Shown piece by piece: positions 1-64,000 of a DNA stretch of 64,000 nucleotides; positions within the stretch are counted from its first letter, which is position 1, and each line of letters opens with the position of its first letter. The notes below the pieces were generated by a model that made no database searches, had not been told where the DNA came from, and worked only from the letters and a program-made list of their open reading frames with translations. Made by a program: the position numbers and the translations under genes. Origin of the DNA: Achromobacter deleyi (GTDB lineage Bacteria > Pseudomonadota > Gammaproteobacteria > Burkholderiales > Burkholderiaceae_B); the NCBI RefSeq assembly GCF_902859705.1, contig NZ_CADIJO010000008.1:124001-188000 (forward strand), read 5' to 3'.

Positions 1-642
1 TCGGAAGACGTGGCCGTGGCCGCCCTGCCCGCCGCGCTGGGCCGCCTGCGGCGCGCCTGCCCGCAGTTGCACCTGGAGGTCGTGGTGGACGACGGCGAAA
101 GGCTGGCCGCCCGCTGGCAGGAAGGCATGCTGGATGTGGCGGTGGGCGTGTGCGCGGCGTTCGTGGATGAACCCGTGCAGACCTGGGCGGTGGACCTGCA
201 CTGGGTCTGCGCCATCGACGAAGCGCCCGACCCGGACGCGCCGCTGGATGTGATCGTGTATGCCGAACCGTGCTCGTGGCGCCGCCTGGCGTTTGATACG
301 CTGACCGCCGCGGGCCGCGATTTTCGGGTCACGCTGACGAGCCACAATGTGGGCGCCACGATTGCCGCGGTGGAAAACGGCCTGGGCGTGGCGCTGCTGT
401 CCAGCGAATGCCTGCGGCCCGACACCATGCGCATCATTTCGCTCGGGCCCGATAGCCCGCCCAGTCTGCGTGCGCAGTTCGGCATGTATGCATCGAAGCG
501 GCTGAACGACAGCGGCCGCGCCGCGGTGTCGTTGCTGCGGGAAAGCTTGCAGAATTGGGGCGCGCCGCAGCCATCACGGCCGATCGGCGCGGGGACTTCG
601 CACTTGCCAGAGGCCCTGCCCGCCGTGGGGCTGGCCGGCTAG
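1..642 (+). CDS. LysR-family transcriptional regulator, C-terminal part (partial)
   Basis: The gene runs in from the left edge: the frame is open from base 1 (Ser-Glu-Asp-Val...), so the N-terminal DNA-binding half lies outside the window. What is visible is about 213 residues of a periplasmic-binding-protein-like effector domain. It has the usual LysR landmarks: an opening segment of the type 'LPAALGRLRRACPQLHLEV', a middle strand where the second subdomain begins, and a late 'VENGLGVALLSSECL' helix. The tail after 'LLRESLQNWG' is a poorly conserved Pro/Ala-rich extension. It ends only 9 bases before the convergent unknown gene. Target genes cannot be judged because the upstream side is missing. 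Confidence 0.85.
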   Translation, partial: SEDVAVAALPAALGRLRRACPQLHLEVVVDDGERLAARWQEGMLDVAVGVCAAFVDEPVQTWAVDLHWVCAIDEAPDPDAPLDVIVYAEPCSWRRLAFDTLTAAGRDFRVTLTSHNVGATIAAVENGLGVALLSSECLRPDTMRIISLGPDSPPSLRAQFGMYASKRLNDSGRAAVSLLRESLQNWGAPQPSRPIGAGTSHLPEALPAVGLAG

Positions 643-651
643 TTCGACGGC

Positions 652-1488
652 CTATCCGGCCGTGGCCGGCGCATCCACGGACTCACCGAATACGCCGCGC
701 CAGGCCTGCGTCAACACCGCGGCCTGTCCATCCGCGACCCACTGCGCGCCGCCCAACGCCATGGCGGCGTACAGGCAGGCATCGCTGACATCGCGCCACA
801 TCGGCGCCAGCCATTGTTCGATTTCACCGTCGTCTTCGATCAGCTCGAAAGCGGCGTCGCCGTCCAGCGCCTGGGCGCGTTCGCGCACCAGGGTGTGTAT
901 CAGCAGAAAGCCGGCGTGGATGGGCGAACGTTGCTTGTCGAGGCGGCGCGTGGCCGAGAGCACGCCGTCCCAGGCTTGCAGGGCGCCATCGGTTTCGGGC
1001 GCGGCGCCGGAAGGCGATCCGGACGACGTATCGGCGTCGGAGGCGTACCCGGACGGCGCGGCGCCATCATCAGCGGACCAACGCATCCAGGCGCGGTCCC
1101 AGGCCCGCCACGCCTGCGGCGGCACGCCGGCCGCAAGTTGCTCGGCCTGCGGGCGCGACAGGTTGCGTATCTGCTCAAGCAGGCTGACCACCGCCCCGCC
1201 CTGCGGGCCGAACAACGTCGAGACGGGCAATTCCTCGAGCAGTTCGATCGCGGCGGCGCGCCAGTAGCCAGGCTGCGCCACCAGACCCGACATATCGCCC
1301 AACTGCGTCACCCGCACCCGCCACAGACGGCCGGGCCAACGGCTGCCGATCGTGATGCCGGCCACCGACTGCTCGACCACCATCCAGGGCGGCACGGCCT
1401 GCGCCAGGCTGACCTGGTGGCCCGATCGATTCAGGCAAAGCGATGCGTCCGGCGCATCGAACCAGAAGCCCTCGCGTTCAGCCGGCAA
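652..1488 (-). CDS. hypothetical protein coupled to the GntR regulator
   Basis: A 278-residue soluble protein I do not recognise; no signal peptide or membrane segment is visible. The first 120 residues look folded (regular hydrophobic pattern, Trp-rich, 'LGDMSGLVAQPGYWR'). A low-complexity Ser/Gly/Pro linker lies near residues 145-165, and a second, acidic helical part follows ('AFELIEDDGEIEQWL'). The frame starts with TTG one base after the stop of the GntR gene, and an AAGG sequence inside the end of that gene sits about 9 bases upstream. Translation is therefore probably coupled to the regulator. An internal ATG at residue 35 is an alternative start. The coupling hints at a role related to the regulator's locus, but the sequence does not show what. 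Confidence 0.6.
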   Translation of the reverse strand: MPAEREGFWFDAPDASLCLNRSGHQVSLAQAVPPWMVVEQSVAGITIGSRWPGRLWRVRVTQLGDMSGLVAQPGYWRAAAIELLEELPVSTLFGPQGGAVVSLLEQIRNLSRPQAEQLAAGVPPQAWRAWDRAWMRWSADDGAAPSGYASDADTSSGSPSGAAPETDGALQAWDGVLSATRRLDKQRSPIHAGFLLIHTLVRERAQALDGDAAFELIEDDGEIEQWLAPMWRDVSDACLYAAMALGGAQWVADGQAAVLTQAWRGVFGESVDAPATAG

Positions 1489-1489
1489 G

Positions 1490-2146
1490 CTACGCCGCCT
1501 TGCCCGCGCGCTGGGCCTGGATCAATTCCATGACGTTCAGCGTCAGGCGCGTGGTGTGGCTGCGCATGGCCAGGTAAGCCTGTTCCGGCTGGCCGGCCAG
1601 AATGGCTTCGACGATTTTCTGGTGTTCGCGGTGCGAGACCTCGAAGCGGCGCTCGACCCCGGATTGCGCAGCGCGGAACGGCGCCAGCCGTTCGCGCAGG
1701 CTTTCGACGGCAGCAACCAGCGTGGCGTTCTGGGTGCCCTGGCAGATCAATTGGTGAAAGCGCGAGTTCAGTTCCAGATAGGCCTCGGCGTCGCGCTTGT
1801 CGGCCACCGACTCGGCTTCTTCATGCAGCAGTTCCAGCTGACGGCGCTGCATGGCGCTCATGCGCTGCGTGGCAATGCGGCAACAGAGCGATTCCAGTTC
1901 GCACAGGGCTTCGAGCATGTCGGCCAACTGGTCGGGGCTGGTGTTGATGACGACGCCTCCGCGGCGCGGCACCAGTTCGATCAGGCCGCGCGCGTCCAGC
2001 AACCGCAATGCTTCGCGGACGGGTGTGCGCGACACCTGGAATCGTTGCGCCAGGGCGGGCTCTTCGAGCTTCTCACCGGGAGGCAGGAGGCCGGAGATGA
2101 TGTCTTCGGCGAGCTGTTGGCTGATTTGGGCGGCGATGGTTGGCAC
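1490..2146 (-). CDS. GntR-family transcriptional regulator (FadR/FCD subfamily)
   Basis: A ligand-responsive repressor or activator of the FadR-type GntR group. The N-terminal winged helix is clear (residues about 5-70: 'LPPGEKLEEPALAQRF', 'SRTPVREALRLLDARGLI', 'RRGGVVI'), followed by an all-helical FCD effector domain with the metal-site pattern 'LNSRFHQLI' and 'HREHQKIVEAI'. A TTG 33 bases further out keeps the frame open, but I chose GTG at 2146 because AAGGA lies 5 bases upstream. This gives 218 residues, normal for the family. It is transcribed away from the porin at 2481. FadR-type GntR proteins bind short GT...AC palindromes, and such palindromes recur in this locus, so it is the natural candidate to control the catabolic genes. 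That link is inference. Confidence 0.93.
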   Translation of the reverse strand: MPTIAAQISQQLAEDIISGLLPPGEKLEEPALAQRFQVSRTPVREALRLLDARGLIELVPRRGGVVINTSPDQLADMLEALCELESLCCRIATQRMSAMQRRQLELLHEEAESVADKRDAEAYLELNSRFHQLICQGTQNATLVAAVESLRERLAPFRAAQSGVERRFEVSHREHQKIVEAILAGQPEQAYLAMRSHTTRLTLNVMELIQAQRAGKAA

Positions 2147-2480
2147 TAATGTCCTTCGAATCAGTGTCGGGAGTGGCAAAAATTATACACGCCCCCATTT
2201 TTTGGCCTGATTTCTGGCCAAAAATATTTCAACGACGCCATCTGAGTGCATATCCATATTTCTGTACACATTGAGTGAACACGACTTCGTGTCCGCCTTG
2301 GACAGGCACGCCCGTTCCGGCCGTTTCCGTCACGTCTGTCCAGGGATTTCCCTCATCCCAGGCCCGCTTCCCCTACGTTTGATCTAGGAATCCCAAAAAT
2401 CCTTTGTGTATACACATCAATAACAATGTACACTTTGCGAAAATTATGTACCTTAAACAGGACAAGGGGAGACCAACCAC
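2147..2480. promoter_or_regulatory. divergent control region between gntR gene and first porin
   Basis: A 334-base gap, clearly AT-richer than its surroundings, with no convincing gene. It holds a perfect 12-base palindrome (2405-2416), a nearby TGTACA element (2263-2268), two further GTAC-type half elements downstream of the palindrome (about 2427-2432 and 2447-2451), and a good ribosome binding site for the porin (AGGGGAGA at 2465-2472). No clear sigma-70 pair could be fixed by eye. The layout fits a regulator that controls both itself and the porin. Confidence 0.55.
2405..2416. promoter_or_regulatory. palindromic operator TGTGTATACACA (candidate GntR site 1)
   Basis: A perfect 12-base inverted repeat centred on GTATAC, 65 bases before the porin start codon. 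The same core appears as a perfect palindrome at 5267-5280 and 11574-11585, and again at 11660-11665 and 11679-11686. All are in intergenic control regions of this locus. The form agrees with the GT(A)..TAC operators of FadR-type GntR regulators. Which protein binds is inferred. Confidence 0.6.
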
Positions 2481-3638
2481 ATGGCATCGACTTCAGCCGT
2501 TTTCATGGGCGTCACAAGATCGGGTTCGCGCACCGCGCGCCGGCCCCACCGAAGGCGGGTGGCCGCCGCCGTGCTGGCGGCCAGCGCCGCAAGCCCCGCA
2601 CTGGCTCAGCCGGACAGCAGCGTGCAGATCTACGGCTTCATCAAGGAAGACGTGGAAACAGTCAGGCTGTCGGGCAATGGCCGCTCTGAATCCCTGACCC
2701 GGCTGGTGAACGACCTGTCGGTGCTGGGCTTTCGCGGCCAGGAAAGAATCAGCGGCGATCTTGAAGCGTTCTTCCAGATCGAAACCAATCTGCGCATGAC
2801 CGGCACCGGCACGTCGGAAATCTCCGACCGCAATTCCGGGCTGGGGCTGCGCGGCCCGTGGGGCGAGTTCCTGATGGGGCAATGGGAAATGCCGCTGCGC
2901 TTTGCATCGGTCTATACGGTGGACCCGTTCACGGCCGGCGTGTTCGCGTCGAACTCGATCATGGGCAACGGCTTCACCACGGCCGGCAATGGCGTGGCGC
3001 CGCATTCGTTCGACCGGCGCCAGAAAAACCTCTTCCAATACGCCACGCCAAACTGGCGCGGCTTCAGCCTGAAGATGGGCGTGACGCTGCCCGAACGCAT
3101 GCCCACGGGCAATCCCATGGCGTGGTCGGCGCTGGCCAGCTACGCCAGCGGCGACTGGTTCGTGGCCTGGGGCCACGAGTACCACCGCGACTACTTCTAC
3201 GACGGCTCGGCAGACCATGCCGACCGCCTGGCCGTGACCTACACCTTTGGCGGCACCAAGCTGCGCGGCGCCTACGAACGCCTGCGCTACCAGCCTGCCC
3301 CGGGGCAGTCGGTGTATCGCGATGCCTGGCAACTGGCCGCCACCCAGAGCTTCGGGCCACATCAATTGCGCGCGTCCTACACCTACGGCGCCGACGCGCA
3401 CGGGGACACCACCAAGGCAGTGGGCGGCATCGGCGTGCCGGGCTCGGGGTCCGGCGCCTGGCAGATCTCGCTGGGCTACGGCTACACGCTGTCCAAGCGC
3501 ACCGAGGTCTGGACGTCGTTCACGCGGCTGGTGAACGGCGAGACCGCTCGCTACAACCTGTCCGGCAATCCGCTGCCGCAACTGACGGCGGGCGACGCCG
3601 CGACCGCTTTCGGGGTGGGCATCACGCACAAGTTCTGA
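2481..3638 (+). CDS. outer-membrane porin (Porin_4 type)
   Basis: A 385-residue general porin of the betaproteobacterial 16-strand type. It begins with a basic stretch and hydrophobic segment ending in 'ASPALAQ', a signal peptide cut near residue 42, followed by 'SSVQIYGFIKEDVE', the typical first strand. It closes with alternating strands and a C-terminal Phe ('GVGITHKF'), the outer-membrane insertion signal. The ATG at 2481 has AGGGGAGA 8 bases upstream; an internal ATG at residue 9 would give a shorter signal peptide. It is first in a tandem with the VOC gene 50 bases downstream and sits behind a palindromic operator. It probably admits the small organic substrate of the locus. Porins of this family are weakly selective, so the substrate cannot be read from sequence. 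Confidence 0.92.
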   Translation: MASTSAVFMGVTRSGSRTARRPHRRRVAAAVLAASAASPALAQPDSSVQIYGFIKEDVETVRLSGNGRSESLTRLVNDLSVLGFRGQERISGDLEAFFQIETNLRMTGTGTSEISDRNSGLGLRGPWGEFLMGQWEMPLRFASVYTVDPFTAGVFASNSIMGNGFTTAGNGVAPHSFDRRQKNLFQYATPNWRGFSLKMGVTLPERMPTGNPMAWSALASYASGDWFVAWGHEYHRDYFYDGSADHADRLAVTYTFGGTKLRGAYERLRYQPAPGQSVYRDAWQLAATQSFGPHQLRASYTYGADAHGDTTKAVGGIGVPGSGSGAWQISLGYGYTLSKRTEVWTSFTRLVNGETARYNLSGNPLPQLTAGDAATAFGVGITHKF

Positions 3639-3688
3639 TGCCGCCCGCCACCGCTTTCATCCACCCGGTTCCAACCAGGAGCATCTCC

Positions 3689-4162
3689 ATGAGCAACAAA
3701 CTGCGCCACATCGCCCTGTCCGTGCCCGACCCCTGGGCCGCCGCCGAGTTCTATCAGAACGCATTCGGCTTTCGCAAGGTCGGCGAAACGGATTCGTCGC
3801 TGGCGCGCGGCGTGTACCTTACCGACGGCACCATCAGCATCGCGCTGCTGAACTACAAGAGCGACCACGCGGCGGGCGAAGACCGCGGCAAGGATTTCGT
3901 CGGCCTGCACCATATCGGCGTCTGGGTCGAAGATATCGCCGAAGCCCGCAAGACGGTCGAGGCCGCGGGCGGCAACTACTACATGGGCGAGGTGCCGGTG
4001 AAGGGCAACATCTTCTATGAAGTGAAGTACCGCGACCCGAACGGCATCATCATCGACCTGACCGACCACGGCTGGGGCGGCGCGTCCCGCGCGGGCGGTG
4101 ATGGCGATGCGGGCCCGGCCCTGCGCAACCCCGACCTGAAAGCCGATCGCAACGGTCTTTGA
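3689..4162 (+). CDS. VOC superfamily protein (glyoxalase/dioxygenase fold)
   Basis: A 157-residue single VOC module: opening strand 'LRHIALSVPDP' with His7, 'FYQNAFGFRKVG', a second half starting 'GLHHIGVWVED' (His74/75), and the closing 'EVKYRDPNGIIIDL'. In metal-dependent VOC enzymes the last ligand is usually Glu in 'DPDGN..E'. Here the equivalent residue is Asp123, so either metal binding uses Asp or the protein is not a typical dioxygenase. The frame stays open far upstream through the porin gene, but AGGAG at 3677-3681, 7 bases before the ATG, fixes the start. It follows the porin by 50 bases and is probably co-transcribed. Isomerase, lyase, dioxygenase or binding roles are all possible. 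Confidence 0.85.
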   Translation: MSNKLRHIALSVPDPWAAAEFYQNAFGFRKVGETDSSLARGVYLTDGTISIALLNYKSDHAAGEDRGKDFVGLHHIGVWVEDIAEARKTVEAAGGNYYMGEVPVKGNIFYEVKYRDPNGIIIDLTDHGWGGASRAGGDGDAGPALRNPDLKADRNGL

Positions 4163-4176
4163 GGCCACGCTTGCGC

Positions 4177-4201
4177 GGCGATGCCCCGCCGGGGCATCGC
4201 C
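4177..4201. terminator. hairpin between convergent genes
   Basis: An 11-base perfect stem (GGCGATGCCCC / GGGGCATCGCC) with a 3-base loop lies between the VOC stop and the stop of the convergent dehydrogenase. There is no U-tract on either strand, so it may be a weak or factor-assisted bidirectional terminator. Confidence 0.4.
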
Positions 4202-4217
4202 GGTTGCCTGCCTGCAA

Positions 4218-5192
4218 TCAGGCGGGCAAGCGAACGGGATGCGCGGGCGCGCCCCGCTCGAACCAGCCGTCCAGGTTGCTGGCCAGCGCCGCATGCTGCG
4301 CAATGCGCGTTTCCGGCGAACGGCCCGCCAGGTGCGGCGTCAGGATGACCTGATCCATCGTGCGCAAGGCTTGCGGCACGACAGGCTCTGTTTCCAACAC
4401 ATCCAGCGCGGCTCCGGCGATGACGCCACGCGCCAACGCGTCGATCAGTGCGTCGGTATCCACGACCGTGCCGCGCGACACATTGACCAGAAAGCCGGCC
4501 GGCCCCAGCGCCTGCAACACACTGGCATTCACCAGGTGATGCGTCTGCGGGCCGCCCGGGCACGTCAAAGCCAGCACGTCCGACGCGGCGGCCAGCGACA
4601 CCGCGTCGCCATGCGGCACGTAGCCGTCGCCGCCCTGCGTGCCTTCATGCCGAAGATAGGCCACCTGCATGCCCACCGCCGCCCCCAGCCTGGCGAGCCG
4701 GTGGCCGATATTGCCCAGGCCCACGATGCCCAGCGTTTTACCGCGCAGGCCGGGCCGCGCGGCGCGCAGGGTTTCCCAACCGCCGGCCTTGACGCCGCGG
4801 TCCAGCGCCGGGATGCCGCGCGCCAGCGCCAGCATGAGGGTCAGCGCGTGGTCGGCCACGACCTGGCCGTTCGCGTCGGGCGCGTGGCAGACGCGTACCT
4901 GCCGTGCCTGCGCGGCCTGCAGGTCGATTTTCTCGTAGCCAGCGCCAAAGCTTGCCACCAGCTGCAGCGCGGGCAGCGTGGCCAGCTCGTCGGCGCTGAG
5001 CCCGGTCGAGCCATTGGTGACCACCGCCCGTGCACGGGCGCGGACGTCGGCGTCGGCCTGCGCCCAGGGGGTCACGTGGTAGCGGGGGGCCACGGCGGCC
5101 AGCCAGTCCGCGTCCAGCGGCAGCCGGGTCAGCACGTGCAGCGGGCCGGCGTGGCCGGCGTCGGTGTTCGGGTTTTTCGGGGTTCCGTTCAT
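4218..5192 (-). CDS. D-isomer-specific 2-hydroxyacid dehydrogenase
   Basis: An NAD(P)-dependent 2-hydroxyacid dehydrogenase of the hydroxypyruvate/glyoxylate reductase type, 324 residues. The Rossmann motif 'GLGNIG' is at 158-163. The catalytic set is complete: Arg240 in 'VNVSRGTVVD', Glu269 in 'LETEP', His287 in 'TPHLAG'. The frame extends to a TTG at 5246, but the ATG at 5192 follows a GAGGAGG sequence (11 bases away) and gives the family length. It is the only enzyme of the locus on the minus strand and diverges from the FAH operon across an operator palindrome. It would interconvert a 2-keto acid and a D-2-hydroxy acid, fitting pathway intermediates such as hydroxypyruvate or related keto acids. 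The exact substrate is not visible. Confidence 0.9.
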   Translation of the reverse strand: MNGTPKNPNTDAGHAGPLHVLTRLPLDADWLAAVAPRYHVTPWAQADADVRARARAVVTNGSTGLSADELATLPALQLVASFGAGYEKIDLQAAQARQVRVCHAPDANGQVVADHALTLMLALARGIPALDRGVKAGGWETLRAARPGLRGKTLGIVGLGNIGHRLARLGAAVGMQVAYLRHEGTQGGDGYVPHGDAVSLAAASDVLALTCPGGPQTHHLVNASVLQALGPAGFLVNVSRGTVVDTDALIDALARGVIAGAALDVLETEPVVPQALRTMDQVILTPHLAGRSPETRIAQHAALASNLDGWFERGAPAHPVRLPA

Positions 5193-5263
5193 GACGGCGC
5201 TTGCCTCCTCAGGGGGTGAAACGGGGGTGAAACGATGAGGGGGCAAAAATTATCACAAACCCT

Positions 5264-5292
5264 TTGACGTGTATACACGTAAGCTTTAAAGT
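5264..5292 (+). promoter_or_regulatory. promoter of FAH operon with operator palindrome in the spacer
   Basis: A -35-like TTGACG (5264-5269) and a -10-like TAAAGT (5287-5292) are separated by 17 bases. The spacer is largely filled by a perfect 14-base palindrome, ACGTGTATACACGT (5267-5280). This is the most extended copy of the GTATAC element in the locus. A repressor bound here would directly block RNA polymerase. It also lies 75 bases upstream of the divergent dehydrogenase, so it could control both directions. Confidence 0.6.
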
Positions 5293-5361
5293 ATTCACAA
5301 AGGCGGTAGTGAGAACACGTAGACCGCCGCTTCACCTCATCATCACAACAAGGAGATCCCC

Positions 5362-6288
5362 GTGATCTGGCACGGCCTAGCAACCTATGAACTGAACGGC
5401 GTCCAACAGCCCGGCCTGGTGGTCGACAACACGCTCTATGACCTGGCGCAACTGGCCCGTGCCAGCCAGGCCGGGCAGACCGGCGGCCTGCCCGCCGTGG
5501 ACGGCCTGCTGGACGACTGGGATGCCGCCGCCCCGCGCCTGGCGTCGCTGGCCGAGCAGGCTCGCGGCCTGGCCGCCGAAGGCCGCGTGGCCGCCATCGA
5601 CGGCGCGGCCTACGCCATTCCCTATCGCCCGCGGCGCATCTTCGGGGTGGCCTCCAACTTCTACGAACACGCCGACGAAATGGGCACGCAGCTCGCCGCC
5701 CGCGCCGAAAGCCAGCCCTACGTCTTCATGAAGGCGCAGAGCAGCGTCATTCCCACCCAGGCCACGGTGCTGATGCCCCCGGAAACCGAAAAACTGGACT
5801 GGGAAGTGGAGCTGGGCGTGGTCATCGGCAAGACCTGCCGCCATGTGTCGGTGGAAGACGCGCTGTCGGTCATTGCCGCCTACACGGTCTTCAACGACAT
5901 CAGCGCCCGCGACCTCAACCGCCGCACCGACTACCCCTTCAAGCACGACTGGTTTCGCGGCAAAAGCTTCGACACGTTCGGGCCGATGGGGCCATGGCTG
6001 GTGCCGGCCGGCTGCATCGCCGATCCGCAGAACCTGCGCATGACGCTGAGCGTCAATGGCGAATCCATGCAGGACGGCAACACCTCGCAGATGATCTTTT
6101 CGGTGGCCGAGCAGATCGCCTACCTGTCGCGCATCCTGACGCTGCAACCCGGTGACCTGATTGCCACGGGCACCCCGGACGGTGTGGGCATGGGCCGCGG
6201 CGTGTATCTCAAGCCTGGCGATACGATGACGGCCTGGGTAGAAGGCATCGGCACCATCGAGAACCCGGTGGCCCTGGAAAGCCGGTAG
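5362..6288 (+). CDS. fumarylacetoacetate hydrolase (FAH) family protein
   Basis: A 308-residue FAH-fold enzyme. This family hydrolyses or decarboxylates 2,4-diketo or acylpyruvate-type intermediates using a divalent metal. The metal-binding set is present: Glu148 and Glu150 in 'WEVELGVVIGK', and Asp179 in 'FNDISARD'. The late signature 'TGTPDGVG' is also present. The GTG start has AAGGAG 6-7 bases upstream. It is the first gene of a tight run (FAH, VOC, esterase, DapA-like lyase, nitroreductase, Bug receptor). In aromatic catabolism such enzymes act after ring cleavage (acylpyruvate hydrolase, 4-oxalocrotonate decarboxylase, 2-hydroxyhepta-2,4-diene-dioate isomerase). In sugar-acid pathways they cleave 2,4-diketo-3-deoxy acids. 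Sequence alone does not choose. Confidence 0.92.
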   Translation: MIWHGLATYELNGVQQPGLVVDNTLYDLAQLARASQAGQTGGLPAVDGLLDDWDAAAPRLASLAEQARGLAAEGRVAAIDGAAYAIPYRPRRIFGVASNFYEHADEMGTQLAARAESQPYVFMKAQSSVIPTQATVLMPPETEKLDWEVELGVVIGKTCRHVSVEDALSVIAAYTVFNDISARDLNRRTDYPFKHDWFRGKSFDTFGPMGPWLVPAGCIADPQNLRMTLSVNGESMQDGNTSQMIFSVAEQIAYLSRILTLQPGDLIATGTPDGVGMGRGVYLKPGDTMTAWVEGIGTIENPVALESR

Positions 6289-6341
6289 CTTGCTACGCAA
6301 CCTGATAACGACGGGGCCAACAGCCCCGCGAGGAGACAACC

Positions 6342-6935
6342 GTGAATGCCGCAGAAACAAAGGCCATCGCACCCATCCGGACCCGCAAGCTCGGGCACCT
6401 GGTGCTGATGGTGCGCGACCTGGAAGCCTCGACCCGCTTCTACACCGAGGTGATGGGCCTGAAGATATCGGACCGCATCGCCGACCAGATGGTCTTCCTG
6501 CGCGCCGGGCAAGACCACCATGACCTGGCCCTGTCGCGCCTGCCGGCCGACGCCCCCGACCGCGACGACCTGCCGCGCTACACCCGCCCCGGGCTGGAGC
6601 ATTTCTCGTACTACGTGGAATCGCTGGACGAAATGAAGCGCGCGGTGGACGTGGCGCGCGCGCTGGGCGTAGAGATCGAGCGCGGCATCGGGCAGCACGG
6701 CCCAGGCAGCAACTGGTTCCTGGTGTTCAAGGACCCGGACGGCAACAACGTCGAGATCTACACCGACATGGAGCAGATACCGACCAGCGCCGAACACGAA
6801 CCGCAGACCTGGGCCCGCGACCTCGAATCGTTCGACCGGCACCGCCTGGCGCATTTCGTGGTGCAGCCGTCGCCGGCGATTCTGGCGGCCAAGGAAGGCC
6901 GGCCCGCGCCGGGCAAGAAAGACAAGCCCGAATGA
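6342..6935 (+). CDS. VOC-family metalloenzyme, candidate extradiol dioxygenase
   Basis: A 197-residue single VOC module with an intact 2-His-1-Glu set: His19 in 'KLGHLVLMVRD', His87 in 'GLEHFSYYV', Glu138 in 'DPDGNNVEIY'. This is the iron-ligand pattern of extradiol ring-cleaving dioxygenases and of other metal VOC enzymes. A C-terminal tail of about 45 residues, ending in a Lys/Pro-rich stretch, continues past the fold. The GTG start has GAGGAG about 8 bases upstream. It lies between an FAH-family hydrolase and an esterase in the same operon. A ring-cleaving or C-C lyase step feeding the FAH enzyme is a reasonable reading, but glyoxalase or fosfomycin-resistance-type chemistry cannot be excluded. 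Confidence 0.87.
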   Translation: MNAAETKAIAPIRTRKLGHLVLMVRDLEASTRFYTEVMGLKISDRIADQMVFLRAGQDHHDLALSRLPADAPDRDDLPRYTRPGLEHFSYYVESLDEMKRAVDVARALGVEIERGIGQHGPGSNWFLVFKDPDGNNVEIYTDMEQIPTSAEHEPQTWARDLESFDRHRLAHFVVQPSPAILAAKEGRPAPGKKDKPE

Positions 6936-6948
6936 GCCGAGGCGCGCG

Positions 6949-7923
6949 ATGACATTCCCCTTCCCGCACGCGCCGTTTCCCGGGCTGGACGACGCGCAGC
7001 GTACCGCCATGCTGACCCTGGGCCCGACCTGGGCCAGCGACATCCAGGGCAACCGGCGCCAGGTCTGCGAGATCTACGACGCCGTCCATGATGGCCTGCC
7101 CGCGGACGGCCTGCATACATTGCCCGCGCAGGCGTATGGCGACGACCCGCGCCAGCAGCTTGACCTATACCTGCCGGCCGCAGCCGACGGCGCCGCGCGG
7201 CCCATCGTGGCCTTCGTGCATGGCGGCGCGTTCCTGCGCGGCAGCAAGGACGCCACGCCGCACATCTATGCCAACGTGCCCAGGCTGTTCGCACGCGCCG
7301 GCTGCGTCGGCGTCAACGTCGAATACCGCCTGGCGCCGCAAGCGCCCTACCCGGCCGGCGCCGACGACGTGGCGGCGGCGGTGGACTGGCTGCGCAGGCA
7401 TGCCGCGGCCTGGGGCGGCGACCCGCGGCGCATCGTGCTGATCGGCCATTCGGCCGGCGGCAGCCACGTCGCCACCTTCCTGACCGACCCGCGCTACCGT
7501 GGCCAGGCGGATGGCGTGGCCGGCGCGGCGCTGATCAGCGCCCGCCTGGAAGCCGACACCCTGCCCGGCAACCCCAACGCCGCCGGCGTGGTGGCCTATT
7601 ACGGCCCGGACCCCGCGTTGCAGCGGCGCCATGCCCCCATGGCGCACGCCGAGGCCATGGCCGTGCCGCTGCTGATCGCGATCGCCGAATACGAAAACCC
7701 TTACCTGGATCGCTACGCGCTGCAGTACGCGGCGCGCGTCGCCGCCGCCGGGCGGATGCCTCGCATCGTCCAGGTGCCCGGACACAACCACACATCCGTG
7801 GTGGCGCACCTGGGCAGCGCCGACGGCGCCTTTGCCGCCGCGCTGCTGGATTTTGTTGCCACGCATGCCGGCCCCTTGCCCATCACCGCCCCCGCTGCCC
7901 CGGCGCCGGGCCGCTCATCCTGA
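6949..7923 (+). CDS. alpha/beta hydrolase, HSL/carboxylesterase type
   Basis: A 324-residue cytosolic esterase of the hormone-sensitive-lipase group. The oxyanion-hole motif HGG is at 91-93. The nucleophile elbow 'GHSAGG' has Ser168. The acid is probably Glu247 in 'AIAEYENP', and the base is His279 or His281 in 'PGHNHTS'. It starts 13 bases after the VOC gene. Spacing to the next gene is only 10 bases, so it sits inside one operon. It probably opens an ester or lactone in the pathway, possibly releasing the compound that later enzymes cleave. The Ala/Pro-rich C-terminal tail has no recognised function. Confidence 0.88.
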   Translation: MTFPFPHAPFPGLDDAQRTAMLTLGPTWASDIQGNRRQVCEIYDAVHDGLPADGLHTLPAQAYGDDPRQQLDLYLPAAADGAARPIVAFVHGGAFLRGSKDATPHIYANVPRLFARAGCVGVNVEYRLAPQAPYPAGADDVAAAVDWLRRHAAAWGGDPRRIVLIGHSAGGSHVATFLTDPRYRGQADGVAGAALISARLEADTLPGNPNAAGVVAYYGPDPALQRRHAPMAHAEAMAVPLLIAIAEYENPYLDRYALQYAARVAAAGRMPRIVQVPGHNHTSVVAHLGSADGAFAAALLDFVATHAGPLPITAPAAPAPGRSS

Positions 7924-7933
7924 GGAACCTTCC

Positions 7934-8833
7934 ATGTCACATCCTTCGCTGCGCGGCGTGTTCGCGCCCGTGGTCAGTCCGTTTCGCGCGGACGCTTCAC
8001 TGAACCTGCCCGCGTTCGTCGCGCACTGCAAGCAACTGGTCGCCGATGGCGCCGGCCTGGCGATTTCCGGCACCAACAGCGAGGCCTGCTCGGAAACCTT
8101 TGACGAACGCATGTCGCTGGTCGATGCCGTGATCGACGCGGGCATCGCCCCCGACCGCATCCTGGTCGGCACGGGCTGCTGCGCGGTCGACGACGCCGTC
8201 GTCCTGACACGCCATGCCTTGGAACGGGGCTGCGCCGGCACGCTGGTGCTACCGCCCTACTTCTTCAAGAACGTGCAGGAAGACGGCGTGTTTGCCTATT
8301 ACCGGCAATTGATCGAGCGGGTGGACAACCCCGCCCTGCGCATCGTGCTGTATCACATCCCCGCCGTCTCGGGCGTTGCCATCACGCTGCCGCTGATCGA
8401 ACGGCTGGCGGCGGCGTACCCGCAGCACATCGTCGGCGTGAAAGACAGCTCGGGCGACTGGGACAACCTGACCGCCATGCTGGCGCGTTTTCCGCAGCTG
8501 TCGATTTTCCCGGCATCCGAAGTGCTGATGCTGCGCAGCCTGGAACGGGGCGCGGCGGGCTGCATTTCGGCCACCAACAACATCAATGCACGCGACATTG
8601 CGCTGGCCTACGGCTCACCCGAGCAAGCCACGCGCCTGGGCGACCGCATCACGGCGGTACGCAAGACCGCCGAGCAGTTCCCGATGGTGGCGGCCGTCAA
8701 GCACACCCTGTCGCTGTTGACGGGCGACGACGGCTGGCGCCACGTGCGTGCGCCGCTGGTGCCGCTGGATGCCGACACCGCCGCACAGGTCGAAGCCCGC
8801 ATGCGCGCAGCGTTGCCGGCGCTGCAGGCATGA
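7934..8833 (+). CDS. dihydrodipicolinate synthase/aldolase (DapA) family protein
   Basis: A 299-residue class I aldolase barrel. The Schiff-base lysine is Lys170 in 'VGVKDSSGD', and the conserved Tyr140 sits in 'LYHIPAVSG'. The phosphate/carboxylate-binding loop usually reads GTTGE in true DapA; here it is 'GTNSE' (46-50), so this is more likely a catabolic pyruvate-dependent lyase or dehydratase than lysine biosynthesis. The ATG has AGGAA 6-8 bases upstream. It sits in the middle of the catabolic operon, where it could split a 4-hydroxy-2-oxo acid into pyruvate and an aldehyde. The following nitroreductase-like enzyme could then act on the aldehyde. The assignment to a reaction is inference. 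Confidence 0.9.
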   Translation: MSHPSLRGVFAPVVSPFRADASLNLPAFVAHCKQLVADGAGLAISGTNSEACSETFDERMSLVDAVIDAGIAPDRILVGTGCCAVDDAVVLTRHALERGCAGTLVLPPYFFKNVQEDGVFAYYRQLIERVDNPALRIVLYHIPAVSGVAITLPLIERLAAAYPQHIVGVKDSSGDWDNLTAMLARFPQLSIFPASEVLMLRSLERGAAGCISATNNINARDIALAYGSPEQATRLGDRITAVRKTAEQFPMVAAVKHTLSLLTGDDGWRHVRAPLVPLDADTAAQVEARMRAALPALQA

Positions 8834-8861
8834 CGGCCGGCGTCTGCCAAGGAGACCGCGC

Positions 8862-9446
8862 ATGAACGAATCCAGCACGCTGGATCAGTTGTTCCGCCAG
8901 GCGCGCAGCCACAACGGCTGGCTGCCCCGCGACATCGCCGACGCCGAGCTTCAAGCCCTGTACGAACTGGTGCGCCACGGCCCCACCAGCGCCAACACCA
9001 GCCCCATGCGGCTGGTATTCGTCAAGACTGCCGAGGCCAAGGCCCGGCTGGTGCCGGCGCTGGCGCCCGCCAACGTGGCCAAGGTGCTGGGCGCGTCCGT
9101 CACGGCCATCGTTGCGTACGACAGCGCCTTTCACCAGTGGGGCGAAACGCTGTTTCCGCATCGGCCATCACAGTACGACGCTTATGCGGCGAATGCGGCG
9201 CTGGCCCAGGAAACCGCGCTGCGCAACAGTTCGCTGCAAGGCGGCTACCTGATCCTGGCCGCGCGCGCCCTGGGCCTGGACTGCGGCCCGCTGTCCGGCT
9301 TCGACGCCAACGCGGTGAACCAGGCGTTCTTTGCCGACAGCACCTGGCGCGTGAATTTCCTGTGCAACCTGGGCAAAGGCGATCCCGACAAGCTCTTTGC
9401 GCGCTTGCCGCGGCTGGACTTCGCCCAGGCCTGCCGGATTGCATGA
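8862..9446 (+). CDS. nitroreductase-family flavoprotein, RutE/malonic semialdehyde reductase-like
   Basis: A 194-residue FMN oxidoreductase close in length and layout to RutE/HadB-type proteins. Landmarks are the N-terminal 'DQLFRQARSHNGW', the FMN-binding 'VRHGPTSANTSPMRLVFV', and the C-terminal 'LGLDCGPLSGFD...' followed by 'NFLCNLGKGD'. RutE reduces malonic semialdehyde to 3-hydroxypropionate in pyrimidine breakdown. No other rut genes are present here, so the enzyme probably reduces another small aldehyde or an electrophilic by-product of this pathway. AAGGAG lies 8 bases before the ATG. It is in the same operon, 28 bases after the DapA-like gene. Confidence 0.88.
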   Translation: MNESSTLDQLFRQARSHNGWLPRDIADAELQALYELVRHGPTSANTSPMRLVFVKTAEAKARLVPALAPANVAKVLGASVTAIVAYDSAFHQWGETLFPHRPSQYDAYAANAALAQETALRNSSLQGGYLILAARALGLDCGPLSGFDANAVNQAFFADSTWRVNFLCNLGKGDPDKLFARLPRLDFAQACRIA

Positions 9447-9492
9447 CCGACCCGGCAACGCCGGGCGCATACCTAGAAAACGAGGAGACATC

Positions 9493-10479
9493 ATGACAAC
9501 CCCCATCAACCCGGCCAGGCGGCGCTTCAGCCTGGGCGCGATGACCCTGCTGGCCGGCGCGCCCTTCGTGGCGCGGGCCGAAGACAGCTGGCCCAACCGG
9601 CCCGTCACCATCGTGGTGCCGTTCTCGCCCGGCGGCAACACCGACCTGATCGCGCGCATGATGGCCGAGAAGCTGGGCCAGCGCATCGGCAAGCCGTTCA
9701 TCGTGGACAACCGCGGCGGCGCGGGCGGCCTGATCGCGGCCGAATACGTGGCGCGGGCCAAGGCAGACGGCCAGACCCTGTTCATGTCGACCATGACGCA
9801 GATCGTCACGGCGCCCATGACCAACAAGATCCGCTACGATCCCATCCGCGATTTCGCGCCCATCATCAATGTGGGCGGCAACCCGTTCGTGCTGGCGGCC
9901 AGCGCCCGCCACGGCTTCAAGACGCTGGCCGACCTGGTGGATTACGGCCGCGCCAACCCCGGCGCCCTGAACGTGGGCCACGCCGGCACCGGCGGGCTGA
10001 CGCACCTGTCGGCGCTGCTCTTCCTGACGCGTGCGGGGGTGCAGGCGACGATGGTGCCGTACCGCGGCGGCGCGCAAGCGCTGGCGGACGTGCTGGCCGG
10101 GCAGATCGACCTGTACAGCGCCAGCGTGTCCGAAGTGCTGCCGCATGCGGCCACCGGCAAGCTGTCGCTGTTGGCGGTGTCCAGCGCCAAGCGGCTGCCG
10201 CAATTGCCCGACCTGCCGGCCATTGCCGAAACCTATCCCGGGCATGTCGTGGAAACCTGGAACGGCCTGGTCGGCCCCACGGGGATGCCCGAAGCGGTGC
10301 TGGCCCGCCTGGCCGACGAGGGCCGCCGCATCGTCGCCGACCCCGCCTTTCGCACGCGGCTGGAAGAAGCCGGCATCACGCCCTATGGCGAACTGCGCGA
10401 CGCCTTCGCCACCCGCATCAAGACGGAACAGGGGCTTTGGCAGCCGGTGATCGAAGCGGCCGGCATCGAGCCTCAGTAG
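9493..10479 (+). CDS. Bug-family tripartite tricarboxylate transporter receptor
   Basis: A 328-residue periplasmic solute-binding protein of the Bug (Bordetella uptake gene)/TctC family. The N-terminus has a twin-arginine-like leader ('RRRFSLG', then a hydrophobic stretch ending 'VARA'). The mature part starts at 'WPNRPVTIVVPFSPGGNTD', the family signature loop that holds the ligand carboxylate. No TctA/TctB membrane partners are encoded nearby, the usual situation for Bug genes in Alcaligenaceae. GAGGAG lies about 7 bases upstream of the ATG. As last gene of the catabolic operon it probably captures the organic acid that the pathway degrades, or reports its presence. Confidence 0.94.
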   Translation: MTTPINPARRRFSLGAMTLLAGAPFVARAEDSWPNRPVTIVVPFSPGGNTDLIARMMAEKLGQRIGKPFIVDNRGGAGGLIAAEYVARAKADGQTLFMSTMTQIVTAPMTNKIRYDPIRDFAPIINVGGNPFVLAASARHGFKTLADLVDYGRANPGALNVGHAGTGGLTHLSALLFLTRAGVQATMVPYRGGAQALADVLAGQIDLYSASVSEVLPHAATGKLSLLAVSSAKRLPQLPDLPAIAETYPGHVVETWNGLVGPTGMPEAVLARLADEGRRIVADPAFRTRLEEAGITPYGELRDAFATRIKTEQGLWQPVIEAAGIEPQ

Positions 10480-11462
10480 CGCATCGCCGCCGCGCCGCCG
10501 CCCGGCGGCGCGGCCACCTCGCGCAGGCAGGCAATGAATGTCTGGCAGGCGGCGCCGGGCTCGCGGTTCAGGCGCAGCGAATAGCCCACGGTGCCGAAGG
10601 CGCCGGTCTCGGGCAGGTTCAGGATGCGCAAGAGGCCGGCATCCGAGAATTGCCGGGCCGCGGCGCGCGGCATCAGCGCCACGTGCGGCGTGTGCAGCAA
10701 CAAGCCGATGTTGGTCAGGATCGACAACGATTCGACAATGTCCGTAGGCAGCGGCAGGCCGGCCCCGCGAAACAGGTGCTCGGCCGCCAGTCGCGCCGGC
10801 GAATCCGGCGTGGGCAGGATCCACGGCGACCCGATCAGCTCGGCCAGGTGCGTGACGCGGTCGGCCGCCGGGCCATAGCCCTTGCCGACCACCACGCACA
10901 AGGCCTCGTCAAACAGCGCATGGTGGCTGAGCGCATGGGCGTTGGCCAGCGGCAGCTCGGGTTCGGGCAGGCGGCCGACGACGATATCCACGTCGCCCGC
11001 GGCCAGCGCCGGAAACAGGTGTGCGGTGGCGCCTTCGCGCACGGTGACCAATACGCCGGGCGCACGCGCCTTCAACATCGCGATCGCGTTGGGCAGCAGG
11101 CGGGCCGATGCCGAGATCAGCGTGCCCACCGTGACGTGGCCGCTGGCGCCCAGGCGGAAATCATTCAGTTCGTCGGTCATGCCGCGCAACTCGGCCATCA
11201 GCAGCTTGACCCGGCGGCCCAGCAGCGCGCCCAGCGCGGTCGGCGCCACGCCACGGTTCGACCGTTCGAACAGCGGGCCGTCGAAACAGGCCTCGAGTTC
11301 CTGGATGACCTTGGTCACCGCCGGTTGCGACAGCCGCAATTCCTGGGCCGCGCCGATCACGGAGCCGGCTTCGAGCACCCGCCCGAAGATCATCAGCTGG
11401 TTCAGCTTCAAACGGCGGATCAGCGACAGGTCATTCAAGGGAAGCGCTTCCGCGGCATGCAT
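10473..11462 (-). CDS. LysR-family transcriptional regulator
   Basis: A 329-residue LysR regulator. The helix-turn-helix is at about residues 15-75 ('LNQLMIFGRVLEAGSVIGAAQELRL', 'SQPAVTKVIQELE'), followed by a full effector domain. The N-terminal layout resembles the PcaQ/GbpR branch, which controls aromatic and galactose-type catabolism. The frame continues to a TTG at 11690, but the ATG at 11462 has AGAGG 8 bases upstream and fits the family. The stop overlaps the end of the Bug gene by 7 bases (tail to tail). It diverges from the second porin across a region with three GTATAC elements, so the locus may integrate two regulators. Confidence 0.92.
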   Translation of the reverse strand: MHAAEALPLNDLSLIRRLKLNQLMIFGRVLEAGSVIGAAQELRLSQPAVTKVIQELEACFDGPLFERSNRGVAPTALGALLGRRVKLLMAELRGMTDELNDFRLGASGHVTVGTLISASARLLPNAIAMLKARAPGVLVTVREGATAHLFPALAAGDVDIVVGRLPEPELPLANAHALSHHALFDEALCVVVGKGYGPAADRVTHLAELIGSPWILPTPDSPARLAAEHLFRGAGLPLPTDIVESLSILTNIGLLLHTPHVALMPRAAARQFSDAGLLRILNLPETGAFGTVGYSLRLNREPGAACQTFIACLREVAAPPGGGAAAMRY

Positions 11463-11573
11463 GGTGGGTTCCTCTTGTCCAAAGCCCGGGGGTACAGGCC
11501 CCGCGGCCCGGCCGCTCGCGGCCTGCCGCGATTCTGGTGCATTCGCCGCCCCGCGCCTATCCAGGAAGGCCCT

Positions 11574-11585
11574 GATGTATACATC
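11574..11585. promoter_or_regulatory. palindromic operator GATGTATACATC (candidate GntR site 3)
   Basis: A perfect 12-base inverted repeat with the GTATAC core shared with 2405-2416 and 5267-5280. It lies 112 bases upstream of the LysR start and 182 bases upstream of the porin start. Bound protein not shown by sequence; a FadR-type GntR regulator is the best candidate. Confidence 0.6.
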
Positions 11586-11659
11586 TTGAAATACGGCCGC
11601 TATAACCAAATCGCCCGTCACTATAAGCAGACAGTTCAATAAACCCATTCCCCCTCTTC

Positions 11660-11686
11660 GTATACTTTTATCAATAAATGTATACA
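11660..11686. promoter_or_regulatory. pair of GTATAC operator cores (candidate GntR sites 4 and 5)
   Basis: GTATAC occurs at 11660-11665 and again inside TGTATACA at 11679-11686, 20 bases apart (about two helical turns). This spacing could let two dimers bind the same face of the DNA, about 80 bases before the second porin. Confidence 0.5.
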
Positions 11687-11766
11687 ACAAAAGTCCAACG
11701 TTGACCCGAGCGACAGGCCCGAACCGCCCAGCGGCCGGACCGGCTCACCGAGGAGGGGAAAGTGCA

Positions 11767-12807
11767 ATGAAGAGGATTTCGGCACTGGCGGCCGTGGTGG
11801 CGCTATGCGCAGGTTCCAGCGTGCAGGCCCAGACCCGCGTCTGGCTGTCCGGCTACGTCGACATGAACATCAAGCACCTGCAGTCGTCCGGCCCCGGCTC
11901 GACGACGCGCATGTCCAGCGGCGGCTTGAACAATTCGCGCTTCAACCTGAGCGGCGTGGAAGAACTGGGCGACGGCAACAAGGCCGTGTTCACGATCGAA
12001 CCCATGTTCTCGGCCAACAACGGCCAGCAGGCCGCGCAGTTTCGCCAATCGTTCGTGGGGCTCAAAGGCGACTGGGGCGAATTGACGCTGGGCCGGCAGT
12101 TCACGCCGTCGTACTGGATCGCCGGCTATGCCGACCCGAGCTGGGCTGCCGAGTTCAGCATGGTCAACAACATGGAATTCTTCTATGCGTCGTACCGGGT
12201 GGACGGCGCGGTGCAGTACAAGACGCCGGCGTTCCATGGCCTCACGGGGCGCCTCATGATGACCAACGGCGAAGGCGGCAGCTCCAAGGCCGGACGCTTC
12301 ATCAGCACCGCCCTCGAATACCGTGAAGGCCCCCTGTTCCTGGGCGTGGCCAGCGAGCAGCAATACACCCGCGACATCTTCCGTTCGTCCGAGGTGCATT
12401 CCTCGCGCGACAACTATTTCTCGGCCGTCTATCGCATCGGTTCGGTCGAACCCACGTTCATCTTCCATACCTATAACGGCTACTACGCCTATCCGCCCTA
12501 TACCGCCTTCAACGCCAGCGGGTGGGACGTCCAACTGGGCGCGCGCTGGAACATCGACGGCCGCAACCGCCTCTACGCCAGCGTGGTGCACCGCCACGAC
12601 GACGACAACAAGAGCCTGTCCAGCGCCAACGGTTTCGTCCTGGGATTCATCCACGGCCTGTCCAAGCGCACCGATCTGTACGCCAGCGTGGCCCATGTGC
12701 AGCATCGCCGCGCCGCGCCCGTGCCGTATCCCGTGACCTTCCAGAACTATCCCAACGCCGGCCAGAACCCGACCGGTTACCAGGTCGGCATCCGCCACGC
12801 CTTCTGA
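11767..12807 (+). CDS. outer-membrane porin (Porin_4 type)
   Basis: A 346-residue trimeric porin. It has a short classical signal peptide ending 'SSVQAQ' (about residue 22), first strand 'VWLSGYVDMNIKHL', the characteristic 'SRFNLSGVEELGDGNKAVFTIEPMF' region with the loop-3 constriction downstream ('RQFTPSYW'), and a terminal Phe ('GIRHAF'). It is the second porin of the locus and differs clearly from the one at 2481. It is followed after 54 bases by the secreted LVIVD-like protein. Both carry the same kind of upstream palindrome, which suggests that two outer-membrane channels are induced together. Confidence 0.93.
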   Translation: MKRISALAAVVALCAGSSVQAQTRVWLSGYVDMNIKHLQSSGPGSTTRMSSGGLNNSRFNLSGVEELGDGNKAVFTIEPMFSANNGQQAAQFRQSFVGLKGDWGELTLGRQFTPSYWIAGYADPSWAAEFSMVNNMEFFYASYRVDGAVQYKTPAFHGLTGRLMMTNGEGGSSKAGRFISTALEYREGPLFLGVASEQQYTRDIFRSSEVHSSRDNYFSAVYRIGSVEPTFIFHTYNGYYAYPPYTAFNASGWDVQLGARWNIDGRNRLYASVVHRHDDDNKSLSSANGFVLGFIHGLSKRTDLYASVAHVQHRRAAPVPYPVTFQNYPNAGQNPTGYQVGIRHAF

Positions 12808-12861
12808 ATGCCCGCCGCCATAGCCGCATCCGGCGAGCGCCCCTGTACCCAAGGAGACTGC

Positions 12862-14655
12862 ATGTCCATTCACCGCCCCCACTGGCCTGTCCGTTTCGCG
12901 GGCCCGGCCTTCGCCTCGCTGTTGCTGGCCGGCGCCGCGCTGCCGGCCTGCGCCCAGACCGCGCCGGCCGCACCGAACAAACCTGCTGCGCCTGCCGCCA
13001 CGCCCGGTACGCCCAACGTGCAGGACCCCTATCTGGCGCAATGGTTGCGCCTGACGCCCGAGCGCCGGCCCGTGCCGCAAAAGCCCGGTGTGGATTACGG
13101 CATGGATCCGGCGACCGGCCAGTTCATCTGGCCCAAGGCCACGCCCGAAGTGCACACCGGGCAGAAATTCCCCGGCGAAATGACAAGCTGGGACAAGCAA
13201 AGCTACGCCAAGAACGTCAAGGTGCTGGCCTTCTACCCCGGCGTGGGCTCGCCTTTCCATGCCTGGAACAACATCGCCGACTTCGAGGGCCGCCGCTACC
13301 TGTATGTGCACGACCGCGACTACCTGCGCATCCTGGATGTCACCGATCCGGCCCACGGCAAGATCGTCTATTCCAAGGGCGGCGTCTGGGGGCCGAAAGG
13401 GTCCAGCGAAAAGTACGATCCGAATACCGTGCAGGACTATCTGGGCGGCGCCACCATCGCCTGGAGCAAGAAGCTGGGCAAGCCGGTGCTGGTTGCCTCG
13501 TTCGAGATCGGCCGCTATGGCCTGATGAACGAAAAGCTGGAGCAGCCTGACAAGGTCGCCGCGCAGCGCCAGTACAACTCGCTCAAGGGCTTCAAGGTCT
13601 TCGTCATGGACGGCCCCTTGCCCAGCCAGTGGCGCCTGATTGCCACCCGCACCACGGATCACCAGCATCCGGACGCGCCGGTCGGCCAGCAGCGCGGGTC
13701 CGGTTCGCTGGATTCGCCGGAGTACTACGGCGGCAAATACATGATCCTGTCGGCCGCGCCGGACGACACCTACGGCCTGACCGAATACCCGAACTACCTG
13801 TATTCGCCCGGCTATCAGGTCTGGGACATGAGCGATCCAGCCGATCCCAAGTTCGTATCGCAGATCGCCGTGCCGGGCCAGATCCTGGGCGACAAGGAAC
13901 ACGAAGAGACCTACCTGATGAATCCGCGGGCGGGCAACCGCACATCGTGGATGGGGTCGCGCAACCCCATCTTCCTGTCGCAGCCGCTGGAAAACGGCGG
14001 CAAGATCGGCTTTGGCGCAATGGGCGGACTGGGGGTGTACGCGTTCGACCTGTCGGACCCGGCCAAGCCCAGGATGCTCAGCGGCGTGAACACGGCGCCC
14101 AGCTTCGCCGGCACCGAATTCGACAACGCCGACGTCAGCCAGTACGCGCGCACCGGCTACGTGTTCGCCAACGGCTACCCGATGAACCGCGACTGCTATG
14201 AACCCTATAAAGACATTTTCGTCATCGACGCCCGCGACCCCTCGCACCTGAAGGTCGCGGCCAAGATGCCGCAACCCGAAGTGCCGGCCGGCGCGCCGTT
14301 CACCAGCTTCTGCCAGAGGGGCGGCAACTTCGGCCCGAAGCGCGCCAATGCCATCGGCCAGCCGGGCCAGTGGCGCCAGGGCATCGTGCCCTACTCGTTC
14401 TACAACGCGGGGGTGCAGATCTTCAACGTAGAAGATCCCGCCAAACCCACCATCGCCGGGTACTTCGTGCCCGCGCTGGCCGATGAATCCGAGCTGCCCG
14501 TCTATACCCTGGGCAAAGGCGTGTTCTCGATCTACACCGAGTACGACCGCAACATCATCTGGGCCTTCACCGAGAACGGCGCGTATGCCTTGTCCACGCC
14601 CTTGCTGGGGGAACCGAAGCTGGGCATGGCCGACAAGCCCTGGCCGGCGCGCTAA
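12862..14655 (+). CDS. secreted LVIVD-repeat-like beta-propeller protein
   Basis: A 597-residue exported protein. It has a signal peptide with a long hydrophobic stretch ending 'LPACAQ', then an Ala/Pro-rich linker. The body carries repeated strands of the form '[Y/V]-x-[V/I]-x-D-[V/I/M]-[T/S]-D-P-A' (for example 'LRILDVTDPAHGK', 'YQVWDMSDPADPK', 'VYAFDLSDPAKPR', 'VQIFNVEDPAKPT'), as in LVIVD beta-propellers. No enzyme motif is recognised. Several His/Asp-rich turns ('TTDHQHPDAP') could bind metal. AAGGAG lies 7 bases before the ATG. It is co-oriented with the second porin and probably the last gene of the locus. Proteins of this shape can be hydrolases, quinoprotein-like enzymes or binding platforms; the role here is unknown. 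Confidence 0.8.
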   Translation: MSIHRPHWPVRFAGPAFASLLLAGAALPACAQTAPAAPNKPAAPAATPGTPNVQDPYLAQWLRLTPERRPVPQKPGVDYGMDPATGQFIWPKATPEVHTGQKFPGEMTSWDKQSYAKNVKVLAFYPGVGSPFHAWNNIADFEGRRYLYVHDRDYLRILDVTDPAHGKIVYSKGGVWGPKGSSEKYDPNTVQDYLGGATIAWSKKLGKPVLVASFEIGRYGLMNEKLEQPDKVAAQRQYNSLKGFKVFVMDGPLPSQWRLIATRTTDHQHPDAPVGQQRGSGSLDSPEYYGGKYMILSAAPDDTYGLTEYPNYLYSPGYQVWDMSDPADPKFVSQIAVPGQILGDKEHEETYLMNPRAGNRTSWMGSRNPIFLSQPLENGGKIGFGAMGGLGVYAFDLSDPAKPRMLSGVNTAPSFAGTEFDNADVSQYARTGYVFANGYPMNRDCYEPYKDIFVIDARDPSHLKVAAKMPQPEVPAGAPFTSFCQRGGNFGPKRANAIGQPGQWRQGIVPYSFYNAGVQIFNVEDPAKPTIAGYFVPALADESELPVYTLGKGVFSIYTEYDRNIIWAFTENGAYALSTPLLGEPKLGMADKPWPAR

Positions 14656-14679
14656 GCGACCGGGCCACGGCAGCCTGGT

Positions 14680-15855
14680 TCAATCGGCGGCCGCGGCCTC
14701 AAGCATCCAGGCTGGCTCCAGCCGGTTACCGCCCAGCGCCTTGGCCCGGTACAAGGCCTGGTCGGCCCGCGCCAACGCATCGGCCAAGGGCGGCGCGGCG
14801 CTGTCGTACCGCGCCAGCCCGATGCTGACGGTGGCGCGCAGCCCCAGGCCGCCAGCGGGATCGGCGATCGTGTCGGCGAACCGCCGGGCCGCGGCCTCGC
14901 CCAGCGCCTGGGCCTGGCCGGCTGCATCCCCCGACAGCAAAGCCGCGAATTCCTCGCCACCGATGCGCGCCAGGATGGCATTGGGGCCGAGCACGTCGCG
15001 CACGATCTGCGCGAACGCTTTCAGGACGTGGTCGCCGGTCTGGTGGCCGTAGCGGTCGTTGATGGCCTTGAACTGATCCAGGTCGAACGCCAGCACGGCC
15101 ACCGGTCCGCGGGCGACGCTGTCGTCGATGGCCCGCGCGCCCTGCTCGAAGAACCAGCGGCGGTTGCCCAGGCGGGTCAGGTAGTCGGTCTGGGATTCCA
15201 GCACCAGCCGGCTCAAGGTTTCTTCACGGATGAGCTTGATCAGCGTCATCGGCAGAATCACCGAATACAGCACCCCTTCGTACATGGTGATGTTGCTGGC
15301 CAGCAGTTGCGCCGATGGGCCATGGGCCGCCACCCACCAGGGCAGGATGAAGGCCCGGCCCAGATAGATCAGTGCATGGATGCCCGCAACCGCCACGGCG
15401 ATATAGCGTGTCTTGAAGGCTTTCAGGGAATCGCACCGCCATAGTTCCCACGCGGTCAGGCCGCTGACGAGCGCGATGGGAAAGGCACTGACGTATTTCC
15501 AGACCACATCCTGCCCGCCCGCGCCGGCCACCAGCCAGATCAGGGCCATGACGGCCAGCAAGGCAAACGCGCGGACCCGGTAGCGCCGCCCGCTCAGCGA
15601 GGCCACGCTGTTCAGCACCAGCAGGTAGCCGCTCAGGATGACCAGGTTGCTCAAGGCCGGGCCCAGCACGGCGGGCAGGTCGGCGCGAAACAGCACCGAC
15701 GTACAGCCGACCGCCAGCGTGGCAAAGCCCGCGGCCAGCAGGCGCAGCGAATGGCTGCGGGTGGGATGGGTTCGATGCTCCCAGAACGTCAGGCCGGCGC
15801 TGGCCAGCAGCGTTCCGATGGTGATGAGATAAAGGGTGAGGAGATCGACGTACAT
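14680..15855 (-). CDS. membrane diguanylate cyclase (GGDEF)
   Basis: A 391-residue inner-membrane protein that would make cyclic-di-GMP. Residues 1 to about 205 form six or seven hydrophobic helices with no recognisable sensory domain. The GGDEF domain follows with 'TDYLTRLGNRRWF', 'FDLDQFKAINDRYGH' and the active-site motif GGEEF at 299-303, then 'ATVSIGLA' and 'ADQALYRAK'. The RxxD inhibitory site normally placed five residues before GGEEF is absent (Gly-Pro-Asn-Ala at 290-293), so product feedback by that site is not expected. It converges on the LVIVD-like gene and has no partner gene. The ATG lacks a strong ribosome binding site. Confidence 0.92.
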   Translation of the reverse strand: MYVDLLTLYLITIGTLLASAGLTFWEHRTHPTRSHSLRLLAAGFATLAVGCTSVLFRADLPAVLGPALSNLVILSGYLLVLNSVASLSGRRYRVRAFALLAVMALIWLVAGAGGQDVVWKYVSAFPIALVSGLTAWELWRCDSLKAFKTRYIAVAVAGIHALIYLGRAFILPWWVAAHGPSAQLLASNITMYEGVLYSVILPMTLIKLIREETLSRLVLESQTDYLTRLGNRRWFFEQGARAIDDSVARGPVAVLAFDLDQFKAINDRYGHQTGDHVLKAFAQIVRDVLGPNAILARIGGEEFAALLSGDAAGQAQALGEAAARRFADTIADPAGGLGLRATVSIGLARYDSAAPPLADALARADQALYRAKALGGNRLEPAWMLEAAAAD

Positions 15856-16056
15856 CTCGAATAGGGAGGTGTTGCGCCGGGAGAGGCGGCGGCAGTCGCA
15901 ATTTTAGGGGGAAAACCTTCGCACGGATGTGACGAATACAGGGAACCACGAAGGTGATACGCCCCTATTTTTTGCAGGCAAACCCGCAATTTCACCCCGC
16001 CCGGCCACGAATTGAGGTCAACTAGCGTCCCCAACGCTTGCGAGATTCCCGCCGCC

Positions 16057-16878
16057 ATGGCCAACCGTTCGTATCTCTACAGCTTGAGCAACCGCCCCAC
16101 GTCCTACGCCGACCGGCCCGAGACGATTTCGGGTTTGTCCGAATGGCCCTACGACGTGCCGTTCATCTACCGCCTGCTGATGTCGGGCGACCCGCAGCTG
16201 TGCGCGTCGCTCGTTTCCGATGGCCTGGACGACGATGAGCCCGGTTCCCGCACCCGGCTCTACGCCATCAGCAGCCCGTTCGAACCCGGTTTCGAGCGGG
16301 TCAGGCGCTTCCTGGACATCCTGCGCGTTGCGGTGGCCGTGCCGCTGCCCACCGCCTCGCCGGCCCCGGCCGCGCCGCAACCGGTGTCGTTCCTGGAACG
16401 CGTCAAGCGCCTGTTCTCGCCGGCCAAAAAGCCGGGTTCGTCGATTCCGGTGCAGGCAGCCACCACGTCGTACGCGCCGCCGTCCGACCTGCTGGTGGCG
16501 ATGGACGAAACCCTTGCCTTTCTCGAGGCGCACCGGGACGCATACCTGCTGCTGGAAACCATCGAACTGGACATCATGAGCGAGTCCGGCGAGGCGGCGC
16601 TGAAGGCCAGCGTCGAGCAGGAACTGGCGCGCTGCCAGCATGCCGGCGCGGCGCTGGACGCGTTGCCCGCGGATATCGCCGAGGCCGCACGCCAATTGAA
16701 AAGCGCCTCGGTACAGCAGGCCGCCGAACCGCTGGACGTGCTGTTCGGGCTGCGGCTGGACAATGAATTCGACAGCACCCGCAGCGGCGCCACGGAATAT
16801 CCGCTGGGCCTGGAATGGTCGGACGTGCTCTATTTTGAGCTGTTCAACCGCAGCGAATACGAAGCGCGCCAGCGCTAA
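16057..16878 (+). CDS. hypothetical protein, conserved 'MANRSYLYS' type
   Basis: A 273-residue acidic soluble protein. The opening 'MANRSYLYSLSNRP' is a pattern I have seen at the start of conserved uncharacterised proteins, and it supports the ATG at 16057 over an open frame that begins 45 bases earlier. A Pro/Ala-rich stretch near residue 105-115 is followed by a basic patch ('FLERVKRLFSPAKK') and then a long helical second half. No catalytic motif, signal peptide or membrane segment is visible. It stands alone between two minus-strand genes, 11 bases before the stop of the VOC gene. Function unknown. Confidence 0.75.
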   Translation: MANRSYLYSLSNRPTSYADRPETISGLSEWPYDVPFIYRLLMSGDPQLCASLVSDGLDDDEPGSRTRLYAISSPFEPGFERVRRFLDILRVAVAVPLPTASPAPAAPQPVSFLERVKRLFSPAKKPGSSIPVQAATTSYAPPSDLLVAMDETLAFLEAHRDAYLLLETIELDIMSESGEAALKASVEQELARCQHAGAALDALPADIAEAARQLKSASVQQAAEPLDVLFGLRLDNEFDSTRSGATEYPLGLEWSDVLYFELFNRSEYEARQR

Positions 16879-16889
16879 CGCCGGGAGAT

Positions 16890-17369
16890 CTACCCCCGGC
16901 GCGCCGCCTCGATCGCGGCAACGTCGATCTTGCCCATCTGCATCATGGCCTCGAAGGCGCGCTGGGCCACGCCCGGGTCCGGGTCGGTGATGGCATCGGT
17001 CAGCACGCGCGGGGTGATCTGCCACGACAGGCCCCATTTGTCCTGGCACCAGCCACAGACGTTTTCCTTGCCGCCGTTGCCGACAATGGCATTCCAGAGG
17101 CGGTCGGTTTCTTCCTGGTCGTCGGTGGCGACCTGGAACGAAAAAGCTTCGTTGTGCTTGACGCCCGGGCCGCCGTTCAAGCCCAGGCACGCAACGCCCA
17201 TGACCGTGAATTCCACCGTCAGCACGTCGCCCCGCTTGCCGGACGGAAAATCGCTGGGGGCCCGCATGATCCGGCCCACGGCGCTGTCGGGAAACGTCTT
17301 GGCGTAGAACTGGGCGGCTTCCAGGGCGCCACCGTCATACCAGAGGCAAATCGTGTTTTTGCTGACCAT
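16890..17369 (-). CDS. VOC/PhnB-like (3-demethylubiquinone methyltransferase-type glyoxalase) protein
   Basis: A 159-residue VOC protein of the PhnB-like group. It has 'ICLWYDGGALEAAQFYAKTFPDS' at the start, 'VEFTVMGVACLGLNGG', and the group signature 'WQITPRVLTDAI' followed by 'AFEAMMQMGKIDVAAIEAA' at the end. These proteins are widespread, small and mostly uncharacterised; metal-ligand positions are not conserved as in dioxygenases. The ATG at 17369 has AGGAG 7 bases upstream; the open frame extends about 150 bases further but in low-quality sequence. It appears monocistronic. Confidence 0.88.
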   Translation of the reverse strand: MVSKNTICLWYDGGALEAAQFYAKTFPDSAVGRIMRAPSDFPSGKRGDVLTVEFTVMGVACLGLNGGPGVKHNEAFSFQVATDDQEETDRLWNAIVGNGGKENVCGWCQDKWGLSWQITPRVLTDAITDPDPGVAQRAFEAMMQMGKIDVAAIEAARRG

Positions 17370-17559
17370 TCGGGTTCTCCTGTCGATGACGCACCCGGCC
17401 CGCGACGCATCGGCGCGCGCGGGCCGCCTGAAACATGCTGCGTCGTCGAGAATACTGCGCGCCCCCGGCCGGCAGGCGTTACCAAGCGTAGGCAAATGTC
17501 CGGGCCTGGCGGACGGCAATCACCGTCCTGCGCGAAGGTCGTTTCAGTAATGACAGGCC

Positions 17560-18477
17560 CTAGGCATTGGCGCGCAGCCAGTCTTGCATGCTTGTGACGG
17601 GAATGCCGTGCCGGGCATTGAAAGTCTCGGCCTTGTCCCAGGCCACGCCGCGCCCTTGGGCGAACACGGCACGGTACTTGCGCATGGCGCTGTCTGGCTC
17701 GGCGGCCAGCAGGCGTTCCAGTTCGGGCACCGTCCATTCGTGGCGTTCGAGCTGGCCGCCGCGCACGTGGTCCAGCGCGTCGGCCACCTGGCGGTACGTG
17801 ACCGTATCGCCGGCCACGAACACCGCCTGGTTGGCGATGCGCGGCCGGGCGAACAGGATCTCGGCCGTCAACGCGCCGATGTCGTCGGCGGTGGTCAGGG
17901 TCACGGCGGTGTCCAGGCTGCCCAGCGCGTTGACGCGGTTGGCGGCCAGGTCGACCACGCCAAATGCGGGTTCGAACAGAAAGCTGGTGAACATGCCGGT
18001 GGACACGATGATCCATTCGGTGGCCTGCTGCGCCCGCAGCAGGTCGCGCACGTCCAGTTGTTCATCGAACAGGTCCTGCGGACTGCCCCGGCCGATGGCG
18101 TCGTAGTCGACCCCGAACTGCCACGGCACGAAGCGCTTGACCCCGCCATCCAACGCGGCCCGCGCGATCTTGCGCTGCACGCCGGGGCCGCCGACAAAGC
18201 CCGTGCACGAGATCACGGTATGGAAACGGCCGAAGGTAGCGGCCAGCTCGGCGGCCGATTGCTCGGCCAGGTCGCCGTGGACGATGTCGACGCCCAACGC
18301 ACGCAGTTCGGCCAGGTCTTGTTGCCGGGCCGGGTCGCCGGAGGCTGCGGACGACGGGCGCAGCAGCACCGATAACGACACGTCGCCAGCCTGGCGGGCC
18401 CGCGGCGCCAGGGCGCGCAGCATGGCCATGCCGAGCTGGCCGGCGCCCAGGACGAGAATAGTGGTGTGATTCAACAT
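17560..18477 (-). CDS. NmrA-like / isoflavone-reductase-type NAD(P)-binding oxidoreductase
   Basis: A 305-residue atypical short-chain dehydrogenase of the NmrA/isoflavone reductase group. The dinucleotide motif is 'VLGAGQLGMAML' at the start. The family marker 'KRFVPWQFGVD' (which replaces the usual Tyr-x-x-x-Lys context) and 'WIIVSTGMFTSFLF' follow. The end, 'AETFNARHGIPVTSMQDWL', matches the aromatic-alcohol reductase subgroup. It diverges from the LysR gene at 18754 across 276 bases, the classic layout of a LysR-controlled target. GGGGA lies 5 bases before the ATG. The substrate is not evident; some members only sense NADP(H). Confidence 0.88.
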   Translation of the reverse strand: MLNHTTILVLGAGQLGMAMLRALAPRARQAGDVSLSVLLRPSSAASGDPARQQDLAELRALGVDIVHGDLAEQSAAELAATFGRFHTVISCTGFVGGPGVQRKIARAALDGGVKRFVPWQFGVDYDAIGRGSPQDLFDEQLDVRDLLRAQQATEWIIVSTGMFTSFLFEPAFGVVDLAANRVNALGSLDTAVTLTTADDIGALTAEILFARPRIANQAVFVAGDTVTYRQVADALDHVRGGQLERHEWTVPELERLLAAEPDSAMRKYRAVFAQGRGVAWDKAETFNARHGIPVTSMQDWLRANA

Positions 18478-18753
18478 GAATGTCCCCGAGGGATGAGTCG
18501 ATGGATTGAAGACGGAGGTCTGTGGGAGGCAGCCTGCGGCCGATCGCCAGAGCGATGCGACACGACGCGGCGGTGATGTGTTGGCCAGTGTAGGAGCCCC
18601 TCGGCCGGCCATTGTTCGCGCTGCTTGAATACACATCGCAGGGACCAACCGCCCGTAAAAACCGGGGCGTTGTTAAGATCGCGCCATCCCCGCCGGACTC
18701 AGCGCACGCAGGCGCCGCCCCTTCATCACACGCCCTTTCAGCAGGCATGGCCC

Positions 18754-19653
18754 ATGGACAAACTTCAAGCGATGGCAACGTTCGTGCGGGTCGTCGAGGC
18801 GCGCAGCTTCAGCCGCGCGGCGCAATCGCTGGCGATGCCGCGTTCGTCGGTGACCACCGTCATCAAGCACCTGGAAGCCCACCTGGGCACGCCGTTGCTA
18901 CGGCGCAGCACCCGCAGCCTGAGCCTGACCGAGGCGGGCGAACGTTATCTGGCGGCCTGCCAGGCCATCCTGGCCGATATTGCCGCCGCGGAAAACGACG
19001 TGTCCGCCGCCACCCTGGCCCCGCGCGGCCGGGTACGCGTCGACATGCCGGGCACCATCGGGCGCGCCATCGTCGTGCCGCGCCTGCTTGAATTCGAAAC
19101 CCGCTACCCGGACATCGAAGTGGTGCTGGGCCTGAGCGACCGGCCGGCGGACCTGATCTACGAAGGCATCGACTGCGCGATCCGCAGCGGCGCGCTGGCC
19201 GATTCCACGCTGGTGGCGCGCCCCTTGGGCCAACTGACCTGGCTGACCTGCGCGTCGCCCAAGTACCTGAAACGCTTTGGCGAGCCGGAATCGGTGGCGG
19301 CGCTGGCCTCGCACCGCGTCGTGAACTACCTGTCCAACGCCACCGGCCGGCCGCTGGACTGGCGCTTTCGCGTGGCGGGCAAGGCCATGTCGGTGGCCCT
19401 GCCCAGCCGCTACGCCATCAACGAGACCGAGGCCTATCTGCACTGCGGGCTGGAAGGGCTGGGGCTGATTCAGTTGTCGGAACTGGCGGCAGCCGTCTAC
19501 CTGCGCAGCGGACGGCTGCGCGAAGTGCTGGCCGATGCCCGCTGCGCGCCGGTGCCGATTTCCATCGTCTACCCCCAGGCCCGCGCCACGGCGGCGGTCA
19601 AGACCTTCGTGGACTGGGTCATCGAGATCGCGCGGCCCGAACTGACGCCGTGA
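18754..19653 (+). CDS. LysR-family transcriptional regulator (CrgA-like)
   Basis: A 299-residue LysR regulator with a standard N-terminal helix-turn-helix ('FVRVVEARSFSRAAQSLAM', 'SSVTTVIKHLEAHLG', 'LLRRSTRSLSLTEAG') and complete effector domain ('DMPGTIGRAIVVPRLLEF', 'DLIYEGIDCAIRSG', 'GLEGLGLIQLSE'). The pattern belongs to the large CrgA/AaeR-type group. The ATG at 18754 was chosen to place the helix-turn-helix at its usual distance from the N-terminus. It is divergent from the NmrA-like reductase, which is its likely target. The inducer is unknown. Confidence 0.92.
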   Translation: MDKLQAMATFVRVVEARSFSRAAQSLAMPRSSVTTVIKHLEAHLGTPLLRRSTRSLSLTEAGERYLAACQAILADIAAAENDVSAATLAPRGRVRVDMPGTIGRAIVVPRLLEFETRYPDIEVVLGLSDRPADLIYEGIDCAIRSGALADSTLVARPLGQLTWLTCASPKYLKRFGEPESVAALASHRVVNYLSNATGRPLDWRFRVAGKAMSVALPSRYAINETEAYLHCGLEGLGLIQLSELAAAVYLRSGRLREVLADARCAPVPISIVYPQARATAAVKTFVDWVIEIARPELTP

Positions 19654-19713
19654 TTCGGCGCTAGGGCGACGACGCATTCAAGGTGCGTCGCGCGCCCGCT
19701 TGTGCGCCGACAA

Positions 19714-19740
19714 GTGACAAATTCATCACTCATCTACAAT
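19714..19740 (+). promoter_or_regulatory. possible sigma-70 promoter of the nuclease gene
   Basis: GTGACA (19714-19719) and TACAAT (19735-19740) are separated by 15 bases, with the -10 word about 50 bases before the ATG at 19791. The spacer is shorter than ideal, so this is only a candidate. Confidence 0.3.
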
Positions 19741-19790
19741 CCGGGGTCACATTGGCTGCCTCTGGCGGCCGGTCCGTAGCCCCAGGTAGC

Positions 19791-20699
19791 ATGACGCGCG
19801 CGAAGAAACCCGCTCCCAGAAAGAGAAGCACCTCCTCTCGAACGAATTCCCGGTCCGCCGGCCGCATTCCCCGTTTTTTACGGGCGTTGGTCGTGACCTC
19901 GCTGGCCAGCTTCGGCGCCGCCACCTACATGCTGAATCCGCACTGGCGGATGCCGGCATCGGCCAGCGACCTGCTGTCGCGGCTGGGCTGGCCGTCGCAA
20001 GAGCGCACGGCGCCAGTCGCCTTGCCCACGCCCAATTCGGCGCTGGTGCAGACCACTTTTACCGACTGCCCGCAGTTCTTTCCGAACGCGCGCCCGCCCG
20101 CCGTGCCGGCCAGCCAGCGATTGCGCGAGGTCTGTTTTTCGTCATTCGCGATCCTGCACAATGGCCAGACCAAGACGCCCGTGTTCGTGGCCGAACGGCT
20201 GAACCGGCAGAACCTGGCGCAGGCCAAGGGCCTGCACCGCACCGACAAGTTCTACGCCGACGCGCGGCTGCCGCGCGCCGAGCGGTCCGAGCTGGACGAC
20301 TACCGGGGGTCCGGCTATTCCCGCGGCCACATGGCGCCGGCCGGCGACATGGCCACGCCCGAAGCCATGGCGCAGAGTTTTTCGCTGGCGAACATGGTGC
20401 CGCAGGACCAGACCCACAACGCCGGCCCCTGGAGCCGCATCGAACAGGACACGCGCCAATACGTGATGCGAGCGGCGGGCGACGTGTACGTGTTCACCGG
20501 CCCGGTCTATGTCGACCGGCCCAAGACCATCGGGTCGGGCGTGGCAGTGCCGACCTATATCTACAAAGTGGTGTACGACGCCACCAGCGGCCGTTCATGG
20601 GTGCATTGGCAGGCCAACAGCGCCAGTACCAAGGCCGGCCCGCCGATCAGCTATGAAGAGTTCGTGAAACGCACGGGGATGCGGTTGTTGCCGCAGTAG
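19791..20699 (+). CDS. membrane-anchored DNA/RNA non-specific endonuclease (NucA/EndoG type)
   Basis: A 302-residue beta-beta-alpha metal nuclease. The N-terminal 30 residues are strongly basic (Lys/Arg/Ser), followed by one hydrophobic segment (about 29-47), so the enzyme is probably tethered to the membrane with its catalytic part in the periplasm. The active-site motif is 'GYSRGHMAPAGDM' with His180; most family members have Asp-Arg-Gly-His, here Ser replaces Asp. Metal-ligand Asn210 lies in 'MVPQDQTHNAGPW'. Two cysteines (93 and 115) could form a disulphide. The ATG at 19791 places the basic stretch at the N-terminus; the open frame starts further upstream. Likely a periplasmic nutrient or defence nuclease. 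Confidence 0.9.
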   Translation: MTRAKKPAPRKRSTSSRTNSRSAGRIPRFLRALVVTSLASFGAATYMLNPHWRMPASASDLLSRLGWPSQERTAPVALPTPNSALVQTTFTDCPQFFPNARPPAVPASQRLREVCFSSFAILHNGQTKTPVFVAERLNRQNLAQAKGLHRTDKFYADARLPRAERSELDDYRGSGYSRGHMAPAGDMATPEAMAQSFSLANMVPQDQTHNAGPWSRIEQDTRQYVMRAAGDVYVFTGPVYVDRPKTIGSGVAVPTYIYKVVYDATSGRSWVHWQANSASTKAGPPISYEEFVKRTGMRLLPQ

Positions 20700-20838
20700 C
20701 CAATGCAGGGCTACCGCGCCGAATATCAACGACCTTCAGCGTTGATTACCGGGTTTTAGTATTCGAAAACATATGGCAACACGGGTTATTCGAGTCAGCG
20801 ATATGATTTGCGCCGCTTGATTGTCTAAAAGGATAACC

Positions 20839-21324
20839 ATGAAAAATGTCACCCGGACCGGCAGCCTGACCGCAGCGTTGCTGCTTGCCTTGCTGACGGG
20901 CGGCGCGATGGCGCAATCGGCGCCCGCGGCCCCTGCCCCGGCTGCCGCGCAACCTGGCAAGTCGGACGCCAAAACAGCCGAGCCAGCCAAGGCGGGCGAA
21001 AACCAGACTGACGCCGGTAAAACCGACAAAAGCCAAACGGGTGCGGGCAAAGCCGGCGCCAACCCGGCCCCCGACGCCGTCAACCGCCCCATGACCGAGC
21101 AGGAATACTACGCCCGCATGGAAGCGGCCTTCGACAAGCAGGACATTAACGGCGACGGTTATCTCACGCGCGGTCCGCTCTTGAATGAAGCGACCTCGGA
21201 ACAGGTGGCCGCGATGGACACCGACGGCGACGGACGCATCAGCAAGGCTGAGTTTCTGGACTATGCAATGAAGAATTTTCGCAGCCGGCCTAAATACGAA
21301 ATGAATCGCAAGCCCAAGCCTTGA
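20839..21324 (+). CDS. exported EF-hand calcium-binding protein
   Basis: A 161-residue protein with a signal peptide ending 'GGAMAQ' (residue 26), then about 55 residues of Ala/Pro/Lys/Gly/Asp low-complexity sequence and a paired EF-hand. The first loop is D102-x-N104-x-D106-x-Tyr108 ('DINGDGYLT'), the second D127-x-D129-x-D131 ending at Glu138 ('DTDGDGRISKAEF'). Both loops have the ligands needed for calcium. AAAAGGA lies 6 bases before the ATG. Periplasmic EF-hand proteins of this type are common in the family but have no settled role. It stands alone. Confidence 0.88.
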   Translation: MKNVTRTGSLTAALLLALLTGGAMAQSAPAAPAPAAAQPGKSDAKTAEPAKAGENQTDAGKTDKSQTGAGKAGANPAPDAVNRPMTEQEYYARMEAAFDKQDINGDGYLTRGPLLNEATSEQVAAMDTDGDGRISKAEFLDYAMKNFRSRPKYEMNRKPKP

Positions 21325-21442
21325 AACCCTGGCGTTCAGGCGAGCGTGGGGCCGTCATTTTCCTGTTAACGAATAGATACATAAGACAGAAAATCGGCAA
21401 TTCGCGCACGCCATGACGCGTGCTAATTTACGGCCCGGCAGT

Positions 21443-21486
21443 ACGTGCCTGGTAATAGGTACCCGGTAATACCTACCCAGTAAAAC
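21443..21486. repeat. short GGTAATA-type repeats in intergenic region
   Basis: Between the EF-hand and PQ-rich genes a stretch contains two near-direct copies (CTGGTAATAGGTA and CCGGTAATACCTA) that also pair partly as an inverted repeat. It is unlike the surrounding coding DNA and lies about 60-90 bases before the PQ-rich gene. It could be a regulatory or structured leader; no family recognised. Confidence 0.3.
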
Positions 21487-21538
21487 GTGCGTCGCCATAC
21501 CGACAACGCATTTCCCATTTCCTACAAGACTCCCCCCT

Positions 21539-22240
21539 ATGCACATGATCCCCGATCGCGCCCCGGCTTTCACGCCCGCCAAGAAGCGGCTGATGTCCGG
21601 CATTTACGCTGTTGCCCTGGGCCTGGCTTTTGTGGCGGCAGCGCCGGTCATGGCGGCGCCGGGGGATGCGCCGGCATTGGCGCCGGGCCAGCTTCCGCCC
21701 CGCCCCCAGTCCCAAGTCCAGCCGCAATCGCAGCCACAAACGCAACCGCAATCCCAATCGCCGGCGCTGCCGCCCCGGCAACCGCAGACCCAGCCCCAGG
21801 CGCAGCCGCAACAAGCGCAGCCGCAAGCCGGCCAGGCCGCTGCTCCGGGCCAGACGCTGCAACGGGTGCAAAAGACCGAAATCCTGAACCAGGCCGCCTA
21901 CGAGCGCCTGCTGAACAATAGCGGCGTCACCTTGCAGTGGCTCTGGAGCGACAAGCGCGGCCACCTGACGGCTCGTGACGACCGCGACGTGGTGAGCCTG
22001 GAAGGCGGCCAGGTCAACGGCGACCGCTCGGTGGAACTGCGCGGCGAAGTGGTCTCGATCTCGGCCGACCGCTTCACTTTCCGCGGCACCATCCTGATCC
22101 TGAACGCGCCCGACCCGGGCCGTCGCTGCGAACGCACGGGCGACTATGAATTCCGCGCCACCGGCAAGCGCAAGTACTGGCGCCTGCAGCAGATGGAAGC
22201 GTGCGGCGGCCTGACCGACTACGTCGATATCTACTATTGA
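21539..22240 (+). CDS. exported PQ-rich protein, unknown function
   Basis: A 233-residue secreted or periplasmic protein. The N-terminus is a signal peptide (hydrophobic 20-38, ending 'APVMAA'). Residues about 55-105 are almost only Pro, Gln, Ser and Ala in a PQ/SQ repeat pattern, probably an extended spacer through the cell wall. The C-terminal 120 residues look folded ('YERLLNNSGVTLQWLWSD', 'GEVVSISADRFTFRGTIL', 'YWRLQQMEACGGLTDYVDIYY'), and it has two cysteines (199 and 222 by count) that could pair. I do not recognise the folded domain. A second ATG two codons later is an equally possible start; no clear ribosome binding site is seen. Confidence 0.75.
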   Translation: MHMIPDRAPAFTPAKKRLMSGIYAVALGLAFVAAAPVMAAPGDAPALAPGQLPPRPQSQVQPQSQPQTQPQSQSPALPPRQPQTQPQAQPQQAQPQAGQAAAPGQTLQRVQKTEILNQAAYERLLNNSGVTLQWLWSDKRGHLTARDDRDVVSLEGGQVNGDRSVELRGEVVSISADRFTFRGTILILNAPDPGRRCERTGDYEFRATGKRKYWRLQQMEACGGLTDYVDIYY

Positions 22241-22416
22241 AGTGCCTGCGGCGCGGCGGCCTGCCGCGCCGTTGCCATCGAAGAACGAGCCGACCGGCGC
22301 CCTGCCGTGGCACGGCAAAAATCAGAACATTCCAATGTTCGCGGTGAGTTGCGCTGCGTAATCTGCAAGGCCTTGGCCCACCCTGCAGTTGCTCTACGCA
22401 ATCCTCGATTCTTCTC

Positions 22417-23103
22417 ATGAAATCCCCTGCACCCCTGGGCGCCGCCGGCGCCCAGAACGCTTCGTCCTTCGATACCCTCCCCGAATTCGACTACCGCGCC
22501 CTCGCCCGGCAGGCGCTTGCGCAAGACATCGCTTCGCTGCGACGTCAGTCCCTGACAGGCGCCGCGCCGGTCAAACTCTACGAACACGGCTGGGGCGCCG
22601 CCCTGCTCTGCGGCCTGACAGGGGGATTGCTGCTGGTTGCCGGCCTGCTGGCGGGCCTGGAATTGAAGCGTTGGCTCATGGGCGCCATTGGCGTCATCAG
22701 CGGCTTGCACCTGACCAAGGCAGCCCTGCGGGCGTTCTGGCTGCAGCGCAAACCCTATGCCGTGCTGTCGCACAAGGGCGTCTGGCTGCCCGACCTGAAC
22801 ACCTTGGTCCCCTGGGATCAGATCACCGACGTCGGCACGGAAGAGCAACTGAACCTGTCGGCGGGCGCCACCACCCTCGTCAGCAAGCGGATCGTGCTGA
22901 CCATGGCCCCGGGCTATCAGCCGCCCAGGGACGCCCGCAATGGCTCGCGCACCCGCTATGCGGCAACGTCCAGGGAATACGGCTTGCCATACCCCTCCCG
23001 TGACACGGCGCCCGAGACGGCCGTTGCGGCCCTGTCGCGCTACAGGGAGGCGAATGCGGCGCTGGCCCGCGCCACCGCCGGCGCCAAGGGATGCGCCGAT
23101 TAG
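22417..23103 (+). CDS. membrane protein, unknown function
   Basis: A 228-residue protein with two adjacent transmembrane helices (about 60-100, 'AALLCGLTGGLLLVAGLLAGL' region and 'LMGAIGVISGLHLTKAAL'). These are followed by a beta-rich cytoplasmic segment ('YAVLSHKGVWLPDLNTLVPWDQITDVG') that resembles the small PH-like domains found behind membrane hairpins. No catalytic motif. It is followed after 40 bases by another small membrane protein on the same strand; the two may be co-transcribed. Function unknown. Confidence 0.7.
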   Translation: MKSPAPLGAAGAQNASSFDTLPEFDYRALARQALAQDIASLRRQSLTGAAPVKLYEHGWGAALLCGLTGGLLLVAGLLAGLELKRWLMGAIGVISGLHLTKAALRAFWLQRKPYAVLSHKGVWLPDLNTLVPWDQITDVGTEEQLNLSAGATTLVSKRIVLTMAPGYQPPRDARNGSRTRYAATSREYGLPYPSRDTAPETAVAALSRYREANAALARATAGAKGCAD

Positions 23104-23143
23104 CGGTATCCTGTTGCCACCTCGGCATACACGGGACCCCTGA

Positions 23144-23635
23144 ATGAACCCCACCCTGATCAAATGGATTACCAGCGTTGTGTTCGGCCTGCTGGTCGGC
23201 CGGGCGGCTTTTGGCGTCGTCAATCCCATCCTGATCGTGCTGTTCGGCCTGAACCATCCGGCAGGGCAGCCCTATGTGGCCGATGCCCCTGACGTGCTGG
23301 ACCGCATGCTGATCACCGGCACGATCATCAGCGCGTTGATCACGATTGGGGTGGCGGCGGCGTTGCTCCGCATTCCCGACAACCGCGGCCGGGCCGGCTG
23401 GGGCTGCGTGCTGCTCGGCGTGACGCTGCTGCTGACGCTGGCGGCCAGCGTGCTGACTATGAACCCCAGCCTGCAAGACGCCGCCACGGCCGGTGCGCAA
23501 GCCGCCAACGACACCAAGACCGCGCTGTTCTTCTGGACGCTGATCTTCGGGCTGCCCTACCTCGGTGGCGGATTGCTCCTGACCATCGGCGGTTCGGTGC
23601 TGATCCGCAAGCGCCGCGCCCCGGCGCTGCAATAG
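23144..23635 (+). CDS. small inner-membrane protein, four predicted helices
   Basis: A 163-residue integral membrane protein with hydrophobic segments near residues 5-30, 53-75, 84-105 and 122-150, short loops and a basic C-terminus ('IRKRRAPALQ'). No family recognised. Composition and codon use match the neighbours. It lies 40 bases after another membrane protein gene and just upstream of the interrupted SGNH hydrolase. Confidence 0.7.
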   Translation: MNPTLIKWITSVVFGLLVGRAAFGVVNPILIVLFGLNHPAGQPYVADAPDVLDRMLITGTIISALITIGVAAALLRIPDNRGRAGWGCVLLGVTLLLTLAASVLTMNPSLQDAATAGAQAANDTKTALFFWTLIFGLPYLGGGLLLTIGGSVLIRKRRAPALQ

Positions 23636-23717
23636 CCAGGCCGGCGGGCACCGCGCTATCGCCGGTCGCTCGCCCTTGCTAAGATCGCGCGCTTTGAACC
23701 CGCATGGATTGCCCCGC

Positions 23718-24917
23718 ATGACGAACGCGCGCCCTGGCTTGAACGCCACCTCGATCGCCCCGGCGCTGGTGCGCGGCGCCCTGGAACTGGAAGCGACCGC
23801 GCGCGGCCTGCTGCCGCATCGCCTGCCTGCGTAGGCGCGTCAGCAGTGCCCGGACCCGCAACTGGCCATGGCCGAATCGCAGCCGTCGGGCGTGCGCCTG
23901 GTGTTCCAGACCACCGCCACGCGGATTGAACTGGATGTTGCCCCCACGCGCTACGTCTATGCCGGTGTGCCGCCACGACCTGTGGGCATCTACGACCTGC
24001 GGATCGACGGCCAACTGGCCGCGCAGGCCAGCGCGGATGGCGGCGACGTCGTCACGATCAACATGGCTACGGGCGCAGTCTCGCGGCACACGGGGGCACT
24101 CGCCACGCTGCGCTTTGCCGACTTGCCCGGCCACGCCAAGCGGGTCGAGATCTGGCTGCCCCATAACGAAACCACTGAACTGGCCAGCTTGCGCAGCGAC
24201 GCACCGCTTGAACCGGTGCAGCGCGATGGCCGGCCCGTATGGCTGCACCACGGCAGTTCGATCAGCCACGGGTCCAACGGCGACAGCCCCACCGCCATCT
24301 GGCCGGCGCTGGCCGCCCGCCTGGGCGGGGTGGAACTCTTGAATCTGGGTTTCAGCGGCAGCGCCTTGCTGGACCCCTTCATGGCGCGCGTCATCCGCGA
24401 CACGCCGGCCGATGTGATCAGCCTGAAGCTGGGCATCAACCTGGTCAATGCAGACCTGATGCGGCTGCGCGCATTCGGCCCGGCGGTGCATGGCTTTCTG
24501 GACACGATCCGCGACGGCCATCCCGATACGCCGCTGCTGGTTGTGTCGCCGATCCATTGCCCGATCCATGAAGACACGCCGGGCCCCGGGGCCTTCGATA
24601 CCGACGCCCTGGCCGTCGGCAAGGTGGCCTTTCGCGCCACCGGTAACCCGACCGAGCGCCAGGCCGGCAAGCTGACGTTGACGGTGATTCGCGACGAACT
24701 GCGCCGCATCGTCGCGCAGCGCGCCGCCACCGATCCGCAGCTACGCTATCTGGACGGCATGACGCTGTACGGGCCGGCGGACTTTGCCGAACTGCCGCTG
24801 CCCGACCGCTTGCATCCGGACGGCGCATCGCACCGCCGCATGGGCGAACGTTTCGCGCGGCTGGCGTTCGGCGCCGACGGGCTGCTGCTGCCGACCGCCT
24901 CGGGCGCGAAGGGTTAG
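23718..24917 (+). pseudogene. SGNH/GDSL hydrolase interrupted by in-frame TAG
   Basis: From the ATG at 23718 the frame reads 38 codons of plausible protein ('LVRGALELEATARGLLPHRLPA'), then a TAG at 23832-23834, and continues in the same frame without another stop to 24917. After the stop comes an SsfX3-like N-terminal beta domain and a full SGNH hydrolase: 'HHGSSISHGSNG' (nucleophile block), 'LNLGFSGSALLDP', 'LKLGINLVN', and 'DRLHPDGASH' with the catalytic Asp-x-x-His. The codon at the stop is a single change from TGG (Trp), which would suit the context. Either the gene is disabled, a shorter product starts at the ATG at 23868, or the base is a sequencing error. The stop codon overlaps the stop of the convergent DUF1801 gene. 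Confidence 0.7.
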
Positions 24918-25456
24918 CGCACCGGTTTATCTGCCGGCTTGTGCGTCGGCTTGTGCGTCGCTTTTTGCGTCATCTTTTGCGCGGCCTTGCGCACCGGCTT
25001 CGCTCCGGCTGCGTTCAACGCCGCCGCGGCGCGGATCAATGCCTTCAGCGCCTGGCCGTTGATCGCGCCGCCTTCGTGGATGTCGATGGCGCGGCGGGTA
25101 TTGCCGTCCAGGCTGGCATTGAACAGGCCCGCCGGGTCCTCGAGCGCGGCGCCTTTGGCGAAGGTGAGTTTCACGGCGCTCTTGTAGGTCTCGCCGGTGC
25201 ACAGGATGCCGCCGTGCGACCACACCGGCACGCCGCGCCATTTCCATTCCTCGATGACATCCGGCACGGCCTGCCGGATCAACTGGCGCACCTGCGCCAG
25301 CACTTCACCGCGCCAGTCGGCCAACTCGCGGATGCGGGCGTCGATCAGCTGGGCGGGGGATGACGCGGCGGCGGCGGCAGGATCGGCTTTGTCGGCTTTT
25401 GTGGATTTTGCGGATTTTGCAGCTTTGTCGGCTGTTGCGGCTTTGGCAGTGCTCAT
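24914..25456 (-). CDS. DUF1801-family protein with histone-like basic tails
   Basis: A 180-residue protein. The centre (about 35-145) is a DUF1801/YdhG-like domain ('VRQLIRQAVPDVIEEWKWRGVPVWSHGGILCTGETYKSAVKL', given here only as its landmarks: the Trp-x-Trp pair and the Gly-Gly-Ile-Leu-Cys turn). Members have a frataxin-like fold and unproven iron- or DNA-related roles. Both ends are Lys/Ala-rich, with an N-terminal 'KAAKSAKSTKADKAD' and a C-terminal series of Lys-Pro-Thr-His repeats, like the tails of bacterial histone H1-like proteins. This suggests nucleic-acid binding. The ATG at 25456 gives the expected start. It converges on the broken SGNH gene. Confidence 0.85.
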   Translation of the reverse strand: MSTAKAATADKAAKSAKSTKADKADPAAAAASSPAQLIDARIRELADWRGEVLAQVRQLIRQAVPDVIEEWKWRGVPVWSHGGILCTGETYKSAVKLTFAKGAALEDPAGLFNASLDGNTRRAIDIHEGGAINGQALKALIRAAAALNAAGAKPVRKAAQKMTQKATHKPTHKPADKPVR

Positions 25457-25779
25457 GGCGGCGGTCCTTGGCGAAAAGGCGGACTGGCTCGGGGCAATGG
25501 TCCGGCGGACTTTATACCCAAGCTGACCTGGGGCGTCCATGCAGGCTGGCCCCAATATCCCGGGCTCGCGCCCAGATTTCGAGCCCGCCCCGCCCAACCC
25601 TGGGCCAACGCCAGGGCTGAACGCCAGACCGACACCCCTGCCCACGCAAAGCCAGGCAACACGGTTTGCAGTCTGACACCATTTTCACCAGAGGCGCCCA
25701 GCGCCCGCCAGGCCCGCCCGGTACAATTTCCCGCGCCCTTCCCCCAACCCGCTTTTCCTGTCGTCCAAGCTCCTCGCCC

Positions 25780-27081
25780 ATGTCCAATCTCATCGTCCAC
25801 GGCGGCACGCCCCTGCGCGGCCGCGTCATTCCGTCAGCCAACAAGAACGCCGTGCTGCCCGTGCTGTGCGCCACGCTGCTGACCGACCAGCCACTGCGGC
25901 TGCATGGCGTGCCCGACATCACCGACGTGCGCAAGATCCTGGACATCTTCCGCACGCTGGGCAGCGAGGTGCGGCTGGACGAAAGCACCCGCACGCTGGA
26001 CCTGCACCACCGCGACACCGCATTCGACGCGGCGCAGCACCGGCTGCCCGAGGAAATGCGCTCGTCCATCATGCTGGTGCCGCCGCTGCTGGCGCGCTTT
26101 GGCGTGGCGCGGCTGGAAGACAACGTCAAGGGTTGCACGCTGGGCGTGCGCGAGATCGACCCGCACGTGGACATCTTCCGTTCGTTCGGCGGCGAGGTCG
26201 AACGCGCCAGCGGTTCGCTGCTGGTGCGCAGCGCCGGCCCGCTCAAGCCCACGCACCACTGGCTGGACTACGCGTCGGTCACCACCACCGAGAACTTCGT
26301 GCTGTGCGCAGCGGCCGCCGCGGGCGAATCGACCCTGACCAACGCGGCGTCCGAACCGCACGTGCAGGAATTCTGCCGCTTCATGGCCATGATGGGCGCC
26401 GATATCGACGGCATCGGCACCTCGCGCCTGACGGTGCGCGGCGGCGCCACCTTGCGGGGCGGCGAATTCACCTTCGAAGAAGACTTCCACGAAATCACGA
26501 CCTTCCTGGCGCTGGGCGCCATCACCGGCGGCGACGTGGTGGTGCGCAACAGCACGCCCGGCAATTTCCCGCTGATCGACCGCACCTTCGCCAAGTTCGG
26601 CGTGCAGATCGTGCACGAGAACGGCTGGTCGCGCGCGCTGCGCAACGGCCCGCTGAAGGTGCAGACGCCCTTCACCAGCAATGTGCTAACCAAGGTCGAA
26701 GCCGCGCCGTGGCCGTATTTTCCGGTGGACCTGCTGCCGATCTTCATCGCGCTGGGCGTGTGCGCCGAAGGCAACGCAATGTTCTGGAACAAGGTCTACG
26801 ACGGTGCGCTGGGCTGGACGGGCGAGCTGTCCAAGTTCGGCGCCCACGTGTTTTCGTCGGACCCGCACCGGGTCATCACCTTTGGCGGCAATCCGCTGAC
26901 GCCAGCGGTGGTCGAAAGCCCCTACATCATCCGGGTCGCAATCGCGCTCTTCATGATCGCCAGCAGCATCGACGGCCGCTCGGAAATCCGCAACGCCACA
27001 CCCATCCGCCGCGCCCACCCGCGCTTTGTCGAAAACCTGCGCAGCCTGGGCGTGCAGGTCGAATGGGCCAGCGAGGAATAA
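25780..27081 (+). CDS. UDP-N-acetylglucosamine 1-carboxyvinyltransferase-like (MurA paralogue)
   Basis: A 433-residue enolpyruvyl transferase. Catalytic features of MurA are kept: Lys22-Asn23 in 'SANKNAVLPVL', Arg94 in 'EEMRSSIMLV', Cys119 in 'NVKGCTLGVRE', and the 'PYFPVDLLP' Asp. MurA adds enolpyruvate from PEP to UDP-GlcNAc in the first committed step of peptidoglycan synthesis. Sequence around these sites is divergent from standard MurA (for example 'DPHVDIFRSFGGEVE'), and the gene is alone rather than in a cell-wall or histidine cluster. It is therefore likely a second copy or a relative acting on another sugar nucleotide. A -10-like TACAAT lies about 53 bases upstream. The start ATG fits the family; the frame is open 114 bases further out. 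Confidence 0.9.
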   Translation: MSNLIVHGGTPLRGRVIPSANKNAVLPVLCATLLTDQPLRLHGVPDITDVRKILDIFRTLGSEVRLDESTRTLDLHHRDTAFDAAQHRLPEEMRSSIMLVPPLLARFGVARLEDNVKGCTLGVREIDPHVDIFRSFGGEVERASGSLLVRSAGPLKPTHHWLDYASVTTTENFVLCAAAAAGESTLTNAASEPHVQEFCRFMAMMGADIDGIGTSRLTVRGGATLRGGEFTFEEDFHEITTFLALGAITGGDVVVRNSTPGNFPLIDRTFAKFGVQIVHENGWSRALRNGPLKVQTPFTSNVLTKVEAAPWPYFPVDLLPIFIALGVCAEGNAMFWNKVYDGALGWTGELSKFGAHVFSSDPHRVITFGGNPLTPAVVESPYIIRVAIALFMIASSIDGRSEIRNATPIRRAHPRFVENLRSLGVQVEWASEE

Positions 27082-27098
27082 ACGGGGCACGGGTTTCC

Positions 27099-27147
27099 TA
27101 TAATCGGGGGCTACCCACGGACGGCGCCACGGTGCGCCCTAGCCCCC
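27099..27147 (+). promoter_or_regulatory. -10 box and leader stem upstream of the hydrolase gene
   Basis: A perfect TATAAT (27099-27104) is followed at once by GGGGGCTA (27106-27113), which is complementary to TAGCCCCC (27140-27147). The transcript would start within or beside the first arm and could fold a stem just before the ribosome binding site. No good -35 box is seen. Confidence 0.4.
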
Positions 27148-27159
27148 AGGACCCCCTAC

Positions 27160-28008
27160 ATGCTTCCGATTGCCCGCCAGGATATCCACGTGCCCACCCG
27201 GCAAGGCCGCCTTTTCGCGCGCCGCTGGGACCCCGCGGGCCAGGGCGTTGACAGGGCTGACAGCATTGGGGCGGGAAACACGGCGGTTGGAAGCTCGGCG
27301 GCCAACCTCGCCCCCATCGTGCTGTTCCACGACTCGCTGGGCTGCGTCGACCTGTGGCGCGACTTTCCCGAGCACCTGGCCGCGGCCACCGGCCGCAGCG
27401 TCATCGCCTATGACCGGCTGGGCTTCGGCCAGTCGGCCCCCAACCCCGCCACGCTTGCCACCGGTTTCGTCGAGGCCGAGGCCCACGAGGGCTTTCATGA
27501 CCTGCGCCAGGCGCTGGCCATCGGCCGCTACATCGGCCTGGGCCACAGCGTGGGCGGCGGCATGGCGATCTGCGCGGCGGCGGCCTACCCCGACGACTGC
27601 GTGGCGCTCATCACCGAGTCGGCCCAGGCCTTTGCCGAAGACCGCACGCTGGACGGCATTCGCGCCGCCCAGCGAAACTTCGCCGAACCCGGCCAACTGG
27701 ACCGGCTGAAGAAATACCACGGCGACAAGGCCGCCTGGGTGCTGGCCGCCTGGGTCGATACTTGGCTGTCGCCGGCCTTTGCCGACTGGAATTTGAACGA
27801 CACGCTGCGCCAGGTGCGCTGCCCCGTGCTGGCGCTGCACGGCGAACTGGACGAGTACGGTTCGGCGGCCCATCCCGAACGCATCGCGGGCCTGACCGGC
27901 GGCAAGCAGGCGCTGCTGGAAAACTGCGGCCACGTACCGCATCGCGAACAGGAACGCATCGTGCTCGACCTGGCCAGCCACTGGCTGCAGGCCGTGACCC
28001 CTCGCTAA
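27160..28008 (+). CDS. alpha/beta hydrolase
   Basis: A 282-residue serine hydrolase with the canonical fold. The oxyanion turn is 'LFHDSLGCVDLW', the nucleophile Ser130 lies in 'GHSVGGG', the acid Asp in 'LHGELDEYG', and the catalytic His in 'NCGHVPHREQ'. An unusual Gly/Ala/Ser-rich insertion sits at residues 28-50, between the first two strands. The ATG has AGGA 8 bases upstream. It is the only gene between the MurA paralogue and the HdeD-like pair and seems to have its own promoter. The fold covers esterases, lactonases and C-C hydrolases, so the substrate is open. Confidence 0.88.
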   Translation: MLPIARQDIHVPTRQGRLFARRWDPAGQGVDRADSIGAGNTAVGSSAANLAPIVLFHDSLGCVDLWRDFPEHLAAATGRSVIAYDRLGFGQSAPNPATLATGFVEAEAHEGFHDLRQALAIGRYIGLGHSVGGGMAICAAAAYPDDCVALITESAQAFAEDRTLDGIRAAQRNFAEPGQLDRLKKYHGDKAAWVLAAWVDTWLSPAFADWNLNDTLRQVRCPVLALHGELDEYGSAAHPERIAGLTGGKQALLENCGHVPHREQERIVLDLASHWLQAVTPR

Positions 28009-28187
28009 GCGGGCCTGACGCCGGCGTCCTGGCGACGCCGGCCCGCCGCCCGTACGGCGTGGCACCCGTGATACCCGTCGTGATACTTTAGTACCGCCCT
28101 GGCAGCCGCGCCGCGACCTATTCCGCCAAGCGCCGCCCGCCAAGCCCGAACCGCAATGCCCGCCTCTCTCTACGGAGTGCTAGGAAC

Positions 28188-29567
28188 ATGAGCCACCTGG
28201 TCTTGCTGCTGCTCGGCGTTGATTACCTGCACAAGCGCGCGCGCACGCTCGCCATCATCGGCTGGCTGGTGCTGGCCGCCGGCATCACGATCTTCATCGA
28301 TGCGCTGGACGGGGCGCTGTATTTTCCGCTGTACCTGTTTGCCACGCTGTTCGTCATCGAAGGGCTGGCCACGCTGGCCATCGCCACGTCCGGGGTGGGC
28401 GGCCAACGGGTGCTGCGCTACGCCAAGGGCCTGTTCGTGCTGGCCGCCGGCATCCTGATCCTGGCCGGGCACCATCACGGCCATTTCCTGCTGTCGATGA
28501 TCTTCGGCCTGCTGTTCCTGGCGGACGGGTTGCTGCAGTGCATTGCCGCCTACGTGGTGCGCTATCCGCGCTGGCGCTACGTGTTTGCAGCCGGCGTGGT
28601 CGAGATCTTGCTGGCGATCTTCTTCTTCCAGCCTTACCCCACGCATTACGTGGGCACGGTGCCGTACTGCCTGGGCCTGTTCCTGGCGTTTTCGGGCATG
28701 AAGCTGGTCTGGCTGGCACGCCGGGTGCGCAGCCTGGATTCCAACCCGGCGCTGGCCGACAACCCGCATCCCGACTTCATGCCGACCCGTGTCGATGGCC
28801 CGGCCCAGACCGTGTTCGACGGCCCGCCGCTGGCCAGCGAACGCGCCTTGACGGTGCACGTGTGGACGCCGTCCGGTTCCGCCAAGACGGCCACGCGCAA
28901 CTACCCCGTGCTGGACCGCTACATCGCCGCCGTCGACATCAACGGCGTGGTGTCCACCGGCCACGCCGCGCTGGAATCGCCCGAAGGCGTGTACATCAGC
29001 CTGTACCCCGCGCAGGAAATCGACCATTCGCCCGAGCAGTTCGGCACGCTGCTGCGCGCCACCGCCGACAACAACGTGCCCGGCGTGTACCAGCCCGATT
29101 ACGCCACCGAATCCCGCGCCTGGTGCCCGTCCACCATGCAGGTGCGCATCCGCAACTACGACGCGGCCAAGCTGCAGGCGTTCTGGGACGTCTACCGCCA
29201 GACCGAGATCTACAACCTGACGCACCGCAATTGCTCCAGTTCGGTGTCGGCGGCGCTGGAAGCCGCGCTGGACGGCGTGGTGGGCCGCCTGCACGGCCCG
29301 CGCGCCGGTTGGGGCGTGCTGCTGCGCCTGCTCTTGACGCCCGAGCTCTGGGTGGCCGCGCAGATTCGCAAGCGCGCCCTGACCATGGCCTGGACCCCGG
29401 GGCTGACGCTGGACTATGCCCGGGCGCTGAGCATGCTGGCCGACCCGCGGCCGTTCGGCTGGTGGAAGATGTCGCAGGCCGCCCTTCGGCAGATCGCGAC
29501 ATTGCGCGCCGGCTGGCGCCGCCAGGACCGCGAGGCAGGCGCCCGCAGCGCACAGGCCCAGCCATGA
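28188..29567 (+). CDS. HdeD-like membrane domain fused to a papain-like (His...Asn-Cys) domain
   Basis: A 459-residue inner-membrane protein. Residues 1 to about 178 form six hydrophobic helices resembling HdeD/DUF308 proteins ('LAIIGWLVLAAGITIFI', 'GLFVLAAGILILAG', 'FGLLFLADGLLQ'). After a linker, residues 220-400 carry a conserved-looking domain with His259 in 'STGHAALES' and Asn348-Cys349 in 'LTHRNCSSSVSAAL'. This His-before-Cys order is that of circularly permuted papain/NlpC-like folds and of DUF4105. The stop overlaps the ATG of the DUF4105 gene (ATGA), so the two are translated together and probably form one envelope complex. Catalysis is suggested, not shown. AGGA lies 4-5 bases before the ATG. 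Confidence 0.75.
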   Translation: MSHLVLLLLGVDYLHKRARTLAIIGWLVLAAGITIFIDALDGALYFPLYLFATLFVIEGLATLAIATSGVGGQRVLRYAKGLFVLAAGILILAGHHHGHFLLSMIFGLLFLADGLLQCIAAYVVRYPRWRYVFAAGVVEILLAIFFFQPYPTHYVGTVPYCLGLFLAFSGMKLVWLARRVRSLDSNPALADNPHPDFMPTRVDGPAQTVFDGPPLASERALTVHVWTPSGSAKTATRNYPVLDRYIAAVDINGVVSTGHAALESPEGVYISLYPAQEIDHSPEQFGTLLRATADNNVPGVYQPDYATESRAWCPSTMQVRIRNYDAAKLQAFWDVYRQTEIYNLTHRNCSSSVSAALEAALDGVVGRLHGPRAGWGVLLRLLLTPELWVAAQIRKRALTMAWTPGLTLDYARALSMLADPRPFGWWKMSQAALRQIATLRAGWRRQDREAGARSAQAQP

Positions 29568-30598
29568 TCGGAACCCTTGCCGCGGGCGTGGCCGTTGCGG
29601 CGGGCGCGGCCTGGGGCGCACTGGCGCTGTGGTTCCAGCCCTTGATGGGTGCGCGCTGGCGGCCCCTGCTGCCCGCGGCCTGGCTGGCGCTGGCGGCCGC
29701 CGCGCTGATCGGGCTGGCCACCGGCCACGCCTGGCCGGCCTGGGGCTTCGGCGGGCTGCTCTTGATGCTGCTGGCCTGGTGGCGCTGGGGCGTGCGCCCG
29801 TCCAACGACCGCGACTGGATTCCGGAAGTCGCCCGCATCACGCAAGGCTCGGTGCAGGGCGATACCCTGACGCTGCGCAACGTGCGCAACTTCAACTGGC
29901 GCAGCGCCACCGACTACGACGTGCGCTGGGAAACGCGCACCTATGATCTGTCGCGCCTGGCCTCGGTGGATCTGGCGCTGTCGTACTGGGGCCGCCCGGC
30001 CATCGCGCATGCGCTGGTGTCGTTCGGCTTTACCGATGGCCAGCAGGTGGTGTTTTCGGTGGAAATCCGCCGCAAGCGGCACGACAAGTTTTCGGAAATC
30101 GGCGGGTTCTTTCGCCAGTATGAATTGTCGGTGCTGGCCTCGGCTGAAGAAGACAGCCTGCGCGTGCGCACCAATATCCGCGGCGAAGACGGCTACCTGT
30201 ACCGCGTGCACATGCCCGACGGCGCGGCGCGCAAGCTGCTGCTGTCGTATGTGGACACGGCCAGCCAGCTGGCGCGCCACCCGCGCTTCTACAACACGCT
30301 GACCGCCAACTGCATCACCATCATCTACCAGCTGGCTGACAAGATCGTGCCCGGCCTGCCGCTGAACTACCGGCTGCTGCTGTCGGGTTACCTGCCCGAG
30401 TACCTGTACCGGCTGGGCACGCTGGAAGGCGCGGACAGCGCGGCAGCCTATCGGCGCGCCGGGCGCTATACCGAGCGGGCGCGGGCCACCACGGACCCGG
30501 CGCAGTATTCACGCAACATCCGCCGTGGCGTGCCCGGCGTACCATCTGCCGATGACGACGACGCCGCTGACCCACGCGCGCCAGGCGCCCCAACCTAG
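29564..30598 (+). CDS. DUF4105 membrane protein, permuted papain-like domain
   Basis: A 344-residue protein. Three hydrophobic helices fill residues 1-75, then comes a DUF4105 domain: 'WETRTYDLSRLASVDLALSYWG', His149 in 'AHALVSFGF', 'VVFSVEIRRKRHDKF', and Asn249-Cys250 in 'TANCITIIYQLAD'. DUF4105 proteins are envelope proteins with a presumed cysteine-protease-like fold; their reaction is unknown. The start codon overlaps the previous stop (ATGA). The C-terminus is Asp/Ala/Pro-rich. The two tandem genes share the same membrane-plus-His...Asn-Cys plan despite different sequences, which suggests a two-subunit system acting at the outer face of the membrane. Confidence 0.82.
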   Translation: MIGTLAAGVAVAAGAAWGALALWFQPLMGARWRPLLPAAWLALAAAALIGLATGHAWPAWGFGGLLLMLLAWWRWGVRPSNDRDWIPEVARITQGSVQGDTLTLRNVRNFNWRSATDYDVRWETRTYDLSRLASVDLALSYWGRPAIAHALVSFGFTDGQQVVFSVEIRRKRHDKFSEIGGFFRQYELSVLASAEEDSLRVRTNIRGEDGYLYRVHMPDGAARKLLLSYVDTASQLARHPRFYNTLTANCITIIYQLADKIVPGLPLNYRLLLSGYLPEYLYRLGTLEGADSAAAYRRAGRYTERARATTDPAQYSRNIRRGVPGVPSADDDDAADPRAPGAPT

Positions 30599-30603
30599 AC
30601 CCG

Positions 30604-31347
30604 TCAGGTCAGGTTCAAGCCCCCATCCGACAGCAGGATTTCCCCGGTCAGATAATCGGACTGCACCAGCAACGCCACCGCCTGCGCAATGTCGTCCGGG
30701 CTGGCCGCGCGGCGCATCGGCGCGCGTTCTTTCCAGAGCTGCTGCGCCGCGGTCCAGTCCTGCGTCAGCGGCGTATCCACCAGGCCCGGCGCCACCGCGT
30801 TGACGCGGATGTTCGGGGCCAGCGACACGGCCAGCAGCCGGGTCACGTGGTTCAGCGCAGCCTTGGCCGCCGCATAGGGAATGGACGCGCCCTTGGGCCG
30901 CACCCCGGCATGCGAACTGACATTGACGACGCACGCCGGCTTGCCGCCCGTGGCCGCTGCCAGCAAGGCGGCCTGTGCTTCGGCCACCAGGCGAAACGGC
31001 GCCACCACGTTCACTTCGTGCATCTCGTGCCAGATTTCCGGCGTGGCGGCGGCCAGGTCGCCATGCGGGATGACGCGGCTGATGCCGGCGTTGTTGACCA
31101 GCACGTCCAGCCGGCCCCAGGCGGCGACGGCCTCGCGCACCAGCCGGACCCGGTCGGCATCCACGGCCAGGTCGGCCTGCACGTAGACGGCCGAACCGAG
31201 TTCGGAGGCCAACGCGTGGCCGGCATCGGCCGAACGGCGCGAATGCAACACAAGGGAATAGCCGTCACGCGACAGGCGCCGGGCGATGGCGGCGCCGATG
31301 CCGGACGTGGATCCGGTGACCAGCGCGACGGGAGCGGAATGCGGCAT
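30604..31347 (-). CDS. short-chain dehydrogenase/reductase (SDR)
   Basis: A 247-residue classical SDR. It has the cofactor motif 'TGSTSGIG' (11-18), 'NNAG' at 85-88, and the catalytic Ser144/145, Tyr158 and Lys162 ('YAAAK'). The C-terminal 'YLTGEILLSDGGLNLT' is the usual end for FabG-like members. The Arg at 37-38 after the second strand suggests NADP(H). It is the last gene of a TetR-hydrolase-SDR run; only 9 bases separate it from the hydrolase. It would oxidise an alcohol or reduce a ketone made or used by the neighbouring hydrolase. The substrate is unknown. Confidence 0.9.
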   Translation of the reverse strand: MPHSAPVALVTGSTSGIGAAIARRLSRDGYSLVLHSRRSADAGHALASELGSAVYVQADLAVDADRVRLVREAVAAWGRLDVLVNNAGISRVIPHGDLAAATPEIWHEMHEVNVVAPFRLVAEAQAALLAAATGGKPACVVNVSSHAGVRPKGASIPYAAAKAALNHVTRLLAVSLAPNIRVNAVAPGLVDTPLTQDWTAAQQLWKERAPMRRAASPDDIAQAVALLVQSDYLTGEILLSDGGLNLT

Positions 31348-31356
31348 GAGCGTCCG

Positions 31357-32193
31357 TTATGAAAAAGCGTGGCCCGCGCCAGGCGGACAGCGGCCAATGA
31401 AGGCCAGAAGGCGTTCCGTGATGGCCGCCGGATGATCCATGCTGGGCAGATGCGCGGCGTGGACCGATTCGTACGCCTCGCCCTGGGGCAGCATCTGCGC
31501 CACGCGGCGCGCGCGTTCCTGGATGTGGGGAAAATCCAGATTGCCCCACATCACCAGCGCGGGCGCCGTGAATTCCTGCAGGCGCGAGTACGCCGCCACG
31601 TTGTCCTGGCTGGCACCCGCGGGCGCTGCGCGCAGCGCCCGCCCATGCATGTCCAGGAATTGCTCGCGCACCGATCCGGCGACGCGGCCTTCGGCGGCCA
31701 GAGGGCCGTCCAGGAACACACGCGCTTTCAGGCGGTTGACCTGATCGATATCGCGCGCGGCCTCGGCCGCCTTCAACGGCGCCATCAGCGCTTGCAGCGC
31801 GGGCGGCAGCGCCGCTTCGGGCGCACCGGCTACGGTCGGCGATATCAGCACCAGGCCGCGCACCGAGGCCGGGTGCAGCAGCGCCGCGTCCAGGGCGATG
31901 CGTGCGCCTTGCGAGCATCCCACCAGGATCACCGGCTTGCCCCTGGCGGCTACATCGATGACGGCCATCAGGTCAGCCACGGCCGAGTGTTCCTCGGCCT
32001 GTCCGCGCGTGTCGCCGAAACCGCGACGGTCGTAGGCGATGGCCTGGCAGCTTGCGGCGATGCCTGCCATCTGGAGCCGCCACATGCGGCGATCGCAGAT
32101 GGACGCATGCAGAAACACGACGGGATCACCACGACCAACGGTTTCGCCAGCCAGCACGGCATGGCCGTTGGCGACGTCAAAACGAGAATGCAT
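31357..32193 (-). CDS. alpha/beta hydrolase
   Basis: A 278-residue hydrolase with oxyanion region 'VVFLHASICDRRMW', nucleophile Ser94 in the elbow 'VGCSQGARIA', acid in 'MWGNLDFPH', and base His in 'VHAAHLPSMDHP'. The elbow Gly-Cys-Ser-Gln-Gly is a common variant. It lies 36 bases after the TetR gene and 9 bases before the SDR, so the three genes probably share one TetR-controlled promoter. A role in removing a toxic ester or lactone would suit a TetR operon, but that is inference. Confidence 0.88.
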   Translation of the reverse strand: MHSRFDVANGHAVLAGETVGRGDPVVFLHASICDRRMWRLQMAGIAASCQAIAYDRRGFGDTRGQAEEHSAVADLMAVIDVAARGKPVILVGCSQGARIALDAALLHPASVRGLVLISPTVAGAPEAALPPALQALMAPLKAAEAARDIDQVNRLKARVFLDGPLAAEGRVAGSVREQFLDMHGRALRAAPAGASQDNVAAYSRLQEFTAPALVMWGNLDFPHIQERARRVAQMLPQGEAYESVHAAHLPSMDHPAAITERLLAFIGRCPPGAGHAFS

Positions 32194-32229
32194 GGCCTAA
32201 CCTCGCAGGCGCCGGAATGAGCGGCAATC

Positions 32230-32871
32230 TTACCCCCGGGCGGATGACGCCAGGCTGTCCAGGTAGGCACACAGCATGTCGCCCAGCGCATCGGCATACG
32301 CGTCGATTTCCTGGGCGGTGCGCGGGCTTTCCGAGAATTGCTTGCCGACCGAGCTGAAGGTGGTGGTGATCAGGTCGCCGGCCAGCGCGCGGGTGGCCTC
32401 GGAAGCCTGCGGCAGCGCTTCGCGCAGAAAGGCCTGGACGATGCGGGCGCCCTCTTCCTTGGTGGCCTTGGCTTCGGGCGCATCGCGGTACAGCGGCGCG
32501 GCGTCGTTGAGCGCCACGCGCATCACCGCTTCTTCGCATTCGGAATGCAGGAACGTGCGCACCACCGTGCGCAGGCGCTCGTGCGGCGGCTGGCTGGCGT
32601 CTTCCAGAATACCGCGCAGCAGGCCTGACGTCTGCGCCCATTCTTCCATCTGCAAGCGGTACAGGATGGCGGCCTTGTTGGGAAAGTACTGATAGAGCGA
32701 CCCGATGCTGACGCCCGCCTTTTCCGCGACGCGCGCCGTGGTGAAGCGCTGCGCCCCTTCCTGGGCCAAAACCTGAGCCCCGGCTTGCAGAATGGCGGCG
32801 ACCAGTTCTGCCGAACGGGTCTGCTGGGGCTGTTTTCGCTCGGAAAGCCTGGCGTTGCGGCGTGTGGTCAT
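32230..32871 (-). CDS. TetR-family transcriptional regulator
   Basis: A 213-residue TetR repressor. The N-terminal DNA-binding domain is textbook ('RSAELVAAILQAGAQVLAQEG', 'FTTARVAEKAGVSIGSLYQYFPNKAAILYRL'), followed by a helical ligand domain. It is the first gene of a three-gene run with a hydrolase and an SDR. It faces the O-methyltransferase across 137 bases that contain a perfect 14-base palindrome. Autorepression and control of the divergent gene are likely. The ligand is unknown. Confidence 0.93.
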   Translation of the reverse strand: MTTRRNARLSERKQPQQTRSAELVAAILQAGAQVLAQEGAQRFTTARVAEKAGVSIGSLYQYFPNKAAILYRLQMEEWAQTSGLLRGILEDASQPPHERLRTVVRTFLHSECEEAVMRVALNDAAPLYRDAPEAKATKEEGARIVQAFLREALPQASEATRALAGDLITTTFSSVGKQFSESPRTAQEIDAYADALGDMLCAYLDSLASSARG

Positions 32872-32901
32872 GGGGTGCCCCGAAATGCGAATAGAGAAAT
32901 G

Positions 32902-32915
32902 CGACGAATTCGTCG
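32902..32915. promoter_or_regulatory. palindromic operator CGACGAATTCGTCG (candidate TetR site)
   Basis: A perfect 14-base inverted repeat 30 bases before the TetR start and about 95 bases before the divergent methyltransferase. Length, symmetry and position fit a TetR dimer site. The adjoining sequence GTATTCTAAA could serve as a -10 region for rightward transcription. Confidence 0.6.
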
Positions 32916-33008
32916 TATTCTAAACCGGCACCGGCAGTGCTTCAACGGACCGATCCGACAGGCCCTTCGATGCTGCCGCAACCGCTCACTTGATATCGGA
33001 ACCCTCGC

Positions 33009-33677
33009 ATGACCAATACCCTGACTTCCTCCCCCGTCGCCCCGCTCCTGGACCTGCTGTTCACGCAGGCCGACGCGTCGTGGTCCACCGCCGACCCGGC
33101 CCTGGCCACGATGTCGGACGCCGAACAGACCCGGCTGATGCGCAGCAAGACCGACTACCTCGATTTCTACGGCCGCATGAAAGACCTGCCGCTGGCCGTC
33201 TCGCCCGAAACCGGCACCCTGCTCTACATGCTGGCGCGCAGCGGCAACGCACGCTACATCGTGGAATTCGGCACCTCGTTCGGCATCTCGACGCTGCACC
33301 TGGCGGCCGCGCTGCGCGACAACGGCGGCGGCCGCCTGATCACCAGCGAGTTCGAGCCGTCCAAGGTGGTGCGTGCCCGCGAGAACCTGACGGCGGGCGG
33401 CCTGGCCGATCTGGTGGAATTCCGCCAGGGCGACGCGCTGCAAACGTTGGCCGCCGACCTGCCGGCGTCGATCGACCTGGTGCTATTGGACGGCGCCAAG
33501 GCCCTGTATTCCGACATCCTGGCGCTGCTGGAAAGCCGCCTGCGCCCGGGTGCGATGATCGTGGCCGACAACGCCGACTACTGCCCCGAATACCTGGCCC
33601 GGGTGCGGTCGCCGGCATCGGGTTATCTGTCCACGCCGTTCAGCGGTGATGTGGAAGTGTCGATGCGGCTGGGCTGA
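33009..33677 (+). CDS. O-methyltransferase family 3 (catechol-OMT-like)
   Basis: A 222-residue SAM-dependent methyltransferase. The cofactor loop is 'VEFGTSFGIS' (86-94), with 'ITSEFEPSKVVRARENL' as the second strand and acidic ligand, and 'IDLVLLDGAKALYSDIL' as the metal/active-site region typical of catechol- and caffeoyl-CoA-type enzymes. The metal-binding Asp-Asn pair is seen in 'IVADNADYC'. GGAA lies 7-8 bases before the ATG. It is divergent from the TetR gene, and its last 55 bases overlap the 3' end of the convergent efflux pump. A target such as a catechol-like molecule is possible. Confidence 0.88.
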   Translation: MTNTLTSSPVAPLLDLLFTQADASWSTADPALATMSDAEQTRLMRSKTDYLDFYGRMKDLPLAVSPETGTLLYMLARSGNARYIVEFGTSFGISTLHLAAALRDNGGGRLITSEFEPSKVVRARENLTAGGLADLVEFRQGDALQTLAADLPASIDLVLLDGAKALYSDILALLESRLRPGAMIVADNADYCPEYLARVRSPASGYLSTPFSGDVEVSMRLG

Positions 33678-35194
33678 CGCGCGGCGGGCTTCGGTTCCGT
33701 TCGCCCCAGGCACAGGAACACGATCAGCGCGGTCAGCACGGTCACGGCCGCCAGCCCCCACAGCAGGCTGGCGAATGCCTGCCCCGAGGCCTGCACCAAT
33801 GCCGCGCGCCCGGCCGCGGGCAGCCACTGCGCGGCGGCGGCGAAATCGCCCGCCACCAGCCGCTGGGCGGCCTCGGCGGCGTGCGCCGCGCCGCCCGGAA
33901 CCGCCGCGCCGATGTGCCGCGCCGTCAGCCCCGCCAGCACGCCGCTGACGATGGCGAGAGCCACGCCCTCGCCCGCCACCCGCGTGGTGCTGAAAATGCC
34001 CGTCGCCATGCCCGCGCGTTCCTTGGGCACGACACTGACCGCCAGGCCGTCCATCAGCCCCCAGGGCAGGCTGATGCCCACGCCGATCATCAGCATCGGG
34101 CCGACGAAGGCCTGGGGCTCACCGGCCGCCATCGCCACGGCCAGCCACGCCAGGCCGCCCGCGGACACCAGCAGGCCGGCGCCGCAGATGACGGCGGGCG
34201 CCAGCCAGCGCGTCATCAGGCCGGCCGCCACGGGCAGCAACAGCAACGGCGCCGACAGCGCGATCATCAGTCGGCCCGCGGCGATTTCGCTCAGGCCGTC
34301 CACGGCAATGAAACGCACCGGCAGCAGGATCAGCAGCACCACGAAGGCGTAGGCCGGCGCGGCCGCCAGCCACTGCACGCCGACAAAGCGCGGATAGCGA
34401 AACAGCGTCAGGTCCAGCATCGGCCGCGCCGTGCGCAGTTCGATCCGCGTGAACGCCACGAACAGCAGCAGCGCGCCCGCCAGCATCGAAAGCGTCAGCG
34501 GATCGCCCCACCCTTCTTGGGGCACCCGCATGATGCCCCATGTCAACAGTGCCAGCGCCGCAGTGAAGGCGGCCGCGCCGGGCCAGTCCAGCCGGCCCGC
34601 ATCAGGGTCGCGCGATTCGCGCAGGCTGCGCGCACCCAGCACGAACGCCACCCCCGCCAGGCCGATCACCAGCAAGAAGATGCTGCGCCAGCCGTAGTGT
34701 TCGATCAGCCAGGCCGACGAAATCGGCCCGAACGACAGGCCCGCGCCGAAGCTGGCCCCCAGCAGGCTGAACGCCCGCATGCGCGGCAGGCCATCGAATT
34801 CCTGCGCCAGGGCGGCGGCCCCGCCCGAGAAGATCGCCGCGCCGCCCAGGCCTTGCGCGGCGCGCAGCCAATCGAAGCTGACGATGCCGGGCGCGTAGAC
34901 CAGGCCGATCGAGGCCGCGATGAACAAGGCCGTGCCGGCCAGGAACACCCGGCGGCGGCCATAGCGGTCGGCCAGGGCGCCAGCCACCAGCAGCGCGCTG
35001 CCGAACGCCAGCATGAAAGCATTGGTGACCCAGTTCAGCGCTGCCGGTTCGCCGCCCAGCGCGCGGGCGATCGACGGCAGCGCGACGGCCGGCCCGGTAA
35101 AGCTGAGCGGCATGGCCGCGCAAGCCAGGCACACGGCGATCAGGATCAGGGTCTTGCGGGCCGCGGCAAGCGGGGCAACAGCGGATGAGGACAT
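33623..35194 (-). CDS. MFS multidrug efflux transporter (DHA2, 14 helices)
   Basis: A 523-residue major-facilitator pump. The first-loop signature 'GALADRYGRRRVFLAG' and the motif C-like 'GASFGAGLSFGPISSAWL' mark a drug:proton antiporter of the DHA2/EmrB group; about 14 hydrophobic helices can be counted. The C-terminal tail is Pro/Arg-rich and basic. The frame opens earlier, but the ATG at 35194 fits the family and leaves a normal control region to the divergent LysR at 35305. Its 3' end overlaps the convergent methyltransferase. Export of an aromatic or antiseptic compound under LysR control is the likely role. Confidence 0.92.
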   Translation of the reverse strand: MSSSAVAPLAAARKTLILIAVCLACAAMPLSFTGPAVALPSIARALGGEPAALNWVTNAFMLAFGSALLVAGALADRYGRRRVFLAGTALFIAASIGLVYAPGIVSFDWLRAAQGLGGAAIFSGGAAALAQEFDGLPRMRAFSLLGASFGAGLSFGPISSAWLIEHYGWRSIFLLVIGLAGVAFVLGARSLRESRDPDAGRLDWPGAAAFTAALALLTWGIMRVPQEGWGDPLTLSMLAGALLLFVAFTRIELRTARPMLDLTLFRYPRFVGVQWLAAAPAYAFVVLLILLPVRFIAVDGLSEIAAGRLMIALSAPLLLLPVAAGLMTRWLAPAVICGAGLLVSAGGLAWLAVAMAAGEPQAFVGPMLMIGVGISLPWGLMDGLAVSVVPKERAGMATGIFSTTRVAGEGVALAIVSGVLAGLTARHIGAAVPGGAAHAAEAAQRLVAGDFAAAAQWLPAAGRAALVQASGQAFASLLWGLAAVTVLTALIVFLCLGRTEPKPAARQPSRIDTSTSPLNGVDR

Positions 35195-35304
35195 GAGGAA
35201 ACCAGAAGTGGACGCGACGGCATTGAAGATACTTGCGCACGACTTCGGGATAAATAGGGTAAAAATCCACACACAAGAGAATTAATTTCCGCAATGGAGC
35301 CCCC

Positions 35305-36201
35305 ATGGACCGCTTGAGCGGCTTGATGCCGTTTGTCCGCAGCGCCGAACTCGGCGGCTTTGCCGCCGCCGCCCGCGACCTGGACCTGTCGCCATCCGCC
35401 GTCGGCAAGGCCGTAGCCAAGCTCGAAAAAGACCTGCACGTGCGCCTGTTCCAGCGCAGCACGCGCCGCATGCAGCTCACCGAAGAAGGCCAGCTGTTCT
35501 ACGAGCGCTGCAAACGCATTCTGGAAGACCTGGACGATGCCCACGCCATGCTGTCGCAGACGCTGGAAGTGCCGCGTGGGCGGCTGCACGTCAGCGCGCC
35601 GCTGGTCAGCTACCACTTCCTGTTGCCCGTACTGCCGGCCTTCGCGGCGCACTATCCGGGCATCGAACTGGACATGGATTTCAACGACCGTATCGTCGAC
35701 CTGATCGGCGAACGGGTCGACGTGGCCATCCGCAGCGGTGACCTGCCCGACTCGCGCCTGGCGGCCCGCACGTTGGGCAAGTACCGGTTGCAGCTATGCG
35801 CGGCGCCGGCCTACCTGGCGCAGCACGGCGTGCCCGCGCGGCCACGCGACCTGGAACGGCACCGCGCCGTGCGCTTTCGCTATCCCAACGCCGGCACGCT
35901 GCAGGAATGGCCGCTGATCTTGCCCGCGGGCGACGCGCCGCCGCGCCTGGCCACGGCGTTCACCTGCAACAACATGGAAGCGCTGCTGGGCGCCACCGTC
36001 AGCGGCTTCGGCATCGGCTGCATGCCCGACTTTCTGGTGCACGACGCCGTGGCGAGCGGGGCCTTGCAGGTCGTGCTGGCCGACCATGTGCAAGGCGAAG
36101 GCCGCTTTCAGGCGCTGTGGCCGTCCAACCGCAACCTGTCGCCCAAGGTGCGCGTGTTCGTGGATTTCATCAGCGAGCGGCTGTTCAAGCACGGCCACTG
36201 A
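35305..36201 (+). CDS. LysR-family transcriptional regulator
   Basis: A 298-residue LysR regulator: helix-turn-helix in the first 65 residues ('FVRSAELGGFAAAARDLDL', 'SPSAVGKAVAKLEKDL', 'LFQRSTRRMQLTEEG'), then a complete effector domain ('RLHVSAPLVSYHFLLPVLPAF', 'DLIGERVDVAIRSGDL', 'GATVSGFGIGCMPDFLV'). GGAG lies 5 bases before the ATG. It diverges from the DHA2 pump over 110 bases and is the obvious regulator of that pump. Confidence 0.93.
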   Translation: MDRLSGLMPFVRSAELGGFAAAARDLDLSPSAVGKAVAKLEKDLHVRLFQRSTRRMQLTEEGQLFYERCKRILEDLDDAHAMLSQTLEVPRGRLHVSAPLVSYHFLLPVLPAFAAHYPGIELDMDFNDRIVDLIGERVDVAIRSGDLPDSRLAARTLGKYRLQLCAAPAYLAQHGVPARPRDLERHRAVRFRYPNAGTLQEWPLILPAGDAPPRLATAFTCNNMEALLGATVSGFGIGCMPDFLVHDAVASGALQVVLADHVQGEGRFQALWPSNRNLSPKVRVFVDFISERLFKHGH

Positions 36202-36247
36202 AGCCTGCCGCGGGCACACTGGCCGCGCGCCCGCCACTGCCGGGCCT

Positions 36248-37175
36248 TCAGGCCTGCTGCGAACGGGCGCCGCCCGACGCACGCCCCAGGAAATCCAGCA
36301 CCGCCAGGTAAGACCCTTCGTTGCCCGCCGCATTGGCGGCCGGCGTGCCGCCCGCGTCCAGCAGCAGGCCGGACATGGCGTGCGGCTTGCTGATCAACGT
36401 GGCCGGCAGGTAGGGATAGTGCACGTGGTGCCCCGCCCCCATGCAGACATGGTGGAACGTGGGCAGGCCATGCGCCTGGCGCTGGCGCATCACGATTTCG
36501 GAATACGCCGTGCTGGGCCAGAAGCCGTCGTCGGACGCGCTGACCAGCATGACCGGCCCCGGATAGCGCTCGACCGGAATGCGGGCCCGTTCGAACGCCG
36601 CGGCGTCGCGGCTGGCGCTGAGAAAAGCGTGGGTCTGCCGATACGGCGGGTCGGACGCATAGGCCGCGTCCCAGTCGGCGGTGGCGTTGTCCTGCCACAG
36701 GTGCGGCAGCGGCTCGCCGGCCTTGCGCCAGACCTGCGCATTGCGCCCGGTGCCCGGCTCACCCGCGCTGACCACGCCGTGCGTCACGGGCGACGGCACG
36801 TAGGCCACCACCGCACTGACCAGCTCGGGATAATGCGCCGCCACCAGCAACGAGGTCTCGCCGCCCCGGCTGATGCCCGACAGCGCCACGAAGCCGTCCC
36901 GTGGCTGCAACGTATCGCGGGCCCAGCGCAGCGCATGCTCGAAGTATTCCAGCGGCATGTCGTTCAGGTACTTGGGGCGGCCCTCGTAATTGAAGATGCC
37001 CAGCGCCAGGCATTGGTAGCCGCGGGCGGCGAACAGCGCGGCACGCGCCGCACATGCGCATGCGGGCCGTGACGGTCACGAAGGCATAGGGCGCGAAGCC
37101 ATCGATGCGGATCTCGCGGGCAACGTCGATCAGCGCGAATTCCGGGCTGACGGTGATGCGGGGCTGTTCGGTCAT
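36248..37175 (-). pseudogene. decayed BAAT/acyl-CoA thioester hydrolase-like gene
   Basis: Two parts of one protein lie in different frames. The N-terminal part starts at the ATG at 37175 ('FALIDVAREIRIDGFAPYAFVTVTARMRM', about 40 residues, the beginning of the BAAT N-terminal domain; named here by its ends Phe-Ala-Leu-Ile and Arg-Met-Arg-Met). The C-terminal part resumes in another frame near 37050 with 'RAALFAARGYQCLALGIF' and runs to 36248. It keeps the nucleophile elbow 'GISRGGE', the acid in 'SASDDGFWPS' and the His in 'GAGHHVHYP'. About 90 residues of the usual N-terminal domain are missing at the join, which sits in a short repeated GCGCATG sequence. So there is an internal deletion plus frameshift. 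The gene begins 9 bases after the Bug receptor gene and was once its operon partner. Confidence 0.75.
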
Positions 37176-37184
37176 GGCGGATTC

Positions 37185-38171
37185 TCAGCCTTTCAGGTCG
37201 GTCTTGGGCACGTTGTTGGCGCGGATCACGCCGGCCCACAGCGCGGATTCTTCGGCAATGACGCGGTCCAGGTCGGCCGACGAGGTGAATTCCACCGTCA
37301 CGCCCTGCGCGGCAAACTGCTGCACCAGGCCGGGGTCGCGCGTGCCTTCACGCACCGCGTTTTCCAGGATGCGGACCACGCTGCCCGGCATCGCGGCCGG
37401 GCCCGAGATCATCATGCGGGTGTAAAGCTCCATGCCGTCGACGCCCGCCTCTTTCATGGTGGGCACGTCGGGCAGGCTGGACAGCCGCTGGTCGGCCGTC
37501 ACCGCCAGCACCTGCAACTTGCCCGACTGGATGTTGGGCAGCGCCGAGGTCGGAAAATCAAACGTGCTTTGCACCGTGCCGGCCATCAGGTCCAGCAGCG
37601 CGGGGCCGCTGCCCTTGTAGGGCACGTCCTGAAACTGCGTGCCGGTCTTGGACTGGAAGTGCAGCAGCGCCAGATGGTTGATGACGCCACGCCCGGCGTG
37701 CGCGCACGTCAGGTCGCCCGGCTTTTTCTTGGCCAGCGCGATGAATTCCTGCACGTTCTTCACGCCCAGCGCCGGATGCACGATCAGCAGCATGGGCGAC
37801 TTGCCCATCGACCCCAACTGCTTGAAGTCCGACACCTGGTACGGCAGATTGTTGTACAGCAACGGGTTCAGGATCATGCCGTTGGTGCCGGCAAACCCCA
37901 GCGTGTAGCCGTCGGGTTCGGCCCGCGCCACGGCCACGGTGGCGATGATGGCCTGGCCGCCCGGGCGGTTCTCCACCACCACGTTGCCCTTCAATATCTT
38001 GGCCATGCGCTCGGCCAGCGCGCGCGCGGCAATGTCGGTCAGGCCGCCCGGCGCAAAGCCGACCAGCAGCCGCACGGGGCGGGCAGGAAAGTCAGCCTGC
38101 GCCCAGGCGGGGCGAGGCATCAACGGCAGCGCGGCAAGCGCGCCCAGGGCATGGCGGCGGGTGAACGGCAT
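37185..38171 (-). CDS. Bug-family tripartite tricarboxylate transporter receptor
   Basis: A 328-residue periplasmic binding protein. The leader has twin-Arg-like 'FTRRHALGALAALPL' and ends 'PAWAQA'. The mature part opens 'FPARPVRLLVGFAPGGLTD', the ligand-binding loop of Bug proteins, and later shows 'LPYQVSDFKQLG', 'VPYKGSGPALLDLMAGTVQ' and 'SLPDVPTMKEAGV'. The frame is open 72 bases further, but GGAGAG 4-5 bases before the ATG at 38171 supports this start. No TctA/TctB genes are near. It is transcribed together with the broken thioesterase gene, so its ligand may be an acyl or aryl acid once processed by that enzyme. Confidence 0.94.
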   Translation of the reverse strand: MPFTRRHALGALAALPLMPRPAWAQADFPARPVRLLVGFAPGGLTDIAARALAERMAKILKGNVVVENRPGGQAIIATVAVARAEPDGYTLGFAGTNGMILNPLLYNNLPYQVSDFKQLGSMGKSPMLLIVHPALGVKNVQEFIALAKKKPGDLTCAHAGRGVINHLALLHFQSKTGTQFQDVPYKGSGPALLDLMAGTVQSTFDFPTSALPNIQSGKLQVLAVTADQRLSSLPDVPTMKEAGVDGMELYTRMMISGPAAMPGSVVRILENAVREGTRDPGLVQQFAAQGVTVEFTSSADLDRVIAEESALWAGVIRANNVPKTDLKG

Positions 38172-38299
38172 AAGGCTCTCCGGACAGGCGTGCACGGCAG
38201 GCGCGCGGCATCCGGCCGCGGCGAGCCATGCGATCAACGACAAGGGGGGAAGGAGGCACAGGCCGCCCGCCGAACGGCGGGGGTCTCAATGACGGTATC

Positions 38300-38309
38300 T
38301 TGTATGCAA
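38300..38309. promoter_or_regulatory. GntR-like site TTGTATGCAA upstream of Bug gene
   Basis: A near-palindromic 10-base element (TTG-N4-CAA) lies 129 bases before the Bug start codon in an otherwise empty 180-base gap. It resembles sites used by FCD-type GntR regulators and the GTATAC elements of the first locus. No GntR gene is adjacent. Confidence 0.3.
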
Positions 38310-38351
38310 TATGACGCCGGGGCTATCTAGGGATATCCCGGTGGGCATCAA

Positions 38352-38909
38352 TCAGGCCTTGGTCATCAGACGCTTCCAGCCTTCAAGACCCAGGCGGTTC
38401 ATCGTCTCGATGTTCTTTTCGTAGATCTCGGCGGCATCCGGGAAGGATTCCACCGCGCGGTCGATGCTGTCTTCGCGCAGCAGGTGCAGGATCGGGTACG
38501 GCGAACGGTTGGTGTAGTTCTCGATGTCGTCCGGCTGCGTATCGGCAAACTGGAACTGCGGATGGAACGTCGCAACCTGCAATTCACCCACCAGGCGCAT
38601 GCGCTTGAGCAGGCGGTCGGACAGTTCCTCGAAGTCGTTGAAATCCAGGAAATCGTCCAGCGCGTCGGGAATGATCAGCAGCGTCGTGTCGATCTTTTCC
38701 GGATCGGTCTCGGCCAACAGGGCCAGTTCGTCCTGCAGGTCGGTCAACACGCCTTCGGCGTCGGTCGCGTCGCTGACGGCAAAGCGGATCTGGTCCTTGA
38801 CCTGAACCGCCTTGGCGAACGGACAGAGATTCAGGCCGATCACGGCCTGGGTCAGCCAGTGGCGGGTTTCTGCGACCACGTTGGCGTAGGCGTCGGAGGT
38901 GGAAATCAT
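38352..38909 (-). CDS. DUF1415 family protein
   Basis: A 185-residue soluble acidic protein of the DUF1415 family: 'ETRHWLTQAVIGLNLCPFAKAV' at the N-terminus (the Leu-Asn-Leu-Cys-Pro-Phe core is the family hallmark), 'TTLLIIPDALDDFLDFNDF' in the middle and 'QVATFHPQFQFADTQPDDIENYTNRSPYPILHLLRE' near the end (landmarks Phe-His-Pro and Asn-Arg-Ser-Pro-Tyr-Pro). The family is widespread and has no known function; the conserved Cys and His could bind a metal or act in catalysis. It follows the M20 peptidase by 69 bases on the same strand. Confidence 0.92.
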   Translation of the reverse strand: MISTSDAYANVVAETRHWLTQAVIGLNLCPFAKAVQVKDQIRFAVSDATDAEGVLTDLQDELALLAETDPEKIDTTLLIIPDALDDFLDFNDFEELSDRLLKRMRLVGELQVATFHPQFQFADTQPDDIENYTNRSPYPILHLLREDSIDRAVESFPDAAEIYEKNIETMNRLGLEGWKRLMTKA

Positions 38910-38978
38910 CTGGGCAATCCTGGAAAAAGAAAAGCGCGGGCCTGATGCAGCCCGCGCCCGATATTGCGTATGCGTCCG

Positions 38979-40451
38979 TCAGGCCGTCGGCATGGCCGCC
39001 ATGGTCTGGGCGACCGCGGCGGTGAGCTTCTTGCCGTAGGGCACGTGCAGGAATTCGTTCGGGCCGTGGGCGTTGGACTTCGGGCCCAGTACGCCGCAGA
39101 CCATGAACTGCGCCTTGGGGAAGCCCTTTTGCAGGATGCTCATCAGCGGAATCGTGCCGCCCTGGCCGATGTAGCCGCAGGGCGAGCCGTAGTACTGCTG
39201 CGAGGCGGCGTCCAGCGCGCTGGTCAGCCACGGCACGGATGCGGGCGCGTTCCAGCCGGTGGCGGCGCCTTCGTTGGCCTTGAAGATGACCTTGGCGTTG
39301 TAGGGCGCGTCGGCTTCGAGCAATTCCTTGATTTCCTGCGAGGCGGCCACGGCGTCCACCAGCGGCGGCAGGCGCAGCGACAGCTTGAAGGCCGTGCGCG
39401 GACGCAGCACGTTGCCGGCGCTGGACAGCGGCGGCAGGCCTTCGGCGCCGGTCACCGACAGCGTCGGACGCCAGGTGCGGTTCAGCAGGGCCTGTTCGGG
39501 TTCGGTGGTCATCGGCAGCACGAAACCGCCTTCGGCGCCGCAGCTCCAGGGGAAACGGCGCCACACTTCGTCGCCCAGGATGCGGGCGGTGGCGGAAACC
39601 TGTTCAATGCGTTCGGCCGGGATTTCGCAATGCAGGCTTTGCGGCAGCAGGCGGCCGGTGCCGCTGTCTTCCAGGCGGTCCAGCAGATGGCGCAGGATGC
39701 GGAACGACGACGGCACCACGCCGCTGGAATCGCCCGAGTGCACGCCTTCGTCCAGCACCTGCACTTCCAGCGTGCCCGACACCATGCCGCGCAGCGACGT
39801 GGTCATCCACAGTTGGTCGTAGTTGCCGGCGCCCGAGTCCAGGCACACCACCAGCGCCACGTTGCCCAGGCGGTCGCGCAGCGCGTCCACATAGGGCAGC
39901 AGGTCGTAGCTGCCGGATTCTTCACAGGTTTCGACAATGCCGACGCAGCGCGGGCGCGGAATGCCCTGCTTGTCCAGCGCCATGATGGCGGTCAGCGAGG
40001 CGTACACGGCGTAGCCGTCGTCGGCGCCGCCGCGGCCGTACAGCTTGCCGTCTTCGTATTTGGGGGTCCAGGGACCCAGGCCGGCGCGCCAGCCCGAGAA
40101 TTCCGGCTGCTTGTCCAGGTGGCCGTACAGCAGCACCGTGTCGCCGTTGTCGCTGCGGGTGGCCGGCGCGTCAAAGAAGATGACGGGCGTGCGGCCCGGC
40201 AGGCGCACCACTTCCAGTTTCAGGCCCGAGACCTTCTGGGCTTCGACCCACTGGGCCGCATCACGCACCACGCGCTCGATGAACGCGTTCTTTTCCCAGT
40301 CGGCATCGAACGCCGGGCTTTTGGCCGGAATGGCGATGTAGTCGGTCAGCGCGGGGATGATCTCGTTGTCCCACTTGTCGTCCACAAAAGCCTGCAGAGC
40401 CTTCGGATCGAGGGTAGGAGGAAGGGCGTCTTCGGGGATACGTGCGTTCAT
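38979..40451 (-). CDS. M20-family dipeptidase
   Basis: A 490-residue zinc peptidase of the M20 (carnosinase/CNDP-like) group. Metal and catalytic motifs are in order: 'LLYGHLDKQPE' (His, and Asp two residues later), 'YGRGGADDGYA' (bridging Asp), 'ETCEESGSYD' (catalytic Glu-Glu), 'VCLDSG' (Asp), and 'NAHGPNEFLHV' (final His). The lid domain lies between about residues 215 and 395. It would hydrolyse small peptides in the cytoplasm. It lies between a LysR gene (45 bases upstream) and DUF1415, all on the same strand. Confidence 0.93.
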   Translation of the reverse strand: MNARIPEDALPPTLDPKALQAFVDDKWDNEIIPALTDYIAIPAKSPAFDADWEKNAFIERVVRDAAQWVEAQKVSGLKLEVVRLPGRTPVIFFDAPATRSDNGDTVLLYGHLDKQPEFSGWRAGLGPWTPKYEDGKLYGRGGADDGYAVYASLTAIMALDKQGIPRPRCVGIVETCEESGSYDLLPYVDALRDRLGNVALVVCLDSGAGNYDQLWMTTSLRGMVSGTLEVQVLDEGVHSGDSSGVVPSSFRILRHLLDRLEDSGTGRLLPQSLHCEIPAERIEQVSATARILGDEVWRRFPWSCGAEGGFVLPMTTEPEQALLNRTWRPTLSVTGAEGLPPLSSAGNVLRPRTAFKLSLRLPPLVDAVAASQEIKELLEADAPYNAKVIFKANEGAATGWNAPASVPWLTSALDAASQQYYGSPCGYIGQGGTIPLMSILQKGFPKAQFMVCGVLGPKSNAHGPNEFLHVPYGKKLTAAVAQTMAAMPTA

Positions 40452-40496
40452 GGCGCGGAATCCTGTGAGGGAATGTCAGGGGGGAATCCGGCTATT

Positions 40497-41414
40497 TTAG
40501 CGCGCCGCGTAGGCCTCGATCCGGCCCCACACCTGGCGCGCCAGCGGCTTGGCGTTGTCCACCGACTGGTACAGCCGGATCTCCATATGGATGTCGTTGC
40601 GCGCGCTGTCGGCGCGCACCAGGCTGCCTGCGCGCAGGTCGGCCTCGACCAGCGTGTGCGGCAGCCACGCCAGCCCGAAACCCTGGCGGGCCATGGCGTG
40701 CAGGGCGTCGGCCAGGTCCGATTCATACATCGTCTGCAACTGCGCGGTGACGCACAGGCCGCGCAGCCGGTCGCGCAGGATGCGGCCCAGCGACATGCTG
40801 TCGGCGTAGGCCAGGAACGGCACCGCCGGGTCGCTGGCCAGCTTGGGCACAGCGTGGCGCGGATGCTTGCTGCCTGCGGCCAGCGGCGCGCTCACCGCCA
40901 CCAGCTTGTCAGCGCCCACCCGGCGGCAGCGGTAATTGGGGTTGTCGATCTGGGCGTACAGCGGTTCATGGGCGTGGCACAGCAGGAAATCGACTTCGCC
41001 CTCGGCCAGCATGTCCACGCCGTAGTTCAGGGTGGTGGTGATCACCTTCAGCTGGAAGGGCGGCATGCCCTGCTGCACGCTGGCCATCAGCCCCGGCAGC
41101 ACCGAATGCGCCAGCGTCTTGCCCGAGGCAATCGAGATCTTGCGGCTGCGGGTCAGTTCCGGCTTTTGCAGGCTCAGCCGGGTTTCCCGCAGGATGTCCA
41201 GCACGTCGATGGCCGCCGCCAGCATGCTGCGGCCGGCCGGGTTCAGGGTGGACACCTGGTGGCCGCGTTCCACCAGCGGCACGCCGGCCCAATCCTCCAG
41301 CGCCTTGATGCGGCGCCCGAACGCCGGGTGCGTGATATTGCGGGCCTCGGCCGCCTGGTACAGGTTGCGCGATTTGGACAGCGCCACGAAGTCCTCCAGC
41401 CACTTGATGTCCAT
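40497..41414 (-). CDS. LysR-family transcriptional regulator
   Basis: A 305-residue LysR regulator. The N-terminus 'MDIKWLEDFVALSKSRNLYQAAEARNI' followed by 'HPAFGRRIKALEDW' places it in the branch that contains HypT/YjiE-like proteins. The effector domain is complete, with 'ISIASGKTLAHSVLPGLM' and 'AMARQGFGLAWLPHTLV'. It diverges from a hydrolase-Bug operon over 114 bases holding a perfect inverted repeat and probably controls it. It is also followed closely by the M20 peptidase, which may be read from the same promoter. Confidence 0.92.
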   Translation of the reverse strand: MDIKWLEDFVALSKSRNLYQAAEARNITHPAFGRRIKALEDWAGVPLVERGHQVSTLNPAGRSMLAAAIDVLDILRETRLSLQKPELTRSRKISIASGKTLAHSVLPGLMASVQQGMPPFQLKVITTTLNYGVDMLAEGEVDFLLCHAHEPLYAQIDNPNYRCRRVGADKLVAVSAPLAAGSKHPRHAVPKLASDPAVPFLAYADSMSLGRILRDRLRGLCVTAQLQTMYESDLADALHAMARQGFGLAWLPHTLVEADLRAGSLVRADSARNDIHMEIRLYQSVDNAKPLARQVWGRIEAYAAR

Positions 41415-41439
41415 CTTGTCTCCGACGGCTTGTTATGGC

Positions 41440-41460
41440 GTTGTGCCGATCCGGCACAAC
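41440..41460. promoter_or_regulatory. inverted repeat GTTGTGCCG-ATC-CGGCACAAC (candidate LysR site)
   Basis: A perfect 9-base inverted repeat with a 3-base centre, 25 bases before the LysR start and about 70 bases before the hydrolase start. Two TGCACA copies follow at about 41463-41477. Position, symmetry and the T...A outer bases suit a LysR recognition site with downstream activation sites. A TTGCAC word (41472-41477) and TACAACT could form the rightward promoter. Confidence 0.5.
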
Positions 41461-41528
41461 GTCTGCACATTTTGCACAAGGCCGGCTTTGGTTACAACTA
41501 GTATTACGGCGTCATTCCGGAGATGCCG

Positions 41529-42482
41529 ATGCCCGACGCCCCCATCCTGCTGAAATCCCTGCGCAGCCACTTTCTGGGCGGCCACGACGTCGTGGCCAGC
41601 GGGCTGCCGGTGCTGCAAAAGAAAGTGGTGGGCAACGCCTCGGCGCGCGCCATCGACATGAACGGCCGCTACAGCGCCGGCCAGCTCTACGTGCAGGAAT
41701 ACCGGCTGGCGCAGCCCCGTCACCCCTACCCCGTGCTGCTGTGGCACGGCGGCGGCATGACGGGCGCCCAATGGGAAAGCACGCCCGACGGCCGCCAGGG
41801 CTGGCTCTGGCGCCTGCTGCAATCGGGCTACGACGTGTTCGTGGCCGATGCGCCCGAACGCGGCCGCGCATCGTGGGCCATGTCGCCGCAGGTCTACGAC
41901 ACCGCCCCCATCTTCCGTTCCAAGGAAGAGGCCTGGCAGTTGTTTCGCATCGGCCCGGCCGACGGCTACGCGCCCGCCGGCCAGGCGCGGCGCGCCTATC
42001 CGGGGCAGCAGTTTCCCGAAGACGCCTTCGATACCTTCGCCAAGCAATTCGTGCCGCGCTGGCTGAACCATGACGCGATGGCGCTGGACGCCTATCGCCT
42101 GCTGCTGGACCTGGCCGGCCCCTGCATCGTCATCGGCCACAGCCAGGGCGGCGGCTACGCCACGCAACTGGCGCGCGAATGCCCCGGCCCGATCCGCGCG
42201 GTGGTGGCGGTGGAACCCACCGGCACGCCCGCCACGGTCGACGGCCCCCTGCCCCCGCAGTTGCTGGTCTGGGGCGACCACTTCGCCGCCAACGACACCT
42301 GGCAGCGCTACCGCGCCCAGACAGACGCCTATTGGCACGCCCTGCAACGCGCGGGCAAGCGGGCCGACGTGCTGGACCTGCCCGCCGCCGGCATCGCCGG
42401 CAATTCGCATTTCTGCATGCTGGACCGCAACAGCGACCGCATCGCCGAACTGATCGTCGACTGGCTCAACGGCCTCGACTAA
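41529..42482 (+). CDS. alpha/beta hydrolase (secreted-esterase-like group)
   Basis: A 317-residue hydrolase. Landmarks are 'LLWHGGGMTGAQWESTPDGR' (oxyanion region with His-Gly-Gly-Gly), 'GYDVFVADAPERGRAS', the nucleophile in 'IVIGHSQGGGYA', the acid in 'LVWGDHFAAND' and the base in 'IAGNSHFCML'. This layout is typical of esterases that sit beside Bug receptors in Alcaligenaceae. Of two in-frame ATGs, the one at 41529 has GGAG at the right distance (6 bases), while that at 41523 touches it. The Bug gene follows after 19 bases. Probably hydrolyses an ester whose acid is taken up by the Bug protein. Confidence 0.88.
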   Translation: MPDAPILLKSLRSHFLGGHDVVASGLPVLQKKVVGNASARAIDMNGRYSAGQLYVQEYRLAQPRHPYPVLLWHGGGMTGAQWESTPDGRQGWLWRLLQSGYDVFVADAPERGRASWAMSPQVYDTAPIFRSKEEAWQLFRIGPADGYAPAGQARRAYPGQQFPEDAFDTFAKQFVPRWLNHDAMALDAYRLLLDLAGPCIVIGHSQGGGYATQLARECPGPIRAVVAVEPTGTPATVDGPLPPQLLVWGDHFAANDTWQRYRAQTDAYWHALQRAGKRADVLDLPAAGIAGNSHFCMLDRNSDRIAELIVDWLNGLD

Positions 42483-42501
42483 CCTTCGCCTGGAGACACT
42501 C

Positions 42502-43488
42502 ATGACATTGACGAAAACCACCTTGGCCGTGGCGCTCTTGACCGGCGCCTCGCTGCTGTCCGGCGCGGCCTCGGCCCAGCAGGCCGACTACCCCAACAAG
42601 CCCGTACGCCTGATCGTGCCGTTCGCTCCCGGCGGCACCGCCGACATCATCGGCCGCGTGTTCGCCGCGCAGCTGGGCACCGAACTGGGCGCCACCGTGG
42701 TGGTCGAGAACAAGGCCGGCGCAGGCGGCTCGATCGGCACGCGTTTTGTGGCCGATGCCGCGCCCGATGGCTACATCCTGCTGCTGGCCTCGTCCAGCAC
42801 CCACGGCACCAACCCCGCCGTCTACAAGAACCTGACGTACGACGCGGTAGAGGACTTCACCGCCATCACGCAGCTGGTCACCGTGCCGGGCGTGCTGAGC
42901 GTGACTAAGGACTTTCCGGCCGCCGACCTGAACGCGCTGATCGCGACGGCCAAGGCCAACCCGGACAAATACACCTACGCCTCGTCGGGCGCGGGCGGCC
43001 TGGGCAACCTGGCCATGGAACTGATGAAGTCGATGACGGGCGCCAAGCTCATGCACATCGCCTACCGCGGCGCGGGCCCGGCATTCACCGACGTGATCAG
43101 CGGCCAGGTCTCGATGATCTGGGAACCCGTGCCGGCCTCGCTGCCGTACATCAAGGGCGGCCAGATTCGCCCGATTGCCATTGCGGCCGACACGCGTTCG
43201 CCCGAACTGCCCGACACGCCGACCTTCAAGGAAGCCGGCCTGCCGCGCTATGAAGCCAATGCCTGGAATGGCCTGCTGGCCCCCAAGGGCCTGCCCGCCG
43301 ACGTGACGCAGAAGCTGCACGACGCATCGGTCAAGGCGCTGAACAATCCCGAGGTGAAGGCCAAGATGGCCAGCCTGGGCGGCACGGTGGTGGCCGGCAC
43401 GTCGGAAGCGTTCAAGAACGTGATCGCCAGCGACGTGAAGAAGTGGAAGAACGTGGCGGCCGACGCCAAGATCCAGCTGGATCAATAA
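42502..43488 (+). CDS. Bug-family tripartite tricarboxylate transporter receptor
   Basis: A 328-residue periplasmic receptor with a Sec-type signal peptide ending 'GAASAQ' (about residue 28). It then has the family loop 'YPNKPVRLIVPFAPGGTAD', 'FVADAAPDGYILLLASSS', 'HIAYRGAGPAFTDVISGQVSMIWEP' and 'SPELPDTPTFKEAGL'. It is the second gene of an operon with the alpha/beta hydrolase and is controlled, by position, by the divergent LysR at 41414. GGAG lies 6-7 bases before the ATG. No membrane components are linked. The ligand is unknown. Confidence 0.95.
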   Translation: MTLTKTTLAVALLTGASLLSGAASAQQADYPNKPVRLIVPFAPGGTADIIGRVFAAQLGTELGATVVVENKAGAGGSIGTRFVADAAPDGYILLLASSSTHGTNPAVYKNLTYDAVEDFTAITQLVTVPGVLSVTKDFPAADLNALIATAKANPDKYTYASSGAGGLGNLAMELMKSMTGAKLMHIAYRGAGPAFTDVISGQVSMIWEPVPASLPYIKGGQIRPIAIAADTRSPELPDTPTFKEAGLPRYEANAWNGLLAPKGLPADVTQKLHDASVKALNNPEVKAKMASLGGTVVAGTSEAFKNVIASDVKKWKNVAADAKIQLDQ

Positions 43489-43610
43489 TCCTCTGGCGCC
43501 CCTGGACCGGATCTGGGGCGGCGCCTGACCGCGCGGTGGGCCGTCAGGCAGACGCCATGCGATGAACGCACCTCAAGGGTGGGACACGCCGGCCCCCCCT
43601 TGGGGTGTTT

Positions 43611-44984
43611 TCATGTATTGGCTGGCGCCGCATCGCCGGGAAAAGTCACCACCAGCGCCACGCCGCGGCCATTCAGCCCCGGCGCGAAGGCCACCGTGGC
43701 GCCATGACGCGCCGCAATCTGCGCCACCAGCGACAGGCCGATGCCGCTGCCGCCGTCCCCCGCGCCCGCCCCCACGCCGCGATAGAAGCGATCGAACACC
43801 CGCACCCGTTCCCGCGGCGCGATGCCCGGGCCATCGTCGGCCACGCGCAGCCAGGCTCCGCCATCTTGCGCGGGACCGCAGGCCACCGCGATCTGGCCAT
43901 TTTCCGGGGTGTAGCGCAAGGCGTTGTCCAGCAGGTTGCGCACCAACATGCCCAGGCTGTCCATGCGCCCCCGCACCTCGCAGGCCTGTACATCCAGCTG
44001 AATGCGTTGGCGCTTGCGAGAGGCGGCCGATTCGCTGTCGCGCACCAGCAGCACCACCAGTTGGTCCAACGCCACGGCTTCCAGATCGGCGCCTTTTTCG
44101 CTGACCGCGTCCATCCGGGCCTGGTCCAGCAATTGCTCGGCCAGCCGCGCGGTGCGCTGTGCCACGGCGCGCAGCTTGACGCCGACTTCGGCCGCTGGCG
44201 TCCCCGCAATGCCCTGCAACAGCAGTTCGGTCTGGGCGCTGAGCGCGGCCAGAGGCGTACGCAGTTCATGCGCGGCGTCAGCCAGAAAGCGCCGTTCATG
44301 GTCCATGGCGGCTTGCAGACGCAACAACAAAGTATTGATGGATTGCACGTAGGGATGCAGCTCGCCGGGCAAGCCGTCCAGCGGCAAGGGCGCCAGGTCG
44401 AACGGCGCGCGTTGCTGGATCGCCTCGCCGGCCTGGTCCACCCGGGCAAAGGCCTGGCGCACCACGATCCAGATCGCCGCCGCCAATAGCAGGAACAACG
44501 CCGATACGATCAGCAGGCCTCGCTTGAAGGCGGCCACGGCCTCGGCCCGCAACACGCTGTCAGCGCGCGCCATTTGCACCTGTACCTGGCCGAAAGCATC
44601 GCTGAGCGTATACACGCGCAGGCCCTCTCCCTCTCCCTGGCCGTCACTGAAACCGTCCTCGAAGCCCGGATTCAGGGGCTGGGCCGGCGCCTCCGGGGAT
44701 CGCAGCACCAGGCGGCGCTCTTGCAGGGACCAGATCTGAACCAGGCTGCGATCTCCCCGGTACAGGCTGGAGGGAGGCAGCTCGAAGCGTTCATCGGTCA
44801 TTTCGGCCAAGAGATTGCGCCGCAGCGACAGGATGGTCTGGTTGGCGCTGTCCATCAAGGCCTGGTCGCGTATGCCGGTGCGCGCCTCGTTCATGGCGTG
44901 CTGCTGGCAAAAGAACACGGCCGCCCACGTCAGCAGCAGCGTCAGCAACAAGGTGATGGTCAGACGTCGACGCAGGGTCTTCAT
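43611..44984 (-). CDS. sensor histidine kinase (PmrB/QseC type)
   Basis: A 457-residue two-helix sensor kinase. Helix 1 is at about 8-28 and helix 2 at 156-176, with a periplasmic sensor part of some 125 residues that is rich in Gly/Glu near 110-122. The H-box 'FLADAAHELRTPLAAL' has His239. The N-box 'LLDNALRYTPENG' and the G-boxes 'DDGPGIAPRERVRVFDRF' and 'GSGIGLSLVAQIAARHG' are intact. The start ATG overlaps the stop of the response regulator gene by 4 bases (ATGA). The pair faces the MipA-family gene. Acidic periplasmic sensors of this type respond to cations or cationic peptides in relatives; the signal here is not known. Confidence 0.93.
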   Translation of the reverse strand: MKTLRRRLTITLLLTLLLTWAAVFFCQQHAMNEARTGIRDQALMDSANQTILSLRRNLLAEMTDERFELPPSSLYRGDRSLVQIWSLQERRLVLRSPEAPAQPLNPGFEDGFSDGQGEGEGLRVYTLSDAFGQVQVQMARADSVLRAEAVAAFKRGLLIVSALFLLLAAAIWIVVRQAFARVDQAGEAIQQRAPFDLAPLPLDGLPGELHPYVQSINTLLLRLQAAMDHERRFLADAAHELRTPLAALSAQTELLLQGIAGTPAAEVGVKLRAVAQRTARLAEQLLDQARMDAVSEKGADLEAVALDQLVVLLVRDSESAASRKRQRIQLDVQACEVRGRMDSLGMLVRNLLDNALRYTPENGQIAVACGPAQDGGAWLRVADDGPGIAPRERVRVFDRFYRGVGAGAGDGGSGIGLSLVAQIAARHGATVAFAPGLNGRGVALVVTFPGDAAPANT

Positions 44985-45649
44985 GGTGCGTCCGCCGTGG
45001 CGATGCGGTAGCCCAGGCCGTGCACGGTCGCCACCAGGTCGTCACCCAGTTTGCGCCGCAGTTGATGGATATACACCGCCACGGTATTGCTTTCGATGGT
45101 GCCGCTGCCGCCGTACACGGCGGATTCGAGCTGTTCGCGGCTGACGGTCTGGCCCGCCCGTTCCATCAGCGCCAGCAGGGTGCGGTATTCGCTGGCGCTC
45201 AGCACGACTTCGGCGCCCGCCTTGGTGACCACCCGCCGGGCCGGGTCCAGCAGCACATCGCGGCAACGCAGGGCCGACACCACCGAATTGCGGCTGCGCC
45301 GCACCACCGCACGCAACCGCGCCTGCAGTTCGTCGAGCTGGAACGGCTTGACGATGTAGTCGTCCGCGCCGGCATCCAGGCCCTGCACCCGCTCGGTCAG
45401 GCGGTCGCGGGCGGTGATGATGAGCACCGGCGTGGCGTCGTAGCGCGACCGCAGGTGCTTCAACACCGCCAGGCCGCTGCCCCCGGGCAAGCCCAGGTCC
45501 AGCAGCACCGCGCCGTAGCTGTGCTCGACCAGCGCCAGGCGCGCAGCCGGTACGTCGCGGACCCAGTCGACCCGCATACCCGACCCCGCCAGGCTGGCGC
45601 GCAAGGCGTCCCCCAGCATGGCGTCGTCTTCCACCAGCAAGACTTGCAC
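44981..45649 (-). CDS. OmpR-family response regulator
   Basis: A 222-residue response regulator. The receiver domain has the acidic pair 'LLVEDDAML', phospho-acceptor Asp51 in 'VLLDLGLPG', the Thr in 'LIITARD' and Lys in 'YIVKPF'. It is followed by a winged-helix OmpR/PhoB domain ('SASEYRTLLALMERAGQTVSREQL', 'VAVYIHQLRRKLGDDLVATVHGLGYRI'). Three GTG codons lie in frame near the start; I chose 45649 because GGAG lies 5 bases upstream. A direct repeat TTTAAA-N5-TTTAAA just upstream of this gene, facing mipA, fits an OmpR-type site. Confidence 0.93.
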   Translation of the reverse strand: MQVLLVEDDAMLGDALRASLAGSGMRVDWVRDVPAARLALVEHSYGAVLLDLGLPGGSGLAVLKHLRSRYDATPVLIITARDRLTERVQGLDAGADDYIVKPFQLDELQARLRAVVRRSRNSVVSALRCRDVLLDPARRVVTKAGAEVVLSASEYRTLLALMERAGQTVSREQLESAVYGGSGTIESNTVAVYIHQLRRKLGDDLVATVHGLGYRIATADAP

Positions 45650-45694
45650 GAACACTCCCTGACTATCCACGGTGCGGCATTGTGCCGCCCGGGA

Positions 45695-45711
45695 TTTAAA
45701 GAATTTTTAAA
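45695..45711. promoter_or_regulatory. direct repeat TTTAAA-GAATT-TTTAAA (candidate response-regulator box)
   Basis: Two identical 6-base half-sites 11 bases apart (one helical turn) lie between the response regulator and the mipA-like gene. PmrA/QseB-type regulators bind direct repeats of the same design (TTAA-type half-sites with 5-base spacers). The site would serve both autoregulation and control of the MipA-family protein. Confidence 0.6.
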
Positions 45712-45791
45712 AGCGCGCTTCGACAATGGGCGCCTTATCGCGTTGCGGCCGATGCCGCGCGCAAGGCCCACCAGAAAGGAAGATCCCCGCA

Positions 45792-46565
45792 ATGAAGCTG
45801 GCAATGTTAGCAAGAGGCGCCGCCACCGCCGCCGTCCTGGCCTGCGCCGCGGGCCAGGCCCAGGCCGATCAACCCGGCACCAATTTCATCGGCTTGGGCG
45901 TGGGATACGTCCCGGTTTATGAAGGCTCGCGCGACTACCGCGCCCTCCCCGTGCCGCTGATCAACTACCATTCCGGCAACTTCTTCATCTCGCCGCGCGC
46001 CGGCCTGCCCGCCATGGGCCTGCAGACCGACCTGGCGCCCGATTGGAAGGCCGGCGTCTTCCTGGGCATGGCGTTGGGCCGCGATGCCAGCGATGCCGAC
46101 CGCACCAAGGGGCTGGACGACATCGACTTCCACGCCACCTACGGCGGCTTCGTCGAATGGACGCCCGGCCCCTGGTCGCTCGGCGCGGCGTACCGCCAGG
46201 CGGCCCGCAGCGGCTACGGCGGCACGCTGGAACTGCGCGCCACCTATAACGCCTGGCAGGAAGGCGCCCACCGCGTCAACGTCGGCGCCAGCACGCAATG
46301 GGCCAGCCACGATGCCATGCAGACCTGGTTCGGCGTCACGTCCAGCCAGGCCGCACGCAGCCGCGAAGGCCTGTCGACCTATTCGCCGTCATCCGGCTTC
46401 AAGTCGGCGGCCGTGTTCGCCAACTGGTCGTATCGCATCAACCCCAGCTGGAGCACCATCACCACGGTCGGCGTGAACACGCTGCTGGGCGACGCGCGCG
46501 ACAGCCCCCTGACCGAGCGCCGCGCCAATGTGTTCGGCAGCGTCGGCGTGGTCTACGCGTTCTGA
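45792..46565 (+). CDS. MipA/OmpV-family outer-membrane protein
   Basis: A 257-residue beta-barrel protein of the MipA/OmpV family. The signal peptide ends 'QAQA' (about residue 25), then 'NFIGLGVGYVPVYEGSRDYRALPVPLINYH' (landmark Pro-Val-Tyr-Glu-Gly-Ser, the family signature), alternating strands and a C-terminal Phe ('GVVYAF'). MipA scaffolds murein synthases in E. coli, and relatives are linked to antibiotic response and to two-component control. AAAGGAAG lies about 9 bases before the ATG. It diverges from an OmpR/PmrB-like system across a matching box, so it is probably its direct target. Confidence 0.92.
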   Translation: MKLAMLARGAATAAVLACAAGQAQADQPGTNFIGLGVGYVPVYEGSRDYRALPVPLINYHSGNFFISPRAGLPAMGLQTDLAPDWKAGVFLGMALGRDASDADRTKGLDDIDFHATYGGFVEWTPGPWSLGAAYRQAARSGYGGTLELRATYNAWQEGAHRVNVGASTQWASHDAMQTWFGVTSSQAARSREGLSTYSPSSGFKSAAVFANWSYRINPSWSTITTVGVNTLLGDARDSPLTERRANVFGSVGVVYAF

Positions 46566-46592
46566 TCGATTGCGATCGCACCGGACCTCGCC

Positions 46593-47234
46593 ATGGTGGA
46601 TCTGACCCGAGCCGGCGCGCTGCGCCTGACCCTGCCGGATGCCCGCGTGCACGATGCGCTGGCCCCGGCGCTGGCGGCCTTCGCCGAACGGCATCCGGAC
46701 GTGCGCGTGCTGTGGGGCCAGGGCGGTGCCGAGACTGACGCGGCACGCGAGCGCTGCGATCTTTCCATCGGCCTGGAACCCCCGGCGGACCCCGCCCGGG
46801 TGGCGCATCGCCTGGGCGCCCTGCGTGCCCGCCTGTATGCCGCGCCCGGCTACCTGGCGCAGCGGCCGCCGCCCGAACATCCCATCGACCTGGCGCTGCA
46901 CGACTGCGTCGGCCTGCACGTCGGTCCGCAGCGCGGGCACGATAGCCGGCCGGCTCGCTGGCGGCTGTGGTCGGGATCGGAACGCGTGGTGGTCACGGTG
47001 CGTGAACGCTATGGCGTCGACACGCCCGCCATGGCAATGCAGCTGGCCGCGCGCGGCGTGGGCATCGCCGCGTTGCACGCCACCGGCACGGCGGCCCCGC
47101 TTGCCGCCGGGCTGGTGCCGGTGCTGCCGGGTTGGGAAATGGAACCGGTCACGCTGTACGCGCTGAGCGGCCCGCGGCGCCTGCCGGCGCGCGCCCGCGC
47201 GCTGGTCGACTGGCTGGCGCGGGCGCTGGCCTGA
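46593..47234 (+). CDS. LysR effector-binding domain without helix-turn-helix
   Basis: A 213-residue protein matching only the second half of a LysR regulator: it opens at 'GALRLTLPDARVHDALAPALAAF', exactly where the effector domain begins, and continues through 'RCDLSIGLEP', 'LHDCVGLHVG' and 'AARGVGIAALHAT' to a normal C-terminus. The 60-90 residues with the DNA-binding helices are absent, and the mipA-like gene ends 27 bases upstream in the same frame. No ribosome binding site is evident. Either the N-terminal half was lost by deletion (a remnant), or a free ligand-binding domain is made. Codon use is like that of intact genes, so decay, if real, is recent. Confidence 0.7.
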   Translation: MVDLTRAGALRLTLPDARVHDALAPALAAFAERHPDVRVLWGQGGAETDAARERCDLSIGLEPPADPARVAHRLGALRARLYAAPGYLAQRPPPEHPIDLALHDCVGLHVGPQRGHDSRPARWRLWSGSERVVVTVRERYGVDTPAMAMQLAARGVGIAALHATGTAAPLAAGLVPVLPGWEMEPVTLYALSGPRRLPARARALVDWLARALA

Positions 47235-47259
47235 AACACTATTCAGGTCGGCGGCGGGT

Positions 47260-48885
47260 TCAGGCGCCCAGCAACACCGGTTCGCCGTCCCGGCCCAACG
47301 CGGGCGCATCGGCATCGATCACCCGGCCGGCCTGCAGCTTGAACACCGCCACCGCTTCGCGCAGGCGTTGCGCCTGGGTTTCCAGCGACGCCGCGGAGGC
47401 GGCCGCCTGCTCGACCAGCGCCGCGTTCTGCTGCGTCACGCTGTCCATCTGCGACACGGCCTGATTCACCTGCTGGATGCCCTGCGACTGCTCTTCGGAC
47501 GCGCTGGAAATCTCGTTGATGATGTCCGTCACCCGGCGCACCGACGTCACGATTTCCTGCATGGTGGCGCCGGCGGCTTCCACCTGGTCCGAACCGATCG
47601 ACACCTTCTGCACCGAGTCGTCGATCAAGCCCTTGATTTCCTTGGCGGCCTGGCCGCTGCGCTGAGCCAGCGCGCGCACTTCGCTGGCCACCACCGCAAA
47701 GCCCTTGCCTTGCTCACCGGCGCGGGCGGCTTCCACCGCCGCGTTCAGCGCCAGGATGTTGGTCTGGAAGGCAATGCCGTCGATCACGCCGACGATGTCG
47801 GCGATGCGGTTGGAACTGTCGGCAATGGCGCGCATGGTGCCCACCACGTCGCCCACCGCCTGGCCGCCGCGGGTGGCCACGTCGGAAGCGGCCACGGCCA
47901 GTTGCGATGCGCTGCGCGAGCTGTCGGCGTTGTTCTTCACCGTGGACGACAGCTCGTCCATGCTGGCGGCGGTTTCCTCCAGCGAGGCGGCCTGCTGCTC
48001 GGTGCGCGACGACAGGTCGATGTTGCCCGCCGCGATCTCGCGCGAGCCGGTATGGATTTCCTCGACGCCCAGCCGCACGGCGGCCACGGTGCGCGCCAGG
48101 CTGTCCTGCATGCGCTTGACGGCGGCGTAGAGCACGCCGATTTCATTGTTGCCGCGTTGCTCGATGCGGTTGGTCAGGTCGCCGCTGGCGATGCGGTCGA
48201 ACAGGCGGCCGGCGTCGTGCAGCGGCCGGAACACCGAGCGCGCGAACACGGCGTACAGGCCGACAACCAGCACCGCCACCACGACCAGCAGGCCGATCAG
48301 GAACGCGATGGCGCCATTGATGCGCGTCGACGACTCGTTCGCCACGCGGCGTCCCACCTCGTCGGCAAAGTCGGAATACTTCTGGTTGGCCTGCGTGAAG
48401 GTGATGCCCAGCGGCGTCACCTTGTCCAGATTCAGCCGGCTGGCTTCCTGGGCATTGCCGGCGCGAATGGCCGCGATCATCGGCAAAATGGCATCGCGCT
48501 GGTACACGTCATAGGCGGCCAGGGCGGCCTCGAAGAGCGGCTTGCCCACCGGTGACGTCTCGGGCGTCTGGCGCGCGCTCTGCACCAGGTCGGCCGCGCG
48601 CTTGGTGTAGCCGTCCAGCCGCTGCATGCTGGCCAGGTTGTCGATGCGCTTGCCTTCCAGCAACGCACTCTGCGCCGCCAGCAGCACCAGGCGGGCGCGC
48701 AACAGTTCGGCGCCTGCGTCGTCCATGGCGTTGGATCGCACCAGGTTGGTGTCCAGCAGCACTTCGATGGAACTGCGGTTGGACGTCAACTGCTGATAGA
48801 CGGCAATGCCGGTCAGCAGGAAAAGCGCGAAAAAAACGCCAAGCGCGGTCGTCAGGACCGCGCGGATACTCAGATTCTTGAACAT
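47260..48885 (-). CDS. methyl-accepting chemotaxis protein
   Basis: A 541-residue chemoreceptor. It has helix 1 at about 8-28 ('[20 protein letters not shown]'), a four-helix-bundle Tar-like ligand domain (about 30-190), helix 2 ('[22 protein letters not shown]' region), HAMP, then the signalling domain with the hairpin tip '[37 protein letters not shown]' (landmark [10 protein letters not shown]). No C-terminal pentapeptide for CheR is visible. The ATG at 48885 matches the usual 'MFKNLSIR' start. It stands alone, downstream of the purL terminator; the ligand is unknown. Confidence 0.94.
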
Positions 48886-49010
48886 GGGGGGGGCCTTTCC
48901 GGGTTTGCATGAGGCAGCCGCGACGGGCTGTCCCCCTGCTTTACGGCCCAATGCAATGAAAAGTTAAATATCTCATTGGGTTACATCGTGGTTTGCCCAG
49001 CAGGCGAAAA

Positions 49011-49040
49011 AAAACCTCACCAGAAACTGGTGAGGTTTTT
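49011..49040 (-). terminator. intrinsic terminator of purL
   Basis: A 9-base stem (CCTCACCAG/CTGGTGAGG, loop of 3) flanked by A-runs on the left and T-runs on the right. On the minus strand it ends purL with about ten U residues, and it separates purL from the chemoreceptor. The flanking T-run on the plus strand would also let it work in the other direction. Confidence 0.85.
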
Positions 49041-49049
49041 GTCGGCGGG

Positions 49050-49139
49050 AAAAGCCCCCCCGGCCGCCCGGCCGCCCGAAGGCCGGGGAGCCCCCTTGGG
49101 GGGCAGCAAGCGCGCAACGCGCGTGCGGCGTGGGGGCCT
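49050..49139. repeat. GC-rich block of short palindromes after purL
   Basis: Between the purL stop and its terminator lies a GC-only block made of nested short inverted repeats: CGGCCGCCCGGCCG, GCCCCCTTGGGGGGC and GCGCGCAACGCGCG, ending in a GGGGGCC tract. It codes for nothing plausible. Such CCCCCTTGGGGG modules resemble dispersed intergenic elements seen in related genomes; I could not test copy number. Confidence 0.45.
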
Positions 49140-49143
49140 TCTT

Positions 49144-52100
49144 TTATGCAGTCCAGACGCGGGCGTTGCGGAACATGCGCATCCAGGGGCTGTACGCGCC
49201 GCCGGTATCCGCATTGCCCCACTTTTCCGGCGCCCACGACATCATGACGTTGCGCGTCACGCGTTCCGGGTGCGGCATCATCACCGTGAAGCGGCCGTCG
49301 GCCGTGGTGACCGACGTGAGACCGGCCGGGCTGCCGTTCGGGTTGAACGGGTAGGCCTCGGTGGCATTGCCGTAGTTGTCGATGAAGCGCGCGGCGGCCA
49401 GCACGCGGCCGGCGTCGCCCTGCTGGGAGAAGTCGGCGTAGCCTTCACCGTGCGCCACGGCGACCGGAATACGCGCGCCTTCCATACCGGCAAAGAAGAT
49501 CGACGGCGACTTGGCCAGTTCGACCAGCGACAGGCGGGCTTCGTACTTTTCGGACTGGTTGCGCGTGAAGCGCGGCCAGTGCTCGGCGCCCGGGATCATC
49601 GGGGCCAGCGCGGCCATCATCTGGCAGCCGTTGCACACGCCCAGCGCAAAGGTATCGGGGCGCGCGAAGTACGCGGCAAACTGGTCCGACAGCTTGCTGT
49701 TGAAGCGGATGGTGCGGGCCCAGCCTTCGCCGGCGCCCAGCACGTCGCCGTAGCTGAAGCCGCCCACGGCCACCAGGCCCTGCACCAGGCCCAGATCCAC
49801 GCGGCCCGACAGCAGGTCGGTCATGTGGACGTCAACGGCCTCGAAACCGGCGGTGTCGAACGCCCAGCCCATTTCCACCTGGCTGTTGCAACCCTGCTCG
49901 CGCAGGATCGCCACGCGCGGACGCTTGCCGGTGTTGATGAACGGCGCGGCCACGTCTTCTTGCGGGTTGAAGGCGACAGCAGGCGTCATGCCCGGGTCTT
50001 TCGTGTCGTTCCAGACGTCCAGCTCGGCTTGCGCGCAAGCCGGGTTGTCGCGGCGCGACATGATGCGGTAGGACACTTCGCTCCAGGCGCGGGCGAGTTC
50101 GGCGCGCGGCTGGCCCCAGACCTTCTTGCCATCGCGGTAGAACTCGATTTCGTCGGCGCCGTTCAGGCCGCCGATGACGTGCGAGTGGGCCGACAGGCCC
50201 GCGCCACGCAGCACCTGCATGACGGCGTCGCGCTGGGCGGCCGGCACCTGGATGACGGCGCCGGCTTCTTCCGAGAACAGCGCCTTGAGCGTGAGTTCTT
50301 CGCGCTGCACGGCCACTTGTTCCGGACGGATCTTGTAGTCGCCCCAATCGGCCGATTGCGGGTCGAAGGTGAGCATGTCCAGGTTGACCGAGATGCCGGT
50401 GCGGCCGGCAAAGGCCATTTCGGCCAGCGTGGCGAACAGGCCGCCGTCGGAGCGGTCGTGGTAGGCCAGCAGCGTGCCGGCTTCGGCCAGCGTGCGGATG
50501 GTGACGAAGAAGGCGCGCAGGGCTTCGGGCGAATCGATGTCCGGCACGGTTTCGCCGACCTGGTTGTAGGCCTGGGCGAGGATCGAGCCGCCCATGCGGT
50601 GCAGGCCGCGGCCCAGGTCGATCAGGATCAGCACGCTGTCGCCCGCGTCGGTGCGCAGCTGCGGCGTGAGGCTGGCGCGCACGTCGCCCACCGGCGCAAA
50701 GGCCGTGACGATCAGCGACACCGGCGCCACCACCTGGCGCTGCTCGCCGTCCTGTTCCCAGGACGTTTTCATGGACAGGGAATCCTTGCCGACCGGAATC
50801 GACAGGCCGGCAGCCTGGCACAGTTCGCTGACGGCGGACACGGTGTCGTACAGCGCGGCGTCCTGGCCGTCGACGCCGCAGGCGGCCATCCAGTTGGCGG
50901 ACAGCTTGATGTCTTCCAGGCGGGCCACGTCGGCGGCGGCCAGGTTGGTCAGGGCTTCGGCCACGGCCATGCGGCCCGAGGCGGGCGCGTTCAGCATGGC
51001 GATGGGGGTGCGTTCGCCCATGGCCATGGCTTCGCCGCGGAAGCCTTCGTAGTCGGCCAGGGTGACGGCGCAATCGGCCACCGGCACTTGCCACGGGCCG
51101 ACCATCTGGTCGCGGCTGGACAGCCCACCCACGGTACGGTCGCCGATGGTGATCAGGAACGACTTGTTGGCCACGGTGGGGTGGCGCAGCACGCGCAAGG
51201 CAGCTTCGGTGAGGTCGATGCCGGCCAGGTCCAGCGGCTCGGACACGCCGGGCAGGCGGCGCACGTCGCGCGTCATGCGGGGCGGCTTGCCCAGGATGAC
51301 GTCGATCGGCACGTCGACCGGGCGGACTTCGGCTTCGCCTTGCGGGCGGATGGCATCCAGGCCGGGCAGGCCTTCGCCGTCGACCACGCGCAGCTGGCGT
51401 TCTTCGGTGGCCACACCCACCACCGCATAGGGGCAGCGTTCGCGGCGGGCGATGGCGTCAAAGCGCTCGAGGTCGCTCGGCAGAATCGACAGGACGTAGC
51501 GTTCCTGGGATTCGTTGCTCCAGATTTCGGCGGGCGACAGGCCCGATTCTTCGAGGGGCACGCGCTTCAGGTCGAAGATGGCGCCGCGGCCGGCGTCGTT
51601 GACCAGTTCGGGGAACGCGTTGGACAGACCGCCCGCGCCCACGTCGTGGATCGCGATGATGGGGTTGTTTTCGGCCTGCTGCCAGCAGCGGTCGATGACT
51701 TCCTGGGCACGGCGTTCAAGTTCGGGGTTGCCGCGCTGGACCGAATCGAAGTCCAGTTCGGCCGAGTTGCTGCCCATGCTGATGCTGGATGCCGCGCCGC
51801 CGCCCATGCCGATGCGGAAACCCGGGCCGCCCAACTGGATCAGCAGCGCGCCGGGGGGAATGACGTCTTTGTGGGTCAGGCCGGCGTCGATGCTGCCCAG
51901 GCCGCCCGCGATCATGATGGGCTTGTGGTAGCCCCAGCGCGTGCCGCCAGCGCTTTGCTCGAACGAGCGGAAGTAGCCCAGCAGGTTGGGACGGCCGAAT
52001 TCGTTGTTGAACGCCGCGCCGCCGATGGGGCCGTCGATCATGATGGACAGGGGCGAGGCAATGCGCTCGGGCAGGCCGTGGTGGTCGGCTTCCCAGGGCT

Positions 52101-53193
52101 GCAGGGCGTCGTCGAAACGCAGGTGCGACACGGTGAAGCCCGTGAGGCCCGCCTTGGGCTTGGAGCCGCGGCCGGTGGCGCCTTCGTCGCGGATTTCGCC
52201 GCCCGCGCCGGTCGAGGCGCCGGGGAACGGTGCGATCGCGGTGGGGTGGTTGTGCGTTTCGACCTTCATCAGGGTGTGCACGGTGGTGTCGCGGCGGATG
52301 TACCTGGCGCCGTCGACGCCCTCGCCCGTGACGCCGGGCACGCCGGCCTGGAAGCGCTGCGCCGGGCCGCCGGCCATGATGGCGGCGTTGTCGGAATAGG
52401 CCACCACGGTGCCTTCGGGCTGCGCCTTGTGGGTGGCGCGGATCATGCCGAACAGCGTGTTGGGCTGTTCCTGGCCGTCGATCACCCACTGGGCGTTGAA
52501 GATCTTGTGGCGGCAGTGTTCGCTGTTGGCCTGCGCGAACATCATCAGTTCGACGTCGGTGGGATCGCGGCCCAGGTCGGTGAACGACTTGGCCAGGTAT
52601 TCGATTTCGTCGTCGGACAGGGCCAGGCCCAGGGTGACGTTGGCCTCTTCCAGCGCCTGGACGCCGTGCGCCAGCACGCCGACCTGGCGCATCGGCTTGC
52701 CGGCCAGCGCCTGGAACAGCGCCTGGCCATCGAAGCTGGCGTCGACCACGGTTTCGGTCATGCGGTCGTGCAGGCAGTCTGCCGCGCGGGCCAGCATGGC
52801 GTCATCGAACGACTTGGTGCCCAAGAGGCCGCGTTCGGGGGTGATGGTGTAGCGCACGCCGCGTTCGATGCGGTGCACGGCCGACAGGCCACAGTTGTGG
52901 GCGATGTCGGTGGCCTTGCTGGCCCACGGCGAAATGGTGCCCAGGCGCGGAATGACCAACAGGGCCAGGCTCTTGGCGGGGGCCTCGCCGGTGGCGGGGG
53001 TGCCGTAGTCGAGCAATTGGGCCAGGTGCTGCTGCTGTTCGGCCGTCAGGGCGGCGTCGGTGCTGACGAAGTGCTCGTAGCGGGCGGAAATGTCGGCCAC
53101 GGGCAGGCCGGCTTCCTTCAATTGCGCCAGCAGGCGATCACGACGAAAGGAGGACAGGACAGAGGAACCAGGCAGATGCTGAACTAGGGACAC
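49144..53193 (-). CDS. purL: phosphoribosylformylglycinamidine synthase
   Basis: A 1349-residue single-chain FGAM synthase, the fourth step of purine synthesis (FGAR + glutamine + ATP to FGAM). The large type has an N-terminal PurS-like part, two ATP-binding halves ('TSVGSRP...'-type loops; here '[27 protein letters not shown]', landmark Glu-Thr-His-Asn-His-Pro), and a C-terminal glutaminase with nucleophile Cys in '[10 protein letters not shown]' and the His-Glu pair in 'PHPERVTR'. A frame extension to a TTG at 53223 exists. I prefer GTG at 53193 because a -10-like TAAAAT lies at 53231-53236 and would put transcription start close to that TTG. No ribosome binding site is clear. A strong terminator follows. 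Confidence 0.95.
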
Positions 53194-53557
53194 GATGCGG
53201 GCGCCGTATAAGGAGGGGAGCAAAGAAAGGATTTTACCTGTTTAAGGGGTTTTCCCGGAGCCGGGATTACCGCAACCCCGATCCGGCCCCTCACAACGGC
53301 ATTCCGTCCGATGTTACAAAAGAATTCCGCGACGCAACGGCGGCCCTGCTGCAAAGCAATATCGCGAACAAACCCCCGCCCCCAGCGCGGTTTTTCCCGC
53401 CAGCCGCCTGCGCGCCGCCGGCCCCGCTATTGCAACGCACCATGTTGCGGCCATACCGCAGCGCGGGAAAACACGAACACCCGCGCCCGCGCCCCGACGG
53501 TAGGATGCAGCGACCCTATAACTAGAAAGCGCCCTGCCGCGCTGGCCGTTGCCTCAC
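53194..53557. other. intergenic region between purL and TRAP transporter
   Basis: A 364-base gap with no convincing gene or RNA. On the minus strand TAAAAT (53231-53236) is a likely purL -10 box. On the plus strand TATAAC (53517-53522), 36 bases before the DctQ start, is a possible -10 for the TRAP operon. No -35 partner, riboswitch fold or purine-repressor-like palindrome could be seen by eye. Confidence 0.4.
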
Positions 53558-54109
53558 ATGTCACGCCCCGAAGCCCCCGCCGAGCCTGTTGAACCGATCA
53601 TCCCCGCCGAAACAGATCCCGCCGTGAAAGTGCCGCTGGCCATCGAGGACTGGCTGGCCGTGATCCTGCTGGGGGCCCTGGCCACCATTACCTTCCTGAA
53701 CGTGCTGGTGCGCTACTTCACCGACCAGTCGTTCGCCTGGACCGAGGAAATCTCGGTCTTCCTGTTGATCGTGCTGACCATGGTCGGCGGCAGCGTCGCC
53801 TTCGTGCGCAACCATCACATCCGCATCGAGATCCTGGCCGACAACGGCTCGCCCCGCCGCCAGCGCATCATGGCGCTGATTTCCAATGGCTGCGTGCTGG
53901 CGTTCTTCGTGCTCCTGACCGTGCTGTCGGTCAAGCTGGTGGCCGACGAATACATCTACGAAGAAACCTCGCCGGCCATCGGCGTGCCCACCTGGTGGTA
54001 TTCGATCTGGCTGCCGGTCATGGCCGCGGCGATCTCGCTGCGCACGCTGGGCACCCTGCGCCGGCTGATCCGGCGCAAGGACGCAACGGGCCAAGGGGAC
54101 CAGGCATGA
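53558..54109 (+). CDS. TRAP transporter small permease (DctQ)
   Basis: A 183-residue membrane subunit with four helices. After a Pro/Glu-rich cytoplasmic N-terminus come 'WLAVILLGALATITFLNVLVRYF' and 'FAWTEEISVFLLIVLTMVGG' (the conserved Trp-Thr-Glu-Glu motif of DctQ), then two more helices and a basic tail. A TTG nine bases upstream is also in frame; the ATG at 53558 is preferred. The stop overlaps the next start (ATGA). It pairs with DctM to form the transporter, fed by the DctP protein at the end of the operon. Confidence 0.92.
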   Translation: MSRPEAPAEPVEPIIPAETDPAVKVPLAIEDWLAVILLGALATITFLNVLVRYFTDQSFAWTEEISVFLLIVLTMVGGSVAFVRNHHIRIEILADNGSPRRQRIMALISNGCVLAFFVLLTVLSVKLVADEYIYEETSPAIGVPTWWYSIWLPVMAAAISLRTLGTLRRLIRRKDATGQGDQA

Positions 54110-55404
54110 TCGCCGGCATCCTGTTCGCGGTCTTCATCGCGCTGATGCTGATCGGCGTGCCGGTCGGCGTGGCGCTGGGCATCGGCGGCACGGTCGCCAT
54201 CGTGCTGTCCAACCTGGATACGCCCTGGTATGGCCTGTTGACCGTGCCGCAGAACTTCTACGCGGGCCTGGCCAAGTACCCGCTCCTGGCCATTCCGATG
54301 TTCGTGCTGGTCGGCTCCATCTTCGACCGCTCGGGCGTGGCCAGGCGGCTGGTGGATTTCGCCATCGCCATCGTCGGCCGCGGCCCGGGCATGCTGCCGC
54401 TGGTGTCGATTGCCGTGGCCATGTTCCTGGGCGGCATCTCGGGTTCCGGCCCGGCCTGCGCCGCCGCGGTGGGCGCGGTGATGATCGCCGCCATGTCGCG
54501 CGCCGGCTACCCCGGGCCGTTCTCGGCCGCCGTGGTGGCCGCGGGCGCCGCCACCGACATCCTGATCCCGCCGTCGGTCGCCTTCATCATCTATTCGGTG
54601 CTGGTGCCCGAAGCCTCGGTGCCGGCGCTGTTTGCCGCCGGCATGGTGCCCGGCATCCTGGCCGGCCTGGCGCTGATCGTGCCGGCCGTGTGGCTGTCCC
54701 GCAAGCACAAGATGGGCATGCTGGAAGCGCACCTGCCGCGCCCGCCGTTCTGGAAGAGCCTGCGCGAGGCCTCGTGGGGCCTGGCCGCGCCGGTGCTGAT
54801 CCTGGGCGGCATGCGCATGGGCTGGTTCACGCCCACCGAAGCCGCGGTCGTGGCCGTGTTCTACGGCCTGTTCGTGGGCATGTGCATCCACCGCACCATC
54901 AAGCTGCGCGACCTGTACACCATCCTGCGCGAAGCCGCCGAGCTGTCCGCCGTGATCATGCTGGTCGTGACGCTGGCCGGCATCTTCGCCTGGGCCCTGT
55001 CCACGCTGAGCGTGATCGACCCCATCACCCATGCCATCGTCAATTCCGGGCTGGGCGAATGGGGCGTGCTGGCGCTGCTGATCCTGCTGCTGATGACCGT
55101 CGGCATGTTCCTGGACGGCATCTCGATCTTCCTGATCTTCGTGCCGCTGCTGATGCCGATCGCCAAAGCCTATGGCTGGGACCCGGTGTGGTTCGGCGTG
55201 ATCCTGACGCTGAAGGTGGCGCTGGGCCAGTTCACCCCGCCCCTGGCCGTGAACCTGATGGTGTCGTGCCGCATTGCGCGCGTGCCGATGGAATCCACGG
55301 TGCGCTGGGTGGTGTGGTTGCTGGGCGCGATGTTCCTGGTGCTGGTGGCGGTGCTGGCGTTTCCGCAACTGGCGCTGTGGCTGCCGCACAAGCTGGGCTA
55401 TTGA
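54106..55404 (+). CDS. TRAP transporter large permease (DctM)
   Basis: A 432-residue polytopic protein with about 12 helices and the usual DctM signatures: 'GVPVGVALGIGGTVAI', 'FLGGISGSGPACAAAVGAVMI' and 'DILIPPSVAFIIYSVLVPEASVPALFAAG' (landmark Ile-Pro-Pro-Ser), and the C-terminal 'GQFTPPLAVNLMV'. It forms the sodium-coupled channel of the TRAP system. Translation is coupled to DctQ by a 4-base overlap. The order Q-M-P is normal. The substrate is set by the DctP partner. Confidence 0.94.
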   Translation: MIAGILFAVFIALMLIGVPVGVALGIGGTVAIVLSNLDTPWYGLLTVPQNFYAGLAKYPLLAIPMFVLVGSIFDRSGVARRLVDFAIAIVGRGPGMLPLVSIAVAMFLGGISGSGPACAAAVGAVMIAAMSRAGYPGPFSAAVVAAGAATDILIPPSVAFIIYSVLVPEASVPALFAAGMVPGILAGLALIVPAVWLSRKHKMGMLEAHLPRPPFWKSLREASWGLAAPVLILGGMRMGWFTPTEAAVVAVFYGLFVGMCIHRTIKLRDLYTILREAAELSAVIMLVVTLAGIFAWALSTLSVIDPITHAIVNSGLGEWGVLALLILLLMTVGMFLDGISIFLIFVPLLMPIAKAYGWDPVWFGVILTLKVALGQFTPPLAVNLMVSCRIARVPMESTVRWVVWLLGAMFLVLVAVLAFPQLALWLPHKLGY

Positions 55405-55486
55405 GGGCGCCTGGCCGGGTATGCGCCCGGGCAGGCATGGCATGCATGACAACAACAGACAAACCCGCAAAGAGAGGAGACGCAAC

Positions 55487-56515
55487 ATGAAATTCCGCAA
55501 CCTGATCGGCGCCGCCCTGTGCGCCGCCGCCGTGGTCGGCGCGCCGGCTGCGCTGGCGCAGAACTACAAGGCCGAATACAAGCTCTCCATCGTCGTGGGC
55601 ACCACCTTCCCGTGGGGCCAGGGCGCCGAGATCTGGTCCAACCTGGTGCGCGAGCGCACCCAGGGCCGCATCAACATCAAGGTCTACCCCGGCACCTCGC
55701 TGGTGCAGGGCGACCAGACCCGCGAATTCACCGCCATCCGCCAGGGCGTGATCGACATGGCCGTGGGCTCGACCATCAACTGGTCGCCGCAGGTCAAGCA
55801 GCTGAACCTGTTCTCGCTGCCCTTCCTGATGCCCGACTACGCCGCCATCGACGCGCTGGTGCAGGGAGACGTCGGCAAAGAGATGTTCAAGCTCATCGAA
55901 AAAGCCGGCGTGGTGCCGCTGGCGTGGGGCGAGAACGGCTACCGCCAGCTCAGCAATTCCAAGCGCGAGATCAAGCGCCCCGAAGACATGAAGGGCATGA
56001 AGCTGCGCGTGGTGGGTTCGCCGCTGTACATCGACACGTTCACCGCGCTGGGCGCCAATCCCACGCAGATGAGCTGGGCCGACGCCCAGCCGGCGCTGGC
56101 CAGCGGCGCCGTCGACGGTCAGGAAAACCCCCTGTCCATCTACACCGGTTCCAAGCTCTACACCGTGGGCCAGAAGTACCTGACGCTGTGGAACTACGTG
56201 GCCGATCCGCTGATCTTCGTGGTCAACCGCGAGGTCTGGAATTCGTGGTCGGAAAAAGACCGCGACATCGTGCGCCAGGCCGCGCTGGACGCCGGCAAGC
56301 AGCAGATCGTGATCGCGCGCAAGGGCGTCACGCCGGAAGATCCGTCGCTGCTCAAGGAAATCGAAGGCCACGGCGTGACCGTGACCTCGCTCAGCCAGGC
56401 CGACCACGACGCGTTCGCCAAGATCACCCAGCCCGTCTACGACAAGTGGAAAAAGCAGATCGGCGAAGACCTGGTCAACATGGCCGAGAAGTCCATCGCC
56501 GCCCGCAAGAAATAA
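55487..56515 (+). CDS. TRAP transporter substrate-binding protein (DctP)
   Basis: A 342-residue periplasmic receptor. The signal peptide ends 'PAALAQ' (about residue 25), followed by 'YKLSIVVGTTFPWGQGAEIW'. The ligand-carboxylate Arg lies in 'GMKLRVVGSPLYID', with 'WADAQPALASGAVDGQENP' as the other family block. A Trp-rich patch ('NWSPQVKQLN', 'SWADAQ', 'LWNYVADP') lines the pocket region. GAGAGGAG lies 7-8 bases before the ATG. It is the last gene of the Q-M-P operon and is followed by a strong terminator. The ligand is presumably an organic acid; no linked catabolic gene reveals it. Confidence 0.93.
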   Translation: MKFRNLIGAALCAAAVVGAPAALAQNYKAEYKLSIVVGTTFPWGQGAEIWSNLVRERTQGRINIKVYPGTSLVQGDQTREFTAIRQGVIDMAVGSTINWSPQVKQLNLFSLPFLMPDYAAIDALVQGDVGKEMFKLIEKAGVVPLAWGENGYRQLSNSKREIKRPEDMKGMKLRVVGSPLYIDTFTALGANPTQMSWADAQPALASGAVDGQENPLSIYTGSKLYTVGQKYLTLWNYVADPLIFVVNREVWNSWSEKDRDIVRQAALDAGKQQIVIARKGVTPEDPSLLKEIEGHGVTVTSLSQADHDAFAKITQPVYDKWKKQIGEDLVNMAEKSIAARKK

Positions 56516-56587
56516 GCAGCAAGCCCCAGGGGAACGGCGGCGCAAGCCGCCAACCGAGGCAGGGACGCCAGATCCCGCCCACCAAAA

Positions 56588-56625
56588 GACGGGCGCCGGC
56601 CACAAGCCGGCGCCCGTCGCCTTTT
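56588..56625 (+). terminator. intrinsic terminator of the TRAP operon
   Basis: A perfect 13-base stem (GACGGGCGCCGGC/GCCGGCGCCCGTC, loop CACAA) followed by GCCTTTTT. It lies 72 bases after the DctP stop. The A-run before the stem may also serve the convergent greB. Confidence 0.85.
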
Positions 56626-56721
56626 TGGCGTAAGCCCGATGCGGCTGTCTGATTGCCGCTGTCTGATTGGGGTAACGCGCGCGAAGCCGCCCTCATCCCA
56701 TGCACGTCATTTCAGACCACG

Positions 56722-57273
56722 CTACTCGGGATAGCGCACTTCCAGGATGTCCAGTTCCTCGATGCCGCCCGGCGTGCGCAGCACCACCGTATCGCCTTCG
56801 CGGGCCTTGATCAGCGCGCGCGCCACCGGGGATATCCAGCTGATCTTGCCGGCCAGCGGCTCGGCTTCGTCCACGCCCACGATGGTGACCGTGTGGTCTT
56901 CACCGGCCTTGTCGGAATACAGCACCGTGGCGCCGAAGAAGACCTGGTCGCGGTTGGGCTGGATGGCCGGGTCGACGACCTCGGCGATGTCCAGCCGCTT
57001 GGTCAGAAAGCGCATGCGCCGGTCGATTTCGCGCAGGCGCTTCTTGCCATAGAGATAATCGCCGTTCTCGGACCGGTCGCCGTTGGACGCGGCCCAGGAC
57101 ACCACCTGCACCACCGACGGGCGCTCGACATTCATCAAGTGCGTCAATTCGGCACGCAGGCGTTCGTAGCCTTCGGGCGTCATGTAGTTCTTGGTGCCTG
57201 CCGGCAAGGCCTGGGCCTGCGGCAGGTCGTCGTCGTCCTCGTTGTCGGATTCTTTGACAAATGCTTTGTTCAT
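56722..57273 (-). CDS. greB: transcription elongation factor GreB
   Basis: A 183-residue Gre factor that rescues backtracked RNA polymerase by stimulating transcript cleavage. The N-terminal coiled coil ('EGYERLRAELTHLMNVERPSVVQVVSWAASNGDRSENGDYLYGKKRLREIDRRMRFL'; landmarks are the acidic tip Asp-Arg-Ser-Glu-Asn-Gly-Asp-Tyr and the GreB-type Tyr-Gly-Lys-Lys-Arg-Leu-Arg-Glu-Ile-Asp) carries the catalytic acids. The C-terminal FKBP-like half ends 'GIEELDILEVRYPE'. An extra acidic N-terminal stretch ('ESDNEDDDDLPQA') precedes it, longer than in E. coli GreB. ATG at 57273 gives the expected start. Confidence 0.95.
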   Translation of the reverse strand: MNKAFVKESDNEDDDDLPQAQALPAGTKNYMTPEGYERLRAELTHLMNVERPSVVQVVSWAASNGDRSENGDYLYGKKRLREIDRRMRFLTKRLDIAEVVDPAIQPNRDQVFFGATVLYSDKAGEDHTVTIVGVDEAEPLAGKISWISPVARALIKAREGDTVVLRTPGGIEELDILEVRYPE

Positions 57274-57373
57274 GGCGGCAGCGCCTCGGGCGCACATTCA
57301 GATCAAGGGCGGCACGGTCGCACCGTGCCATGAGCCAGGCGGCATCGCACCGCCCGCATAGGGCCTGTCGCCC

Positions 57374-58219
57374 CTAGAACCAGTCGTGCCAGACCGGCTT
57401 GAGATCGGACGGCAAAGGCGGCAAGCGGCCCAGGTCCATCCGGCTTTCTTTCGGGCTGTGGAAATCCGACCCGCGCGAGGCCAGGAAACCATAGCGGCGC
57501 GCCACGTCGGCGTACTGCCGGGCTTCTTCCACCGTGTGGCTGCCCGTGGTGACTTCAATGCCCAAGCCGCCCAGCTGCAGGAATTCGTCGAACAGCGCGG
57601 CGAACTGCAAGGGCGTGTACTTGTAGCGGCCCGGATGCGCGATGACGGCAATGCCGCCCGCGCCGCGGATCCAGCCCACCGCTTCGGCCAGCGTGGCCCA
57701 CTGCATGGGCACGTGGCCGGGGCGATCGTCGCCCAGGTGCTTGGTGAATACGGTCTGCACATCGGGGCAGTAGCCGGCTTCGACCAGGTAGCGCGCAAAG
57801 TGCGTGCGGCTGATCAGTTCCGGGTTGCCGGCAAACGGCAGCGCGCCTTCGTAGGCGCCGGGCATGCCCATTTCGGCCAAGCGGTCGCCAATGCGCTTGG
57901 CGCGTTCAGCGCGGCCCGAGCGGGTCTGGCGCAGGCCTTCGACCAGCGCCGAATTGGCGGGATCAAAGCGCAGCCCGACGATGTGCACGGTCAGGCCGGC
58001 CCAGGTGACGGAAATCTCGACCCCGGTGGCGAAACGCATGCCCAGTTCCTGTGCCATGGCCGCGGCTTCGGCCAGGCCGCCGACTTCGTCGTGGTCGGTC
58101 AAGGCCCAGACATCGACGCCGTTGGCATGCGCACGCTGCGCCACGTCGCGCGGCGCCAGCGCGCCGTCGGACACGGTGGAATGGCAATGCAGATCGATGT
58201 TCAGGACAGGGGTTTTCAT
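57374..58219 (-). CDS. PHP-domain phosphoesterase (RNase AM / nucleoside bisphosphate phosphatase type)
   Basis: A 281-residue PHP enzyme. Metal motifs: 'IDLHCHSTVSDGAL', 'WALTDHDEVGG', 'GVEISVTWAG' (Glu), 'VIAHPGRY' and 'ASRGSDFHSP'. The length and motif set match the YciV/RnaM group, which removes 5' nucleotides from short RNAs and dephosphorylates 3',5'-bisphosphonucleosides; the large helical insert (about 90-175) is typical. The long open frame before the ATG at 58219 is not protein-like. No strong ribosome binding site is seen. It lies between greB and an unrelated hydrolase. Confidence 0.9.
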   Translation of the reverse strand: MKTPVLNIDLHCHSTVSDGALAPRDVAQRAHANGVDVWALTDHDEVGGLAEAAAMAQELGMRFATGVEISVTWAGLTVHIVGLRFDPANSALVEGLRQTRSGRAERAKRIGDRLAEMGMPGAYEGALPFAGNPELISRTHFARYLVEAGYCPDVQTVFTKHLGDDRPGHVPMQWATLAEAVGWIRGAGGIAVIAHPGRYKYTPLQFAALFDEFLQLGGLGIEVTTGSHTVEEARQYADVARRYGFLASRGSDFHSPKESRMDLGRLPPLPSDLKPVWHDWF

Positions 58220-58347
58220 AGGGCCTATTGTAGAGAAGGCCCGTGCCCCTGGATAGCGCGGGTGGCCGGCGGTGTCCCCATTAGCAGGAACCGGCGGCCG
58301 GCGCGTCACTTGAGCGCTTGGCCCGACGCCGCCGCCCTGCCCCCGCC

Positions 58348-59280
58348 TCACGCCAACAGGAAATCCGCTACCGGCGTCACCTGGCTGTCCGCCATCAGCG
58401 TCGGCGCGTGGCCCACGCCGGGCACTTCCAGCAACTGCGCGCGCGGATTGCGCTGGCGCATTTCTTCGGTCGTGGCGCGGGTCAGCAGGTCGGATTGCTC
58501 GCCGCGCACGATCAGGATCGGGCAATCGATCGCGTCATACGAGCGCCACAGCACCTGTTCGCCCGCGGCCAGTTCCTCGGGCGTCATCGCCATCGGCTGG
58601 GCCAGCGCCAGGTCATAGTGCTTGACCCACTTGCCGTCCTGCTCGGGATAGACGAAGCGCGCCAGGTGTTCCCATTGTTCGTCGGTATGCGGCCCGAAGG
58701 TCCCGGAATTGGCGCGCATGTTGGCCACGGCCTCGGCAAACGAGCCGAATGCGCCCGGTTCGCCCACATACTGGCCGATGCGGGCCAGCGCGCCGGTTTC
58801 CAGGCGCGGGCCGACGTCGTTGAGCACCAGTTTTTCCAAGCGCACCCCGGCTTGCGGCGGCAGCATGCCCACGTGCGGGCGCAGCGGCAGCATTGCCCGC
58901 GCGAACGCGGCGGCGCCGGCCAGGCCCAGGCCGATCAGGCCGCCCATCGACGTACCCACCCACGACAGGCGGGCGGGCCGCAGCCGGGCCACCAGCGTCA
59001 CCATGTCGGACACGTACTGCGGCACGGTATAGAACGCCGGATTCACCAGCCAATCGGAACGGCCCCGGCCCACCACGTCGGGGCAGACCACGCGGTAGCG
59101 GCCGGCCAGCCGGCGCGCCAGGGTATCGAAGTCGCGGCCGCTGCGCGTCAGACCGTGCACGCAGACCACCACCTGGTCGTTGGCCGGATCGCCCCACTCC
59201 CAGTACGCCATGCGGTGCAGGCCCGCGGGGCTGGCGCAGGTGACGAATTCCAAACGGGGTTCCAGGCTTGCGTCCGACAT
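58348..59280 (-). CDS. alpha/beta hydrolase
   Basis: A 310-residue hydrolase: 'VVCVHGLTRSGRDFD' (oxyanion region), 'PDVVGRGRSDWL', nucleophile Ser111 in 'VGTSMGGLIG', acid in 'IVRGEQSDLLT', and base His in 'PGVGHAPTLM'. A lid insertion is present between about residues 125 and 230. The Gly-Thr-Ser-Met-Gly-Gly elbow is common in lipase/haloperoxidase-like members of Burkholderiales. The ATG at 59280 gives the family start. It is 59 bases downstream of the P-loop gene on the same strand and may be co-transcribed. Substrate unknown. Confidence 0.9.
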   Translation of the reverse strand: MSDASLEPRLEFVTCASPAGLHRMAYWEWGDPANDQVVVCVHGLTRSGRDFDTLARRLAGRYRVVCPDVVGRGRSDWLVNPAFYTVPQYVSDMVTLVARLRPARLSWVGTSMGGLIGLGLAGAAAFARAMLPLRPHVGMLPPQAGVRLEKLVLNDVGPRLETGALARIGQYVGEPGAFGSFAEAVANMRANSGTFGPHTDEQWEHLARFVYPEQDGKWVKHYDLALAQPMAMTPEELAAGEQVLWRSYDAIDCPILIVRGEQSDLLTRATTEEMRQRNPRAQLLEVPGVGHAPTLMADSQVTPVADFLLA

Positions 59281-59339
59281 CGTTGTGCTCCAAATGGCCG
59301 GCGACCGCCCAGATGGCGGCGCCGCGCATGGCCGGTATC

Positions 59340-59882
59340 TTATCGGATCGTCGCCAGCACCTGATCCGCCAGGTCCGCCACGCTGGCGCGCGAATCCAGC
59401 GTCAGGACCGGGCAATGCAGCGTGCTGATCCACTGCCGGTGCTGGCCGGGCGTGCGGGTGCCCTCGGTCGCCGTGTCGTAGCTGGCCGCCCAGGCCAGGA
59501 ACTTGCGGCTTTTTTCCTGGATGGCCGCATCGCTGCCCAGCTGTGCGCCATAGCGCTCGGCCTCGCGTCGGCGCAAACGCGCCATGCGCTCATCCGGCGG
59601 CAGGCGCAGGAACACCGCCAGCGTGAATTCCGGAATCAGGCCCGTGCCCCAGTTGTAGACCGAGCCGCCACTCAGCACCCAGTCGTCGTGCCCCTGCAAG
59701 CGCTCGCGGATGCGGCGCCACCGCTCGGCCTTGGGGTATTTGTCGGTAAAGGGCGGATCGGTCGGCAGCCAGTAATAGTCGTCGGCTTCCAGGTGCGGGA
59801 TGCCCAGCCGCTCGCCCAGGGCCGCCCCCAGCGTGGTGGTGCCGCTGCCGGAGGCGCCGAACAGGTGGATGCGCGTGGCCAT
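59340..59882 (-). CDS. P-loop kinase-like protein (adenylate kinase fold)
   Basis: A 180-residue small P-loop protein. Walker A is 'GASGSGTT' (9-16), followed by 'LGERLGIPHLEADDYYW', a pattern of small-molecule kinases in which the Asp pair binds substrate. 'WVLSGGSVYNWG' lies at the usual Walker B-like strand, and the Arg-rich lid is 'RMARLRRREAERYG'. AAGGAG lies 8 bases before the ATG at 59882. Proteins of this type are annotated as AAA-family ATPases or adenylate-kinase-like; the phosphate acceptor is unknown. It precedes the hydrolase by 59 bases. Confidence 0.85.
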   Translation of the reverse strand: MATRIHLFGASGSGTTTLGAALGERLGIPHLEADDYYWLPTDPPFTDKYPKAERWRRIRERLQGHDDWVLSGGSVYNWGTGLIPEFTLAVFLRLPPDERMARLRRREAERYGAQLGSDAAIQEKSRKFLAWAASYDTATEGTRTPGQHRQWISTLHCPVLTLDSRASVADLADQVLATIR

Positions 59883-60113
59883 GGGGCGATCTCCTTGAAA
59901 CAGGACTGACATGAACGCGGCGGGCAAATCGAGCCTGCCGGCAAGCCTGCCAGTGTAGCGGCGCGCATGGCGATTTCTGTGTCATTGAAACGCCTGAATC
60001 CGGGGCAAGGCAGGCGTAAGCCAGGAGCAAACCAGGAGCCCCCCCCGGCGCCTTGCCGCCCTGGCCTAGAATGGCGCCGTTACCCTAATCCAGTCTTCAG
60101 GAACCCTCGCGCC

Positions 60114-60668
60114 ATGCCCGGCGGATACATGCTCAATGGCGACTATGTCGCCCCGGCCCTGATCTTCATCGCCGTGCTGTTCGGCGTGCTGGTGCTGGGC
60201 CTTGTCGCAGGAAAACTGGCCCGCCCGGGCACCCGCCGGCAACTGCTGCTGGCCTGGCTGCTGGCGCTGATCCTGCTGCCGCCCTGGCTGCTGGCCCTGA
60301 CGGCCGACGGCGACATCTTCGGCGTCGTGACCATCGCCCGCTACGCCCTGGCCATCCCCGCCGTGGCGGCGCTGTGGTGGTTGCGGCGCAGCATCCGCGC
60401 GTTCAAGGCGCGGCATCCCGCCCTGCCCCCGCTGCCGCGCAAACCCTGGTTGCTGGTGATCCTGGCGCTGGCGCTGTTCGGCCTGCTGGACTATCTGTCG
60501 CGCCACCGCTACGACGCCGCCATCGCCTTGAACGACACCATCGCCTCCATGGTTTTTATCGGTGCCGCCGCCTTGTTGCTGGCAGGATGCGTCTGGGCCT
60601 TGCGCAGCAGCATACGTTGGTTAAGATTGGCGGGTCCCGGTTCGGCGACCGCGAGTCCGCGGCGCTGA
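60114..60668 (+). CDS. small inner-membrane protein, four to five helices
   Basis: A 184-residue integral membrane protein with hydrophobic segments near residues 13-33, 42-62, 72-92, 111-127 and 140-163, and basic loops ('RRSIRAFKARHP', 'SSIRWLRLAGPG'). No family recognised. AGGA lies about 9 bases before the ATG at 60114; a second ATG at residue 6 is possible. It sits 132 bases before the cfa gene on the same strand. Confidence 0.7.
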   Translation: MPGGYMLNGDYVAPALIFIAVLFGVLVLGLVAGKLARPGTRRQLLLAWLLALILLPPWLLALTADGDIFGVVTIARYALAIPAVAALWWLRRSIRAFKARHPALPPLPRKPWLLVILALALFGLLDYLSRHRYDAAIALNDTIASMVFIGAAALLLAGCVWALRSSIRWLRLAGPGSATASPRR

Positions 60669-60799
60669 CGGCCCGCTGAAATTAGATTGCCTATCGGCAC
60701 GATTCAATCATTAAATTGGATTCCCGGCGCCGGTCCGGCGAGAGTTATGCGCTTCGAGCATTGCCACATCAGTCATTCCCGAATTGATTTGGAGTCACT

Positions 60800-61975
60800 A
60801 TGCAACAAAGCAGTCCGTCATCTCAGCTAAGCACTCAACACACCGAAACCGCCCCGCCTGAGCCGCCCAAGGTATTGCAAGACCTGCTGGGGCGAGCGGA
60901 CGTCCAGATCAACGGGACGCGTCCCTGGGACATCCAGGTTCATGACAAGCACATGTACGAACGGGTCTTCGCCAGCTGGTCGCTGGGCCTGGGCGAGTCG
61001 TACATGGACGGCGAATGGGACTGCGAACAGCTCGACGAGCTGTTCACCCGCCTCTTGCGCGCCGACATGGGGTCCGCCGCGCTCGGCCTGGCCCGCGTCA
61101 AGCTCATCGCCGAACACCTGCGCCACAAACTGTTCAACCTGCAATCCAAGAGCCGCGCCTTCGAAGTGGGCGAGCAGCACTACGACGCCGGCAACGACGT
61201 CTTCGAAGCCATGCTCGACAGCCGCATGATCTATTCCTGCGCCTTCTGGGAAAACGCCGAAACGCTGGAAGACGCGCAGGAAGCCAAACTGGACATGATC
61301 TGCCGCAAGCTGCAGCTCAAGCCCGGCGAAACGCTGCTGGACATCGGCTGCGGCTGGGGCGGCCTGGCCAAGTTCGCCGCCGAACGCTACGGCGTCAAGG
61401 TCACCGGCGTGACCGTGTCCAAGGAACAGCTGGCGCTGGCCCAGGAACGCGTGCAAGGCCTGCCGGTGGAACTGTTGCTGCAAGACTACCGCGACCTGCA
61501 AGGCAGCTTCGACAAGGTCGTGTCGGTGGGCATGTTCGAACACGTCGGGCCCAAGAACTACGACACCTACTTCACGAACGTGCAGCGGCTGATGGCGCCC
61601 GGCGGCATCTTCCTCTTGCACACCATCGGCATCGCCTCGACCAGCCAGAGCACCGACCCCTGGATCGACCGCTACGTCTTCCCCAACGGCAAGCTGCCGT
61701 CGGCGCGCGAGATCGCCACCGCCGTCGAAGGCCGTTTCATCGTCGAAGACTGGCACAACTTCGGCGCCGACTACGACCGCACGCTGATGGCCTGGTGGGA
61801 CCGCTTCCAACGTGCATGGCCGCAACTGCAGGAACGCTACGGCACGCGCTTTTACCGCATGTGGCAGTACTACCTGATGTGTTGCGCGGGCTTTTTCCGG
61901 TCGCGCGAAGGGCAGTTGTGGCAGGTGATCCTGACGCATCCGCAACGCCAGGAAATGTACCGGTCGTTGCGTTGA
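60800..61975 (+). CDS. cfa: cyclopropane-fatty-acyl-phospholipid synthase
   Basis: A 391-residue Cfa/CmaS enzyme that uses SAM to cyclopropanate unsaturated acyl chains of membrane phospholipids, a stationary-phase and acid-stress adaptation. The N-terminal lipid-binding part ('WDIQVHDKHMYERVF', 'LGLGESYMDGEWDCE') is followed by the SAM domain ('QHYDAGNDVFEAMLD', 'LLDIGCGWGGLAKFA', 'GVTVSKEQLALAQ') and the C-terminal 'CCAGFFRSREGQLWQV' with active-site Cys362. GGAG lies 5 bases before the ATG. The AT-rich leader would suit a stress-sigma promoter, but none can be fixed by eye. Confidence 0.95.
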   Translation: MQQSSPSSQLSTQHTETAPPEPPKVLQDLLGRADVQINGTRPWDIQVHDKHMYERVFASWSLGLGESYMDGEWDCEQLDELFTRLLRADMGSAALGLARVKLIAEHLRHKLFNLQSKSRAFEVGEQHYDAGNDVFEAMLDSRMIYSCAFWENAETLEDAQEAKLDMICRKLQLKPGETLLDIGCGWGGLAKFAAERYGVKVTGVTVSKEQLALAQERVQGLPVELLLQDYRDLQGSFDKVVSVGMFEHVGPKNYDTYFTNVQRLMAPGGIFLLHTIGIASTSQSTDPWIDRYVFPNGKLPSAREIATAVEGRFIVEDWHNFGADYDRTLMAWWDRFQRAWPQLQERYGTRFYRMWQYYLMCCAGFFRSREGQLWQVILTHPQRQEMYRSLR

Positions 61976-62039
61976 GTCTGTCGCCCCGGCGGCGCTTGCG
62001 CGGGCCGAACCGCGCAAGCGTTCCGGTTACGCCGCCTGG

Positions 62040-63647
62040 CTATGCGGCGGCATCTTCCGCGATCATCTGCGCGGCCCGTTCGGCAATCATGATGGTCGGC
62101 GAATTGGTGTTGCCCGACGTGATGGTCGGCATGATCGACGCATCCGCCACGCGCAGGCCCTGCAAGCCATGCACCCGCAGCCGCGCATCCACCACGGCGC
62201 CATCGTCCGCCTTGCGGCCCATGGCGCAGGTGCCTACCGGGTGAAAGATCGTCGTGCCGATCTTGCCGGCGGCTTCGCGCAGTTCGGCCTCGGTCTGGTA
62301 CGACGGGCCGGGCAGCCATTCCTCGGGTTGATAGCGTTGCAACGCGGGCGCCGCGCTGATCCGGCGCACCAGGCGAATGGCATCCGCCGCCACCTTCAGG
62401 TCCTGTTCCTCGCGCAGGTAGTTCGGCGTGATCACCGGCGGCTGCGCGCCGTCGGGCCCCTGCGCATGCACGCTCCCGCGCGACACCGGCCGCAGGTTGC
62501 AGACACTGGCCGTAAATGCATCGAAGCCGTGCAACGGTTCGCCGAAAGCGCCCAGCGACAAGGGCTGCACATGAAATTCCACGTTGGCGCGTGCCTGGCC
62601 CGGGTCCGACTTGGCAAACGCCCCCAACTGCGATGGCGCCATGCTCATCGGCCCGCTGCGGTTCAGCAGGTATTCCAGGCCGATGCCCGCCTTGCCCCAC
62701 CAGGTCGATGCAATGCGGTTCAGCGTCTTCACGCCCCGCACCTTCAGGATGACGCGCAACTGCAAGTGGTCTTGCAGGTTCTCGCCCACGCCCGGCAAGG
62801 CGTGGCGCAGCGTGATGCCGCTTTCGCGCAGGCGCGCCGGTTCGCCAATGCCCGACAATTCCAGCAACTGCGGCGTATTCACCGCGCCGGCCGCCAGCAC
62901 CACTTCCCGCGTGGCGCGCACGCTGATGGATTGGCCTTCACGCCGCAGTTTCACGCCCACGCAGCGCGTACCCTCGAACAGCAGTTGCTCGGCGTGCGCG
63001 CCCGTCATCACATGCAGATTAGGGCGCTGGCGCACCGGCCGCAAGAACGCCTTGGCCGTATTCCAGCGCCAGCCGCGGCGCTGGTTCACGTCGAAATAGC
63101 CCACACCGAAATTGTCGCCGCGGTTGAAATCCTGCACCCGCGGAATGCCTTCCTGCTGGGCCGCGTCGGCAAACGCATCCAGGATGTCCCAGCGCAGGCG
63201 CTGCGCCTCGACCCGCCATTCGCCGCCCGCGCCATGGCAATCGTCCGCGCCGCGGTAGTGGTCTTCGCTGCGCTTGAATACCGGCAGCACTTCGTCCCAA
63301 CGCCATGACGGATCGCCCGCGATATCGGCCCACTCGTCGTAGTCCTGCCGCTGGCCGCGCATGTAGATCATGCCGTTGATCGACGAGCACCCGCCCAGCA
63401 CCCGACCGCGCGGATAGATCAGCGACCGCCCGCCCAGGCCCGGCTCGGCGCCGGTGCGGTACATCCAGTCGGTGCGGGGGTTGCCGATGCAGTACAGGTA
63501 GCCGACCGGAATGTGGATCCAGTGGTAGTTGTCGCGGCCGCCGGCTTCCAGCAGCAGCACGCGCGTGGCCGGGTCCCGGCTCAGCCGGTTGGCCAGCACG
63601 CAGCCGGCCGACCCCGCCCCCACGATGATGTAGTCGTATGTCTCCAT
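62040..63647 (-). CDS. GMC-family FAD oxidoreductase (choline/alcohol dehydrogenase-like)
   Basis: A 535-residue flavoenzyme. The FAD motif is 'IIVGAGSAGCVLANRL' (7-22), then the GMC signatures 'GRVLGGCSSINGMIYMRG' and 'GAVNTPQLLELSGIG'. The active-site base is His469 in 'FHPVGTCAMG', with Asn513 in 'SGNTNSPTIMIAE'. It resembles the alkanol/choline dehydrogenase group that passes electrons to the respiratory chain or oxygen. The frame is open over 300 bases further, but the ATG at 63647 is correctly placed before the FAD motif and has a GAAG-type ribosome binding site. It is divergent from a LysR gene at 63793, its likely regulator. The alcohol substrate is unknown. Confidence 0.93.
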   Translation of the reverse strand: METYDYIIVGAGSAGCVLANRLSRDPATRVLLLEAGGRDNYHWIHIPVGYLYCIGNPRTDWMYRTGAEPGLGGRSLIYPRGRVLGGCSSINGMIYMRGQRQDYDEWADIAGDPSWRWDEVLPVFKRSEDHYRGADDCHGAGGEWRVEAQRLRWDILDAFADAAQQEGIPRVQDFNRGDNFGVGYFDVNQRRGWRWNTAKAFLRPVRQRPNLHVMTGAHAEQLLFEGTRCVGVKLRREGQSISVRATREVVLAAGAVNTPQLLELSGIGEPARLRESGITLRHALPGVGENLQDHLQLRVILKVRGVKTLNRIASTWWGKAGIGLEYLLNRSGPMSMAPSQLGAFAKSDPGQARANVEFHVQPLSLGAFGEPLHGFDAFTASVCNLRPVSRGSVHAQGPDGAQPPVITPNYLREEQDLKVAADAIRLVRRISAAPALQRYQPEEWLPGPSYQTEAELREAAGKIGTTIFHPVGTCAMGRKADDGAVVDARLRVHGLQGLRVADASIMPTITSGNTNSPTIMIAERAAQMIAEDAAA

Positions 63648-63792
63648 TGGCGCTTCTTCTTTTAGGTGTGTAGTGGCTGCGCCACTGTCGCGCAGCCCGC
63701 GGGGGCTGTCCAATGAATTGTTGAAAAGCGCTTTATAAGTCTCTTTAATAATGGGTATCGCCCCGCTTGGGCATCGCCGCCGGACTCGCCCC

Positions 63793-64000
63793 ATGGACTT
63801 CAAGCACATCCGCACCTTCGCCGCCGTGGCGCGCGTGGGCAACCTGACCCGCGCGGCCGAACACCTGCACCTGACCCAACCCGCGCTGAGCCTGCAGCTC
63901 AAGAGCTTCCAGGAAGCGCTTGACCTGCCGCTGTTCACCCGCACCGCCCAGGGCCTGGCGCCCAATGCCGACGGCCGCGCGCTGCTGCCTTCGGCCCAGC
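63793..64000 (+). CDS. LysR-family transcriptional regulator, N-terminal part (partial)
   Basis: The gene leaves the window at the right edge; 69 codons are visible. They hold a complete LysR helix-turn-helix ('FAAVARVGNLTRAAEHLHL', 'TQPALSLQLKSFQEAL', 'LFTRTAQGLAPNADG'). The ATG at 63793 places it at the normal distance from the N-terminus. It diverges from the GMC oxidoreductase over 145 bases that contain TTGAAA (63721-63726) and an AT-rich -10 region around 63745-63752, a plausible promoter. Confidence 0.9.
   Translation, partial: MDFKHIRTFAAVARVGNLTRAAEHLHLTQPALSLQLKSFQEALDLPLFTRTAQGLAPNADGRALLPSAQ

Follow-up and report, generated by a model that had tools for sequence, protein, structure and literature searches.

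An FCD-domain GntR regulator very probably represses a local catabolic regulon through paired TGTATACA operators, and the operator unit is a pair of sites phased at 20 bp rather than a single palindrome. The genes of the cluster are as follows (coordinates are those of the window, the whole 64-kb stretch of DNA that was analysed):

1490..2146, minus strand: gntR, FCD-domain GntR regulator of 218 aa, putative repressor (PF00392 and PF07729)
2481..3638, plus strand: porin 1 (PF13609)
3689..4162, plus strand: VOC1, glyoxalase-fold protein downstream of porin 1 (PF00903)
4218..5192, minus strand: D-2-hydroxyacid dehydrogenase, divergent from FAH (PF02826/PF00389)
5362..6288, plus strand: FAH-family hydrolase, first gene of the operon (PF01557)
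6342..6935, plus strand: VOC2, single-domain extradiol-dioxygenase-like protein (PF00903)
6949..7923, plus strand: alpha/beta hydrolase, esterase-like (family and PDB searches)
7934..8833, plus strand: DapA/DHDPS-family lyase or aldolase (PF00701)
8862..9446, plus strand: nitroreductase-fold protein, passing the malonic semialdehyde reductase cut-off (NF003768, 275.6 bits versus 152)
9493..10479, plus strand: Bug/TctC solute-binding receptor (PF03401)
10473..11462, minus strand: LysR regulator, divergent from porin 2 (PF00126/PF03466)
11767..12807, plus strand: porin 2 (PF13609)
12808..14655, plus strand: 615-aa protein after porin 2, no Pfam match

Family and PDB searches of the cluster enzymes returned enzyme classes and no pathway; the cluster probably takes up and breaks down an acid. 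The nearest solved relatives of the FAH protein are HpaG/HpcE-type enzymes and L-2,4-diketo-3-deoxyrhamnonate hydrolase. Relatives of the 615-aa protein (79-85% identical, in L021 and L022) adjoin a porin-2 relative.

Palindromes with a GTATAC core are found at 2405-2416, 5267-5280 and 11574-11585 (TGTGTATACACA, ACGTGTATACACGT and GATGTATACATC, respectively), with further copies of GTATAC at 11660-11665 and of TGTATACA at 11679-11686; a recount bore out every one of these positions from the original prediction. GTATAC occurs six times in the window against 1.54 expected, a number reached in one of 100 shuffles, and its presence at the three control regions is not due to chance. The sixth GTATAC of the window, at 44608, lies outside the three-region set. 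Across the genome (6.81 Mb) there are 183 copies, compared with 196 of the backwards-read control pattern, so GTATAC is not over-represented per se and it is the clustering in three control regions that stands out. The 8-mer TGTATACA occurs 11 times (backwards, five times), four of these within the 9.3-kb locus. The other seven are on C1 (two), C3 (three), C11 and C13; two are beside another FCD regulator gene (L030) and two near urate-catabolism genes (L029), so that more than one protein in the cell probably reads TGTATACA. These surroundings were partly identified for C1 and two C3 sites; for the C11, C13 and third C3 sites, the neighbouring genes that were scanned had no Pfam match or no clear link. 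A regulon defined by the single 8-mer was rejected because of these seven outside copies; it is the pair that defines it. As to whether the palindromes are frequent elsewhere at random, a condition raised originally, pairs with at most one mismatch are confined to the locus; the single TGTATACA is not diagnostic.

These tandem pairs have the form GTATAC-N14-GTATAC, with centres 20 bp apart and one member often degenerate. The original prediction did not describe this pairing, the main feature of the sites. Allowing at most one mismatch, the pair is found three times in 6.81 Mb, once per control region, and at this stringency it is specific to the regulon within the genome (3/3 in the locus). 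With up to two mismatches allowed, the window has six matches where 0.11 are expected, a number seen in 0/100 shuffles; all six fall in the three regions, and some adjoin one another in a single register. A control spacing of N17 gave one match in the window against 0.11 expected. Genome-wide this form is too loose to be specific (6/19 in the locus). The analyst picked 11 representative promoters from 33 sites, taking roughly one for each promoter in each genus or lineage. At |20| bp their mean best match was 6.27 of 8; the highest value that 2000 flank shuffles gave at any offset of 8-60 was 4.45. The profile of all 33 sites, in which members of exact pairs count twice, also peaks at +20 and -20. 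Both profiles were drawn without L087, L088 and a paralogue group, whose spacings differ: in L087/L088 the pair is weaker and spaced at 22 bp, and among the paralogues the distance is 21 or 41 bp.

The pair before the FAH operon coincides with a promoter:

5264..5292, plus strand: sigma-70-like promoter TTGACG-17-TAAAGT of the FAH operon, elements largely conserved in 12 aligned loci
5267..5280, unstranded: FAH/dehydrogenase operator 1 (ACGTGTATACACGT), within the -35/-10 spacer
5290..5297, unstranded: FAH operator 2 (AGTATTCA, degenerate), 20 bp further along and extending over the end of the -10; AGTAT invariant in 12/12 loci

This promoter is the sole match in 1400-13000, against a chance expectation of 1.3. 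Among the 12 loci, 19/36 columns are invariant in the core and 4/94 outside it, the core bounds having been chosen after the alignment was viewed; between three genera, identity is 67-83% inside the core and 29-38% outside. The pair straddles the conserved TTGACG-17-TAAAGT, an arrangement that suggests repression. As TGTATACA resembles a -10 element and the FAH promoter overlaps the pair, the conserved TATAC strings might instead be sigma-70 -10 elements, maintained for transcription and not as repressor sites. This is very improbable: standard promoters measure 23 bp from hexamer to hexamer, the sites are 20 bp apart, and the genome has no further pairs with at most one mismatch. Moreover, the promoter register seems, by eye, to shift against a constant 20-bp register: the -35 precedes site 1 at FAH, but TTGACA/TTGACT lies between the sites in L079/L080.

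The other two control regions hold the following sites:

2405..2416, unstranded: porin-1 operator 1 (TGTGTATACACA), in the promoter region, TGTATACA kept in 3/3 other Achromobacter loci (L019, L020, L070)
2427..2434, unstranded: porin-1 operator 2 (TGTACACT, degenerate), 20 bp on, TGTACAC kept in 4/4 Achromobacter loci
2263..2270, unstranded: possible degenerate site TGTACACA in the gntR leader, with a putative role
11557..11585, unstranded: third site of the porin-2/LysR region, GATGTATACATC, preceded at 20 bp by a weak partner, CTATCC (pair scan)
11660..11685, unstranded: operator pair ahead of porin 2 that fits GTATAC-N14-GTATAC with 0 mismatches, as no other pair in the genome does

A weaker TGTACC at 2447 extends the porin-1 register, and the site at 11577 is the one with the weak partner. 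In the gntR leader, GTACACA and ATTATACAC are conserved in 4/4 aligned Achromobacter loci, and 2182-2189 reads TGTATAAT on the gntR strand, a possible -10. The scan of 1400-13000 located no sigma-70 match at the porin promoters, which would suit a GntR protein that binds the pairs and mainly activates, or that represses only some of the three promoters; CitO is described as an FCD-family activator (PMC4746285). We regard this as unlikely, as the FAH sites lie inside the promoter, the usual place for a repressor, and Atu1419 and DgoR are described as repressors with sites in or overlapping promoters (PMC7797058, PMC7674646).

It had been proposed that conservation of the palindromes in relatives be checked, and that the three control regions form one GntR regulon. 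The palindromes are indeed conserved, their paired form being mostly confined to the cluster: in 13 other genomes with the cluster, 24/29 pairs found with at most one mismatch were inside it, as assigned by matching coordinates. The control pattern read backwards gave 27 pairs to these 29; location alone is special, not number. Where the genes are rearranged, in Achromobacter, Cupriavidus and Pigmentiphaga, the sites move with them. Operators are conserved ahead of orthologous genes in other genera, and in both Cupriavidus loci VOC1 has an operator pair to itself. Furthermore, gntR and FAH co-occur in the same 4/43 genus genomes. Conservation, confinement of pairs to the locus and co-variation with the regulator all support a single regulon. 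In the genus-wide searches, up to 70 candidates were scored in one and all candidates listed in the other; the order-wide searches scored no more than 7 and 5 candidates in each genome, and those across the family no more than 20 and 15, so that presence there is a minimum. FAH homologues of about 53% identity in L089 and L090, beside GntRs of 40-41%, are without GTATAC. L094 has its site at the other end of gntR and not upstream of FAH, and the 3.9-kb L093 has neither GntR nor site.

The regulator has a winged helix and an FCD domain, both above cut-off (PF00392, 68.8 bits; PF07729, 97.9 bits). Its original label, "FadR-type", holds in the broad sense of GntR plus FCD domains. Members of the VanR group have six C-terminal-domain helices rather than the seven of the FadR group. 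Residues E29, R40 and R44 align with positions 34, 45 and 49 of Atu1419 (counted by eye), and N127, H131, H175 and H197 do not vary among 25 sequences and are shared with Atu1419. As in other FCD regulators, a GT...AC-box palindrome lies nearby and the recognition-helix Arg is conserved (R40, equivalent to Atu1419 Arg45). This GntR protein is very likely the binder of the pairs, because it occurs in the same genomes as FAH, its contact residues match those of Atu1419 and its paralogues with Arg at HTH position 28 carry GGTATACC (4/4). Aligned regulators without this Arg have TGTATACA close by in 19/21 cases. The Arg/G covariation, probably one evolutionary event, is in line with a position-28 specificity rule described for FadR-subfamily regulators (PMC4494728); L079/L080 have Lys at this position, yet T is kept. 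The genome has 37 FCD matches, of which 30 loci were inspected for position 28; an HTH-like string was extracted from 14/30, one of them (L057) evidently spurious, a stricter first pattern having caught fewer. In this thin sample, the five with an upstream palindrome all have T and lack Arg, and the sole Arg regulator is without a palindrome.

Another regulator might own the sites, namely the LysR protein (10473-11462), whose gene is divergent from porin 2 and adjoins one group of sites, or another FCD paralogue, given that TGTATACA also lies beside the L030 FCD gene and near the L029 urate genes and that any of the 37 matches might read the same core. We consider this quite unlikely: in six loci (L023-L028) the pair lies between FAH and gntR, and the 20.6 kb examined there include no close LysR relative (best 31-32% where any); the pair with at most one mismatch is, unlike the 8-mer, confined to the locus; and gntR and FAH share the genus genomes in which they occur (4/43).

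For repression by GntR, we infer the following mechanism from the sequence. Dimers would bind the TGTATACA palindromes in tandem pairs, the 20-bp centre spacing (about two helix turns) placing two dimers side by side on one DNA face, where each probably assists the binding of the other. One dimer at the FAH promoter would fill the -35/-10 spacer and the other overlap the -10, thereby blocking RNA polymerase on the FAH operon and probably on the divergent dehydrogenase too; equivalent pairs would control porin 1 with VOC1, and porin 2. A carboxylate, either substrate or intermediate of the pathway, may occupy the metal-type FCD pocket and cause the repressor to let go; two porins, the periplasmic Bug receptor and the hydrolytic/aldolytic enzymes would then be induced together.

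The switch type itself is ordinary; what distinguishes it is the strict pair spacing. Atu1419 of Agrobacterium fabrum (VanR-type FCD GntR; PDB 6z74, 6za0 and others) is described as binding ATGTATACAT, with the same TGTATACA core (PMC7797058). It shares with GntR the equivalents of Glu34 and Arg45 (Arg49 by alignment), sites in and around promoter elements and the Asn/three-His FCD pattern, with a modest sequence match (55 bits). It differs in controlling hydroxycinnamic acid genes and in that its two palindromes are 190 bp apart, a distance that a tetramer loop can bridge. The FadR-subfamily regulons of Suvorova et al. 2015 (PMC4494728) likewise have TKGT/ACMA boxes and some double sites at near-constant distance, and HpxS, HypR, MdcY, PrpR and UxuR have the GT-N2-AC spacing of the present sites; the extra boxes given in that account are 7-12 nt from the site centre, and its part drawn on here mentions no strict 20-bp pair. 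DgoR of E. coli is also an FCD repressor, with two inverted repeats overlapping its promoter (PMC7674646), and its sites have 3 nt between GT and AC (PMC4494728), here 2.

Literature searches returned no description of this FCD-GntR clade, to which a predicted operator is now assigned. The prediction joins the two porins and the Bug receptor with the catabolic operon in one induction unit, so the substrate can be sought by inducer screening. Tentatively, and at somewhat less than an even chance, the 20-bp phased pair may be an obligate composite operator in which spacing, not base sequence, separates regulons and two dimers dock only at two-turn spacing, the duplicated regulator having diverged instead by the Arg/G change at HTH position 28. 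A locus-specific pair made from an 8-mer seemingly common to other regulators offers a test case for spacing that insulates paralogous regulators. The cell in question has 37 FCD genes, several of which probably share one 8-bp palindrome.

A local regulon of a regulator from a known family, with predicted binding, is the well-supported reading of this locus, and its distinctive feature is a two-site operator of strict spacing. A literature search found no description of this regulon. The genes are, in order:

1490-2146, minus strand: GntR regulator with both GntR and FCD domains (gntR)
2481-3638: porin 1
then: VOC1, a glyoxalase-fold protein
then: divergent 2-hydroxyacid dehydrogenase
5362-6288: FAH
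then: VOC2, an extradiol-dioxygenase-like protein
then: alpha/beta hydrolase, DapA-like protein, malonic-semialdehyde-reductase-like protein
then: Bug solute-binding receptor
10473-11462: LysR regulator
11767-12807: porin 2
12808-14655: 615-aa protein, Pfam search without any match

The 615-aa protein also adjoins the porin-2 relatives of Cupriavidus numazuensis (L021) and Cupriavidus basilensis (L022).

Each palindrome of the original prediction was found where it had been placed, and GTATAC occurs six times in the window (1.54 expected). The genome (6.81 Mb, 71 contigs) contains 183 copies of GTATAC and 11 of TGTATACA, four of the latter in the studied locus. As a definition of the regulon TGTATACA alone fails and was rejected, copies being present in two other settings (L029 and L030). 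Alignment of the sites across related loci showed a second copy, often degenerate, 20 bp from most GTATAC sites. For 33 sites, the best of all offsets up to 60 were +20 (mean 5.06/8) and -20 (3.97/8), compared with an overall mean of 2.07; for 11 representatives the value at 20 was 6.27, with flank shuffles (n=2000) giving at most 4.45 at every offset from 8 to 60. Both members of the pair (GTATAC-N14-GTATAC; sites 1 and 2) are exact at 11660/11680, whereas at 2408/2428 and 5271/5291 the second differs from GTATAC by a single base. With up to one mismatch, the pair was identified at three places in the 6.81 Mb searched, namely the porin-1, FAH and porin-2 control regions. Allowing up to two yielded 19 matches in the whole genome, six of them in the studied locus, versus 28 for the pattern read backwards, so this search is too loose for use.

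TGTATACA lies at the same place in 12/12 FAH promoters (ten named loci, L019-L028, with L070 and the window), the alignment of which has 19/36 invariant columns in the core versus 4/94 around it. The closest named GntR relatives are those of Achromobacter sp. UMC71 (L019) and ASV32. C. basilensis has sites upstream of FAH, from VOC1 to gntR and from one porin to the other; C. numazuensis, with two copies of gntR, has them upstream of FAH, porin 2 and VOC1; and in L023-L028 (Pigmentiphaga and kin, five records, plus an Alcaligenaceae bacterium) they lie between FAH and gntR. Judged by sequence, the sites follow the genes despite differing gene order, and the conservation in related genomes that had been set as a check was observed, with pairs travelling with the genes. 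A search of 13 further genomes for the pair (up to one mismatch) gave 29 matches, 24 of them in the cluster as assigned by coordinates, including one (G573 C61:50268) at the 5' end of the porin-1 relative, immediately beyond where L021 stops. The five outside belong to G073 (one), G573 (three) and G574 (one). Since the backwards pattern gave 27 matches in these genomes, it is the location of the pair, not its number, that is informative. The 20 bp spacing is also exact in the pairs of two more distant loci (L079 and L080; GntR identity 54-57%), with a TTGAC box between the sites. More distant FAH clusters (L087, L088 and L094) have a TTGTATACAA site beside an FCD GntR of 38-41% identity, which suggests an older FAH-GntR module.

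Binding of the pairs by the LysR regulator is unlikely, as the pair is retained in six loci whose compared DNA contains no close LysR relative. For GntR, the recognition residues align with those of Atu1419, an FCD GntR of Agrobacterium fabrum; for Atu1419, structures crystallised with ATGTATACAT are published, and altering the operator abolished binding (PMC7797058). A paralogue group without FAH (L075-L078; paralogous GntR, alpha/beta hydrolase, Bug, VOC1 and dehydrogenase) has GGTATACC before Bug/VOC1 genes in place of TGTATACA, and its partner there, GTATTC/GTATCC, is 21 or 41 bp off (counted by eye). Genomes G043 and G073 possess a TGTATACA-type regulator in addition to a paralogue-type one. 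Base-specific HTH contacts are listed in Table 1 of PMC4494728 as positions 28, 37, 38, 39, 58 (FadR) and 59 (AraR). Mapped by eye, only position 28 separates the main group (Pro in 13 regulators) from the paralogues (Arg in four); elsewhere, also by eye, it is Lys (L079/L080), Gln (L087-L090), Val (L094) or Ile (L030). PMC4494728 describes Arg at position 28 as preferring G/C and avoiding A/T at precisely this position of the operator. The covariation independently supports GntR as the binding protein, although it probably represents one evolutionary event. In L079/L080, Lys occurs together with T, which a simple donor rule would not suggest.

The sole sigma-70-like match within 1400-13000 is TTGACG-17-TAAAGT at 5264-5292; as 1.3 are expected by chance, support for this promoter comes from conservation. 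Its spacer is occupied by site 1 and its -10 is overlapped by site 2, so that polymerase would be excluded by a protein seated on the FAH pair. The FAH/dehydrogenase region also has a conserved ATTATC island, GATAAT when read on the opposite strand, which suggests that the promoter of the divergent dehydrogenase is covered as well. Repression would be followed by release by a carboxylate effector, as proposed on the precedent of the family and on the Asn/three-His pattern that the locus GntR has in common with Atu1419. A 20 bp spacing, about two DNA turns, would place two dimers on about one face, and relatives' spacings of 21, 22 and 41 are likewise near two or four turns, making cooperative binding at the pair likely. 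In the gntR-porin 1 gap, conserved TGTACACA (2263-2270) and TGTATAAT on the gntR strand (2182-2189) point to possible autoregulation of gntR.

With strict cut-offs, GntR and FAH were identified in the same 4/43 genomes of the Achromobacter genus sample. Order-wide, GntR was found in at least 3/399 and FAH in at least 5/399, all GntR matches being among the FAH matches. Each was found in at least 5/151 of the family sample, with the genome studied here, G043 and G073 common to both; GntR is of the paralogue type in the two genomes lacking an FAH match (G096 and G116), and the two lacking a GntR match (G035 and G091) encode a more distant FAH next to a 38-39% GntR. Horizontal spread of the module is likely, given its patchiness in the genus and its reappearance in Cupriavidus and Pigmentiphaga.

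Outside the locus, two TGTATACA sites 119 bp apart (L030; C3:209598 and C3:209717) separate a short-chain dehydrogenase gene from a second FCD-GntR gene, likely a self-contained regulator with widely spaced sites. Two single TGTATACA sites (L029; C1:431876 and C1:436245) near xanthine/uracil-permease-family, polysaccharide-deacetylase-like and urate oxidase genes probably belong to a separate purine-catabolism regulon, perhaps HpxS-like as a guess based on that name.
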